This document shows, piece after piece, positions 1-64,000 of a stretch of 64,000 nt of DNA. Each line of letters opens with the position of its first letter. Position 1 is the first letter of the stretch. The translations under genes and the position numbers were made by a program. Location of the stretch: contig JAJEKV010000102.1 of assembly GCA_021234155.1 (NCBI GenBank), positions 1,606,456 through 1,670,455 on the forward strand, given 5' to 3'. The DNA is from Isoetes taiwanensis (Eukaryota > Streptophyta > Lycopodiopsida > Isoetales > Isoetaceae). The notes beneath the pieces are model-generated. The model saw nothing but the letters and a program-made list of their open reading frames with translations, did not search any database and was not told the DNA's origin.

Positions 1-408
1 AGGCGTGCGAGGCGGGTGGCCATCTGCGTCCGAGCCGAGTTGAAGGGGCGGCTTTTATGCGTTGGCCAGGGACTTGACCCCAAAGACCGCAAAGAGACCG
101 GCGCGTGAAAATTGGCCAAAGTCGGACTGCCGCCTTGAGACATGGAGGGCGTGGGGGGCTGGTCCGGGGAAGGATGCGGGAATTCAGGCAGCCAAACAGG
201 GATGCAGGCACTCCGGCCCCTCGAGTCCCCTCTGAGGGGGGCCCAGCGGCACAGGCATCCACATCTTCCGCTCCCCCTGGGACCACCACTACCACCGGAC
301 CTGAAGTGGCGATGCATGCCACTAAATAGGGATCGTGCCTCAGCGTGGTATCCTGGAATTGCCGTGGCTTTCCATGGCGTAAGGGGCCATCTCAATTAAA
401 ATTAAGCC

Positions 409-893
409 ATGGACATGGACCTTATCTTCCTCATGGAAACATGGGAACATCTTGGTCACAGGCTACGATTTGCGAGGATACCGGTAGCTACTCGCGCCTT
501 CAATGAGTGCACCGAAACGAGGACACGGAGGAATTGCGTGTTACTACCGGGCGCCTTGGCCCCAATCGGTCTCCATGTGCAAAGGCACAGGCACAATACA
601 GACACCGTGCGGTCGCGAAAACGGCCGATGGCAGCCCTCTCTTTGTGGCGGCTTGCTACTTCCCACATGCCGAGAGCAACTTTTACCACACGCGCTTGGA
701 TGTGGGCGAGCGGGAGCTGATCTATATGATGACATACGGCGGTCTGGCACAATTGGGCAAGGTCATGTTGCTTGGAGATTTCAATGCGCGACAGGCAGAG
801 GCGAGATCCCCAAAATTCGCACCTCTAGGCGAGGATGTGTTGCAAATGGACCCCTTGAGATGGTTTGGCCAAGGGCCGGATGACGGCCGTTGA
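409..893 (+). pseudogene. LINE endonuclease domain remnant
   Basis: Overlapping frames read first as an LIFLMETW-like strand, typical of the start of an APE-type endonuclease, and then as VMLLGDFNAR at about 765-795, where the D and N of GDFN are the hallmark active-site strand. The frame changes at least once between them, so no intact domain is encoded. Reverse transcriptase remnants follow in the expected order. Confidence 0.55.
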
Positions 894-1659
894 CACTCTG
901 TATGGCCCGGTACATTTCTTGTTCTTTGGCAAGATCTTTGACTGGTCATTTGCAATGGGCTAGACATGGCTGGATCCCCTCCGGCCGCTTCACTTGTAGA
1001 CAATGGAGAACCGAGGGCGGCACCAAAGGTGTGGTGGATTACGTGCTAGCGGACGAGCAATGCCTACACTTGATCACTGCCTGTGTTATGGGACGGTGGT
1101 AGGGATGAGGAAGTAGACTCCACCATCAGCCCCTTCTTGCGGATAGATTGGCAGGCCAGCAGAGCACCCATTGCCCCAACACCCCATGTACCACGGGTTG
1201 CGTCACGGACTATGATCATCTTGGCGGTCTATGCGAGGATGCTTGAGCATGAGCTCAGGGAGTCTTGCAACTCCCCACACTTCAACGGCCCGGGCGCCCC
1301 GGTGAACCCGGCTCCCTTCGAGGGTAGGGGGCGCGATGCTTTGGGAGAGGCCGCTCGGCGATCCACGGGGGCTGCAACCACCTTCCCGCAATCAATCGGG
1401 TTCGATGGCCGAATGTCGGGAGCTGAAACGATGGCTCCGCCAAGTCTTTGGACCCACCATTAAGCCCATGAGCCGTCCGTCAATACCGCTCCTTCCTCAA
1501 GAGACCAAAAGCCGGGGTACCTTTATGAGAACTCAGCAACGATGTTTGGTCTTCTAGACCGCCACCCTAGGGCCTTACGGAGAAAGGTCTTGAGTAAGCT
1601 TTGCAGACCCACGGGAAATATTACCCGGGAACAATGGGTGAGATACTTTTCGCGGCGGT

Positions 1660-3165
1660 ATGACCCAATGGGAAGCCGGGCACCGGTACCTCCAGACAGG
1701 CCTAGCACCGGTCATTCTTGAAGGGGATGTCATAATGGGCCTAGCAACTAAGCTAGGGGAAGGCGGCAGATTTGGATGGTATGCGGTGAGAGCTTCTCAA
1801 GTGGGCGGACCCCCCAATGGTCCGGTTCTCCACGGCCTCTTCAACGGGGCATTGCAAGAAGGTTTCCCCGCCTTTGGACTACCCGGTAGAGTTGTGCCCA
1901 TATACAAAGCGGGGGACCCCCACGGCCCAGACCAACTATCGTACCATTATGGTCATTCTGTCTTTGCCAAGTTGCTTGCCGGGATTCTTGGCTGGCGATT
2001 GACACTTTGGGCGGAGGATGGAGAAGTCGCGGGCTCTCATGCGGTGAAAGCTTCCGCCCGGCATTCTACTATTGACCATATCTTCACTCTGCGAACACTC
2101 ATAGAGGATAGCCTAATCGGCCTTGAATACATGCGTTGCTTTGTGGATTTTTGCAAAGGCTTTTGACCTGATGGCTGGGGGATAAGTTGTGGGGCATTAG
2201 AGGCGGCTAGGGACCCCGTCGACTTGCGAGAATGCTATATACTGAGACTATCACGAGGCTTGCTCCGTCGTCTCACACTTGTCGGGGGCCCGTTGTTAGT
2301 AGCATTGGGGGTGCGCGGGGCTGCTCTATCCCCGGCGGCTCTTCGGCATTACATTGACCAGCTAGAAGAATGGCTAGGCACCTGAGGCGCCGGTTGATGC
2401 ACCACATAATCCGGCAACTCATATATCTTTGATGATGTTGACTGCTTTCGATATACCCGGAAGGACATGCAACGCCACCCGGATGCTTTGGACACTTTCT
2501 ACCAATTCACCGACATGAGAGTTAACTTGGCCAAGACAAGGGTGTTTCTTGGTCCCATCATCCGGCACCCACGCCTTCCCTCATTCACTTACCCGGGCGT
2601 AGTGGAGGTGGTTCATCTTATAAAGTATTTGGGCATTGAGTTTTCTACTACCACACAGCGGATGCATCCATCGTTATTCTGGGTCACTTCTTGGGGGGGA
2701 AAGCCCTATATGCAATGCAAAACAACATCACAAAGGCGGTTTGTATGCATGGGGTCACCGAGGCACACTTGTTCGAGGGCCTTGGTTGAACCGGTCCTCC
2801 TCTATGGGGGGAAGTGTGGGGGCGGTGATATCCCTCACCACTTGGAACGATCTAGAAAGTCTGAGAAGGCCTTCTTGGCCCGGCACCGGGGAGTGAAATC
2901 CACGGTCCCATATCGAGATCTTGCTCTCGGAGGCAGGGCTTCCTTCCATTCTGAGAGGGCTGCTTGGAGCGTCACATTATTTACTTCGCAGAAGGTGGTG
3001 GCTATGGATGAAGCCCGGCTGCCCAACCTTGCTTTGGCGATGGCGATGGGCCCTGGCGACTCAAAGCCTCTTGGAAAAGACAAGCAAGCCGGTGGTTCTC
3101 GCTATGGAATGTCGCGCACACCTGATGTGGACCGGTGCATACAGGAAGGAACGCGGCCGCCTTGA
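1660..3165 (+). pseudogene. LINE reverse transcriptase and C-terminal region remnant
   Basis: The 1660-2166 frame contains a GRVVPIYKAGDP-like stretch matching the conserved early RT block of LINEs, followed by a region resembling the helper block before the catalytic loop. The YADD block itself is disrupted: around 2430 the text resembles a DDVD loop, but out of frame. The 2467-3165 frame has MRVNLAKTRVF and IKYLGIEFS, which match the region just after the catalytic motif in LINE ORF2. Stops and shifts separate the parts. Confidence 0.55.
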
Positions 3166-3825
3166 AGCGATTTGGATGCTTGCTTCATGGCCAAGCTTTG
3201 GGATCGCAGAGGCCCTGTCACATGTCAAGGTGGCAAATTATCGACGACAGGTTAATCCCATGCTCACGAGGGGCCCACACAACTACTGCGCACCCATCTA
3301 CCCATGAAAAGCGCGGGGTGATTGCTTCCATTCGCACATGTGCACACCCACCTCCGCATTGGAGACAGGGAGATGGATTCGAGCCGCGTGAGGGCGAGTC
3401 CGGCTTTGCCAACAGCCATTGAGGATGAAAGTCACGCCCTCCGTGCTCGTCCGGGCGTCGAAGCATATCCGGCTCTCGGTATGCTTTCTGCTAGTTGTGC
3501 CCCATCGCCTTTGCATGAGCTAATGAGCATGGCCCCTGTGAGGGCTTGTTGGGATCAGACCTCCTGGAGGTAATGGATACGCGGACTTCGCTTATGCCCC
3601 CCGTCCATAGCATTAACCTCGCTTGTACTTGTGATTATGTATATAATCATGCGGTATGTCGGCATCCTTATTGCTACTAAGGTTTTTCCAGAAAACCCTT
3701 CGAGTGGGGGTTTTAATCACGTAATATCGCTTTCTTTGCTCTCTCTTTGTACTTGGGTCCCATAGGCCAGTTGGTCTCCGTGGACGATAAAATCATATTC
3801 TATTCTATTCTATTCTATTCTTCCT

Positions 3826-6320
3826 TTTATAAGTTGATTCTCACCTTTGTTGCTTGATAAATCATCAGATTGATTAAGTGCATCCGTAAGGTAAAAAATA
3901 TGCATGACACACTCTATTCGTGCATTTATGACAAGATAAAAAAAAGCCTTGCTCACAGGCACTTTGGTTAAGAATGCCATCACCCTTCACATTAAAGGCC
4001 TGTGATGTGCCTTACAGTGGCAACTCCTCATAATCAATTAAGGTTGAATCGTTTGAATTTGGTTTGAATCAACTCTAATTTTTTAGATCATATGAAAAAA
4101 ACATTTTTGCTGAAGACCTGCATTGTTATCCTATTGAAATTGATACCAACTTTTATTATGTGCTTATCAACAAGGCTGTATAAAAAACTAACCCGTGAAC
4201 TTAAACATTCTTATAAGCAAGGTTTTAGGCAACGCATTGCAATGTTGGGCACCCATTTTTAATGTCAAATAATTTAATAGATTGTAATAAATGGTTGAAG
4301 AACCGCTATTTTCACCATTTTAGAGCTACAAAATTGTTCTAAGAACTACAAAATGGTTTAAGAAGCATGTATTGAGAGGTTAAATAGAGCCCCAATTTTT
4401 AGTTGAAGAGCCGAATGGAGAGGTCCATCCCAAAGTTGAGGACAACATTGAGCTCATGTAAACACAACCGTATTCTTACTTATGTGTGGTAACCACATGC
4501 TTAACCATTTCTCTTGAGCTACTTTCATCGAGGTACTTGATTAAAGAATTGACATCATTTCGTTGAGGTACTTGGTAAAGAATTGACATCGTTCGGACTT
4601 ATCATATTGTTTGGTAAAGAGAAATGTTCGCGGCGACCTTGCCGCGATAAATTTCTTGTAGATATAAATTGGGTACGGCTTTCATGTACTATATGGTGAA
4701 TGGGACAATCCCATGAAGCCATGTTAGTGCACCATAGTTCAATTCTAATGATCCCCACCCAAACAACCTCCGTTCCTAGGACCAAGCTCCATCACATTAT
4801 CTAATGGTTTTAGAGGTTAAGAAGTGCAACATCAATATAAAATGTGCACAAAATGAAGTAGAAAAGAAAAGAACTTTATGGACACACACGCTATGGCCTA
4901 TGGACCTTACAAACTGTATGGTTGCCGCTGTGGCGTCTTTATCATAAATGAAGTGGATGCATATCAACTATATGAACGTGCAATTGCCAAAATAAAGTTT
5001 TGTTCCATCAACAAAATTAATACACAAAGGAAAATAACAATACAAAACCAAGCCTCCTTACCTGTAGAATCTGGGTGCACTGTTGATGCACCACTGGATT
5101 CTACAAGTCAAGGGACTGGCAAGAACGCCTGAACCCTTTCTGTTACACAATGCCCAGGTAAGGTAGACTAGATTCTGCAGGTTTCTTAGGGCGAGTTGTA
5201 ATTCTTGACCAGAATGACCAGATTCTCAAGAACAGTGATACATTTACCTAGACGTACAAGAAAATGCGAACTTCACGCATTTATGAGTTCGGTAGAATAT
5301 TGAAAACGAACATGCAATTGCTAGGAAAGATTTGCCTTGTCATTGCAATTAATGCATAAAGGAATTAAGTAGAAAAGGAACTGTCGTCCAATGATTGAAT
5401 TCATTTATATAGTTTTGCTTTTGGTTGCCTTCCAATATAACAATATAGAATATAATAGAATAGAATAGAATGTGTGCAAACCCATGATGCCATGTTAGTG
5501 CCAATGTTAGTGCCATGTTAGTCAATTCTAATGATCCCCACCCACCCAAACTCCATTCCTAAGAATTAGACCAAGTTCCATCGACATTATATGATGTTTC
5601 TTTTGAAGTTAAATAATGGAGGATCAATATAAAATGTATGGGAAATGGATATGAGCGAGCTGTTTCACGGGGAAGTAGAATGGCGATTCACATTAGAGGC
5701 GAGACATTTGTTTGCTATGAAACAATGAGCTGCACAAAACGAAGTAGAGAAGAATCTACCCTCAACTAGTAATGAACTTTATGAATGCAACTTGGACGCT
5801 CATAAATGAAATGGATGCATAGCAACTATACGAATGTGCAATTGCCAAATTAAAGCTTTGTTTCATTAACAAAATCAATACAAAAAGGAAGCTACCAATA
5901 ACATGCCATGCACATTCTATTTGCCATTTATGTGCCAACGTGGGTGCAATTATAACTGCCCAATTTCATTTTTTATATGTTGATTGGAATAGAAGGCACA
6001 ATTTGCGGCAAAACACACATGCACAACTTCAATAGGCGCACTTCGTGTGAAGACTTTTGATCATGGTGCTATAGATTCAAATTTTCACATGGTCATACTG
6101 AATTTTGGGTGAAAGCCAGCCACACAAGCGATTTGGAAAGGGTAAGGGGTAGAAGAAACGCAGAGGATATCTGCATTAACTTGTACAGTGAGGTGCAACC
6201 CCATAACAACATGGCAACTGGGTCGACGATTCCGCCTCCGGAATAGAAAGAGGCACAGCAATTCCGCTCAAGCGGTCACCTGCAGGTAAAAATCAATCAG
6301 AACTCCCAGTTCCCATGTTG
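3826..6320. repeat. Gene-free stretch with a diverged duplicated non-coding repeat
   Basis: No gene is recognisable. Two blocks are diverged direct copies. The text around 4690-4800 recurs at 5490-5600 (shared CAATTCTAATGATCCCCACC), and 4955-5050 recurs at 5808-5900 (shared GTGCAATTGCCAAA and nearby words). Order and orientation are kept, so a unit of roughly 0.8 kb was duplicated or is a tandem non-autonomous element. A short TAGAA run at about 5445-5470 resembles a reversed LINE tail. Confidence 0.5.
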
Positions 6321-6416
6321 TGGCGGCATGGAATGTGGTCGCAGATTCCAAACCCGCTCCCGGCTCCCGCCGGTCGCGGGGCCCCTGGAATCTGCTTCCC
6401 ACATTCCATGCCGCCA
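6321..6416 (+). ncRNA. Strong stem-loop, candidate miRNA-like precursor
   Basis: The arm at 6321-6350 (TGGCGGCATGGAATGTGG, then GCAGATTCCA) is nearly the exact reverse complement of 6386-6416. Only a small internal mismatch (TC against GAA) interrupts about 28 paired bases, and the loop is about 35 nt and GC-rich. Arm length, loop size and the single small bulge fit a plant pre-miRNA, but I recognise no known mature miRNA. It lies about 420 bp upstream of the glycosyltransferase ATG. A small foldback transposon or cruciform site are alternatives. Confidence 0.35.
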
Positions 6417-6837
6417 TACATAAAGTCAAAATGTCCTAGATCTGAAGGTGGTGCATACAGTATGTTGCCATGTGTTAACTCGAAGGAGTGCCGGTGCCCG
6501 TCTAGTGGTGATTCTAGGGTCCGCATGATTCTAGCAGTCTTTGGGTGGCGCAAAGTTTTCCATGGAATCACCACTAAAAGGGCATTTTGTATAATACGTA
6601 AGGTCACATGATATTCTCATGTGCCAAGAAGGTGCATGACTTTGGAGTTAGAAGAATTTTCAACAAAGTAGGACAAACCACCGACAAATTTGTAAAGAAA
6701 ACCCACAATGACTTTTCTACACGGCCACCGTAACGCATTTCTTCAAAAAGTGCCTAACCCTCATTTTGTTTCCCACTTGCAGTTAAGCGCGTATTAGTTT
6801 TTTACACTTCCAGCTCTCCAGACCCATAAAATCTAAC

Positions 6838-8388
6838 ATGTCTAGCTCGGGAGAAGAACGGACACTGGCTATGGCGTCGCCTCGAAAGGACCGGCATAGA
6901 AGCTCTAGATCGACAAATAGTCGGAAATGGTACTGGGTCATTCTAGCTGCACTCTTAATTTCAATTTATGGTTTAGTTTTTACTGGATCTTTCACACCCT
7001 TAAGAGCTGCCGGGCTGGCATCCTTTTCGGATTGCTCCTCTGGTTCACGATTGCATGCTGTTCCATTTAGTGGGGACTTGCGCTCTATGACAAAGGCATG
7101 GAATCACCTCTGTTTTGGAGATGTTGCCAAATCTAAGCTTAGAATTGCATTATTTGTGAAGAAATGGCCCGTGGGTGGAGTCCCTGGAGGTCTGGAGCGC
7201 CATGCCCTTACTCTTCATAGAGAATTAGCAGCCAGAGGCAATGATGTTCATGTTTACACCATTTCGGCAGATGGGGGCGTTGCTGAAGATGTGAATGAGG
7301 GCGGTCTTCATGTCCATTTTGTGCAAGCTAACCAAGGTGGGGGTTTTGACTACAATCATGCTTGGGAAAAATTTCACATAGAAAACAGCAGTCGCCCTTT
7401 TGATGTTGTACACTCTGAGAGCGTTGCCTTGCCCCACTGGAGGGCCAAAGGAGTTGAGAAACTGGCAGCATCTTGGCATGGCATTGGCTATGAAATTATA
7501 CATTCAGAAATTGTGCAGGACCTTATTAGGAAGCCTGGGGAGGCCAGAACTCCTGAGTTGAACAAGGCTTTAACTGAAAGAGTTATAAGAGTTGCAGAGG
7601 AGGTTAGGTTCTTTCCTAGTTACAAGCATCACGTTGCTACAAGTGACTATGTAAGTGATGTTTTGAGGACAATTTATGAGATCCCAAAAGAAAATGTGCA
7701 CACAATTCTGAATGGAGTGGATGAGACCAGATTTCATCCAGATCCACAAAAAGCTGCGGCCTTTCGTCGCAAACATGGAATTCCATTAAATGCAAGCCTA
7801 GTTCTAGGGGCAGCTGGAAGACTAGTGAGAGACAAAGGCCATCCTCTTTTGTTTGAGGCATTTTCTGAAATAACCAAGAGGTATAAAGATGTATATCTGC
7901 TTGTTGCAGGTCATGGACCATGGGGAGAAAGATATGAAGAACTTGCTCCATATGTAAAAACACTAGGGCCCTTGACTCCGACGCAGCTTGCTGAGTTTTA
8001 TAATGCTTTAGACATTTTTGTAAATCCTACTTTAAGGGCCCAGGGCCTGGATCACACTCTTTTGGAGGCAATGCAGTGTGGAAAACCTCTGCTTGCTACA
8101 AAGTTTTCAAGCATCACCCGAAGTGTTATAATTCATGATGATTTTGGCTATACCTTCTCACCGAATGCAAATTCTCTTATTACTGCACTGGGGTCTGCCA
8201 TAAGGGATGGTAAGACCGTGATGCAAAAAAAAGGCCAAATCTGTCTTGAATATGCGCAGCAGATGTTTACAGCTACAAAGATGGCATCAGCTTATGAGAG
8301 GCTATTTCTATGCATGAACAATGAAAGCTACTGCCAATATCCATTGCCTGGTGATTGTACAGTGCAAGGAACCAAGTATTCATCTTGA
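6838..8388 (+). CDS. Golgi-type GT4-family glycosyltransferase
   Basis: An uninterrupted 516-residue frame encodes a type II membrane protein: a basic cytoplasmic N-terminus, one membrane segment at about residues 31-50, and a lumenal GT-B catalytic region. The N-terminal Rossmann entry is at about 101-145 (LRIALFVKKWP, then GGLERHALTLHRELAARG). The donor-binding half carries AAGRLVRDKG near 325-334 and NPTLRAQGLDHTLLEAMQ near 396-412, the GT4 nucleotide-sugar region. It resembles a plant UDP-glycosyltransferase-like GT4 group (Arabidopsis At3g10630 type, from memory), so donor and acceptor are unknown. The start at 6838 gives the full basic tail before the anchor; a second Met lies 11 codons later. 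There is no visible intron. This is the only plainly intact host gene here. Confidence 0.88.
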   Translation: MSSSGEERTLAMASPRKDRHRSSRSTNSRKWYWVILAALLISIYGLVFTGSFTPLRAAGLASFSDCSSGSRLHAVPFSGDLRSMTKAWNHLCFGDVAKSKLRIALFVKKWPVGGVPGGLERHALTLHRELAARGNDVHVYTISADGGVAEDVNEGGLHVHFVQANQGGGFDYNHAWEKFHIENSSRPFDVVHSESVALPHWRAKGVEKLAASWHGIGYEIIHSEIVQDLIRKPGEARTPELNKALTERVIRVAEEVRFFPSYKHHVATSDYVSDVLRTIYEIPKENVHTILNGVDETRFHPDPQKAAAFRRKHGIPLNASLVLGAAGRLVRDKGHPLLFEAFSEITKRYKDVYLLVAGHGPWGERYEELAPYVKTLGPLTPTQLAEFYNALDIFVNPTLRAQGLDHTLLEAMQCGKPLLATKFSSITRSVIIHDDFGYTFSPNANSLITALGSAIRDGKTVMQKKGQICLEYAQQMFTATKMASAYERLFLCMNNESYCQYPLPGDCTVQGTKYSS

Positions 8389-9325
8389 AGTTTGCTTGCT
8401 GCTAGGTGCTTGGGTTATTTGGGATACAGGAGGACCTGAAAGTCTAAACCATTCAATGTAGAATACAGCCTTTTTTGTGCAGCGCTTTCCTGTCTCCAAA
8501 CCAAAGATGAACCATGAAGATGTTTGTGTAGGGTTGGATCGTGCTGCTGAGCCATTGATTCTTCTGATATTCTAGTCTTCAAAGACAAAACTATATAGAT
8601 ATTTTATATGCGATGTTCATGTACGATAGAGCACAATTGATCCCTCTGATATTCTAATCTTCATTTCCAGTCTTTAAAGACTAAGCATAAAGATGTCATG
8701 TAGATTAGAGCCTTGCATCCTGGCACTGGCCTCTATCCTGTAATCTCAGCAGGATTAGCATAAGTTGACCAGGAACTGAGGGCGCCACCAAAGAAGGGCA
8801 AGAAGAATGGAATTGATTTGTCCACCATGTATCTAAAAGAGTGAAAAGGTAAACATAAAGAAACTAAATTTCCCCCACTAAATTGAATGGGGTATGATTG
8901 TACTGAATGACAACGACAGATCTATTCTTAGTAATTCAGGATTGTACCCAATGGCTCTTTCGTATGTTTGCCATATATTCCCCTAAAGCAGCTGGGGGCA
9001 ATCAAACCAGGTTTTGTCCATGATCTTCATGGCCATTGAGAAACTTTTGCAGGAGTAATAAAATTCCACAGGCCAGAATGATTATACAATATTGTTTCCA
9101 TGATAGTCTTTGTTAGGGAAACAAAAATTTGATGCCTCTTAATAGTAAATGAGAACAAGGCGCTGCGCACGGAGGGTTGCCCTCCGTGGCCGGAGGTTGA
9201 GGTGGCTTAAATCATACTTGAAAGTTATGTTGTTATAATCAATCAAAATTGCTATTTTAGAACATTGTCATTTTGTGAAGGTGATGATACCCATTTGCAT
9301 CATTAACTCCTCACCAGCCGCACAG
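8389..9325 (+). other. Glycosyltransferase 3' flank, no gene seen
   Basis: AT-rich DNA downstream of the glycosyltransferase stop. An AATAAA at about 9057-9062 could serve as a polyadenylation signal, though it is far from the stop. A perfect short hairpin (CGGAGGGTTGCCCTCCG) lies at 9170-9186. No coding sequence is recognisable. Confidence 0.4.
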
Positions 9326-9472
9326 CAACAATGGCGACCGAGAGTTTACAGGTAAAGAGTAGGTTTGGAGCCATCCGCAGGCGATATCCTAGGTATATTC
9401 CAAAGATATACCTAGGATATGCCAAAAGCCCACTTAAATAAGGGTTTGCCCCCTAGGGGCAACCCAAAAAAT
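9326..9472 (+). repeat. Double-hairpin dispersed repeat, copy 1
   Basis: This begins CAACAATGGCGACCGA and contains two inverted repeats: ATATCCTAGGTATA with its complement (9384-9420), and GGGTTTGCCCC with GGGGCAACCC (9442-9465). The same modules, order and spacing recur at 11456-11596, so it is a small mobile or duplicated structured element rather than chance folding. Confidence 0.6.
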
Positions 9473-9954
9473 GTATTAATCCACATTGTGACCAGAGACC
9501 ATTAGTGTTCGTAACAAAAATGCTCATTTTATACCTCTCAAACATTAAAACCAACAACAAAACCAACAACGTGTCTCTCTTGAAAAACAATCAATATGCG
9601 TAAAAGTATTTTTGTTTCGGAAGAGCTATTCGACATAGATGTTGAAGTCAAGAGTGTAATAAAGACAACACGGTATCCTCAAACCTTTACATCATATAAA
9701 CTCCAATGGATCTTGACTTCAACATGCATGATAGATCATTGCAAAGAAGTAATCCAAATGTTTAGGTGAACACCATATTAGTTTAACCTATTCGAGTGTT
9801 TTCCTAGCCTAAGGCCATGTATTGTCCACGTAACATCTTTAGATGGTTAGTGATATTTTGAGTTTCTTGCTCTTTGGGATTATAGCCCTTCACAGACCAG
9901 AGGTTTGTAAGGTCTTTGGATTCGAATTTTTGGCATTTCATTCGCTCTCTCCTA

Positions 9955-10050
9955 TCTTTGTTTTCTTTTTCTCAAAGCCCCCATGACATGAAGTGGGTTT
10001 TGTCTTTGTTTTCTTTTTCTCAAAGCCCCCATGACATGAAGTGGGTTTTG
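9955..10050 (+). repeat. Perfect 48-bp tandem duplication
   Basis: The unit starting TCTTTGTTTTCTTTTTCTCA is present twice, head to tail, at 9955-10002 and 10003-10050, with no difference seen. It was probably made by recent replication slippage. No function is apparent. Confidence 0.85.
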
Positions 10051-11455
10051 TTTGATCCTCAGGGACAAATACCTGGACAACTTGATCCTCAAGCCATTTA
10101 TTTTACACAAACAGATTAGAACAAATTTTGGCCCTTAATATTGACAACAGGTGCAAGCATTATAAGTGATACATTCTATCTTAAATCTTTTCTACCAATA
10201 CTGCATTACTAAGTCACAGAATTCCCATGATTATATTTCTATCATCAACAATACCTAGCAAGACCTTAACCTACAGAGTGCATCATCGTTATCTAAGATC
10301 AAGAGAACAAAGGAAAGAAATACCTTGACAGTGGCTTGTATTGAACAGAATGTATCCATGAATAAGAACAGTGGTTGCACGAAATCACTTTAATGAATTA
10401 GAGTAGCACGTTTCCACCAAGCAAGACAACCAGGGCATCTTGGCAAGATATTTGCATGCTGAAACCTTCAATACCTATAGAAGCACAAACACAAGACAAA
10501 TATCATCAACATTTAACATCCTCTTAAAAAAATTTGAGAAAAGTAGAATATATACCCTCAAATAAGAGCATCTTGCAGACATGGGTGATGTATCTTAGAA
10601 AAGTATACAATAAGTCCAACACTTTCAATGCATGCATGTCATCCAGTATAACAAAGACAGACGGGCAAGAAGCCAACATAAGTGATTGTATCATGGGACA
10701 TGCATTTGCGGTGGTTGCCAAATAATCTCCTAGTTCTTTGCAGAAGGATCAACTATGCAATAAGAGGCATCAACGCTTAACAACCTCTGACAATATAGAG
10801 CTGCACGAGATAATTCCACCGCAAGATTTAATAGCAACAAATATAAGAAATAGGACCCAAAAACGTAGATGCATTTACTATCAACGTTATAATCCACTAG
10901 AGCAAACATCGGGGCTTAGGGCCCGACTTTAAAGGAAAACCAAATCATGCTTTGCATTGCGCTTACCTCCCACAAATTGTCGAGGATCAAAGCATCAATC
11001 TTGGCTACATTTATTTTCAACCATTAACCGTGATCGCTCTTGTAACTCTCCGCTTAAAATGTGAACATTCTCGAGACTTAGATCTTTCCAAAGATATTAA
11101 AGCACAAATATGAAATGATTCGTCTACGAAGTTAGATTAGCAAGCAAACTTGACATCCACATTTTGCCTCTCGCCACCGGATAAACATTGGGTCGAATCT
11201 GCGAATGCCTCTGCACAAGCATGACGCCATGCCCAAAGCTTCAGTGTGTTGACGACTCCCCTTCCTACTCATCCTAATCCCGCATTCATCCGCTTACTTC
11301 TCCTCTGCCGATATGAAATAGGCGACGCTTAAACTTGGTCCCGAGATAAATTCTTCCACCCCCTTCTTCCAACACCGTTCCCACACCCGCCTTATGAACC
11401 TCATTGAATGCTTTGGCGGTGCCGGTTAACAGTTCCCTACACCACAATAGCACAT
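10051..11455. other. Non-coding stretch, nothing recognised
   Basis: AT-rich DNA with only short, composition-driven frames. I see no conserved protein motif, RNA gene or clear repeat. A small minus-strand frame at 11286-11477 has no recognisable similarity. Confidence 0.5.
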
Positions 11456-11596
11456 CAACAATGGCGACCGAAAGCATTTAAGGTAAGAGTAGGTTTTAGT
11501 AAATAAAGATATCCTAGGTATATTCCAGCATATACCTAGGATATGCCAAAAGCCCACATAAACAAGGGTTTGCCCCCCAAGGGGCAACCCAAAAAC
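11456..11596 (+). repeat. Double-hairpin dispersed repeat, copy 2
   Basis: Same architecture as the copy at 9326-9472: ATGGCGACCGAAAG, then the ATATCCTAGGTATA inverted repeat (11509-11544), the AAGCCCACATAAACAAGGG link, and the GGGTTTGCCCC / GGGGCAACCC inverted repeat (11566-11590). The two copies differ by scattered substitutions, so the duplication is not very recent. Confidence 0.6.
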
Positions 11597-11760
11597 GCGT
11601 TGATGCCCCTTAGTAAACAAGAAAAACACAAACCACTCCAAAACTAGTTTCTTGTGGTCTGAGGGTATTTTTTGTGACGTGTTGAGGTGTTTTTTGGTTT
11701 TTTGCCATTTGTGTCTTTTTTTTAAAGGTTCAGTTGAATGTTTTTTGGGAATTGATGGGG

Positions 11761-12300
11761 CATGCACAAGCAGTGGAGCAGGTGGAGCATGTGATTTAAT
11801 TCGATAGAACGCGTGATTTAATTCGATACAACACGCAAAACCTTACCAACCCTTGACATATGAACAAGTTTGTCTTCTATAGGTCAATTCGGATGGCCGT
11901 AAATCTATTCCAGGATGTGGTTAACCCAACCCGGACCGGGTTGGGTTAACCATTGCTGCTCAGTTTCAAGCTCAAAAAACAAGGGTTTCTTCAAGCTCAA
12001 AAAACAAGGGATTAAACTGTTCAAAGAGCAGATTACAAGCTCTATTCCAAGATCAGAATGTCAGAACACAGTTTCGCGCTCAGTTCATCGCGTGGTTATC
12101 CCGCCAAAAAATAGTGGTTAGCTCTGACAAAAACAGTGGTTACCTCGGACACACACACAGTGGTTAACCCGAACATGTGTCCCGGTTTACGGCATCCCAG
12201 AGTAGATTTACGGCAGCATGGCTATCGTCAGCTCGTGTCGAGATGTTTGTCCTGAAATGTTTGGTTAAGTATTGTTAGGAGCGCAACCCTTGTTTTCTCG
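11761..12300 (+). pseudogene. Nuclear fragment of mitochondrial small-subunit rRNA (rrn18), interrupted
   Basis: 11761-11880 reads like conserved small-subunit rRNA around E. coli 930-1000: GGTGGAGCATGTG, TTTAATTCGAT, CCTTACCAACCCTTGACATA, with a short internal duplication of TTTAATTCGAT. 12214-12300 continues with GCATGGCTATCGTCAGCTCG and GAGCGCAACCC (about E. coli 1045-1115). TATGAACAAG and ATGTTTGGTTAAG favour a mitochondrial rather than plastid origin. About 330 bp of unrelated DNA containing a palindrome separates the halves. This is a dead organelle-to-nucleus transfer, not a working rRNA gene. Confidence 0.75.
11919..11951. repeat. 33-bp near-perfect palindrome
   Basis: GGTTAACCCAACCCGG is followed by a single A and then its exact complement, giving 16-bp arms. 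It sits in the segment that separates the two rRNA pieces and could form a cruciform or RNA hairpin. GTGGTTA words repeat nearby (12081-12170). Confidence 0.8.
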
Positions 12301-13210
12301 CAGTAATAGTATCTCAGACTGCATGGTCATGAAGCCACGAAGACTGTTGTGAGTGATTTGCTCTGCCAGTAAGAAGATTTCCTTCTTCCTTCAAGTATGG
12401 ATCATAATCTTATGTGCCAGAGTAAGTTAAGGCCTAGGTAATGATAGGTAATGATAATGACGTAGTTTTTGCCAGATGGGTGAAGGAAATGGCCTTTTCA
12501 ATGCATCACAAAGGGGCTGGGACAGAATTGGAGGAATAAAATTGCAGGACGTACAAAGATTGATCTTGACCAAACAAAGCGATATGGTGGTGTTAGGGAA
12601 CAAATAAGTTGAAGCTGAAGCTGCTTTTATTTCTGTTGCTATTGGCATTAGAATGGTGTCTATTTTTTCTTTCATCATTAGGGTAGGGTGCCCACTATCA
12701 GCGCAGTGCCCAGCTACTGCGTGGCTCAATTCCGCACTCTTGCCCACTGATCCTGCAGCCCTATCCCCCTGTATTGAGCATACCTTGCCCTTCAACTGTG
12801 TGTAACTTTCTCCACCAATGTTGGATTGACACGTGGATTGGTGCATATGAAAGCCCTCTTCAAGAGCTTTCTTTTCATATGTGTTGGCACTGCAGTCTCC
12901 ATTACAGTGCCATGGCTCTTTGATACAGATCTGCGTATGTCTAATAGCATGCTAAAATTTGAAGGACCGAAAGCAAGCCCTGCACATCTGACATTCCTTC
13001 ACACACACGAATAGAAGGAAAGAACAAGCTGCTGTCTCACAAGGGGTTGCTCGTATAAATGGGAAAAAACTGATCTGGGTAAAAATATGAGCAGAGGTGA
13101 GCGTAGTTGAATCGGGATGTAAGGAACTTCCAGCGAAGCTAGTTTGAAGAATCTGGCCCTCCTCTATTGTAGAAACCCCCACCCCGTAGATTGAAGCAGA
13201 TCCCCTCCCC
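12301..13210. other. Non-coding stretch, nothing recognised
   Basis: No conserved gene was found. The plus-strand frame at 12826-13014 begins with a hydrophobic segment (KALFKSFLFICVGTAVSI) but has no recognisable family or supporting context. 12301-12420 may be a further decayed part of the mitochondrial rRNA fragment. Confidence 0.4.
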
Positions 13211-13320
13211 GGAACCTATCCGCCCCCCTCTATGCCGATTCAAGATGCAGAAAACTACCAAAAATCTTGTAAAGTTTGTCTTATTTGGGCGATGCAAGAG
13301 AGGGGTGCCGGATAGGTTCG
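13211..13320. repeat. Foldback sequence with about 21-bp arms
   Basis: GGAACCTATCCGCCCCCCTC (13211-13230) is nearly complementary to AGAGGGGTGCCGGATAGGTT (13299-13318), with a loop of about 68 bp. A third, related GGGGGCCGGATAC word follows at about 13345. It may be a small foldback transposon remnant or a hairpin RNA source. Confidence 0.45.
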
Positions 13321-14047
13321 AGGGGGGATTAGTTCAATGGAGGGGGCCGGATACTCAGAATCGCCCAGTCGACACTATAGTAGAGGGGGCCGATTCTTCA
13401 ACCGTCCCAAAAAGAAGACATTGGCGAAGCGTGAAGAAATTCGAGAGTAATGCACTCACGGAATCGCCTATGGCGATTAGAGTTTCCTTGTGGTTGAAGA
13501 TAGGTTGTTGGTTGCTGTGACCGAACTCCTTCATTATGAAACTGTCTATGAATTCATATCAATAGGACTATGTCATGAATTATAGCTATGTAAACATTAA
13601 ACATTAATTATAGCTATGAAAACATTAAACGTTAAGTTGTAATGAAATAAAACGTGGATAGGCTAGAAATCCAAGAAATTGGGGGGGAGGAGACCTGCTA
13701 TAAAAATGAAATAAAAACTAGCGAAACGCAGCTTGGGGCAACAGGAGGGTAGGACTTCCAAGCTTGAGCAATCAAGGAATAAATGTTATCAAATGAAGGT
13801 CGTGATTATTATACACGTGTCCTCGTAGGTTTATAATCTCAAATTATTACAATTACAATTGTTGATTCATATATTGCATTATGGTCCTAACATTTTTTTT
13901 TTTTTTTTTTTTTGAAGGATCGGATTAACTAATATTAATTCGTAGAAATACAAGAAGAGCGGTATTAGGGTACTCCTCTTTTACACCGGCAAGGACCCAC
14001 CTAATAAGTGTACCTATCTACAACTCATGCCACAAATCTCCCAGTGT

Positions 14048-17000
14048 CTACAATGTGGAGGGTTCTTTCCCAGATCCCGCTTTGACCTTGACTTCTTTTT
14101 CCAGGGGATGCCGATCTGATAGATATAGCTTGTACCTCATTTGCGGGACCAAAGCCCGAGGTCGATGATTCTGCATTCCCCGAACACCTTCATGCGCCGC
14201 CGCCTCGGATGAGCCACAACAACCAGGCTTTACACGGATGAAAGGCCGACTCAAGCCGGGACCACCTACTAGGGTACACCCCAAAAGGACCTCCCCGATC
14301 AAGCGAGTGAGGTATGAAAGAGGCGCTGAACCCACTGCCATGCCGGCTGGATATCTGAACAGAGAAACATGCAGTGTTCCAAGGTCTCCACACAGCCACC
14401 ACACATGGGACATAAGTCGCTGATCCGAGGGTTGATCCTGTGAACCCATGTGTTCACCCTCGAGAACGGTGCACACCGCCACAAAGAATACCGAATCTTG
14501 GGGGCGAGATTGGGTTCCACACCCACCTCCGTGATAACGCCCCCACTCATCCCTGTGCACCAAGACTCCATCCATCCGAGGGAGGCAACTCATCTTGAAC
14601 CACCGTAAGCTCATAAACAGACCTCACAAACTTTGAGGGATCCACTTTCGGGTGGCACTTCCACACACGCCCCGATGCCCGCGGGAGGGTGCGGTGGGTA
14701 GAGCATTAGCCACCCGTACTGTGATAGTACGATCCCATTCCCGGGGTCAAATCTATAACGAAACAGCTGCCGGGTGCTAGTTGCCCATCCATATACCAAT
14801 CCGGCCACCGCAAAAACCCCACACCGCGCCCATCTCTAGGCTTGGACTCGGGATCAACGGAGGCCGCCAGAACCACAGGTGCGTGTGGTCCAAGGGGGAT
14901 CCACCACGGCGACGCCTCCAACTGAACGCAGCTGATGGCATCAAGTGCAAACAATGGACGGACCTGCCCCGTGCCTGTAGAGCCCCTTCAAAACGGCGAG
15001 GCATGAGCATACGGCCTGATATCCACAAACAACGCCCAAGGGAGCCGCGCGGGCACAGACGGCTTGTGGAAAACTATGGAATGAGACAACGACTGGTGAA
15101 GCAAGACCATGCCCGGGGAGTCGGTTGCGTTCTCAAGAATAGCAAAACAAACTTAGGCGGGGAGGACCTTGCCATGCGGACGGATCAAAAAGCCGAGTCC
15201 ACCCGCGGCCTTAGGGCCCGGACGCACTTCCACCAGGGCCACCTTCACTACACGCCCCTCCTCATTGCCTCCCCACACAAAGGATTCACGAACCATAGCG
15301 AGAGATTTCCGGCACCTTACTTTCCGGGTGCGGGGATGATAGAGCCATATAAATATGAGTCGAGCAAAGGGCCGGACTTAAGCCCTTTGTGACCACGCCT
15401 GACCATGGGCCGGCTTCCCCCTTTCCACCAATTGAGATGCCGGCGAAATCAACGAGAATGTCTTCCCACACCGTTGAAATTTTGAGATATCAATGCCAAG
15501 CGGAATGCCCAAAAGCCTGGAGTGCGGGTGCCCGCGGGCTGCGTTCACCATGGGAATTGGGACACCACCGCCGGCATGGGCTCAGCTGCCGGCCACAGTC
15601 ACCGAGCACTTCGACCAATTCATAAGGCAGCCAGAAGCAAGGGAAAATGTGTCCAGCAGCTCCTTCGTATTCAAATAGTTTAGCCTCATGCACTGCAGAA
15701 GAGGAATGAATCAGTCCCGTCTTGACTCCCAATCTGCTGCGATCCATCTGCCATCCTCAGTCCCTCCACCACACCAGCCTCCACTGCAAAAGTCAACAAC
15801 TGCGAGAGGGCCTCCGCTACAATGGTGAAGAGGAAGGGCGCCAGAGGGCATCCCTGACGAACTCCACGCCCCACCCCAAAGATCGGAGAGGACTCACCGT
15901 GACACAGGAGGGTCGCTCTGGCGGACACTAGGAGCTTCATAACCACTGCCGTAAAGGCCTCCCCACATCCAAAGGCCAACATCATCTTTTTCAAGAACGT
16001 CCACCGCACACTATCATAGGCCTTTGCGAAATCCAGCTTCAAATACACAATCTGCTGACCAGTTTTACGTGCCCAGTGAATGCCCTCAAATGCCGCTGCT
16101 ACATTGCTGAGAATCTGCCTGCCCGGAATGAAGCCAGACTGCATGGTACTAATCGTTTCTTTCAAGACAACTTGCAGTCTAAGCGAGAGTGCCTTCGCAA
16201 TAATTTTGTAAACTAGCAAATGAAAGGGTGATGGGGCAAATCCGGAAATGACAGTGGCTCCTTGACCTTGGGTATCAGCGAAATGCAGCCCGTATTGAGC
16301 CTATAGTCCAACGCTGATGCCCGGCAAATCTTGATAGGTCTGCTCCACCGAGTCCCCCACCCAATCCCAATATTCTTGGAAGAACTCGATCGGAATGCCA
16401 TCCAGACCCGGACACTTGTGAGGGGCCAAGTCACGGCACGCCTCCTCAAGCTCCTGTTTTGTGAAGGGGCTGCGGCAAGAATCGCCTCCTTTCTGCGGAC
16501 ACCTTACATGCCACTTCTTACCGAGAACAATCTCCTCCATCACGCCTCTGTGTAGGGTATGTCTTCTCTGGAAGAACCGAGAAAAGTGATGAAAAGTTGC
16601 ACGCTGAATGTCCACTGGCCCGAATGCAAGATACGACCATCACCCAATGACAAGTGGCGACATAGAAGCGCATACTTCTTCTCGGCCAGCTACCCTGAAC
16701 ATTCGAGAATTAGTGTCCCCCTCCCTCAACCGTGATCCTCGCTTTCACCCTCGCTGCCGCTGATTCATTTGCAGCAATGCAAATAGAAAAATCTCATTCT
16801 CCAAGACCCCCATCGATGGCGAGACCTCAGCCTCTTCCAACTCAAGGATACAATGCTTCTAACACCTCCCTCTCTTGGCGAGCTCAAGGACGCCCCAGGA
16901 CTTAGCAAATGCCTTTAACTCGAGCTAAGGCCCGCACCATTCCCCGCCATCCCAAAACTATCCCGAAAGGTGCTAAAACCAAATCTGTTGGCATCCCCAA

Positions 17001-17792
17001 GAGAAATCGCATCCTTCGATAAAAGGTATTTAACTTGAACCGATATCGCTTTCGGCCTGGCAGGCCTCGCTCCCTGGGAGATTAACTGAGGGAAATGATC
17101 AGAGACTGCGGCGGACAAAATGTTCGTCCGCCTAAGCTGAGGCGCCTGTCCGGCTGCTAGGGTATTAACATAGCACCTGTCATGCCGAGCATACGTCCGA
17201 CCGGCCCCCGTCCACTGATTACACCATGTGAATGAAGAGTCGCCGCCACTTCCGCCAGATCACGGGGAGTCCAAAGAATAGTACCCACTGCTGCCGCTCA
17301 AAACCCTGCACGACTTCCGCTCCTCTGCCACACCTATCATGAACGGACTCAACCATGTTGAAGTCGCCCAACAGCAGCCAAGCCACATCCGCACCCAGGG
17401 ATGCCACCTTATGTCTTAACGACGCCCACAACGCCCCTCTCTGCCGCGCGCTGTTGTGGGCATAAACATTCACAATCCCCCACTCCCGTGGCCCCTCATG
17501 CCACTTGATGATGACCCACCTACCCCAACGGTCAGCCAGGGAGAAAGTCACTTGCACGTGCATCTTCCACGCGATAACAGTCCCACCCTTAGAGGCCCCG
17601 GAAATGGCGACTGCAGCAGCATATTGTGGCCCAAACATATCCAACAATGCCCGAGTCCCCACAGCCCAGACACTTATGCTCCTGAAGACACAAGATATCT
17701 GGATCCAACTTACGAACAGCCATCGCTACTCTCGTCCTCTTAGGTGGGTGGCGGCACCCCTCGAGCGTTCGACTCACAATCGTTTTGTCCAT
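14048..17792 (-). pseudogene. L1 ORF2: endonuclease, reverse transcriptase, zf-RVT (frameshifted)
   Basis: Reading from 17792 down: an endonuclease start (DPDILCLQEHKC) and a LLLGDFNMVES active-site strand in the 17662-17219 frame; the RT core at 16219-15686 with QSGFIPGRQI, LKLDFAKAYDSV and GVRQGCPLAPFLF; then the C-terminal zf-RVT domain at 14571-14299 (VHRINPRISDLCPMCGG..H..FLC). The FADD-type catalytic box is not intact in one frame. The RT frame is preceded by a related frame at 16615-16301 (KCPGLDGIPIEFFQEYW). Several frames must be joined, so this copy encodes no full ORF2 protein. Confidence 0.85.
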
Positions 17793-18548
17793 AGCGCAAC
17801 TAAGAAGAAGGGTTCTTCATGCTTCTTCTTCCACCGTCTTCTTCGGTGGCGGGCTCGATCGGGATTTGTATGGAACCGGGCGGGTTATCCGTGAGAGCAA
17901 TCCGCATCAAATCGCCTCGTCCATACGAGCGTGCAGGCCACCTTATCGGGATCCATTCCCTCAGGAGGCTTGGGTGGATGGAGCATCGGTCGGCACGACG
18001 CATCGGCCTCTCCTTCACCAATCCGCATCTAACCGTCGTGATTTGGCTGCTTTCCCGCTCGAAAGCTGGCGGATGTGAAGCAACCGGGCCACCATCCGAG
18101 GAGATCTTCGATCCACGTTCCACCACCGGTAGCCCGCCGGCTCGATTATCCAGAGATAGACTGAGGTGGTTTGTCCGTGGGACCGGGACCGACTGGGTTA
18201 AACTGAAGGAACCTCCTCCCCTACCCGATTTTGAGGCGAATCTGGTCCGGACCGGAACCTCCCTCCTTGCTTCCGTGGCGCCCGATCGCAACATGCGAAA
18301 TCGGGGCGAGCTGCGAACGAGTAGGCGGGAAACATCTGTGGATCTACGCCCCATTCAACGCGTCGAGAGGAAACCGAAAATACCAATCTCCGCTCTTAGC
18401 GGATCATCGAAGGAGGCAAAGTGGACTATCCGCGGGTAAAGCCACACAGATCTTCGGCTCTCTAACTATGGAGTGCGCAATATGGCCACCGAGCCCATTA
18501 GCCATCGCAATCATGAACTTCGCAACAACATGTCGCGGGGGAGATCCA

Positions 18549-20063
18549 TTACACGAAACCAACATGGGATCTTCGGTATGACAATGACCGAGCACTCACC
18601 CCGGGGGTGTAATGCTGGTAAATCAGATAATTCCCCCACATGAGGTCAACCCCTCTCGCTACTACCCTCTCCACTGCCGGAGGCGCATCAAACATAAGAA
18701 GGAAAAAATTGTTCCCCAGGAACTTCAAGGACTGAAACGGTGAGATCCCCAGCCGCTTAAAGTGAGCTTGCAGCCACCCGCCCACTCTCACGGTGTCCAA
18801 AGCCTCCCGGTAAAGATAGTACACCAGCACGGCGCACGAGACTAGGTTGGAAATAGACTTGAGATGCTGCTGATGATCTAACTCGACTATGGCCGTCGGA
18901 GGGCCAATCGAGTCCACCTGCAACTCCCTCCTATTGTGCTGATTCAAGAAGGCCAAAGCCTCCTCCATCCGATAAGAATCGGCAGGGGCCACGGTATGCC
19001 GAATCCATTCCGAGAACCGCGGCCGCGATAGCCGACTCACCCATCGTCGTTAAAATTCGCCATGCAGAGGACCCGCTGCCTTGGTTCCGTTCCCTCACCC
19101 ACACCTCCTCAAACTTGGGCCGTCTACCATACGGCGGGCAGCTGGCGGATCTTGGGCATACCATTGCACCCGCTGCAGGGCAAACTACACATCGGTTCTA
19201 CCACATAAAGGGATCCTCCGCAAGAACGTAAAGCAGCGAGCTTGGACTAGCCAATCGGAGTTCGCGGTCTCTAGTCTTTGGCATGCTACCGGGACCTCAA
19301 ATTCTGCCTCCCCGCAGCCGGTATCCATCGCGCACGGACCTCCCCGCAGACTCCAACCTGCAGATCAAGTATCGAAGATGCTCCATGACCTGTGGGGGGA
19401 TGAGCTGCTACCTCCATCCCACCGACCTCCATAGGCCCTCTCCCTACCCTAGCCGCAACCCCAAACCGGGCGGGCGGTAGCTCCCCTCCTTGCCTCCGAT
19501 CTCTGTGAAACCTTGCCCAGCCCCTGACTGCTGCACATACTCCAGAAGGGGACTTAAGGCTGTCTGCCCTATCCCCTCGCTCCTCAGAACCCTGCACATG
19601 CCGGATTGATGGGCACCAGGTTGAAGTGGCCCGCTGCCACCCTCCACACCTGCCTCAAGTGCCAACATGACCACATCCGGTCCTGAAGCAGCCGAATCTA
19701 TGGGCATCACAGACCCCAGCCCCGCTGGCTGGCCCTGAGGCCCTAGAACATCCGAGCTCCTCACAACACCATCCCTCTCACCTGCCGAAGCAGCTACTGA
19801 CTCCAGCAATCCCGCAGATGGGCTCCGTAGCCCTGCAACTGCCAAATCAAGCCCTACAGCCTGCTCCTCTGCCATCAGAAGATCCGGCGAAATTGGGTAA
19901 GCTTAAGGTCAAGAACCAACCCCAGCGGACCGAAGTGCAGCCGCTGCTCGCCAACCCGAATCCGCCCGAGATAGTCGCTTTGATCCCCGGGATCACTCTT
20001 CCCCGCCGGCTCCTCGCCATGCCTCGAGGCTCGAGTCGGTAGTTCAAACCAGCCGCTTGCCAA
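18549..20063 (-). pseudogene. L1 ORF1 (DUF4283-type RNA-binding), frameshifted
   Basis: Upstream of ORF2 on the same strand, the 19040-18549 frame contains SPFQSLKFLGNNFFLLMFDA followed by a ..RGVDLMWGNYLIYQHYTPG strand, the pattern of DUF4283 domains in plant L1 ORF1. The 5' part (20063-19444) is Gly/Ala/Pro-rich and split among frames. A chaperone and RNA-binding role is known for the family and inferred here. Confidence 0.6.
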
Positions 20064-20172
20064 CGCCAGCCTTAGGTCCTAACATTTTAACTTGCAAAGC
20101 CGCTATCTTGCATTTAGTGGTACATTTATAGTGGCAAATGGTATTTATTATGCCAGTTTATAGTTTCTATCT

Positions 20173-20330
20173 GTTGCTAGCAAAACGCGTGCCCTCACTA
20201 TTAGGACACACAAGTTGCTAGAAGTAGGTGCTAGCTTTGTTGCTAGCAAAACATGTTACATTGTACTAATCTCAACACAGGTTGCTAAGCAAGAATTGCT
20301 AGCTTGCATAAACTGCTAGCTTGCACTACC
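20173..20330. repeat. Cluster of TTGCTAGCAA-type palindromes
   Basis: TTGCTAGCAA occurs at 20173-20182 and 20240-20249, with related TTGCTAGAA, GTGCTAGC, TTGCTAGCTTGCA and CTGCTAGCTTGCA words between 20210 and 20330. This dense recurrence of one 6-10-bp palindrome suggests a decayed short-period repeat. Confidence 0.5.
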
Positions 20331-21274
20331 TTAGTATGTTTCTTTTTTTCAAATAAACAGAGAACAATATTTGGCATTTGTCACATTTAAAGGGCCTTCA
20401 ATCTGGATATATCTATTTGTTTTGATTATATATACTACGATGTATATAAACATCATGCAGTAATTGTATTTTGCACTCTCAATTGAGTCTGATGAATCAG
20501 AGACTCACATATTGGACTTGCAATAGGCTTTAAAAAGGAAAGGCTTCTATAAATGTAAGAATTGAGCATATTTTTGGAAATTGAGAATGAGATATGTAGA
20601 GTAGAGTGGATTTTAAACAAGAATAGAATAGAGTTCTTATACATTGCTATTTCTGATGCTATATGATGTATGAAAATGGAGGAGGTGTGCATCAGATTCT
20701 ATGGACAGATTTATCAAAAAAGCCTATATTATGACATTCACAAGCACATTCTCATAAACGAGAAAATATATTGACATGGTCGGCCTAGAATGAGGTAACA
20801 CAAGTTTGCATTGCCAAAACAACCATTCATCGATTTTTTAATGCACTTGTTGCCAAAACATTCTCAAGCATCCATTTTGAAAGAAGTGTCATACCAAAGT
20901 CTCAATTACAAAGACGTCCTCTAAGTTATTTAACAGTATCTTCTTACATTGTTTTTTCTTCTAATTGGGAATTTTTCAATCATCATTCTCATTTGTTGCT
21001 TCTCCATTTTATGACCACCTTGAATTTAGGTTTTCTATGGAACACAATAGACATAAAGAGCATTGGAAATTTGGAAATCCTAGATAGGGATCATTAATCC
21101 CTGTTTGTGATAGAGATGATGTGTTAGATTTAGTGGCTCTTGCGATAACAATTGCTTTCCATGTTCAGTAAAAGAGTATTTCTATATGACCTCTAATGTT
21201 TTATGTTGCCAATGCAACAGAAATACAAAAGTAAAACATGACCATCCTTGCAAGCATCAACATGTGGTATCGTG

Positions 21275-21353
21275 AGTAGTTGTATGGACGTTAAAGGCCA
21301 AGTAAACATGCAAGCTAGGACAGTAGCGCGACAACGCCGGGCACACATTCACT
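21275..21353 (+). mobile_element. Helitron-like 3' terminus (degraded)
   Basis: The text GCGCGACAACGCCGGGCACACATTCACTA has the Helitron 3' plan of a short GC hairpin with an AAC loop followed by about 10 nt and CTA(G/T). It shares an upstream tract (GGACGTTAAAGGC) with the better-preserved end near 22143. No 5' end or coding capacity was found. Confidence 0.4.
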
Positions 21354-22065
21354 ATGTAATGCTTTGCTAACCTCCAATTATTTGTCTCTTTTATCAGATG
21401 AGAAACGATAGTGTGAATTGGCAAATTGGAGTTTTAGTAGCAAAAGAACTCACCTGTGTTGGAATATGTAATGGAGCAGATTTTAGGGTCTATAAATCGT
21501 TTCGTCCTGGTATCTGATACTATTCTATGAGCCTACCTTTGGGATAAATTGTCTCACGTGCTTGATAGTTGTGAGACATCGTGGGCAGTTCGAATCAATG
21601 ACTTCCATGTGCATTTCACTTTTACCTCGACTAAGATGTTATCTGTAGGAAAAGTAAAGATATAACGCGGGCATCCAAAAAAATACAACATTAGGCCCTT
21701 GGTGATGTGTGCCATGTGGAGATGCATATCTAGAGTTCCATCATGAACTAAAGTATGCCAATGAATCAGGACAAGATTTTGTGTTTTGCATTTTTGTACC
21801 TATTTTTTGTTGATGTACTTAACTATTTCTAAGTGTGACATTTTGAGCACAAGTTTTAGATTTATCTTTTCAATTTTTTGTATTTAGAGGCAAATTAATT
21901 GCCCCCCGCATTCCCTATAAAGCATTATTTTCTCAATTGAAATCAAAAAATGCAAAGTTAATACATTGATGATACTGTCATTAGACAATTTCAATAACAA
22001 AAATAATTATTAAAGCAACTAATATCCATTCTTGCAATTATCAAGATGTGCTTTTGACGGAAGTT

Positions 22066-22143
22066 GCACATATGGATGTTAAAGGCTGAGGAAATACAGA
22101 TGCCAGGACATTAGCCCGGCAACGCTGGGCACACATTTGCTAG
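22066..22143 (+). mobile_element. Helitron-like 3' terminus
   Basis: CCCGGCAACGCTGGG forms a near-perfect hairpin with an AAC loop and is followed 9 nt later by CTAG (22140-22143) and then T, the standard Helitron 3' end and insertion context. The preceding 60 bp are homologous to 21275-21340, so two family members lie 0.8 kb apart. Confidence 0.55.
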
Positions 22144-22226
22144 TAACACATTCAATTGTTTTATATAGTCTATGGTTTCAGGAATTGTTATTTTTATATC
22201 CATATCAAATCCCATTGATTCTAAGT

Positions 22227-22512
22227 GAGGTGCATCCTGGACTACCTCGATCATTAGATCCGTCGATCTTATGGCGCAGATCATGGGCCTCTCGTTTTGA
22301 TTATGGTCATTTTTTATTGGGGGCGCCTATGATTTTGAAATATGAAATACAGAATACTATGTATTCAATATGGGTGCGCCCGAGACTACTTCGGTCATTG
22401 GATGCGTCCATCTTATAGCCCAGATTGTATGCTGACCTATGGGCGACTCTCATTTTGTTTATGGTCACTTATGATTGGGGGGCGCTTATGATTTTGAAAT
22501 ATGAAATACAAG
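22227..22512 (+). repeat. Diverged tandem duplication of about 140 bp
   Basis: The blocks at about 22227-22355 and 22370-22512 share order and words: GGACTACCTCGATCATTAGAT against AGACTACTTCGGTCATTGGAT, then TATGATTTTGAAATATGAAA in both. The second copy has extra bases. It is non-coding. Confidence 0.55.
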
Positions 22513-22683
22513 TCCTAACAAGAATGATTTAACCATTATAGTTCATGAGCAAGACTTCCAACATTCTAGACTCCAATATAATAACAAAAGTGAATAGGCA
22601 AGAAATTTAAAAGCCCGCACAATACTATAGCTTGCAACTGCATAACAATTCACCAAGATGGAGAGAAGTTCTGGGTAAAGGAA

Positions 22684-24006
22684 CTTATCAAAGAAATGAA
22701 ATGAAATGAAATCATATTATTGTCTATGAGACCATCAAGTCTAAAAGACATATCTAAATAATCAACTTCTTCATCCTAATCGTTATCTATGGTGACAACA
22801 TTAAACTCACTCCCCTCTATTTCACGAATATTCAACAGAAACTTATAATTTTTTACATGATTTTCTCTAACCTTCATTGCTTCAATTAGATAGTTACTAA
22901 TATGCCTTGCTGGTAATCTGTAAAAGTCCCCTAATGTGATATCCTGGGATATGGAAAATCTCTGTCTCAAACTTTGATATGTTGGGAACTACAGTACTAA
23001 ATGCTCTTCATCCTCTATCTCATCCATCCCGCATACTTTCCATGTTTTTCTCTCTCCAGGCACATTCCTCCACCTTCCCACCTCCACTTCCAAATAGTGT
23101 GAACTCAATCGCACTCTACATATCATGTGTCTTTTATCATAGGACCCCTTCCCATTGAGATGTGGAGCCTCTACAAGTTCTGGGTTCATCTTCTGTATAT
23201 AATATTGCATTTTCACTCCTGGGTTTGCCCATAATTTCTTGCGCATATTTCCTGCGCTTATCCAATCATAAAAATCCCCTTTGTCGTCAATTGCATCTTC
23301 CAAGCTCATACCCCATTTTTTGGAACCATTTGATCATATCCGCATACCAACCCTTTATGCTGCTCTACACCATTGCCAATACTAGTACTCTAATTCTTTC
23401 CATTCCTTGAACCTTTTGGCAGATATTTTAGAGTTTGGTACATGGCTTCCCCTTCTATGCCTAGTAATCCTGTATTTGCAAGCATCATTGCATAAGAGTT
23501 CTGCATTTTAACACCTAATTACGTCAACAGGATTTTTTTTTTTTTTTTTTTTTGTATCTTTTCAACTCGCTTCCATATCTCTAGTGAGAGATGGGGCCCC
23601 CATACTTCACATCCATATAGTACTACACTCCTAACTAAGACTTTACATAACATTCTCTTCATTTTCCAATCTAAATCTTCTATGTAAAGCCTAAAGGGCC
23701 TTAATCTCAGCATCTATTCTCTGCTTAAGTCCCTAGTATTTGTATGTATCACATATTTTAATTTCTTTCCATTTATAGTAGAACTTAAACTCTGGATCCC
23801 TTCTACCAAATACTAGCATCTTAGTCTTGTTACTCTCATGTTCATGGCATCACAAAAAGAGGCAAGTGCATCAATACATTTTTGCATATCGGCAACATTT
23901 CTAGCAAACATTATGATATCATCAGCATATATTAAGAGTAGGAATACATACCCAGCTATGGTTGTGCCTTTCCCTCCATAATATTTAAGCCAACCTTCAA
24001 GTTGGT
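22684..24006 (-). mobile_element. LINE 3' half, split by the LTR retrotransposon at 24007
   Basis: Minus-strand frames encode the catalytic LIYADDIIMFARN box (24064-23813 frame), the VVLYGCEVWGP region typical of RTE/L1-type LINEs (23713-23519) and a C-terminal VEVGRW / DEIEDEEHLVL segment (23309-22989). The element ends in an ATTTC repeat tail (22684-22712 on the plus strand). Its missing upstream RT part lies at 55661-55868, beyond the LTR element, and the reading frame matches across the gap. Frames are broken. Confidence 0.8.
24002..24006. repeat. Target-site duplication TTGGT, left copy
   Basis: TTGGT immediately precedes the left LTR (TGTGACG) and recurs at 55656-55660 directly after the right LTR (GCGTCACA). 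A 5-bp duplication is normal for Ty3/gypsy integrases. Confidence 0.9.
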
Positions 24007-25614
24007 TGTGACGTTCCAGGGGAATATACGCTATAAATACGTATATTCCTGGACCCGTCACCATACAAGTCTACCTAAGTAGCCTTGTATGCATTGGAAA
24101 GTGGCAAGGGGTGCACATCTAAGTTAATTGTTTAACTTAGATAACCTTAGGATAAGACCCATTTCCACATGGCCTTATCCTATTGGGCAACCGCCACACG
24201 ACCTCATCCTAGTGGTGCCACGTGGCATCCCATGTGGACGCTCACCTATATTAGCTCTAACCCTAACCCTAGACCCTTTTTCCCTGACCTAGCCTCTAAA
24301 CCCTCATCTACGCGCCCGAAACTCCGTTTCGAGCACCGTTCGTCGTAGCCTAGCCTGGAGCAGCAGCCCCTGGAAGGTGTGTATGATCGTAGAGCGAGCC
24401 ACGTCAAGGAGCATGGAGACGCCGGGGATGGGAGGAAGCGCTTCTGGAGGAGGTAGGTTGAGTAGAGTCCATGTTAGTTCATCTGGGAGTTAGCACTCCA
24501 GATGGGTTAGTATTTCGTAGCTAGAATAGAGCCAACCTAGATCCTTTGTTGAACATCTTGAACCCTAACTGATAGTTAGATATGTATGATTAGGTTAAGA
24601 TGTTCATATGATATTGTTCATGATGATTATGTGATGTTGGTTGATCATGTTTGTTCCTCTTGTGTTGGGAAGGGGGGTAGAGACCTAGGGCCATATGTAG
24701 TATGCTCCTAGTATAGATCCCTTAGTTCCTATTATATGCGGCATGTGCATAGGAACCCACCAGGCTATGGAGGCTATGATGTGACTCGGCACTACATAAC
24801 GGGGCTAGAGGCAATATGGAGGGAGGATCCCTGTCGAGCGGGGGCTACGGGGGATCCCATAGTGGGCTAGGCTTATGGCCGGTCACTTCGTGTGGGCGGG
24901 CATGGGTCCGACACCTCCCAGGGCGAAGGTGTTGCCCCGCCTCTCAAGAGTTGCAAGTGTCGGCTTGGCTCTTGTTTTGGGGGGTTCAGTCGGGTACGAA
25001 TCGTGTGTCGTCACGATTCTCTAGCCGCCGTGGAGCCTCTAGACCCCGAAGGGGAGATGCAACCCTTCCTACCTCAACGGACCAGGAGATGCAACTGGAG
25101 TAGTCCCGGATGGGTGATGCCATGGGATTGCGTGTGATCCGGAAGGTTAGAGTCATGCCGAGCCTGATCTAGCCCATCCGCAAAGTATGCCTGAGGGGCG
25201 GATGGAGTGGTCAACCCTAGCCATTGTCTTATGCCAGCCCGCCATTGTTATGACTTCGGTCCGCTCTATCTTGAGGCCTATCCATTCGGTCGACTTCCTA
25301 ATGTGCCGCATCCACGGGTAGGAGCTCTCACGTTTTATGGTATGTGGCTATGTTCTTTGCACCTTTGGATATGTGATGGACTACCCTTCGAGGTAATATT
25401 TGTATTGTTGATGCTAGTTCTGACATGTTTATCGCTTCCGCTGTTATAGGAGCCCATAGGGGAAGGGCGCGCAAGACACCTTCGTGTCCCCTCCCCGCGC
25501 TAAGGTCACCTTAGGTGCGGGGTAGACGAAGGGCCTGTGCGGTTGTTGAGCCGGATGGGGGATTTCCTGCCGAGTGTACGGCCGGGTGCCGTATGTTTAG
25601 CAGGGAGCGTCACA
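24007..25614 (+). repeat. Left LTR of the outer element
   Basis: A 1608-bp LTR beginning TGTGACGTTCC and ending GGGAGCGTCACA. A TATA-like ACCTATATTAGC lies at about 24246. The first 700 bp match 49160-49875 with only scattered changes plus one short duplication (extra AATCAATGAACCCT in the right copy), and the last 520 bp match 55175-55655. AACCCTAACCCTA here is LTR sequence, not telomere. Confidence 0.92.
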
Positions 25615-25615
25615 A

Positions 25616-25628
25616 TGGTATCAGAGCC
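25616..25628 (+). other. Primer-binding site, initiator tRNA-Met type
   Basis: TGGTATCAGAGCC follows the LTR end by one base and is the standard complement to the 3' end of plant initiator tRNA-Met, the usual primer for plant LTR retrotransposons. Confidence 0.93.
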
Positions 25629-26046
25629 AAGTTCTTGGTTGACCAGGAACTAGCACTGACCATAACCTTGAAAGTAGTCTAACAAGCTTATAGGGGGTGT
25701 GAAATAAAAATTTTCCACCATCGAACCTCGAAAATAAGGGAAAATTTTTTTCTCTTAGGTAGTGGGTCCGAAATTAGCTTAAGTGTTAGACGAAGAAATG
25801 AATGAGTCGAATTCATCCTCTAGTAAATTGGTGTGGAAATTATGTATCTGCATCAAATTTCACATAAAATGGGTCGAAGAATCATGCCAATCGGAGACCC
25901 GAGTGAAAAATGGCGCAAATCCATAATTAGCACTTCAAACCATTAGGAAATTCGAAAATATTAAAGTATAATACGAAATTAATACAAAGTTAATATATAC
26001 ATTAATAATTAAATAATTACTAAATACGGTGTAATTAATAAGGGAG

Positions 26047-26110
26047 GCTATAATAAATAGGGGTAATTATGGTGGGAGAATATTCCTAGGGACCCTCCTT
26101 TTTAAATATC
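26047..26110 (+). promoter_or_regulatory. Candidate internal promoter of the outer H3-like gene
   Basis: Two TATA-like words precede the ATG at 26196: CTATAATAAATAG at about 26048 and TTTTTAAATATC at 26099-26110. The second is about 96 bp upstream, a spacing like that of the TATA boxes before the other three accessory genes of these two elements. A pyrimidine-rich leader (ATTCTCTCTCCAACCATCCC) follows, as in many plant 5' UTRs. Confidence 0.45.
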
Positions 26111-26195
26111 TGACACCTCATTCTCTCTCCAACCATCCCCACCACCATCTCTCTCTTGATCAGCCTTACGTCACCCATTTCCTGAACTGTAAGAT

Positions 26196-27307
26196 ATGGC
26201 ACGCACTAAACAAACCTACAGGAAGCCTGGCCCTAGGCGAACACCCTCCATGGCGGCAGCAGCAGCGGGCGGTCATGGCAAGCAGATACCACCCCACCTG
26301 AGGCCCAACCTAGACGAGGGGGGGGCTGGCCTTCATCCAACGACTCCTTCCACGACGCCGAAGAGAGTGCACCTAGCCCCAGCGGCAGCTCGTCATCGGC
26401 GGGCACCCAGAGAACCGGCGAGTCCCGCCACTTTGGGCCCTCGACGGACACCGAGGTCGAGGAGCAGGTTGAAGAACAGGTGGGCGGGCAGCAACAGCAG
26501 CACCAAACTCAGGAGGCAGGCCCTTCAGCACCTAAGAAGAAGGGCAAGGAAAAAGTTGCGGAGTGGCCAGAAGAGAAGGCTGCTAGGAAGAAGAGGGAGC
26601 GCGAGCGGGAGCTCAGGCGACAGGAGAGAAGGACAAAGGGAAGAAACGACCGGCCTCGCGGGACCATCGTTATTGAAGAGCCTCCTGAAGAGGAGGAGGC
26701 CCGGGAAGGGGGAGACGGCGAGGAGGAGGAGGAGCAGCAGGGGCCCGACGCTAGACCACCTTACCCTAAGTGGCCGGAGCCACCAAAGGTGGTCAAGAAG
26801 CAGAAGGTGAGAGAACGAGAATTCACGCTCCGTCAGGATCGTGAATTCATGCGTAAGATGAAGGTATACCAGGAGTACCTCCGTCGCTGGACGAGGTACA
26901 ATGACTGGTATTGCCGTCAAGAGGTGCAGCGGGCCGTGGAGGGCGGCAGGCCGAAGAAAAATCAGCCGAAGCCACCCCCACCTAGACCGGAAAAACCCAA
27001 AAGGGTTCACCACGGGCCGAACAGTGTGTACGCCCGGGTGTTTAGGGAGATCAAGCACTTCCAGATGTGCACAAATCTCCTCATAAGGAAGGCGCCCTTC
27101 GAGCGTCTCCTTCGGGAAGTCATGCAGCAGTTCCGGACCGATTATAGGGTTACCCCTCTAATGACCCGGGCTCTGCAAGAGGCTGCTGAAGCAGAGCTGG
27201 TGCAGCTCTTTGAGGAAGGGAATCTCTGTGCCATCCATGCTAAGAGAGTCACCCTTATGCCAAAGGACATTCACTTAGCACGGAGGATTCGCAGGGAGAG
27301 GCCCTAG
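26196..27307 (+). CDS. Retrotransposon-encoded histone H3-like protein
   Basis: The frame from 26196 begins [10 protein letters not shown], the H3 tail with K4 and K9 kept (A7 to Y, S10 to P). At the G8 run 26318-26325 the reading frame changes by one base; the continuing frame runs to the stop at 27307. That part has an acidic/basic region, a PPYPKWP motif (about 26756-26776), a Tyr/Arg-rich helical stretch, a Pro-rich linker, and from about 27017 a complete H3 histone fold: REIKHFQ..TNLLIR (alpha-N/alpha-1), [16 protein letters not shown] (alpha-2), [20 protein letters not shown] (loop 2/alpha-3). The last 27 residues differ from canonical H3 at about 4 positions. KHFQ..TNLLI recalls CENH3, but loop 1 has canonical H3 length. 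It lies between PBS and pol, so it is element cargo. Full length would be about 370 residues, against 135 for H3. Confidence 0.85.
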
Positions 27308-27525
27308 GCCTTAATTTTGTAAATTTTGTTAGAAAGTTAAAATTTTCATGTACTATGTTTTCCTATTAATATAAAAATTACTTTCCTGTAAAATGTTGGA
27401 TGCCTGAAATCTAGGAAATTAAACCCAAGTGTAGTAGAATTCTTTATAACATGCTTAGAAATACCCTAGAAATCATGACTACAACGAAAATTTTGGCAAA
27501 AAAATCATCCAAAAGCAAAAAATCG

Positions 27526-27600
27526 GGCCAACCGGGTGAGACCGCGCCAAACGCGTCTGCGTTCGCGACGCGGAGGCCATCCGCGCGGACTCACCCGGGT
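27526..27600. repeat. 75-bp structured repeat, copy 1 (outer element)
   Basis: Runs from GGCCAACCGGGTGAG to GACTCACCCGGGT. The outer arms CCGGGTGAG and CTCACCCGG pair, with inner CGCG/GCGC-rich complementary blocks. An identical copy lies 202 bp downstream. The host region is AT-rich, so the GC-rich hairpins stand out. Confidence 0.85.
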
Positions 27601-27727
27601 GCGCTGAAATCATGCTTTTAGGTGTCAGTTTTGTTCAAAATAAGTTGCTAGTTAGGTTAGAATTGATCCAATTAGCCATGTTAGCATCTTCAAACTCCCA
27701 AAAATGACCAAAATTGGTTCCAAAATC

Positions 27728-27802
27728 GGCCAACCGGGTGAGACCGCGCCAAACGCGTCTGCGTTCGCGACGCGGAGGCCATCCGCGCGGACTCACCCGG
27801 GT
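27728..27802. repeat. 75-bp structured repeat, copy 2 (outer element)
   Basis: Identical over 75 bp to 27526-27600 as far as I can read. The sequences between and around the copies are not similar, so the unit itself is conserved or recently copied. Confidence 0.85.
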
Positions 27803-27979
27803 CAGCCCATTTTCGACCCAAATTAGCCAAATTTGACCAAACAAACTGCCATGTAGTGTTTCTTGCTTTGCTTTGCTTAGATTTGCACTTCATGGTAGCT
27901 CAATTGGACACCCAGAGCCATAGAACAAAGGTCTTCCCCATCTAGGAACCTTTTGCACGAATCCCGAGGTCAACCATAG

Positions 27980-27990
27980 GCTATAAAAAG
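27980..27990 (+). promoter_or_regulatory. TATA box upstream of outer ORF-X
   Basis: GCTATAAAAAG lies about 100 bp before the ATG at 28082, followed by a C/T-rich leader. The nested element has CTATAAAGGGG at the matching place. Confidence 0.6.
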
Positions 27991-28081
27991 GGCCTCATTT
28001 GTCATTTTCCCTTCCACAGAACTGCTCTCAGCCACTTAGGCGATTTTCTGACTCCTTACTGATCCTTGCAAGCCTTGCTCA

Positions 28082-29602
28082 ATGGCGCCCAACAACTTTG
28101 AAAGATGGTACAATGCTGCAAACCATATCCATCAGCTCCCTGCTGACCAAGCCTTCTCTGTGTTTGACCACTTGTTTGATCTTCATGCAACTCTGTCTAG
28201 AACACCATACTACACAGATATCATGTGCCAATACGACCAACAGGTCCTACCTTGGGAAGTTAGACTACCCCCTAGGGGAGGGAATTGGGTTTCCCTTGAG
28301 ACACTCACCCAAGCCTTAGGTCGAGAGATGGGAGGATCCAAAGGCAAGAAACAGCTATGGGATAGGACTAGGACCATGCCAGATTACATGACCTGCAGAC
28401 ATAATAGGCATAGGTACCTTTCATCTCAGACAGCCCTTGCCCTCTTCATGCACTATAAGTCAATCAACAAAGTAGGGGAACCTTCCGTTCAGCCCTTAGA
28501 TTTAGCTCCACTTAATACCCGTAGGGCCCAGGAGCAGATTCTCAATATAGAATCCTCCGCATATGAACACCATGGCACGACATCGGGGGCACCAATTCTG
28601 CAGATAGACGAAGACTACGAGCAACTAGGGGAGCAAAACCCAGAGTGGGAGAGCAGGGAGGCAACAAGAATGCAGAGGTACATGTCAAGGCACGACGACG
28701 ACATCAGAAGAGCCACCGAGCCACCGGTCGGCATCACAGCTCTGTCGCCGATAGTCATCGACGGAGAGGAGTACATTCTAGCAAATGACATCCTCAACTT
28801 GTCATCCGCCAGAACGGGGACTTGAATCGGCGAGCTTCTAGGCATGATAGCACATGGGAAAAGCACGGACCTCATCGACTATTCATACCGGAGATTCCAA
28901 GGGGAGCTGGCGGAGAGACATTCTTATCTTTGGGGAGACAATGTCGACATAGCGGCCTATCGGCCAGATATAAAGGGAAATCTATCGCCAGAACCCTGTC
29001 ATTTGAGGAGGAGTTCCAGCAGATACAGAGCACACTGTACAAACCAGGGAGGGGCCCAAGCTCCAGCCGGACAGTTCGAGCCAGGAGCATGAGGGAAGGG
29101 TCCAGTAGCATCAACTTGGACAATGCAACCAGCATGTGGAGAGACCATGAAGACCTTATGGCAGTAGATGCCTACGGCGGAGCGGCTCAAAGGAAGGGCA
29201 CGGGATCGCGAGGCACGGGTAAGGGCACGGCACTACGTTACTATCTTCCAGCCCTCAGCCAAGGGCAAATGGTAGTCTTCCACAAGGAGTTCAGTCCAAG
29301 GGGGGAAGAATCAGTGGCACTTCTCATAGCACTCTCTGCCGGCAGCATTCAAGATATACACCCATGAAGATCACGTCATCCTTTTCAAGAGGTCCGTAGC
29401 GCTCCATTGCCTCGACTTCGCTAGGGGCCACCTCAGGGACGCATCACTTTCAGTAGTAGCGGCAACTGCACCAGAACTCCCGGAACCGGAAATGGCGCGA
29501 GCACTCGAGGGAGGATCGACAAGGAACATCCTGCGCAACCTCGGCAAAGGCCTCCGATTCAGAGATGTGAAGAATTTCTTTAGGCTTTCAGGAGGCCATT
29601 GA
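28082..29602 (+). pseudogene. ORF-X, second accessory gene of the outer element (unknown function)
   Basis: Starts MAPNNFERWYNAANHIHQLP and runs about 247 codons to a TGA at 28823-28825. The same frame then continues to about 28985, shifts by one frame (segment with KSIARTLSFEEEFQQIQ), and shifts back before ending after RNILRNLGKGLRFRDVKNFF at 29602. The total is about 505 codons. The nested element has a homologue in the same place, with matching landmarks: F(E/K)RWY near the start, an (E)EEF..IQ block, and a C-terminal (S/T)(R/T)NILRNL....VK(N/K)F. I recognise no known domain, signal peptide or membrane segment. It is not gag, since the nested element has both. Confidence 0.7.
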
Positions 29603-29797
29603 TCAGTTACAAGATTTCCTTTTAAGCTTTAAATTGTATTGACTAATCTCTTTGATATTATCATGTAATGTACTTCTATATATTAATGACTTATTATCAT
29701 CTTGACTTGTAAGTGAAATTTTCACATGATTACTTTTGTATCTAACAATAAATTAATTGTAAACGGATATAATTGATATGTAAAACAAATAACAAGG
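29603..29797 (+). other. AT-rich spacer ending at the gag deletion junction
   Basis: AT-rich DNA resembling the nested element's spacer between ORF-X and gag (36794-36917; both contain AAACAAATAACA- or AAACAAGTAAAACAA-like text). At about 29790-29800 it passes directly into protease-region sequence, so gag, the zinc knuckle and the start of protease are missing. Confidence 0.6.
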
Positions 29798-30888
29798 TAT
29801 TGAAGTCTAAGCCAAGGCCAGTTGCTATGGCAAACGGCTCCATTCGGCACACTAAGGGGAGGAGGATCACGTTCGACATAGACCTTAGTGGAAGTAAGTG
29901 GCCGATGGGAGCAGAAGTCATGGAAATTGGAAGGTATGACCTTATAGTGGGCATTTGAAGCCAGCAAAAGCCATGATTGATTGTGATCGCAACGAAGTCG
30001 CCATGACGGCACCGGACGGCACCAAATTCATAGTAAAAGGTAAGAAGGCAGCTCCTTCTATGCAGTGTATTTCCTTGAAGCACCTAAGGAAAAGTATAGA
30101 AAGAAATAAGGTGGATTACATTTTGAGGTTAGAGGCAATTGAGCCCAATAAGCAAGATGGAAGTGATAAAAGGGGAGTCGAGTTTGCCCAAGCCAGTAGC
30201 AAGGCTCATCTCAGAATTTAAGGATGTATTCCCGGATGAAATCCGCAATTACCACCTTACAAGGGTGTGGAGTGTGAGATCACATTAGCTCCATGCTAAG
30301 CCTACCAAGAAGGCACCTTACGGGATGAGCACCCGAATTGACAGAACTCAAGAAGCAACTCCGGGAATTGCTTGAGCTTGGGTTTATTAGAGCAAGTGTG
30401 TCTCCTTTGAGACACCTATACTCTTTGTGAAGAAGAAAGATGGGAGCTTAAGAATGTGCATAGACTATCGCCCGACTCAACAAGCGCACGATTAAGAACA
30501 AGTATGCATTGCCAAGGGCGATGATTTGATGGATCAGCTCCAAGGAGCAAGGGTATTCTCAAAAATTGACTTAAGGTCGTGGTACCATCGGATAAGAATT
30601 AAGGAAGAGGATATCCATAAGACCGCCTTTAGAACGCGGTATGGTCACTTTGAGTTCACAGTAATGCCCTTTGGATTGTCGAACGCTCCAGCAACTTTTA
30701 TGCGCCTCATGAACGACGTCTTCAGGGATTTTCTAGATGAGTTTGTCATTGTCTTCTTCGACGACATTCTAGTCTATAGCAAGTCCATTGAAGATCATGA
30801 TCAGCATTTGAGGAAAGTCTTGGAGAAGCTGAGACGCCATCGCTTGTATGGCAAGCTCTCCAAATGCCACTTTGCTACCGAAAGAGTG
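29798..30888 (+). pseudogene. Outer element protease remnant and reverse transcriptase, N-terminal part
   Basis: The protease-side segment includes ANGSIRHTKGRRITFDIDLS and MEIGRYDLIVGI. RT follows with [17 protein letters not shown] (30423-30470), [44 protein letters not shown] and the catalytic [10 protein letters not shown] box (about 30750-30780). Frameshifts occur around 30230-30525. The gene stops abruptly at KCHFATERV, where the nested element inserted; EYLGHV resumes at 46113. Confidence 0.88.
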
Positions 30889-32473
30889 TGTGACGTTCCA
30901 ACATAATATACGCCCCAATACGTATATTATACTGCCACGTCACACGTACATGTCACAAGTGACATGTACTTGAGAGTAGGACAACGTTGCACCTAGGAGC
31001 TAAAGGTTGCACCTAGGGGGCAACCTTGGATGTTGGGTATGTAATTAAACATACACAACAAAAGGTTCCTTGTTCATCCATTTCCAAATGGCTCAAAGCC
31101 ATTTGCCCATGTGGATGCCCTAACCTAGATAGGGTCTATATAAGGGCTAAAACCCTAGACCCTAGCTCTCCTTTCACTTTGCCAATTAGGGTTTTCTAGA
31201 GCTTCCTTTCCTCTTTCGCATTTAGGGCTTTCCTGGGCCAATTCGGCCAAGGTAAGGCTCGAAATCGCATTGCCAGGCTCCGAAAAGTCGGATTTGCACA
31301 ACAGGTTCTTGAGTAGCGGTGCCTTCGCAAGATCAGAGCATGGGCGCCTTCGAGGATCGGGGAGCAAGCCAAGGAGCGGTATCTAGTTGTTCTCACAGCA
31401 AACCCGCCTTTAGGCATGGCAATATGCCGGTTTAGTATGTTAGATCATCTCTGGAAGCCTTGTAGATCCCTAGATCTGAGACTCTAACGAATGAACCTAA
31501 CATTGGATGTTAAGTAGATAGATTGATATGATTCTCTATCTCTGTTCTGTGATATTGCATGTATTTCACTCTGTGATCTCCCTTGTTGTGGGAAGGGGGT
31601 AGAGACCTAAAGGTCGTGTAGAAGATGCTCCTAGCATAGCACCTTAGTTCCCACATAATTGCGCCCGTGGCACGAGCCCACCTGGCTGTGGGTGAAGGGG
31701 CAAGGCCGGTTGATAAGGAGGAACTTGTCTCATCGCGGACTGACCCCTCTGGTAGTAAAGCCTATCGGGGGTCTTTGCTGGCTAGGCTTAATGGCTTGTC
31801 ACTGCGTGTGGGCAAGGCATGAGCTCGACACTCGTGGGGTGGTGGATATGACCTTCCAGTGAGTTCAAGTCGAATAAGGGCAGTGGCCCTCTAGCCGCCT
31901 GCGATGAGCATGGATACCTCTGGAGGAGAGGCAGCTCTCTTCCTGCCTCATCGGGGTTGGGGAGATGCAACCCAGCCAATGGTAGCCCCTCAAGATTCAC
32001 CCTACAGACTACGGCCAAGTCCCAACACTTTTTCAGCCTACTGCAAAGTGTGTGCGGGAGGGGCGGATGGAGTGGACTACCCTAAGCCATGTTCTATGCC
32101 AGCCAAATCCATTGCCATGAATTCTGTCTGCAATGAACTCTGGAGGCCTAGCCGTCAGTCATCCCCCTTGAGTCCGAGCCCTGGGTAGGATCTTTCCTTT
32201 GTATTATTGTTATGAAGGTATTGCTAACTCTGTGATGTTGCTATTGTTATGGTGATTGTGTTGTATATTATTAGTTGTGCTCACGTTTGTTAGTTACGCT
32301 TCCAGAATAGGTCGATCCGATGGAAGGCGGATGAATGACACATCCACTCTTCCCTTGCCGGCTCTGCCCCCCATGGGAGTGGAGTCGGTGGATAGCCCCC
32401 GCGGCAGTTTGCCGGGGAATGCTCCTCCTTCAATAATGATCACGGGCATCGATAAGGAGTAGGGGCGTCCACA
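30889..32473 (+). repeat. Left LTR of the nested element
   Basis: 1585 bp, starting TGTGACGTTCCAACATAATA, with TATA-like GGTCTATATAAGG at about 31132 and ending GGGGCGTCCACA. It matches 44514-46110 along its length, with many small indels concentrated in G/C runs. Its first and last 10-20 bp resemble the outer element's LTR. Confidence 0.9.
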
Positions 32474-32474
32474 G

Positions 32475-32486
32475 TGGTATCGAGCA
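32475..32486 (+). other. Primer-binding site, nested element
   Basis: TGGTATCGAGCA one base after the LTR resembles the initiator tRNA-Met PBS (TGGTATCAGAGCC) with one base missing. Confidence 0.75.
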
Positions 32487-32681
32487 TGATCTTGGCATCC
32501 AAGATCGAGCAGCCCATTTTTCCCTTAGGACTAACAGTAGATTCGAGTCTTGGGGTATAGCCACCCAAGCAAGAGCTTCGAACAATTGGGAAAATTTCCC
32601 AATTTTTGGGTAGATTTTAGCTCCATGATAGGTTGCTGATGAAGTGTAGCATCTTTCCCAACCTAAATTGTCAAAAAACAG

Positions 32682-32971
32682 TCGACCCCTCACAGAGTGC
32701 GCCCAGCACCATTCGGTTCATAAACCGATTCCACCCCTGGCGCCTTGTGGTGAGTGGTTGACCTCCGCTTGACATAGTTAGGTGTCCCAATTAATTAAGA
32801 TAATGGTGTAGTTTGGATTATTCCCTTAGTTCTAGATAGGATTGTATGTTATAACACTAAGAAACTCCCTGTAAATTGTAAAATAGCCTCGAAAGCGATC
32901 GACCCCTCCACGAGTGCCCGGACCCTTTAGGTTGGTAATCCAATCCGGCCCAGCGTCTTGTGTGAGTGGTG
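32682..32971. repeat. Hairpin repeats R1 and R2 upstream of the nested H3-like gene
   Basis: R1 (32682-32760) and R2 (32899-32971) are diverged copies of a unit of about 78 bp. The plan is CCCCTC(A)CGAGTGC..CC, an inner inverted repeat around ATTCGGTT..AACCGAT, then GGCGCC..TTGTG(G)TGAGTGGT. The outer arms can pair (CTCAC with GTGAG, GCGCC with GGCGC). Three more copies lie beyond the H3-like gene. Confidence 0.75.
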
Positions 32972-33079
32972 GGTGTTTTGAAGTATGGTGAACCCAAATG
33001 AATGCCTCGTACCTTCGCTAATGCCCTAGTTTGTTTTCCCCATATATGAATTGCGGGTCCCAACCCTAAATTCCACCTC

Positions 33080-33090
33080 CCTATAAATAG
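33080..33090 (+). promoter_or_regulatory. TATA box upstream of the nested H3-like gene
   Basis: CCTATAAATAG, a near-ideal plant TATA box, lies about 110 bp before the ATG at 33192, with a C-rich leader (TTTTACCCCCACCTTTCC). It suggests that this gene is transcribed from its own promoter rather than only from the LTR. Confidence 0.65.
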
Positions 33091-33191
33091 AAAATTAGGG
33101 TTTCCATTTTACCCCCACCTTTCCTCGAGAACAGCTTCGCCTAAGAAGACGATCTTCAGCGCCAAAGCTTCGAAACCCGACAAACAAAAGC

Positions 33192-34366
33192 ATGGCACCT
33201 GACGAAACAGAGACGCCTCGCGAAGGTTATGCCACCCGGTTATGTGAGCCCAGAGCGAGCCGTCCGTGGCAGGCCGACGGGAGGCAAGTGCACATCGATG
33301 AAGAGGCGGCACCGGTTGAACCACCTAACCCTAACCCTGAAGAGCAGGAACAGGTATCGGAGCACCTTGACTGGGAGGCGGACGCGGCGGCGGAGCTGAG
33401 GAGGGAGCTGCTGAGGGAGATCTTCGAGATAATGAAGAACCGAGCGGAACCAAAGAAGAAGAAGAGGGAAAGAGAAGAAGGCGAAATGAGAAATCTAAGG
33501 CGAGCGCCTAAGGAAAAGGAAGAACTAAGAAAGAGGAGGGAGGAGAAGGAACGAAGAGGGAAGAAAGGAGGAAGCGCAAAAGGAGCCGGAGAAGGTGAGA
33601 GGCGAGAAAGGTAAGGACCGGAAGTGCCGGGCGAGAAGCCGAAGAAGAAGAAGACACCGGCCGCGGGAGTGACCATACAGGAGCCGGATCCTGAGAAGCC
33701 CCCATCCTCGTCTGACGCCGAACTTGAGGAGGGAGCGGGAGGACACGAACCAGGAGAGACTTCGGGCCCTTCAAACCCAATACCGGAGGATGAAGACCCT
33801 GTGGCTAATGCACCGCCCTATCCTAAATGGCCGTCGCCGGAGCACCCCAGCGACAGCACCAAGAAACCAAGGCCGCAGAGGGAGTCCTATGCGCTGAAGC
33901 TGACTTGAAGTACCGGAAGGAGCTAAAGGAGTATACCATGTATATGAAAATGCACGAAGAATACTCCAAATACTACGAAAGAACACGTAGTGAAGACCAT
34001 TGAGGAGGTCGGCCAACGAAAGAAGAACACGTTGAAGCCCACCGAACAGCCAACCCTCCTCCGAAGCCGGCGAAGAGGCCGGCGGACTCAAAATTCGCGA
34101 GGGTGGCCCAAGAAATTAAACACTTCCAGCAGAGCTATGGCTTCCTCATTCCCAGATCCCCCTTTGCACGTCTAACGAGGGAGATTTTGCAGGAGTTCGA
34201 CCCATCCAAACGGGTCACGGACGACATGTTTGCTCGCATCTACTTGAGGAGGCGTCGGAGCAAAGACATCGCATACATTACTTGAAGACTCACGTCGCGT
34301 GTGCTCAACACGCTAAAGAGAGTGACTTGTATGCCCAAAGATATTAGACTAGCTTCGGTTTATTAA
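33192..34366 (+). pseudogene. Diverged histone H3-like gene of the nested element
   Basis: The start MAPDETETPREGY lacks the ARTKQT tail. A Lys/Arg/Glu-rich region follows, an in-frame TAA stands at 33612-33614, then VTIQEPDPEKPP and NAPPYPKWPS (PYPKWP shared with the outer protein), a Tyr-rich helical stretch, and a histone fold from about 34090: ARVAQEIKHFQ, FLIPRSPFARLTREILQEF (alpha-1), an LLEEASEQ-like alpha-2 in another frame, CAQHAK and RVTCMPKDIRLAS (alpha-3) ending at 34364-34366. At least three frame changes are needed. Block order equals that of the outer gene, so both derive from one ancestral retrotransposon gene. FLIPRSPF recalls the LLIP..SF of plant CENH3. Confidence 0.75.
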
Positions 34367-34512
34367 GAAGGAGGGCCCCCGAACTTGTAAATGACCTTTT
34401 CTTTGGTATAAGTCTATAATTTTGATAAATAAATAAGTCCAATCGAGTTTAAATAGGGTGTATTGCCAATTCTACATTTAGAAATAGCAAAGTTCGAACA
34501 AACCAGGCAATT

Positions 34513-34999
34513 TGATCCCACCCCTCACGAGTGCGCTAACCCATTCGGTTTGCAAACCGATCCCACCCTGGCGCACTGTGTGAGTGGTTGAGCATGGTTT
34601 GGTGCCAAATCTTGCCTAAATGCAGAAAGTAGGTATACTATTCGACCTAGCTCATCCCGTTAGTAGGAATTGACCCCTAATCTGTCCAAATTGGCCTTGC
34701 CGAGTCAAATGGAGCTCCACCCCTCCGCGAGTGCGCCCGGACCCATTTGGTTTGGAATCCCATCCCACCACGGGCGCCTTTGTGTGAGTGGTGAACCCCA
34801 AACTCCACCACAACTTGCCCAAATAAAAGCGAGTAAAGGCTCAATCCTATCTATCTCGATGAGATATCCGGGATTATGTCTTTAGTTCTCTAGTTTAGCA
34901 TCATTAGTGACCTAAGCGGCGTCCCACCCCTCACGAGTGCGCCCCAACCAGTTCGGTTTGCAAACCCGATCCCACCACGGCGCCTTGTGGTGAGTGGTC
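34513..34999. repeat. Hairpin repeats R3-R5 downstream of the nested H3-like gene
   Basis: R3 (34513-34590), R4 (34716-34793) and R5 (34921-34999) share the unit CCACCCCTCACGAGTGCGC, an inner palindrome such as TTCGGTTTGCAAACCGA in R3, CCCACC(A), GGCGC and TGTG(G)TGAGTGGT. With R1/R2 they bracket the H3-like gene. Spacers of 120-130 bp are unrelated. Confidence 0.8.
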
Positions 35000-35158
35000 T
35001 CGTCGAATTCATCCAAGTTGTCCTTAGGCGAACCAAAATCATTGCTTAGGGACCCTTAGGAGCATTTCCAAGCTCGGTTAGCCTATAAATCATACCTCGA
35101 GACCCCGTGAAAAGTCGAGAATTGTAAACCTAAAATTTTCCCAAAATTAGGGTTTTGC

Positions 35159-35169
35159 CTATAAAGGGG
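35159..35169 (+). promoter_or_regulatory. TATA box upstream of nested ORF-X
   Basis: CTATAAAGGGG lies 120 bp before the ATG at 35279, with a C/T-rich leader. It matches the arrangement before outer ORF-X. Confidence 0.6.
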
Positions 35170-35278
35170 AACCCAAGTGTCATTTGCACATTCCAACCTC
35201 GCTCTCTGCTCCAAGCCGATTTCCCTGATCCTTAGGGCACTTCTGCATCTATCTGTCATCCCCAGCTCCTCAGTGCTC

Positions 35279-36793
35279 ATGGCCACTTCTTCATTCAAGC
35301 GATGGTACAGCGCCACAGCTCATGTGGCTGAAGTTTCGAATCTGTCTTTTCCGATGTCTTCCGAAGGGAACTTGACATTGAGGCCACCATCAACGCCACT
35401 CCCTTCTACCAGAACATCATGTCTGAGTTCCATGCCAAGATAGGACCCTTTTTGGTAGAACTCCCACCTTGTGTAGGGTATTTTGCACCTAACACTGCCC
35501 TCAAGTCAGCCCTGCAAGATATCCCAAATGTAGATAAGTACTTAGAGAATAAAAAGCAGTCCGCCTTCCCAACTACATGTCCATCTCGTCAATAGGGAGG
35601 AGGTACTTCTCCTATCTGACGAAATACATATAGCCATCTTTCTATCTCTTCGGGTCAAACACGATAGGGGAACCCTCGCAGCAGCCTTTAGAAGTTGAAC
35701 CCATAGCCATGGCGCTTGTGAGGAGGAGGAACGGATGCGACTTCGAAAATACGAGCAAGAAGAAGAGGAGGAGGATGAATACTGAATCGGACCGGAAGAC
35801 CTGATCTAGAACGAGAGAGGCAAAGCGGAAAAGAGATCCAAAACTTCTCAAGAGGGATCATGAAAGCAACAAGAAGAGCCCCACCACTCGGGCAGGGCAT
35901 TACAAGCTTGACGCCAGTGTTCATAGCAGGCGAGGCATATCTAACCCTTCACGACATCAAGAATCTTCCACGCGATTCCGCGTGCAGGCCTTAGGGTGGA
36001 TGAGATTTTACACCTTCTACGACAGCAGGCAGATCTCGACGACTTCCTCGATCGAGAAGCTCAGGACTTCCCTATCAGCATAAGAGAAGCCAGGACCTTC
36101 ACCGGCGAGACATCATCAGATATAGAAGCTTACGCAGGCATCAGACAGATGATGGCCGAAAGGGAATTGCCCTCGGAGGAGGAGTTCATGGCAATTCAGG
36201 AACAAATGGGCATCAAAGGCAAGTCCACATCAGCATTATTACCGAGCTCGCCAACACCCATCCCGGCAAAGATGGAGGCGATCAACCTAAGGAGGCTGGT
36301 GCACCAAGACTTCGAGAGCTAGAGGAGATACCAAGGATGACTTCAAGGGAAGGCACAGGCAACTTCCTCGTCCGCCGAAGAAACAGGGGCATGATAAGGC
36401 GCCGATACTACCCGCCGCTGTCTTTGGATCGAAAGAATAGCGGTTATTCACCGCCAATTTAGCCCAAGAGGTGAAGAAGGGGTCTTTATGCTTATCGCCC
36501 TCTCAGGGTTCGGACACCATGCACGATTACCTCCAAACATCGACCATGTTGTCCTGATCAAGAGAGCGATTGCATTGACCATCTTCGACTTTGCAATCCC
36601 TTATAGGCGGCAGGGCAGATTGGCAGTGACAGCTGCGTATACATCAGATAGGAGAATTCAAGACATGGAGGCAGTACTCCAAGGAGGAACGTCAACAAAT
36701 ATTCTCAGGAACTTAACAGGGTCATTAGGTACGGCCCAAGTGAAGAAATTTTTGGAGGACCACCCTGATTACCTCAAGAAATTTCAAGAGTAA
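35279..36793 (+). pseudogene. ORF-X homologue of the nested element (frameshifted)
   Basis: Begins MATSSFKRWYSATAHVAEVS, aligning to FERWYNAANH of the outer gene. The frame breaks several times. The 35996-36322 frame has SIREARTFTGETSSDIEAYA and LPSEEEFMAIQEQM, matching the outer RHSYLWGDNVDIAAYR and FEEEFQQIQ. The 36488-36793 frame has VLIKRAIAL..FDFA and TSTNILRNLTGSLGTAQVKK, matching the outer C-terminus. Total length is about 505 codons, as in the outer copy. Function is unknown. Confidence 0.7.
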
Positions 36794-36917
36794 AAGTCTA
36801 TTAATTTGCATGTAAAAGCTTATTATATATGAATATAATATATATCTCTTTTGTATATAATTGCTCCCTCAAATTGTATAAACAAGTAAAACAACGTAAC
36901 ACACAAAACAAGAACTA

Positions 36918-37937
36918 ATGATCAGAATGTACTCTAATGTGCATGCAGCTAGAGTACCTAGAAACCTTGATGAACACAGGCAGCGAGAACAACAACGTAC
37001 CCCGCCAAGGCGCTTCCAGCCGAGGAATTTGCGCCCAGAATTCGAAGCGGTAACACCGGAGGAGGAGCTATCCCAAATCAGATCTGACATCCACGACATA
37101 AGGGCATTGCTAGCAGGGGCAGCAGCAATAGGAGGACAGGACCAGAATGTGCCCTTGCCGGAAACGCCAGCTGGCCGAACAGTGCAACGAAGGAAGAGAA
37201 GCAGAGGGAGAAGATCTCCCAGCTTCGGGATCCTCAAGCTCCAGCTCGGATACGCATCTGCATCTCGGAAGAGCGGGAAGAAGAGGCACGAGGTCGCCGG
37301 CGGGGATCCAAACCCGCGATGCGGGACGGATCACGCATCGATTATCGAGAAGAAAGTTGACTCCGCCCTTAGTAATGTGTGGAAAGCCAGAAAGTTAGAG
37401 CAGTTTTCAGGGGAAAACAGATCCGGAATGGAAGCAGAGGCATGGCTGGATGAGATGAGTGAGTATGGCAACGCCTATGGCATGAAAGATAAAGACAAAG
37501 GCAGGGTAGCAACAGCAAACCTCAAAGGGTGCAAATGTAATTTGGTGGAAGGGTATGCCAAAGCACATGGGGAAAGGGGATGCGGTTGCAAGTTCAGAAA
37601 GTTCGCCAAGGCATTCAAACATCATTATGTACCAAGAGAACATAAGTGCAACATGATGCAGCAGTTCTATAGGCTGCAACAGGGCAACAAATCAGTCCAG
37701 AAATACACGGAGGAATTCATGAGACTAAGGCTTTATGTGCCAAAGTTGAGTGAAAAGCATGCGGTGGAAGGCTATATTGAAGGCTTGAACGATGAGATCC
37801 GCAAGCTTGTAAGGGCAATAAACCCAAAGTCTGTGTCAGAGGCAGAAGCAAAGGCCATAAGTTTGCAAGGAACAGGTCCACAAGAGCAGGCATCAAGGCA
37901 GCAATATTTCCAGGATAAGGGGAAGAGCACTGTTGCC
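36918..37937 (+). CDS. gag: Nested element gag, N-terminal and capsid part
   Basis: An uninterrupted frame from ATG at 36918. A basic Arg-rich N-terminus leads into the retrotrans_gag domain: WKARKLEQFSGE, EAWLDEMSEYGNAYG, KFAKAFKHHYVPREHKCNMM and QKYTEEFMRLRLYVPKLSE, then YIEGLNDEIRKLV. A CKCNLVEGYAKAHGERGCGC segment replaces the usual W-rich linker and may reflect local sequence change. The frame is cut at 37937 by the insert at 37938-39810. Gag forms the virus-like particle in this family. Confidence 0.85.
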
Positions 37938-39810
37938 TTTCACAGAATCCTTGCAAAAACTGTGATGCATAAATCTCTAAATTGTGGGATTTCCTAAAAG
38001 ATACTTGCCAAATTCTGTGTTTAGGGGGCAGAGAGCCAAAGGTGTGGTGAGGGGATGTGAAAAGATGAGAAAAGAGGTGCAAATGTGAGGAAATAAGGTG
38101 ATATATGAATGCAGGTGTATGACTGGGATGTTTTCTGTAACAAAGTGATGAAAATGATTGAAGAAAAAAACTTTGGGATGCAGTCAAACTTCCTTTGAAT
38201 GCAAATGAAATATTTGAGCAAATTACGAGAATAGCTATTTGTTTAGCTAAGTCTAGATAATATCGAGATAACTTGAATTGATTTCAACTCATTTGTTGAT
38301 CAAGATTGGTGGGAAATTCGTTGGCAAAGTTAAGCGAGTGGACGGCACATAAAAAATGGGAAAACCCTAATTTTTTGAAAAAAAAACTTCAGAAATCGAT
38401 TGAAGAAAGGGAAACACCATGGATTGCTCAAGAAAACTTTTCTCATTATCTTAGGAACATAATACATATGTGGGGTAATCCATTTGATCACTCAAATAGA
38501 ATTTGTATCAGAACTTCAAAAATCTTGGCTTTCAAGAACAAGGGCGGGTTTCTAATCAAAAATCTCCTCTCCTCGTGTGGAATACGGCTCGGATCATCTT
38601 TATAGACCTGTGTCAGGGTAGTTAGAGCTCCAATTTGTCTGCATATGGCCACGAACTCTTCTTTCCCAAAAATAGGCAATATTCTGTTCTTGGCATGATC
38701 TCCATTAATTCGGCATCCTCTTCATGATTCGATTGGTTCCAGAGGTCGATTATGATCAGGCGAACTGCTCTGCATCACTCAAAGTGCGCGGGAAGCCGAG
38801 AATCATAGAACCCTAATGGATCTTGGCCGGATTTTCTTCAGTGGATATATCCCACAGGCCTAAATCAAAAAGTCAGCTCAGGTATATATAGCTCGATCCA
38901 CGCAAACTCTTAAATTGACGTGTCTTGCCCACGTGGGATTCGGTACCTCCACCGCCCCACACGCCCGGGTGAGCCACGTGGAGGGGGGTGATTGGCTGAA
39001 AAGGAATCTAGGTCGGGGGGGTGGTAGAATAGGACAATTTTTTTACATTTTCTCAAAGGGCACGATTCCCAAGAATTGGAATTCAAGGGTCTATATAAGG
39101 TCTTTTTTGGAAATTTTTTGTGCCAGGTGGCATATTTTCATTGGGGCAACATGGTGAGGTGGTCAAATTTTGGAAAATGGCACTTTGATTTTTTGGCTAA
39201 AAAAGGTGAATCAATGGTGACTGGACATGATGAAATGATGACTTGGCATAATGAAGGATGATGTGGCAAGGTCAAACATGGCTTTTGCCTAAGTGGATTT
39301 TCGAAATTTCAAATGCCCCTTGATATTTTTGATGAGGTGGCATGATTTTGACCCAAGTGGCAAAGATATAACCAAAGTTGGATGACAAAGCATTTTTGTG
39401 AGCAAGGTGGCCATCCTAGGTGGCATTTTGACTCTTGATGACGTGGCAAGGGTATTTTTTGGAAAGTGTGCCTTTTGACTTTCTATTTTGACTTTCACTT
39501 GACTTTTTGACATCTTTGGCACTTTTGGATGATGACTAGGATGCCACTTGGCAAAGGTATAGATTTTTTGGCATTTTGGGATTTTTAGGCATCTTTAGAA
39601 GCATATTTGGCTAGCGATAGGGGAAATTCAAGGAGAAATGGGAGATAGGCTCAAAAAATTTGGGAAAAATCAAGGATGGCTAATTTTGGCTAAAGGATTT
39701 GGTAGGGGTACTCACCTGGCCTAGATTCTCTTTCAGCCTGATACCTTTCCTTAATAGCTCCTCCAATACTTAGAATTTTCTTCATATCTTCATTTCTTCT
39801 TCATGTTGCC
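37938..39810. mobile_element. 1.87-kb unclassified insert in nested gag with 7-bp TSD
   Basis: TGTTGCC occurs at 37931-37937 and again at 39804-39810, bracketing DNA that interrupts gag between capsid and zinc knuckle. The insert starts TTTCACAGAATCC (with an inverted CTGTGA 20 bp in) and ends TTTCTTCTTCA. It has no long terminal inverted repeats, no poly(A) tail and no recognisable protein. Its right half repeats GGTGGCA- and GACTTT-type words (39120-39560). The class is uncertain. Confidence 0.6.
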
Positions 39811-40306
39811 ACTTCAAGGGGCAACAAGCACAGGGGGCTATAGCCCAAGGGCGGCAAGCCCAGTAGCTAGCAAGACGCAGTACAATTCAAATTATGGGAA
39901 GCAAGGCAACACAAGTAGTGGCAAGCAGGAAAAGAAACAGGTAAGCTTCAAGGAGCAAGGAGCCAAGTCTAACTACTCCCAAGCGGTGAGGCAATTTCTG
40001 CAGTCCATTCCCAAGGAGAAGAAGCAGGAATGTATAGAGAAGCAGTTGTGTTTCAGATGCTTCCAGCCAGGGCATAGGACCAACAATTGCCCCCTGATTA
40101 TGAATGCGGCATTGGCAGAGCTGGGATGGGAGACACCATCGGACGCAGACGACGACGAAGCACGGGATTACATCCATGGTGAGTGTCACATCTTTGCAGC
40201 TATTGATACAGGGAATGCAGAAAGTCAGTATAAGGTAATCTCAACGACCGGAAAAGCCCAAGAGAAATCCTTTATAGTATTGATAGACTCACGGAAGCGA
40301 TCATAA
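39811..40306 (+). CDS. gag: Nested element gag C-terminus with CCHC zinc knuckle, entering protease
   Basis: A Ser/Gly/Gln-rich linker is followed by the nucleocapsid knuckle CFRCFQPGHRTNNC (CX2CX4HX4C, about 40049-40090), then ECHIFAAIDTGNAE and FIVLIDS, the start of the aspartic protease (D-S/T-G region; the Gly is lost to a frame change). The join across the upstream insert is off by one base, so the gene would not be restored by precise excision alone. Confidence 0.8.
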
Positions 40307-41480
40307 TTTTGCATCCCCAGGATGGTAAGCATGTTGAAGTTAAAGCCGTTAAAATCCAAGCCCAGGCCCGGCTGGTGGTGTTAGCCAATGGAGCAATTAG
40401 GCATACAAAGAGGGGAAGAGAATAAACTTCAATGTAGACTTGCGGTGTTAATGTTGCAATCGGGAGCGGAAGTCATGAATATAGGCAAGTATGATCTCAT
40501 TATTGGAATGGAATATCTTGGACCAGCAGGGAGCAATCATCGATTGTGGGAAACGTAAGGTGACCTTAACAACGCCAGAGGGCAAAGTCATCGAAATCAC
40601 AGGTAAAAAGTAACCCCAATCATGCAATGCATGAGTAGTGAAAAATTGCTTAAGTGCATAAGAAAGCGGCCAGTGGCCTATCTCCTTAAGCTTGAGCTCC
40701 AAGATCGGGGAGCGGGAGAGAAATAAAGAGATCAAAGAATCTAGCAAGCTTCCCCGGGCCAATAGCAAAGTTGATCGAGGAATTTCCGCGACTTGTTCCC
40801 CTGATGAGATTAAGCGGCTTCCCCTATAGAGAGGAGTCGAGTGTGAAATAGCATGAACACGGGACGAAGCCTACAAGCAAGGCACCTTATAGGATGTCAA
40901 CCGAGGAGTTGACAGAGTTAAAAAGCGATTTGCAAGAATTGCTAGACCTAGGGTTCATAAGACCTAGTGTCTCCCGTTCGAGCCCCTATTCTCTTTGTGA
41001 AGAAGAAGGATGGGAGCCTTAGGATGTGCATTGATTACCGCCAGTTAAATAAGCACACCATCAAAAATAAGTATGCCTTGCCTAGGTCGAGATGACTTAA
41101 TGGATCGATTCAGGGGAGCAAAGATCTTCTCCAAAATAGATCTCGGATCGATATCACCAGATTAGGATCAAGGAGGAAGACATTCATAAGGCGGCGTTCA
41201 GGGACAAGATATGGGCACTATGAGTTCCACGGTTATGCCCTTTGGATTGTCTAATGCACCAGCAACATTCATGAGATTAATGAACGGCGTCTTCCGGCGA
41301 ATTTCTAAATTCCTTCATCATAGTCTTCTTCGACGATATCTTGGTTTACTGATGAAGTCGTGGAGGAGCACGCCCAACACTTGAGGAAGGTACTTGAAAA
41401 GTTAAGAAGGCATCAACTCTTTGGTTATCGAAGTGCCGCCGCCTGGAAAGAGTGGAGTACTTGGGGCACGTGATCACAGC
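40280..41480 (+). pseudogene. pol: Nested element protease and reverse transcriptase (degenerate)
   Basis: Protease-side ANGAIRHTK and NIGKYDLIIGM match the outer copy. RT blocks appear in changing frames: [31 protein letters not shown] (about 41000-41050), [29 protein letters not shown] (41230-41285), VFFDDILVY (41325-41350) and RVEYLGHVITAEG (41450-41485). The last supplies the uninterrupted version of the site where this element entered its relative. Indels make it non-functional as read. Confidence 0.85.
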
Positions 41481-41730
41481 AGAAGGCATTTCCACGCACC
41501 CTGAAGATAGAAGCCGTGTCGGCTGGCGGCACCAAAGAATACGATGAAGTCGAGGGAGCTTCCTAGGGCTAGCATGCTATTATAGAAGATTTGTGAAGAA
41601 TTTTGCCAAGGTAGCGGCGCCATTAACGATCTCACAAAAGGTGGGAAGATAAAAGATTGGGCAACCCATTGGCAAAACAAGGCCCGAAAGCATTTGAGAC
41701 ATCGGAAGAAGCTTTGACGACGGCGCCCGA

Positions 41731-42351
41731 TTGGTCTTGCCAGATCCGACCAAAGATAAGCTTGTAGCAACAGATGCTAGCGGGATAGCAACAAAGGTAG
41801 CATTCCTCATGCAGGAGGAAAGAGTAGTGGCCTACGATTCCAAGAAGTTGAACGACGCCGAGCAGCACTACCCAACGCATGATCAGGAGCTCCTGGCTAT
41901 AGTAAGGGCTTTAAGAATTTGGAGGCATTATTTATTAGGAAGGAAATTCCAGTTAGACACAGATCACCAAAGCCTCCAATACATATTTACGCAGCCGCTC
42001 CTTAATTTGAGGCAAAGGAGATGGATGGAATTCTTGGAAGAATATGACTTTGAGATAAGTTATAAGCCAGGGAAGCTCAATGTGGTTGCGGATGCCCTTT
42101 CCAGGAAGCCATTGGCAACCAGAATTCATTGTAACGCCATATCAACACTTGTAAGTGAGTTTGGCAAGAAGATTGAGGAAACATTGCCGACGGACCTCGA
42201 CTTCAAGGAAGTTTGGGCGAGCCTTTCTAAAGAGGCCAGGACCGACAAGGAAAGGGAGATGTTCAGGCACTACAAGGAAGGGAACTTGCTATATTATAAA
42301 AACAAATTGTGGGTACCAAAATCTTACGCAAAGTTAGAAAGCTTATTTTGA
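41731..42351 (+). CDS. pol: Nested element RNase H domain
   Basis: An open segment with TDASGIATKVAFLMQEE (first Asp), NDAEQHYPTHDQELLAIVRA (Glu) and LDTDHQSLQYIF (Asp), the DEDD-type RNase H residues of Ty3/gypsy, followed by [20 protein letters not shown] and DALSRKP before integrase. It overlaps the integrase frame by a shift near 42310-42350. Confidence 0.88.
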   Translation: MVLPDPTKDKLVATDASGIATKVAFLMQEERVVAYDSKKLNDAEQHYPTHDQELLAIVRALRIWRHYLLGRKFQLDTDHQSLQYIFTQPLLNLRQRRWMEFLEEYDFEISYKPGKLNVVADALSRKPLATRIHCNAISTLVSEFGKKIEETLPTDLDFKEVWASLSKEARTDKEREMFRHYKEGNLLYYKNKLWVPKSYAKLESLF

Positions 42352-43308
42352 ATGATACACACAATAGTCCCATAGCGGGGCATCAGGGGTTCATGAAGAC
42401 ATATTTCAAGATTAGAAGCGATTATTATTGGCCCGGCATGAAGAAGGAAATAGCAAGATATATTAGAGAGTGCCAGATATGCCAGCAGACAAAGGCGGAA
42501 CAACTCCGGATCCCAGGTGCCTTGGAACCATTGCCCGTGCCAAATGCTAAGTGGGAGGTGATAAGTATGGATTTTATTACAGGACTCCCAAGAACAGCAA
42601 GGGGCAAAGATGCCTTGATGGTGGTAGTAGATAAGTTGTCAAAGATGGCACACTTTGTGCCGCGGCAGACAACAGAATCTGACATGAGACACACCAACCT
42701 AATTGTTAAGGAGATTTTTAGGCTCCATGGCATGCCAAGGGAGATAATCTCGGATAGAGACTCCAAGTTTATGAGTGCCTTTTGGCAGGACCTATTCACC
42801 ACTATCCAGACAAAGCTTTCGATGAGCACGGCATATCATCCCCAAACAGATGGTCAGACGGAGAGGACAAACAGGATCATCGAAGATATGTTAAGAAGCT
42901 ATGTATGGAACAAGCAATCCAAGTGGGATGATTTCATCTACCTAGTAGAGTTTGCCTACAATGACACCAAGCGAGGAGTCATCGCAGATGAGTCCTTTTA
43001 TGATTAATTACGGGTATCAGTGTCTTACCCCAGATACTTGGCACAACCCTGTGTCCAAGGTGGAAGTCTCCCAGCAGATGCTTTCAGAAATGCAAGACTT
43101 GGTGGAGGAAGTGAGAGGATATCTCCTTGCAGCAAGAAGCAGGCAGAAAAGCATCGCCGACAAGCATAGGACGGTAAGAGAATTTGAAGTGGGAGACAAA
43201 GTGTGGTTGAAGATCAAAGTCAAGCAGGCCAAGCTCCGCATCGGCAATTGCAAGAAGCTTGCTCCAAGATGGGCTGGACCCTTCCGGAATAGAGAAGAGA
43301 GTAGGTAA
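42309..43308 (+). CDS. pol: Nested element integrase (zinc-binding and catalytic core), one frameshift
   Basis: The HHCC domain has AGHQG, YYWPGMKKEIARYIRECQIC and QQTK. The catalytic core has EVISMDFITGLPR (Asp1), IISDRDSKFMSAFWQ (Asp2) and TAYHPQTDGQTERTNRIIED (Glu). The frame changes near 42960-43005 (at FAYNDTK..) and continues in 42952-43308 with VEVSQQMLSEMQDL, the linker to the GPF/Y-like KLAPRWAGPF region. It inserts cDNA into host DNA. Confidence 0.88.
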
Positions 43309-43690
43309 CCAATCCTACAAGTTGGACTTGCCAGCACATCTTAAGATACATAAGGTTTTCCACGTAAGTTTGCTAAAGAGGCACACCCCAAACCCCGAGG
43401 AAATATTGGAGACAAATGAGTTTTTAGAAATGACGGACGAGCATATTGAAATCGTTCCGGAAGTCCTTCTTAATAGATCTTATAAGAAGACAAGAAGGTC
43501 AAAATTCCTCCAATACCTTGTGAAGTGGAAGCACTTACCAGTGGAAGACGCTACGTGGGTACTTGAGTCAGATCTTAAGAAACAGTACCCCGAGTTTATG
43601 GAGCAATGCAAGGGTCGGCTCGTCACCGAAGTAGTCGACATCAGCAACCAAGAAATCGGCTCAGGCATGTCGATTTGGGTTTGGATTTAA
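43259..43690 (+). CDS. pol: Nested element integrase C-terminus with chromodomain
   Basis: After YKLDLPAHLKIHKVFHVSLL (the conserved chromovirus integrase tail) comes RRSKFLQYLVKWKHLPVEDA and TWVLESDLKKQYPEF, a chromodomain with the KWK and W-E aromatic positions. In chromoviruses this module guides integration to histone-marked chromatin. It is relevant that the same element encodes an H3-like protein. Confidence 0.85.
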   Translation: MLQDGLDPSGIEKRVGNQSYKLDLPAHLKIHKVFHVSLLKRHTPNPEEILETNEFLEMTDEHIEIVPEVLLNRSYKKTRRSKFLQYLVKWKHLPVEDATWVLESDLKKQYPEFMEQCKGRLVTEVVDISNQEIGSGMSIWVWI

Positions 43691-44513
43691 GCATGTGTAG
43701 CTAAGGCTAATCTACGCGGCCTATGCTAGGCATGGGTTGCATGCGTTGTTACCCGATGATGAGACCACTACGGTGCTCTCTAGGGCGTGGTGTAATGTCA
43801 ATGTAGGCATGACCGTTTAAAGCTGTTTGAGTGGAAGGTAGATTAGAAGTCTACCACGTCCCACGGAAGTAGGCGACCTCGAAGAAAAGAGGTCATTCAG
43901 GTATGCATTGATAGGAAAAGCACCTCTAGTCAATGCCTGCGGGGGAGGACCCTTCACGCCCCATATATAATGGAAGGACCCAAGTCCCACGCTAGGCAAC
44001 TACTGTGTAGGCATGGCGGCATATAGGCATAATAGGGCTTTGTCTCTCCGCCGGGATGGGAGAAACATAATCTTCCTATGCAAGAGATATGCCTTGCATC
44101 CATATAATTGTATTTAATGGGTGGTTCCCTTACAACCAACCCTTATAATAATAATTAAATATGTACTAACGTAGGCGTACATCCTGCGGGCAACTAGATG
44201 GACCGAAAGCGGGGAGGGTAGCGCTACAAGAACTCTACAACGCATAGTTTTGCCATAATGTGTTGTGAGGAGGCGACGAAAGTTTTTAGTTAAAACTTTA
44301 AAGCTATAATTGATGTTAATTTTGTTTATAGTCGATTATGAAGTAGAGGGCGGAAGAGCCTCTCACCATAGTACAATTACATGAAACTATAAATATTACA
44401 CGAGGTGATTAATATAATATGGATATGTAAGTGTTGTAATTGCAGGATATCACGGTACCCAAGGTGGGAGGCGCGTGATCTTGAGGGGCGACATCAAGTC
44501 AAGGTGGGGAGAA
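43691..44513 (+). other. 3' untranslated region and polypurine tract of the nested element
   Basis: Non-coding. A purine run AAGGTGGGGAGAA (44501-44513) directly before the right LTR is the plus-strand primer site. Nothing else is recognised. Confidence 0.75.
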
Positions 44514-46110
44514 TGTGGCGTTCGGCATAATATACGCCCCAATCATTATATTATCTTGCCCGTCCTGCGACACATGTCACAAGTGACATGTACTTGAGAA
44601 TAGGACAACGTTGCACCTAGGAGCTAAAGGTTGCACCTAGGGGCAACCTTGGATGTTGGGTATGTAATTAAACATACACAACAAAAGGTTCCTTGTTCAT
44701 CCATTTCCAAATGGCTCAAAGCCATTTGCCCATGTGGATGCCCTAACCTAGATAGGGTCTATATAAGGGCTAAAACCCTAGACCCTAGCTCTCCTTTCAC
44801 TTTGCCAATTAGGGTTTTCTAGAGCTTCCTTTCCTCTTTCGCATTTAGGGCTTTCCTGGGCCAATTCGGCCAAGGTAAGGCTCGAAATCGCATTGCCAGG
44901 CTCGAAAAGTCGGTTTTGCACAACAGTTCTTGAGTAGCAGTTGTCTTGACAAGATCGGGGAGCATGGGCGCCTTCCGAGGATCAGGAGCAAGCCAAGGAG
45001 CAGGTATCTAGTTGTTCTGTTGTGCAAAACCGTCTTTAGGCATGGCAATATGCCGGTTTAGTATGTTAGATCATCTCTGGAAGCCTTGTAGATCCCTAGA
45101 TCTGAGACTCTAACGAATGAACCTAACATTGGATGTTAAGTAGATAGATTGATATGATTCTCTATCTCTGTTCTGTGATATTGCATGTATTTCACTCTGT
45201 GATCTCCTTGTTGTGGGAAGGGGGGTAGAGACCTAAAGGCTGTGTAGAAGATGCTCCTAGCATAGCACCTTAGTTCCCACATAATTGCGGCCCGTGCACA
45301 GGAGCCCACCTGGCTGTGAGTGAAGGGGCAAGGCCGGTTGATAAGGAGGAACTTGTTTCATCGTGGGACCCCTCCCTCGGTAGTAAAGCCTATCGGGGTC
45401 TTTGCTGGCTAGGCTTAATGGCTTGTCCTTTGCGTGTGGGCAAGGCATGAGCTCGACACTTCGTGGGGTGGTGGATATGACCTTCCGGTGAGTTCAAGTC
45501 GAATAAGGGCGGTGGCCCTCTAGCCGCTGCGATGAGCATGGATACCTCTGGAGAAGAGGCAGCTCTCTTCACCGCCTCATCGGGGGTTGGGGAGATGCAA
45601 CCCGGCGGTAGTAGCCCCTCTGGCTATTCACCCGGGAGGCTACGGCCAAGTCCCAACACTTTTTCAGCCTACTCTGCAAAAGTGTGCGGGGGGGGCGGAT
45701 GGAGTGGACTACCCTAAGCCATGTTCTATGCCAGCCAAATCCATTGCCATGAATTACATGCGCAATGAACTCGGAGGCCTAGCCGTCGAGTCATCCCCTT
45801 GAGTCCGAGCCACAGGTAGGATCTTTCCTTTGTATTATTGTTATGAAGGTATTGCTAACTCTGTGATGTTGCTATTGTTATGGTAATTGTGTTGTATATT
45901 ATTAGTTGTGCTCCACGTTTGTTAGTTTCCTTCGCTTGAATAGGGTCGATCCGATGGAAGGCGGATGAATGACACATCCACTCTTCCCTTGCTGGCTCTG
46001 CCCCATGGGAGTGGAGTCAGTGGATGGCCCCGTCGGGGCAAACGCCGGGGGAATGCTCCTCCTTCCGAATCTGATCACGGGCATCATTATAAGGAGTAGG
46101 GGCGTCCGCA
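44514..46110 (+). repeat. Right LTR of the nested element
   Basis: 1597 bp, starting TGTGGCGTTCGGCATAATAT and ending GGGGCGTCCGCA. It is collinear with 30889-32473, with many 1-5-bp indels at G/C-rich spots rather than a uniform spread of substitutions. Confidence 0.9.
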
Positions 46111-47274
46111 GTGGAGTACTTGGGCCATGTAATATCGGCGGAAGGGATTTCCCACGGACCCCGCAAAGATAGAAGCGATAGTTGATTGGCCAGCTCAAGG
46201 AATGTAGCGGTAGAAGCTTTCGGGTTGGCGGGATATTCTGAAAGTTAAGTGAAGGACTTTGCTAAGTGGGCGTCTCCTTTGCCGGACCTCACTAAGAGTG
46301 TTAAGGTGAAAGATTGGAGAGCACATTGGTTAGAAAAGTCCAAGTTTCCTTTGAGAAGCTCAAGGAGGCCTTGACAACAGCTCGGTTGCTTTCGTCCTTC
46401 CGGATCAGGTAAAAATAAGCTCGTGGCTACGGATGCAAGCAAGATAGCAGGGGGCAGTCTTGATGCAAGAAGAAAAAGGGTAGTAAACCTCCACGACTCA
46501 AAGAAGATGAACGGCAGCCAGAGCAACGCTACCCAACCCATGATCAGGAGCTCTTAGCCATCGTCGAGCATTATTGGAGGCATTATTTCTTTGGGAAGAA
46601 AGTTTCGATTAGATCTCGATCACGAGCCTCCGGTATCTTTTCACCCAACCACTCCTCAACCTAAGGCAAAGGAGGTGGATGGAATTCCTTGAGGAGTATG
46701 ATTTTGATATAGTATATAAGCCGGGTAAGCTTAATATTGTGGCGGATGCTCTCTCAGGAGACCGTTTGAGACAAGAACGCATTGTAATCGATTTCCACTC
46801 TTCAGTGAGTTTGGTAAGAAGATTGAAGAGACCACCGCCAATAGATGAGGATTTCAAGGAAGTATGGGAAAGCCTTTCTAGGGAGGCTAGAAACAGGATA
46901 AAGAACGGGGGAGGCCTTCAAGCATTATAAGAAGGAAGGCAACTTGTTGTATCATAAACATAAGTTGTGTGTGCCCGAATCATCGGGGGTAAAGGAAGCT
47001 AATTCTTCACGACACACACAACAGCCCAATAGCTTGAGGGCATCGCGGGGTTTATGAAGACCTACTTCAAGATTCAAGTAGTTACTTCGGCGAGGGGATG
47101 AAGAAGCGGAGATAGCCAGGTATATTCGGGAATGCCAGTTGTGTCAGCAGACCAAAGCAGAGCAACTTCGAATTCCGGGTGCCTTAGAGCCATTGGGGGT
47201 GCCAAATGCTAAGTGGGAGGTCATAAGTATGGATTTTATCACGGACTCCTAGAACTCTTGAGGGCAAGGATGCA
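46111..47274 (+). pseudogene. pol: Outer element RT end, RNase H and integrase start (frameshifted)
   Basis: Resumes the RT interrupted at 30888 with VEYLGHVISAEG. RNase H landmarks follow in several frames (ATDASKIA, PTHDQELLAI) and then [20 protein letters not shown]. The integrase zinc-binding part appears near 47090-47160 (YIRECQLCQQTKAEQLRIPG). Multiple indels break the frame. Confidence 0.85.
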
Positions 47275-48258
47275 TTGATGGTTGTCGTAGACAAGTTATC
47301 TAAGATGGCACATTTTGTGCCTTGCAGAACTACGGACACCGCATTAGATACTGCCAAGCTATTTGTAAAGGAGATTTTTAGACTCCATGGCATGCCTCGG
47401 GAGATAATTTCAGATAGGGATTCCAAATTTATGAGTGCCTTTTGGCAAGACCTCTTTAGCACGATTCAGACGAAGCTCTCCATGAGCACGGCATATCATC
47501 CCCAAACAGATGGTCAGACGGAGTGGACGAATCGCATCATCGAGGATATGCTTCGAAGTTATGTGTGGAATAAGCAATCCAAGTGGGATGAGTTCATCCA
47601 CTTGGTGGAGTTCGCCTACAATAGTGCCAAGCAGGAGTCATCTCAGATGTCTCCTTTCATGGTAAATTACGGGTACCAGTGCCTAACCCCAGATACTTGG
47701 CACAATCCTGTGTCAAAGGTGGAAGTATCCCAGCAGATGCTTGGTGATATGCAGCAGTTGGTGGAAGAAGTAAGGGGTTACTTATTGGCAGCAAGAAGTC
47801 GGCAGAAGAGTGTAGCCGACAGGCACAGGACCGTAAGAGAGTTTAAGGTAGGTGATAGCGTGTGGTTGAAGATCAAGGTTAAGCAAGCTAAGCTTCGGAT
47901 TGGTAGTTGCAAGAAGCTTGCCCCTAAGTGGGCTGGTCCGTTCAAGATTTTAGAGAAAGTGGGCTCCCAAGCCTACAAGTTGGATCTCCCGGCCCATCTC
48001 AAGGTTCACAAGGTTTTCCACATAAGTTTATTAAAAAGGCACAATCCTAACCCTGAGGAGGTTTTGGATACTCCAACTTTGTTGGAAATGACGGAAGAGC
48101 AAGTGGAAATCGTGCCTGAGTTACTTCTTGATAAGTCATTCAAGAAGACTAGGAGGTCTCAGTTCCTCCAGTATTTGGTCAAGTGGAAACACTTGCCGTG
48201 GAAAACGCAGACTTGGGTATTGGGCGAGGATTTGGAGAAGCAATACCCGAGTTTATGA
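47275..48258 (+). CDS. pol: Outer element integrase core and chromodomain
   Basis: An uninterrupted 327-codon frame: IISDRDSKFMSAFWQ (Asp2), TAYHPQTDGQTEWTNRIIED (Glu; R to W change next to the Glu block), VEVSQQMLGDMQQLVEEVRG, KLAPKWAGPFKIL, YKLDLPAHLKVHKVFHISLL and the chromodomain FLQYLVKWKHLP with TWVLGEDLEKQYPS. Asp1 lies just upstream across a frame break. It is close to the nested copy but clearly diverged. Confidence 0.9.
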   Translation: MMVVVDKLSKMAHFVPCRTTDTALDTAKLFVKEIFRLHGMPREIISDRDSKFMSAFWQDLFSTIQTKLSMSTAYHPQTDGQTEWTNRIIEDMLRSYVWNKQSKWDEFIHLVEFAYNSAKQESSQMSPFMVNYGYQCLTPDTWHNPVSKVEVSQQMLGDMQQLVEEVRGYLLAARSRQKSVADRHRTVREFKVGDSVWLKIKVKQAKLRIGSCKKLAPKWAGPFKILEKVGSQAYKLDLPAHLKVHKVFHISLLKRHNPNPEEVLDTPTLLEMTEEQVEIVPELLLDKSFKKTRRSQFLQYLVKWKHLPWKTQTWVLGEDLEKQYPSL

Positions 48259-49159
48259 AGGAGTTTGATGGGCGAGTGGTCTCCAGGCCTGGTGGACCCC
48301 ACTTCGCCCGAGGTTTAGCTTAGTATGCTTCTTAGTTAACCTTAAGTTACGGCTCATGTCTTCTAGTTGGTAGAATACATGTGCGAGAATCTTGGAACGA
48401 TAATGGGCGATGATGAGATAAACCTTTAAAAGCGTTCTCTAGGCCAACATGCGCCAAGAGGTGCGCATGACCAATAGGGTCATGCGAGAGAGAGAAAGGA
48501 AAGGCATAGTCTTGCGATGATGGGACATCGGTCGGATGCTCCCTATGCCACGATGTGGGGTCGCACACACTGGCCGTAGGGGTCATGGTGAAGGTCAAAG
48601 TGATCATGCTTGGCGATGATGGGATCGTGAGACGTTCCTAGCTTGAAACCCTTGGGGCATGATGCACTAGGGGTACTTTCGGCACGGGTAACCAAAAGTA
48701 CAAGGTAGCACTTGATCATGGGCGATGATGGGATCATCTTAAACGGTCCTTAAGCTCAAATCCGGAAGGGCCATGATCGAGTGCAAGGTATTGGTAAGGG
48801 GGGTGGTCCCCTAAAACCACAATTTTATTAATTAATTAATTAGACTAACGTAATGTGCTCCATGTGCAGGCAAGTGAGAAGGAGCATCGAGGTGGAGCGC
48901 ATTACGAGAAGATGGGGGAACCATAATTTAGATTATGAACCCTAATAACTCTTATAATAATGTTTTGGATTATTGTAAGAAGTAACCTTGTTAAGGCTAT
49001 ATAATTTTGTATAAATATAGCCTAAATTTTGACATTTAACTCTTTAATAACAAGTTGATCCTTGAATTTAAGTATATGCTTTGTCTTGTTTTGCAGGATC
49101 GAGTAGCCTCGTCACCTTAGCGCAATGCTGAGGACAACATTGTTCTAAGGGGGGGAGAA
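48259..49159 (+). other. 3' untranslated region and polypurine tract of the outer element
   Basis: Non-coding, about 0.9 kb, with GGCGATGATGGGATC-type words repeated at about 48401, 48612 and 48721. It ends in the polypurine tract AAGGGGGGGAGAA (49147-49159), directly before TGTGACG of the right LTR. Confidence 0.75.
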
Positions 49160-49875
49160 TGTGACGTTCCAGGGAAATATACGCTATAAATACGTATATT
49201 CCTGGACCCGTCACCATACAAGTCTACCTAAGTAGCCTTGTATGCATTGGAAAGTGGCAAGGGATGCACATCTAAGTTAATTGTTTAACTTAGATAACCT
49301 TAGGATAAGACCCATTTCCACATGGCCTTATCCTATTGGGCAACCGCCACACGACCTCATCCTAGTGGTGCCACGTGGCATCCCATGTGGACGCTCACCT
49401 ATATTAGCTCTAACCCTAACCCTAGACCCTTTTTCCCTGACCTAGCCTCTAAACCCTCATCTACGCGCCCGAAACTCCGTTTCGAGCACCGTTCGTCGTA
49501 GCGTAGCCTGGAGCAGCAGCCCCTGGAAGGTGTGTATGATCGTAGAGCGAGCCACGTCAAGGAGCATGGAGACGCCGGGGATGGGAGGAAGCGCTTCTGG
49601 AGGAGGTAGGTTGAGTAGAGTCCATGTTAGTTCATCTGGGAGTTAGCACTCCAGATGGGTTAGTATTTCGTAGCTAGAATAGAGCCAACCTAGATCCTTT
49701 GTTGAACATCTTGAACCCTAATCAATGAACCCTAACTGATAGTTAGATATGTATGATTAGGTTAAGATGTTCATATGATATTGTTCATGATGATTATGTG
49801 ATGTTGGTTGATCATGTTTGTTCCTCTTGTGTTGGGAAGGGGGTAGAGACCTAGGGCCATATGTAGTATGCTCCT
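49160..49875 (+). repeat. Right LTR of the outer element, first part
   Basis: Matches 24007-24709 with few substitutions and one short duplication (AATCAATGAACCCT). The match stops after TATGCTCCT, where foreign sequence begins. Confidence 0.92.
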
Positions 49876-50415
49876 TGAAAGGTTTCAGCATATAAGTCGT
49901 GTAAATCAGAGAACTCTACCTATGAGAAGCAGTGGCAGTAGGTTATGAGTTGTACATGCATTCATGAGAAGCAGTGGCAGTGAATGTAAGTGAAGAGTAT
50001 CAAAATGAAAAAGGGGCGCTGCTTGACTATGAGGTGCGTAGAATTGAATTTTAAAGCGGTTAGAGACTATCAGCGCCCCATACGTTTCCCGCCGTATAAA
50101 ATATGCGTGAAAAGAATACGTATGGAAACCTGGTTAGGTTTCAACAATTCAAACGCAATGATTGACACCTGTGGGATATTTTTGGAAAGTATATCAACAC
50201 CTGAACCGTCAGATTTTATATAGAGCTAGATATATAGATGACTGTGGAGGGCGGAGGGGGTAGGAGCGGCTGTTGTTGTTGGGCATGGTAACGGTTATGT
50301 TACAGATTGATAGAACTATGATTAATAAGTATTAAGGGATTAGTGACCATATTTTGGCTCCCTTATTACTTGCTAAGTCAAGTTGTTAATGATAAATCTT
50401 GCTAGACATCTTATA

Positions 50416-53294
50416 TCTTCTTATATTATAATGTTATTGTGTAAGTGTTGGACCCAGCCCTAAATCCAAAGGCTGAGATTTAGGGTTGAGATTTAATGGT
50501 TGAGATTTGAACACGTAAGAACCTAAAAATAAACAAAAAGATCGTGAGGTTTTTTTTGGCTATGGCGGCTAGCCTACTTTGCTTCAGAGTTTGCGTTCTG
50601 ATTATCCGACTCAAATCCTGAATCTGAGAGTCTGTTATGGAGAAGCAGCTATGGCGGCTAGCATGTAGCGTACTTTGCTTCAGAGTTTGCATTCTTCAGA
50701 GTTTGCTTCATAGTTTGCATGTGATTTTTCTTCAAGCAGGGCACAAATCGAACCAGGGGAGTTTCCGCATCATTCCGACACAAATCCGGTTGAGATTTGA
50801 TGCAGCAGAATTTAGAGTTTAGGGTTATGGCGCCCGACGGATTTTCTCTTACAGAAGGCAGGGGGTTTTCTGCTTTCTAGCGTCAGCTATTCTTTTTCTT
50901 CCCATTGTTGTGATTCTTGGGGCCGCTGCTTTAGAGAAGGAGCTATAAACTGGATGATCCTGTCATTGACGAAGCATGGCCTCTGGATTGTGTCGACTCC
51001 ATTGTAAGGTCTGTAAGCTCTGAAGTCTGCAAGTTTTGATCCGGATTTTGATTTTGAAAGCTCAGGTAGGTTGATACTCTCTGATTCCATCAGTCAACAT
51101 CACCCTAAATGCGATATTGTGTCTGTGCAGTTAAATCAAGTCTATAAGTTTAACCAAGTAGAAGTTGAAGACAATATACTCTTTTGCACAGCCAGAGTGA
51201 GCAGCATTTCGCAGACCATGGTGGTGATTGGGATATTGGGAGATTGGTGGGTCATCTATTCAGCGTCCCGCTCTTTTAGTGGTTTCTAAGGAAATGACTT
51301 CTTGGCTGGCCATACAAGTTTTGTAGCATAGTAGATATCAAATAAGAACGAGCCTGGCATTCACTTTTTTGCGTTGTGAAGATCATTTTCATATTAGGGT
51401 TCACTGATTTTGAGACAACGCAATGATGGAATTATTTCTGTGTTTGCTACATTTGCTGAATTTGCTGCCTTTGGCTTTGATCTGCGAGTTCCCCTGCTCT
51501 ACCTTTTTCTAGCTGCCTTTGAATTCTGCAGGCAACTGAGGAGGTGACTAGGGAGTTGCAAACAGGTGATAGAAGGGGAGAGCAGGAGATTCCATTACAG
51601 CTTGCCTCTGTATATAGTTTGTCTATCAAAAGGAGATTGAGACAGGAAACTCTGTTTGCCTGTCAAATTTGTTCTGACAATCAGCAAATTGTGGTTGTTG
51701 CTTGAAAGGGAGATTCTTGCGATTGGAAAAGAACAAACAACATCTGCAAGCAGTAAATCTAATTTGCATTTATAAATATTCATTCCATTTCTTAAGTCTT
51801 CAAGTGTGCGCACACTGCTTAGGCCTTTCCCACTTATAGAGTTCAATTGAAGTTTCAATTCAGGTGTGCGGTGGAGGTGCTGCAGCTATCCTTATAATAG
51901 CCCTCTTGGTGTCTGTTGTTGGGCTAGCAAGGGCACAAAAGTTCCATTACAATGCTTCATTCTCTCCTTAATGCTCCAATGCTGGTCGAATTTTAAGCAG
52001 AATAGCAAAGCTGGACCATTGTATATATTTGTTGTTGCATTAATATATGCTAATTTGAAGCAGAAGCTCTGTTCAGTTCTACGATATAAACACATTGCAA
52101 AGGGAAGTGTTGTGTTATGATGATATGGTTAATGTAAAAGGAAGTACTGTGTTATGATGAGATGGTTGTGTTCACTCAAACCTAAGAACATAATTTGATC
52201 TTGAAATTCTCCTAACATTCTTCCATGCAATGTCTTTTGAGAACATAATTTAATGTGGAAATTCCGTTGACATTTTTCTATGCTATGTGTCCAAAGCTTT
52301 AAAATAAAATTTCTTTTTAAATACCAAGTAAATTTTAGCCAGTTATGAGCCTAGGAAGATATGTGGATTTGAAACTTCCTAAAGAAGAGTTGATCATATA
52401 CTTTAGCACACATACATGTACAACAAAGTGGACCATTATAATTACAGACATGAATGGAAGCGTCAGACAATAATTCACTGTAACTACAAACATGAAACGA
52501 AGTGTAGGATAAGGACTTGCTCACTCCTTACCAGTTTGGCCCTTCGTAACTATGAATGGGAATGGAAGCGTGGGAAAATGACTTGCTCACTTTTTATCAG
52601 TTTGGCCCACAGGTCTAATAAAATTCTCTCTTTTTCTTTACACCCCAAAGACCATTGTTTTGCAACATACTTATTAATTGTTCAAAACAATGCTTCATGG
52701 ATTTTGTTGAATATATGTATCCCATGTATGCCTACTCTAATATATGTAGAGTCATGACACATTTTTCACATTTTATTCACACACACGATTAATAATATCT
52801 AAGTAGATTTTAAGGTAGCTCTAATTATAGGTGCAAAGAACTTATAAAGGTAGCTATAGATAAGGTGCTATACACAACGAAAGAATTGTCTAAGGTCGCA
52901 CTATAGAATTCAATGCCTTCAAAAGGTATGGTGTTGTTCACAACACATCCATCTTTGACTGTCCGGATCCGCGGGGAGTAAATGAAAGATCAAATCCCCA
53001 TAAAGAATAGGATCTCACCTAAATCGCCCCATGTATGTGCCCCCCCCCCCGGGACAACACAACACAACACATCCACATTCATATACAAGCAGCAAAAGAG
53101 TGACTATATGAGATTCAGTACACAATATCAACACCTCATAGACATGGTCACTTGCAATCTACATGTTCTCAAAATGATCCAATGGCCTAGAAGTTATTCT
53201 ATGCAAATGCGCAGTTACAATGGTCTAGAAGGCTATATGCAGGTTTCTAATAAAGTTCCAAATTGTACCCAGCAACGCTGGGCACCATTACTAG
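50416..53294 (+). mobile_element. Putative non-autonomous Helitron
   Basis: The 3' end has CCCAGCAACGCTGGG, a perfect hairpin with an AAC loop, followed 9 nt later by CTAG (53291-53294) and T. The proposed 5' end is TCTTATATTATAATG at about 50417, followed by GTGTAAGTGTTGGACCCAGC. Directly after the 3' end the same words restart (TATAATGTTATAGTGTAAGT at about 53297), as if a second copy began head to tail. No Rep/helicase gene is present. The interior may be captured host DNA. Confidence 0.45.
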
Positions 53295-53607
53295 TTATAA
53301 TGTTATAGTGTAAGTGTTGGACCCAGCCCTAATTTGGACGCTCCAGATTTGATCAAGCCAATGGAGGAAATGATGCCACGTCATATTTTTAAGATAACTT
53401 GGGTTTTTTTTAGCACGCCAGCCTAACCAAGCCTACACCCTTTCTTGCAATTCTAGCCTATCCACGCAGCACCTCCACCTCATCAAAAACTGATGTGGCC
53501 TTAATTTTCACCGTTAGATTTTTGTTTTTATAAATCTAAGGCCAAGAAAATTAGAAAAACGGCTAAAATAAGCAGGAGATGCAAAAGGTCACGGAATAAC
53601 CTCCTCT

Positions 53608-54304
53608 TTGCGTCGGGGCGTTTTTCCTCCTATTAAGGTCTTCCCCGCATGTTTTTCTAGGGAAAAGAAATTGAAGCAAAGCCCGGTTCTACCACTAAAT
53701 CAATCGAGGATGCCGCCATTGTGGGGCGATTCAGGTCTTATCTTTGTATCCATTGTGTTCATCCCAATCGACTATGGTCCCTCTATCGACTTTATTCGGA
53801 AAGAGCTTCTTCAATCGGCTTTGGATGTGGTTCCACCGAGGTGCAAATGGGAGCATGAACCGGTTGAGGCCTTTATGGATTCAGAAGGCAATATTTATGC
53901 TAGAGATGCACAGGGATATGAAGTGTGTAGGCATGCGATTACTTGACTTGATAAAGTCCGGACTTGCGGCAGAAGGAGAAGTGGTTTCGATCAAATCGGT
54001 GTTTCTCAAAGCGAGAACAGCCCACTCCCCTTTGAAGAATCTGGCCTTCCCAAGTACAATAGCTTTTAAGCTATATGCTAAGGACGTTATTTTCACTTTT
54101 GCGGGGTTTTGTGATGAATCTACAGCCATCAGAAGCTGCGGCAAGATTTGGCATAAGAGTGCCTCCTTTTGCGAGCCCTGCTGTCTTATGAAACGTATTG
54201 AAGAGGAATGGGCCCACGCTTCAAAGGAACCTAATATTTTCAATAAGTGTTTTTATGTCCAATGCAATTTGTTGATAGATTTTCTTAGAGGAGTCTATAT
54301 CTGA
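53608..54304 (+). pseudogene. Unidentified coding-like fragment
   Basis: Two overlapping frames give coding-like text: KWEHEPVEAFMDSEGNIYAR and YEVCRHAIT in the first (53608-53946), then IKSGLAAEGEVVS and LKNLAFPSTIAFKLYAKD in the second (to 54304). A shift near 53940 joins them. I recognise no family. It may be a captured or decayed host exon. Confidence that it is a real gene remnant is low. Confidence 0.25.
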
Positions 54305-54636
54305 GTTATAGTTTAGGAAATAAGCTTTATTTAGACAGACACCTTTGAAATGAGGAGGACAAGTGGTTGAATTAACTTTTAACTATGTTTCCATGCTCTT
54401 CATATATGTTTTTGCATAACCTTAATATGAGAGAAGGAAAAGGGTTGTCATGTTAATATATAGATGGAACCATGATTGCTTTCATAGAGGCCGAGTTAGC
54501 TTTTCTTTGGTGCAGTTCACACAAAGATGAGCACATAGAAGGAACAAATAGTCCCCCCGCTTGAAGAAGCTTTCCATTTGCCAAGAAAGCACCAAAAGAA
54601 CACCACGACATTCAGAAAATCATCGGATGTCTAATG

Positions 54637-54850
54637 CTATTGCTTGCTATATCGAAAACGAGAATGTGCCCAACAATCTAGCCATGTCTTTTCTTTGCTT
54701 GGATCGGTATGCATTTCCCATTTGGAAGAGTTAAATTTGAAGGCCCCGTCATACGCTTTATCCAAGATTAGGACCTTATCGTTGTGCATTATAGCCAAAT
54801 GCATTGTTGCTACTCCCAAGATTCTTCACTAACATCTGCCATGTTCCCGT
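54637..54850 (-). pseudogene. Glyoxal oxidase-like N-terminal fragment
   Basis: The minus-strand frame reads MGVATMHLAIMHNDKVLILD, then KWEMHTDPSKEKTWLDCWAH. This matches the glyoxal_oxid_N pattern of plant GLOX-type aldehyde oxidases (G..MH....NDKV...D...DC.AHS). A WQMLVKNLG-like piece just upstream fits after a one-base shift. Only the first blade or so is present, so it is a fragment carried in the foreign segment. GLOX enzymes are secreted copper oxidases, here without the rest. Confidence 0.5.
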
Positions 54851-55174
54851 ACTCTCATTACGCCCAAATGCTTGGTTAAGGACTAAAATTGGAGCTAAAA
54901 TGCGAACAATTCTGATCAAGTCCTTCATCACGCAAAATCCGAAATAGATACCTCAAATAGAATGAATTTGCGTAAAGCAGGATATGGAGTAGAGCTATTT
55001 TTTGCGGTGTCTTAGCCGACTACGTGGGATAAAACTATCTAGATTGAAGGTGCTAAGCACAAAGAGGCTTACACTTTTTGCTACACACCATGCATGGTGC
55101 CACAAATGAATTGTCAACGGAAGATGAGGCAGCTATTGGTACTTCCACATGCGGTGACAACATGGAAACATCAA

Positions 55175-55655
55175 CCTGGAGTAGTCCCGATGGGTGATGC
55201 CATGGGATTGCGTATCCGGAAGGTTAGAGTCATGCCAGAGCCGGATGGAGTGGTCAACCCTAGCCATTGTCTTATGCCAGCCCCGCCATTGTTATGACTC
55301 GGTCTGCTCTATCTTGAGGCCTATCCAGTCGGTCGACTTCCTTATGTGCGGATCCACGGTGGGAGCTCTCACGTTTTATGGTATGTGGCTATGTTCTTTG
55401 CACCTTTGGATATGTGATGGACTACCCTTCGAGGTAGTATTTGTATTGTTGATGCTAGTTCTGACATGTTTATTGCTTCCGCTGTTATAGGAGCCCATAG
55501 GGGAAGGGCGCGCAAGACACCTTCGTGTCCCCTCCCCGCGCTAAGGTCACCTTAGGTGCGGGGTAGACGAAGGGCCTGTGCGGTTGTTGAGCCGGATGGG
55601 GGATTTCCTGCCGAGTGTACGGCCGGGTGCCGTATGTTTAGCAGGGAGCGTCACA
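55175..55655 (+). repeat. Right LTR of the outer element, last part
   Basis: Matches the end of the left LTR (25093-25614) to the final GGGAGCGTCACA, with a few indels and a shortened stretch near 55230. It is followed directly by the TTGGT duplication (55656-55660). Confidence 0.9.
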
Positions 55656-55868
55656 TTGGTCAAAATAAATCCCAAACAACATTGGGAAAAGCGGGCATCC
55701 CTGTTTCACTCCCATATTGTTAACTACCTCCTCCTGGCATATATTGCTCATGGGAAAAGAGAGTTGTACAATAACCCTTTGATAAAGCTTAGCAACCACA
55801 CCTTTTAGCTCAGTAGGAACACCAATATGATTCATATATTCCCATATGTTCTTTCTCCTGACCATATC
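55656..55868 (-). mobile_element. Upstream RT part of the LINE split by the outer element
   Basis: The minus-strand frame reads GVVAKLYQRVIVQL and NNMGVKQGCPLFPMLFGIYF, the RT blocks that come just before YADD. The YADD block lies at 24064-23813. Removing the LTR element and one TTGGT copy joins the two halves in order, proving the insertion. Confidence 0.85.
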
Positions 55869-56281
55869 GAATGCACAAATAAGGCAAATACGCTATGACT
55901 TTGCATGGCCGAGTCTCTCGCCCACTTCACCATCTCCACAACTAGACCTTGTGGAGATGTGGGATGCAATTGTCTTAGCCCAAGTTAACACTGGTCATTA
56001 TCATGCACATATAAATCCCACTTTGGCACCCGGACCACAAGCTTATTTGCTTGCTTCCTTGTCTAGAAAAAAGCTTGTAGGTATTGCATCAATTCGCACA
56101 GGGTCCCACAAGCTACGATTGAGACATGTAAATGGGAGCCACCGCAATTGCCACGAGAAGCGAGATTATGTGCATGTTGCCAGTTATAGGTTATTGAAGA
56201 TGAAAGTCATACTCTGCTAGGATGTCCTGCTTTTGAGATGGTCAGGAATCGTTATTTGACTTTAGCATTCCAAATGCACTA
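55869..56281 (+). pseudogene. LINE C-terminal fragment, plus strand
   Basis: The frame includes LVGIASIRTGSHKLRLRHVN, followed after a shift by IEDESHTLLGCPAFEMVRNR, the same C-terminal LINE motif (RxxSHxLxxE..., EDEEHLVL) seen in the minus-strand LINE at 22989-23309. It abuts that LINE in opposite orientation. It is a short decayed piece. Confidence 0.55.
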
Positions 56282-57613
56282 GGCCAAAATTTGCAGGTGG
56301 TTTGGGTATGACAGACTTCCATCTGCAGAGTAAGATTCTGATTTCTAAATTTATTTGGAGGATCCTTAAGGATATGGTTGACTCACCTGGAGTGCGGTTG
56401 GTAAAGCAATCACTTGCACATTGTGTTCCTTTTAGGAAGGCTTCGTTAAAACCTCTTCTTCCTTAAAGTCTCTTTTATGAGCTATGCTCTTTTCCTAATG
56501 CCTTCCCTTTTTTGAAAGGCTTGCTAAAGTCTTGGGAGATAATACGGACTTTATTTCGTATTGATCTTGTTGCATGTCATCAGTTGAGTGCCCCTTGTTG
56601 GTGGATACCTGTGGAAAATAATCTTCCATTTCGTGCCTCAGTTCATCCATTAACTCAACCGGCGCTGGGGGTTAGCAGGAATCTTGACGATTGTGGCATG
56701 GTATGATTCTGGCCAGTAAGTGACATGGCAAATCTTTCAAACAAAATTCTTATTGTCTTGATAGGACAGACCTATTTGACAAAAGGTTGCTAGTACTCTG
56801 CCATTGATTGCTTCAAAGGCTATTGAAGGGGGCAATGCGGGTTTCCCACTAGAGTGTTCATGAGAATAGGCTTGTGAACTCTATGTATAGGCTGCTTGTC
56901 AATGGTGATATCCTTCCGCCATCTACTAAGTGGTCCCTTCAGCTCTCACCTCCTAGTTGGAGACTTATGTGGACTTGGGCTTGAGATAAACTACTCCATC
57001 CTAAGGTGGCTGTGCTTTGGTGGCAAATTCTTCACAGATGCCCTCGTGTGAATGTGTTTGTCCACAGATTTGATCCTCGAGTGTCAGCACTCTGCCCAAT
57101 GTGCAAGCAAAGGGACGAGACCATTGAGCATTGTTTCTTTTTATGTGATCATCTCCAACATGTTTGGTCTTGGCTGCTTTCTTTTTTTCATGTGACATTG
57201 ACAAGTCAGCAAGTGCTTATGGCTATTTATCCGGATACTTAGAATAAGTTGCGAAGCCAAGCATTTCATTTAGCATCAGGATTGTTGTTGTGGTCCATCT
57301 GGAAGCGCATTGTGTATCTTTCAAGGTTTGGATATTCCTCCTGCAGTTATCCTCCCGGACGCACAAGAATCGCTAAGGCCTACCATTGCTCTTCGCGTGC
57401 TCCTGCCAAGCGACAATTGATATTTGAGTCCTATTTGAGTGAGCGACAATTGATATTTGAGTCCTATTTGAGTGTTTTGTCTTATGTATAGGCTGGTGGT
57501 TCTACTCAGTGGATCATGATTATCCTCTGAGATTTTATTCCCGCCTCTGCATTTATATATGGCTTTTGGCTTGGAGTTTCAATAAAGTTTGTCGTTCTTA
57601 AAAAAAAAAAAAG
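56282..57613 (+). mobile_element. 5'-truncated L1-type LINE with zf-RVT and poly(A)
   Basis: Starts with FAGGLGMTDFHLQSKILISK (the post-RT region) and continues to the zf-RVT domain at 57006-57242 (RVNVFVHRFDPRVSALCPMC...H..FLC), close to the knuckle of the full-length LINE at 14299-14571. It ends AATAAAGTTTGTCGTTCTTA and a poly(A) run (57600-57613), after which GTTTGTCGTTCT is repeated. TTGATATTTGAGTCCTATTT is duplicated at about 57417-57470. It contains stops. Confidence 0.7.
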
Positions 57614-57986
57614 TTTGTCGTTCTCAGAGCTTCATCTGTGCATGACTTGGCATTATACATACTTGAGGTTCTAAATGAGCATCTTCAATTATTGAGTCCT
57701 CAGTAATCATCACCACCAACAAGGTGACCTAGCAATTGCACTAATGACCTGTGGTGCAATTGCAAATTTTTTTTAAAAAAAAGAGATTTTAGCTTGTTTT
57801 GGAGTTATGATTTCAAATTTTTTGTGAAGTAATAGATTGCAATTCAAAACGAGTATTTCTAGAAAGACAGCCAATAAATATAACATCCATCCTCAAATAA
57901 AAGAACAATTAAGACATAATTATGAAAAAAGAGAAATAAACATTTTTTTCGACTTAAAAAATAGCACTTTTACGAAAGTCATCTTA
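57614..57986. other. Short AT-rich spacer, nothing recognised
   Basis: AT-rich DNA between the LINE poly(A) and the methyltransferase-like pseudogene. It may contain that gene's 3' UTR on the minus strand. Confidence 0.4.
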
Positions 57987-60565
57987 TCAAATGTCAAGAG
58001 GAACTTCTTTATGAAGAATAATTTCTTCATCATCTTTTTCAATCTCTGGACGAGTATCTCGAGCAGTAAGAACAGGTTTTTGCTCGGCTGGTTCCTCCAA
58101 TTTCTGCATATCTTCAAGGGAAATCAAGTCAACAAAATCTGCAAGATCGTCTGTATTTCCGGTAAGTGGTGGTTGGACTTCAGAGCTTGTTGGTTTGGCA
58201 CTACCATCAATATCCTTAGCACCAAGTTCATGGTTCTCATCAGGCATACTTTGCAAAGAACTAATTCTCGACCTAACAAATGCCATAGAGTCCTTGTCAA
58301 TATCAATTGCAATACAATTTTGTCCTTTCCTCAAGGCACATGCAGTAGTAGTTCCAAAACCAGAAAATGCATCAACAATCCAATCTCCTGGTTGAGAGAA
58401 CATTTCGATCAAGGTGTTGATTAAACTTTGAGGCTTTTGATATGAACTGACAACTCTTCCTTGATGCACAGGATCTGTAAGTTTCTGTAAAACAGCTGGC
58501 CACTGAAAAACATTTCGGAAGTCCATTCCAGTAGTGTTATAATGGAGAATGCTTCTTTTCGAATCTAATTTATAGTAACCAATGTGGAGCATCTCCCAGA
58601 CATTAACAAGTGTAGCTCATCCACCATGTACTCTCACATTTGTCTTCAACCTGCATACGAGTAAATGAGATAAAGTTTAATCATTGCTATGACAGCATAA
58701 TGAAGGTATTGCTTGAGAATAGGTAAAATCTTTTGTAAAAGGTAATAGCTAAGATGATGGTCATTGCTATGATGGCATAGCAAAAAGTAAACAAGTTGCT
58801 AAAGTGAGACAAGAACTTACCATATTGCTGGCTCATAGCCCGCATTGCAATGTTCCTTCATTGCAGCTTGGGCTAGACCCTCCTGATTGCTAGAATGAAA
58901 GACAACTATTCTCCACAGTCGAGCAGTGTTTAGTTTCTTAAACTTACTCAAAAAAACATCGAACTCGGCATAAGTAAATGCACTTTCATCTCGACAACTA
59001 TATGGCAACTTGAAGCCATATGGAATATTAGCAATGAATAAGGTAAAGTCTCGAGGATTCAAGGCTCTATCAATGTAAACACAATTTCCTTAAAACACTT
59101 GGTATAAACAGTTTTGACCATAGAGAGTAAAGCTCTCAAACTTAGACGGCACAATACGTGAGGCAGCCTCCTATTTTGATTTGAGCTTGCTACGTTCCAT
59201 CTTGCATAGCCTTACAAGATTTAAAAATCTTGGTGGCACAGGATCCTTCTTTTTCTGCAAGCAAAAAAACATGTTCCATGAAATGATAAATTATCCAAAA
59301 TGACAATGTTAAATGGAAGGCAAAAAGGAGCGGTGCCCATAACTAGATAAGCAACTGTAGTTAAAAATGTTGCAAGCCTATGATGGCACAGCATAGCATA
59401 ATATAAACAACCGAGTGAAACCTTGCGAGTCTACGACGGCATAACACAAAAGCATTTAAAAATTAATCCAACACGACATTGCAACAACACAACAACATGC
59501 AAAAAAAGTATTAGGTAGATGACTTTATTTGATACTTCATCTTAGGAAGCTCAGTAGATCTCGAACCACCACCAACATCCCTTTCTGTTTCAGTCCTCCT
59601 GCATTCCTATGAACACAAGTTTAGAAAACACTTGCACCTACAACACTACATTTAACTACAAACATGTGTTCTAAAAACTGTAATATGTCTATGATGTTAT
59701 AGACATCTTGAAGTTTTGAAGGTAGAAATGCTCCATCAAATACTCTAGTACAAGACAATACTAAATATTATAGTATTTTTTGCCTCAAGTAAGAAAACCA
59801 CAGATTGATTACAGACAGCTAAACATTGTACTACTAAGTTGTACCATGTCTGTGATGTCATGACTAAGGTCTTCTTAAAACATGTTATGCCTATAATGTT
59901 ATAGCAGAAAACATTGAAATAAGCACACTTCGTACTAAGTTGTACCATGTCTTTTGTAAGGCCTTTTGTAAAACATGCTACGCCTATGCCGTCATAGCAG
60001 AAGACATTGAAATACTATCTGTCTACAACGTTATAGTTGGTCTTTTGTAAAACATGCTATGCCTATGCCATCATAGCACAAGACATTGAAATACTGTACT
60101 GTGTCTATAACGTTATGGTTAAGGCCTTTTAAAAACGTGCCATGCCTATGCCATCATAGTACAAAACAATGAAATATGCACATGAAGTCTATCTTGGACT
60201 ACTAAAAGGCCTATATTCAGATCTTACAAAGATAGTACAGCACAAAGCTACAAATAAGCGTCCAATCTATCCACCCAAAGTAAAATTGCTTACAAAATGA
60301 GACTAAAAAATAAGAAAACCAACAAAAAAAACAGTAAAAAAGAGACTAAAACAAGGCTGAAAAAAACTTAAAATATCTCAAAATACAGCAAAAAGATTAC
60401 CTAGAACTTGAAAAAAGACTGAAAATGCAGAAGAAAAGATAAATTACTTACCTGTTTCCACCCATTGCTTTCTGTTATGCAGTTTCTTTTAGAGGAAGAA
60501 CGAATTTGCAGGAAGAGGCAAACTCCAAAGGCACAGTGAGGCGCTCCGCAGCGTATGAATGAGAA
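57987..60565 (-). pseudogene. N4/N6 DNA methyltransferase-like gene, multi-exon, decayed
   Basis: The last exon (58650-57987) has QKPQSLINTLIEMF then GDWIVDAFSGFGTTTACAL, the K-P plus DxFxGxGTT SAM-binding motif of the N6_N4_Mtase family, and ends in an acidic tail. A GT-AG intron (58651-58820) separates it from the exon 59254-58821, which holds FIANIPYGFKLPY, a motif IV-like strand with N where the catalytic box usually has D or S. Motif IV before motif I is beta-class order. Further exons seem to lie at about 59525-59598 and 60452-60565 (with an ATG at about 60465). In-frame stops near 59200, 59090 and 58625 indicate decay. Related N4CMT enzymes act in Marchantia sperm; orthology is only inferred. 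Confidence 0.6.
59838..60170 (-). repeat. Tandem minisatellite of about 80-90 bp in a pseudogene intron
   Basis: About four units carry, in order, a GTCTATAACGTTATGG-type palindrome, an AAGGCCTTTTGTAAAACATG-type link, a GCCTATGCC(A/G)TCATAGC palindrome and AGACATTGAAATACT. GCCTAT palindromes fall at 59889, 59982, 60061 and 60144, a period of 79-93 bp. The array sits between proposed exons of the methyltransferase-like gene. Confidence 0.7.
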
Positions 60566-61119
60566 AAAAAATTCCTTTAAGTACTAATTTGCTTGACTGT
60601 AAAATTCCATCACTTGTTTATAAGATTGTGCATGGCAATAAAGCTTCTGGTCTGAGTAACAAATCTGCCAGGTGGCTCTTGCTATGCCGTCATAGCAAAT
60701 TGATGTTTAAAAACTTCATCTACAAAGTGCTTTCTAGGTCTTTACTTCTGAAAAATTAATCTTCTTCTCTATCAGCGATTTTTTTTATGGAAAAACAATC
60801 TGCTTGTTAAAACCGATTGGAAAAATCCTTCTTTGAACCCACTGATAAAATCGAATTGGAAAATCAAATGGAAGTGATTGGCAAACCTGTTGGATAAATC
60901 GAATGAGAAAAACGAATCTGGTATGCCATCCTGTGAATTTGCCTGCTGCTATGCCGTCATAGATATCTATCTGCTGTCTCCTACCTGCCGAACATGAAAA
61001 CGACCTACTTGGCTATCTATCTACTGTCTCCTACATGCCGAATATGAAAATGGGCTACTTGGAAATGTTTTTACCTGGATGAACATAAAAGCTATTACTG
61101 TTTGCACTTTAAGAACCAA

Positions 61120-62206
61120 AATTTGCCATCAAGAATAATCATAGCCCTCTTTGCTCTCTTTGTGGTACCCATGATGAAACTGTCATCCATATTTTCAAGT
61201 GCCAGAAGGTCAAGGAATTCTGGAATTGGCTGTCCCAAATTAGTCCCAACCTGAAAATTCCAGATTTGGACACCATTTCCACCTCTGCTCAACTGCTGCA
61301 ACCTCAGGATTCCAAAGTTAACTCAACCATCCTTCAACTTGCCCTGTGGATTGTCTGGAAGCATAGAAATAATGTGGCACTGGCAGATAAGAAGTGTGAT
61401 CTTGTCTGGATGAAGCTCAACTTTCAATTTGAGCTGACCAGATGTGCTATGGCCCATATGGCCATAAAACGAGAGAAATTTGATTCTGACTGGCTTCTTT
61501 GGGGCACCTTTAAGTCTAATTTCTTTATTGTCCGTTTTAACTCCCTGATTGACCCGAATTCCTTTGTGGACTGCATTTTTTTTGAGCGATTAGTGTGGTG
61601 CGGTCTTGGGGGGACAATTACGCCGGATGGCGTGCCTACTCACCACTTTCGGGGACCCCAAGACAAAGCTGTTAGGCGACCTTTAAGCCTCAAATTTCTT
61701 ACGAAAGAAGCATACAACGCTCATATTTTGCACAAGTTTATTGGTGCCAACAACGGAGCTTAACGAGGCCGGTTCTCATGTTTAAGGTCTATGTATTACT
61801 ACCACAAGGTAGATGTGAAGCTGCTGGCGGTGTCTTATTGGACATTATCTGAGGTCCCCATTGATGAATTGTTGCTACTTACCCCTTCTTGGGCGAAATC
61901 AAGCCCCGGATGGCACCCGTCTTTTTGCCATGCCTATCTCCTACTCACTCCTTCCGGATCTGCACGCAAATCCACCTTCCCTTCTCAATTTATCGCCTCT
62001 CCGCATCATACTTCCCCTCCTTCATGTAATCCTCCTCTTGCAGATGGAATTTGGCTTTGATGGTGCTCTTTCAGCAAATGGTTTTGGTTGTAATTTTTTG
62101 AGTGCGGTTTTTAGGCCCGATGCTTGGTATTTGGGCTCTGAGCCCCATTTGTATGGTTTTAATTTATGATCAATAGAATCCTTCCTTTTCCTAAAAAAAA
62201 AAAAAA
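61120..62206 (+). mobile_element. 5'-truncated LINE 3' end with zf-RVT and poly(A)
   Basis: SPLCSLCGTHDETVIHIFKC (about 61138-61200) is the zinc knuckle, followed by an open C-terminal frame (61266-61763) with ILQLALWIVWKHRNNVALAD. After about 440 bp of non-coding 3' sequence it ends in a poly(A) run (62191-62206). The first frame break lies between knuckle and tail. Confidence 0.75.
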
Positions 62207-62790
62207 AGATTTGCCATCTTGCCGTTTGCCTTTTTGCACATGAAGAACAAAATTTGCCATGTAGAAAAATTTGCTATGCCGTCATAGGCTCAGCCTTTTT
62301 CTAAAAATATTGTGTCTATGATATCATAGGTATTTAACGCACACTTAACCAAAATAGTTTTGCTATGCGGTTATAGGCTCACACCTTCCCTAGAAATATA
62401 TATTCCTCGAGCCGATGCCGCATCTGTGGTAGGGCAAAGCCTTTTGGGGCGCGTGTCGGAGATATGATTCAAGACCGGTCGATAACTGGTAGTCCCTGGA
62501 AAACTTCCCCTAAGCTTGATTTTGTCTTCTAAAAGCTTATGAACAAGCATGGATGTGCTTGACTCACACCAACTCTAAGAGTTGATGGGTGGCAAGAAGT
62601 AAATCATATCTAGCCTGACCCAGTCAATATCTACACCCATGTCACCATCGCCTCCATGTAATATGCAGACCTCATTTGCTTACTATACACCCACTCAAAG
62701 TCAAAGTTCTTTCTCCGATATTCATTCGTCGCCAAGTGACTTGCCACGCTTAGTCCAAAATAACACGGTCTATAATACACCCTCAATATT

Positions 62791-63690
62791 ATGCAACAAC
62801 CTTCAAATGTCAGCACTTCAATTTTTGAAACCATGCATGAAGAGAAAGCATGTCTTCGAGGAAAATTCTTTGTCTCTTCCAAAACATGGCTACCTAGTGA
62901 ACCACTGTTATACCTTAAGTACGTTCCTCAAGTGGAACATATGATGCGTGCAGTTCAGCAGCCACTGAAAAGTTCTATAGACTTCACAGATAAGAACAAG
63001 GAAAAAGATCCTTTTGTTTCATTAAAGAACATGGAAAAGAACATAAGACTGTGCTTCAAGTACTTTAATAAGGAAGACAATAAATGGTGGGAGAGTTTCT
63101 TTGAAGTCATGACTGATGTGACTAAGTCTTTGAAGAGTACTGTCTTAGAGGTGCCCTTCAGTTGGCCTGTTAGACAAAGGCCTGACACTGCTGAGGAAAT
63201 CCAACAAGACTCTTCAATGTTTAAGATGAAGGAAGCACTTGAGGAACCTCAGAATCATGAGATGTATTTGGGACCTAGACGTGCTATAAGAAAGAAACCA
63301 TTGACTCCTGAAAAACTTGCTGACCTTCAGAAAGGAATGCTAATTGCTGTGCAATCTACGGATGATGATAAAAATCGTCCTTTCTGGATTGCAAGGATAA
63401 AAGACATCATTTTCAAGGAAAGCCTTCCCTCACAAATCAAAGTTCATTGGTATGCCATTGTGCCAGCAGATCCTTATATTGATCGATATGATCCAGTGGT
63501 CATAAGTGTAAAAAAAGGAAAAAAAGCAACAAATAAAAAACACATAGATATAATAGACTTGTGTGAGACCCAAGTCTTAGCTTATGACTTCACGCTGAAG
63601 GTTGACAACAAGCTACGCTTGACCTGCTCAAATTTGTGTGATGAGGAAATGATGATGACAATGATGAAGAGGGCTCCTCCAGCTCCTTAA
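62791..63690 (+). CDS. Hypothetical protein, possible chromatin-reader-like domain
   Basis: A 299-codon open frame. The N-terminal half has MEKNIRLCFKYFNKEDNKWW, the middle YLGPRRAIRKKPLTPEKLAD. The C-terminal half, GMLIAVQSTDDDKNRPFWIA followed by a QIKVHWYAI strand, has the look of a small beta-barrel reader (Tudor-, PWWP- or BAH-like), but this is only a pattern impression. The frame ends in EEMMMTMMKRAPPAP. Upstream coding-like text in another frame (62639-62944) may be an earlier exon. It could equally belong to a DNA transposon. I do not recognise it. Confidence 0.4.
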   Translation: MQQPSNVSTSIFETMHEEKACLRGKFFVSSKTWLPSEPLLYLKYVPQVEHMMRAVQQPLKSSIDFTDKNKEKDPFVSLKNMEKNIRLCFKYFNKEDNKWWESFFEVMTDVTKSLKSTVLEVPFSWPVRQRPDTAEEIQQDSSMFKMKEALEEPQNHEMYLGPRRAIRKKPLTPEKLADLQKGMLIAVQSTDDDKNRPFWIARIKDIIFKESLPSQIKVHWYAIVPADPYIDRYDPVVISVKKGKKATNKKHIDIIDLCETQVLAYDFTLKVDNKLRLTCSNLCDEEMMMTMMKRAPPAP

Positions 63691-63789
63691 GCGAAAATGA
63701 GACACACTCACCCCGAATTTTGGTCCACTGTTGAAAAGTATAGTTTTCTTAGGTCCACATGTTCTTTATTCAGAGATTTCAAAAAAGGC

Positions 63790-64000
63790 TACATGTAGAT
63801 CTGTGGAGGTGTGGTTTTACTAACTAATGGTGTTGTTTTTTAAGTGAACAAGGAATGTCCAACTTGTTATTTTTAAGGAGGTTGGTTTTTTTTTTTTTTA
63901 GGGCGTGTGGTTTTTTAAGGAGGTATGTTTTTGTTGAAAGAAGCGTGGTTTTTCTTTTTGAGGTAGTGGTGTTTTAAGGAGGTGTAGTTTTGGAGGTGTG
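63790..64000 (+). repeat. T/G-rich minisatellite at the window edge
   Basis: Degenerate units of the form AAGGAGGTGTGGTTTTT recur from about 63806 (GAGGTGTGGTTTTACT) to the end (GGAGGTGTAG, TTTTGGAGGTGTG). The array is cut by the window end. Confidence 0.6.

Follow-up and report, generated by a model that had tools for sequence, protein, structure and literature searches.

Why would a retrotransposon carry a gene for a core histone? In plants, histone-based silencing has LTR retrotransposons among its main targets, and the window analysed here (the whole stretch of 64,000 nucleotides of Isoetes taiwanensis DNA) holds one with a histone H3-like gene of its own, at positions 26196-27307 of the forward strand. 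The locus raises the questions of what this protein is, whether the elements have kept it, and what they could gain from it.

An H3 gene in nested chromoviruses

The first-pass annotation of the window had described an H3 tail at the start of this gene and a full H3 fold at its end; both are present, in two different reading frames. The gene, which we call ORF-A, begins at 26196 with the tail motif (26196-26225; ARTKQTYRK after the methionine in this copy) in a frame open from 26196 to 26810, and the fold lies in another frame, open from 26237 to 27307 (356 aa); comparison with intact relatives places the frameshift in a run of G near 26.32 kb. The H3 region, from helix αN to its end (26987-27304, with the stop at 27307), matches Pfam Histone (E 1.8e-28 for the long frame), histone H3 is the best match in PDB (4.9e-31), and the alignment of residues 268-355 with H3 is gapless from αN to the end, with a loop 1 of H3 length. 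The extension of about 200 charged and proline-rich residues described in the annotation is found between tail and fold. Chance resemblance to H3 was rejected on the Pfam and PDB matches and on the tail, for which a match of at least eight of nine residues at one fixed place has P = 6.5e-9 given the composition of the long-frame protein. An AlphaFold2 model of residues 176-356 (pLDDT 53.1) has a long helix and then helices in the H3 order, and its 28 Foldseek matches at E <= 0.001 (best 9.1e-5) are all nucleosome or chromatin chains, with rmsd values of 13-18 that indicate a poor global fit; because the model is weak, the evidence for the fold comes mainly from sequence. A protein search with ORF-A gave 1,075 matches, and each of the 120 listed contains the H3 motif NLCAIHAK twice, so these are tandem H3 gene models. 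Residues 166-300 had no match at E <= 1 among 94 candidates, and a scan of viral contigs found no relative.

The element that carries the gene, E1, is a Ty3/gypsy chromovirus on the forward strand (24007-55655), with ORF-A between primer-binding site (PBS) and pol. Its 5' LTR (24007-25614, TGTGACG...CGTCACA) is followed by the PBS TGGTATCAGAGCC (25616-25628), which we take to be of initiator-methionine type; ORF-A starts 580 bases past the beginning of the PBS at 25616, with seven ATGs in between. Downstream are a second additional gene, ORF-B (28082-29602, broken in this copy, with homologues in the elements E2 and E3 described below), a reverse transcriptase (30496-30906), the integrase core with its SH3-like domain and chromodomain (47227-48258), and the 3' LTR (49160-55655), and the target-site duplication TTGGT flanks both ends. 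The LTRs differ at 10 of 1,115 positions, plus 19 gap columns, over two well-aligned parts, and at 18 of 1,192 when aligned across an insert of about 5.3 kb that splits the 3' LTR (49876-55169); we take the insertion of E1 to be fairly recent. An E2-like gag is absent from the window copy of E1 between ORF-B and pol (29602-29940) even though its LTRs are nearly identical, and a search with the E2 gag gave only a chance match inside ORF-A (E 0.12); this copy possibly moved in trans or lost its gag later.

A second, related element, E2 (30889-46110, forward strand), is nested within the reverse transcriptase of E1. Between its 5' LTR (30889-32473) and 3' LTR (44514-46110) lie a decayed H3-like homologue of ORF-A without an H3 tail (33192-34366; Pfam Histone 3.5e-6, PDB H3 1.2e-5, tblastn from E1 1.7e-18), a broken ORF-B homologue (35270-36793, the start being approximate), gag (36900-37997; Pfam Retrotrans_gag and Ty3_capsid) and a stretch with zinc knuckle, reverse transcriptase (by homology to that of E1), RNase H, integrase and chromodomain (39758-43690). 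Both integrases end in a chromodomain (PF00385, 7.9e-9 in E1 and 1.1e-10 in E2). Because E2 sits in the E1 reverse transcriptase, a large part of the pol that follows ORF-A is that of E2: of the setting of LTRs, PBS and pol first proposed for the gene, the LTRs, the TTGGT duplication, the PBS, the reverse transcriptase, the integrase and the chromodomain belong to E1, and much of the downstream pol does not. The target-site duplication of E2 is ambiguous. Its LTRs differ at 129 of 1,569 positions in a patchy manner, despite its nesting in an element whose own LTRs differ far less, which suggests mosaic structure or conversion rather than age.

Two identical GC-rich hairpins of 75 nt lie near ORF-A of E1 (27526-27600 and 27728-27802; z -5.2) and five diverged ones around ORF-A of E2 (32685-32758, 32899-32971, 34516-34588, 34717-34792 and 34924-34998; z -3.0 to -5.4), the five repeats showing no compensatory changes among them. 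Elsewhere in the window, the reverse strand has an N6_N4_Mtase DNA methylase fragment (57987-58613; 3.5e-14, open frame of 208-209 aa) and a reverse transcriptase fragment that looks LINE-like by eye (15686-16297; RVT_1 2.5e-20). A glycosyltransferase gene (6838-8388) groups weakly (90/90) with the lycophyte Diphasiastrum in a tree with 27 chosen relatives.

Copies of the gene across the genome

Whether the gene belongs to this one copy or to a family was addressed by searches of the whole genome (1,658,258,908 bases in 1,110 contigs), in which all match counts are lower bounds. ORF-A of E1 gave at least 114 scored matches including the window (74-100% identity; 22,691 first-look candidates), 82 of them without a stop in the matched stretch by our own count from the table, and the H3 region of E2 gave at least 150 (4,808 candidates). 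A search with canonical H3 likewise gave at least 150, made up of 15 full-length loci at 96-98% identity, which we take to be the host H3 genes, and 135 matches at 71-86%, many of them within open frames of 300-567 residues. The E1-type, E2-type and H3-like sets should not overlap, as judged by identity range rather than by coordinates. A single-copy insertion is ruled out by these copies, and a host H3 gene or a processed copy of one, expected at about 136 residues and near-identity, was rejected on the lengths (364-378 aa in E1, 390-397 aa in E2) and on the diverged folds. Fetching copies by their similarity to the window elements, we read 30 of the 114 E1-type loci, 30 E2-type loci and two of the 135 H3-like matches; the last two, L066 and L067, represent a third type, E3. 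Fold identity to host H3 is 48-69% in E1, 46-52% in E2 and 86-87% in E3.

The setting of the gene recurs. Among the 30 E1-type loci, an LTR end 80-100% identical to that of the window lies upstream in 29, an exact TGGTATCAGAG in 27, with one locus (L008) lacking both, and ORF-A is uninterrupted in 20. One E1-type locus, L065, has on one strand an LTR end, PBS, ORF-A, ORF-B, gag, reverse transcriptase, RNase H, integrase and chromodomain, its 3' LTR lying beyond the stretch, and the E2-type locus L063 has the same order from ORF-A through the chromodomain, followed by the beginning of a 3' LTR, with the 5' LTR beyond the stretch; gag and the order of reverse transcriptase, RNase H and integrase are recognised by homology in these two, as they are present in E2. 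The stretches read for L061 and L062 extend mostly in the other direction and contain ORF-A and part of ORF-B. In these copies, several genes farther downstream are broken. Wherever the surroundings were read, the order is thus ORF-A(H3), ORF-B, gag, reverse transcriptase, RNase H, integrase, chromodomain: in a clade of Ty3/gypsy chromoviruses, an H3 gene precedes ORF-B and gag. The E3 ORFs (463 and 468 residues) end in H3 (Pfam 3.3e-41 and 1.9e-43) behind a different N-terminal part, and L066 has a PBS and an LTR akin to the E1 and E2 ones upstream and an ORF-B homologue downstream. In both E3 ORFs (L066:58-1446 and L067:27-1430), the part fused to the near-canonical H3 is about 330 residues long and without a significant Pfam match. 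ORF-B is a second conserved extra protein in E1, E2 and E3 (28082-29602; 35270-36793; L069:148-1548), which in L063 and L065 follows ORF-A and precedes gag and which is homologous between E1 and E3 (4e-7 and 1.6e-8); family searches gave no significant match for it (best in Pfam 0.27, best in PDB 0.1, none in NCBIfam), and a lone-sequence structure model was useless (pLDDT 36.7).

E1 and E2 share the beginning of the protein. In E1-type loci, ORF-A starts with MARTKQT in 28 of 30 (in three, including the window, out of frame with the fold), and at least seven of the ten tail residues match in 29: 17 tails read MARTKQTARK, one MARTKQIARK, ten share one other ten-residue spelling and one has another. 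A tyrosine at place 7 in an otherwise exact tail, as in the window, is found in 10 of 30. The E2-type tail is present in 21 of 30 loci and exact in 18, including all nine whose frame stays open across the fold for at least 390 aa, and both E3 ORFs read (L066 and L067) lack an H3 tail at their start. Over aligned columns, six pairs of intact proteins, one from E1 and one from E2, have 36-40% identity, with MARTKQTARK common to both; their beginnings, illustrated by MARTKQTARKVMPPGYVSAQ in L049 (E2) and MARTKQTARKYNERPTLSMA in L010 (E1), align only patchily past residue 10 until PPY(P/L)KWP and the fold, and residues 14-36 of H3 are mostly missing or altered. Genome-wide, MARTKQTARK is spelled at 1,051 sites (a reversed-pattern control gave 0), about 15 of which should be host H3 genes, five being among the 100 places listed; any codon at place 4 with the other nine residues matching occurs at 1,060, so Lys4 is present in 1,051 of these. 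Four tail sites outside the fetched families (L071-L074) all have H3-fold remains downstream (tblastn with host H3, 1e-31 to 3e-5) and all have broken frames, so the 1,051 are to be counted as sites, not as working genes.

Origin and selection

The captured gene had been proposed to be of H3 or CENH3 type. CENH3 resembles the ORF-A protein in having a fold of H3 type and an N-terminal part that diverges, and differs from H3 in its longer loop 1 and non-H3 tail, whereas E1 and E2 have a gapless loop 1 of H3 length and the canonical H3 start; on these two features of CENH3/CENP-A, CENH3 identity was rejected, and the ORF-A protein is, as judged by its loop 1 and tail, H3-type and not CENH3-like. 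In a tree of the fold (31 rows), E2 (100/100) and E3 (96/93) are well supported and E1 weakly (62/68); E1 and E2 together stand apart from a group of host H3, other H3 and E3 (98/95), in which E3 lies beside a plant H3 (82/71). This tree would fit either a single capture, after which E1 and E2 changed faster, or a separate capture by E3; one capture is favoured by the shared order of ORF-A and ORF-B and by the homology of ORF-B between E1 and E3.

Capture, extension and retention of an H3, as the first reading supposed, are supported: the ORF is present in E1, in E2 and in the two E3 copies, it precedes ORF-B wherever the surroundings were read, and dN/dS is low in E1 and E2. Nei-Gojobori pair averages, which are not mutually independent, give 0.134 overall for 20 open E1 copies (tail 0.074, residues 11-45 0.247, 46-190 0.132, 191-260 0.091, αN to the end 0.108, αN plus α1 0.061) and 0.153 for nine open E2 copies (middle 0.178, fold 0.109). 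Because both sets were picked for open frames (20 of 30 E1 and 9 of 30 E2) and for the tail pattern (loosely in E1, exactly in E2), these values are lowered, above all the 0.074 of the E1 tail, and the E2 set has zero tail change by construction. The nine exact tails in nine open E2 frames and the synonymous differences between families are the better evidence: across the 17 x 18 pairs of exact E1 and E2 tails, about six of the nine changeable codons differ synonymously. A tail renewed by gene conversion with host H3 was rejected on a comparison with the one host gene read (L068): on average, synonymous differences from it stand at 8.4 of 9 codons in the exact E1 tails and at 6.4 of 9 in those of E2.

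The window copies of ORF-A in E1 and E2 are 26% identical, and between them, with synonymous sites saturated and the E2 copy decayed, pN/pS is 0.36 in the tail-like region plus αN, 0.45 in α1-L1 and 0.62 in α2-α3, against 0.13-0.23 in the integrase; ORF-A therefore evolves faster than the integrase (reverse transcriptase pieces, 0.31-0.43). The host residue is nevertheless the majority in E1, E2 and E3 alike at 36 of 84 fold positions, including R69, R72, R83, C110, H113, R116, K122 and D123, which we take to act at the DNA or in the H3-H3' bundle. Given the many copies, the kept H3 start and fold, the low dN/dS and the constant gene order, this is an H3 gene that was captured, has diversified with its elements and is under purifying selection.

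What an element-borne H3 may do

The benefit of the gene may lie mainly in acting against host silencing through a predicted role as H3 variant or decoy, a reading that we favour at a little short of even confidence. ORF-A would be translated as the first ORF, and its product would enter the nucleus, where the fold would pair with host H4 and leave free the end of an H3 tail showing R2, K4 and K9 without most of the mark-bearing residues 14-36. Such a protein could form a nucleosome variant on element DNA or, as a decoy, draw off the readers and writers of H3K4 and H3K9, and either could weaken the heterochromatin marking of new copies by the host; the charged middle may bring in partners or determine where the protein is deposited. 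The retention of the K4/K9 tail with residues 14-36 missing or altered argues for contact with readers or writers of both lysines, and the preservation of residues at four-helix and DNA contacts speaks for an interaction with nucleosomes. Assembly into nucleosomes is not assured, since the chaperone-choice motif (87-90) is changed, to LMTR in E1 and by majority to DMLL in E2, and E2 has other residues in place of R49 and R63. The Tyr7 tails of E1 count against the anti-silencing reading, as do the E3 ORFs without a tail start, despite their near-canonical fold. Bracovirus H4, a parasite-borne histone with an extended tail that is described as incorporated into host nucleosomes, offers a precedent (PMC9145170).

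Other readings draw on the same features. A functionless passenger, in the form of one host H3 that happened to be copied into a single element, or else an assembly artefact, would fit the frameshifted E1 and decayed E2 of the window and the four broken tail sites, but we give it next to no probability: it is already refuted by the number of copies in two well-sampled lineages, by their long open frames, by dN/dS of about 0.13-0.15 and by tail codons synonymously far from the host gene read. That the protein silences the elements or limits their copy number by recruiting marks is distinctly improbable, as a gene for self-silencing would require a special selective setting, even though chromatin proteins can act in either direction and K9 is preserved in the exact tails. 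The element H3 might instead mark or tether chromatin so that the chromodomain integrase or the pre-integration complex finds chosen sites, which we consider unlikely: E1 and E2 both have the chromodomain and E2 did insert into its relative, but both chromodomains presumably lack the first aromatic residue of the cage, as far as can be told by eye. Chromodomains are described as able to direct integration (PMC12786077). A role in packaging, in which the protein would act like a basic nucleocapsid and condense or protect the cDNA or RNA of the element, whether in the particle or in the nucleus, has somewhat less to recommend it and is quite unlikely; the middle region is highly charged (48 K/R and 43 D/E in 220 residues of L010), and the question of histones on virion DNA has been raised for Marseillevirus (PMC9145170), but the net charge is about neutral, gag and a zinc knuckle are also present, and packaging alone would not need an exact ARTKQTARK.

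These elements can be set beside several known systems. The plant Ty3/gypsy chromoviruses of REXdb (Neumann et al. 2019, PMC6317226) are described as likewise having LTRs, a PBS of tRNA type, a gag that includes a zinc knuckle, the order of reverse transcriptase, RNase H and integrase, and a chromodomain, to which the elements here add two ORFs before gag, the first an H3; the main text of that paper contains the word histone once, about chromodomain binding. Additional ORFs conserved across copies are known in plant elements, the commonest, however, lying between pol and the 3' LTR, and the main text of the survey of them does not contain the word. In Phalaenopsis, Ty3/gypsy elements are described whose additional ORF, a captured 2-ODD m6A demethylase domain, was kept through rounds of replication, in that case an RNA demethylase and not a nucleosomal histone (PMC9289625). 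Histones are carried by parasites with DNA genomes (bracovirus H4, xenomavirus H3, Marseillevirus doublets), several with extended tails, and the accessible text of the review describing them contains no retroelement histone (PMC9145170). Additional ORFs in plant elements, the orchid demethylase and DNA-virus histones are thus already known, as far as these sources describe them. Among the open-access papers listed in literature searches, none dealt with a retroelement-encoded core histone by its title or the beginning of its abstract, and the main texts of the Isoetes taiwanensis (PMC8566536) and Isoetes sinensis genome papers do not contain the word histone.

A family of hundreds of copies with its own H3 suggests direct interference with host chromatin, and elements that encode a core histone and keep its H3K4 and H3K9 residues amid divergence offer a route to ask if mobile elements manipulate the histone code. 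The roughly 1,000 tail-bearing sites are a natural set for learning which H3 residues a parasite needs, and in plant annotations element H3 genes could pass for host H3 variants. Retroelements would join the parasites that took host histones. It is tentatively possible that this clade has gone further and evolved a nucleosome subunit of its own, an H3 variant with a K4/K9 tail that is deposited on or near element DNA and rewrites or evades the histone code. If so, the diversification of ORF-A along with pol would record an arms race over histones, with a parasite on one side and plant heterochromatin on the other.
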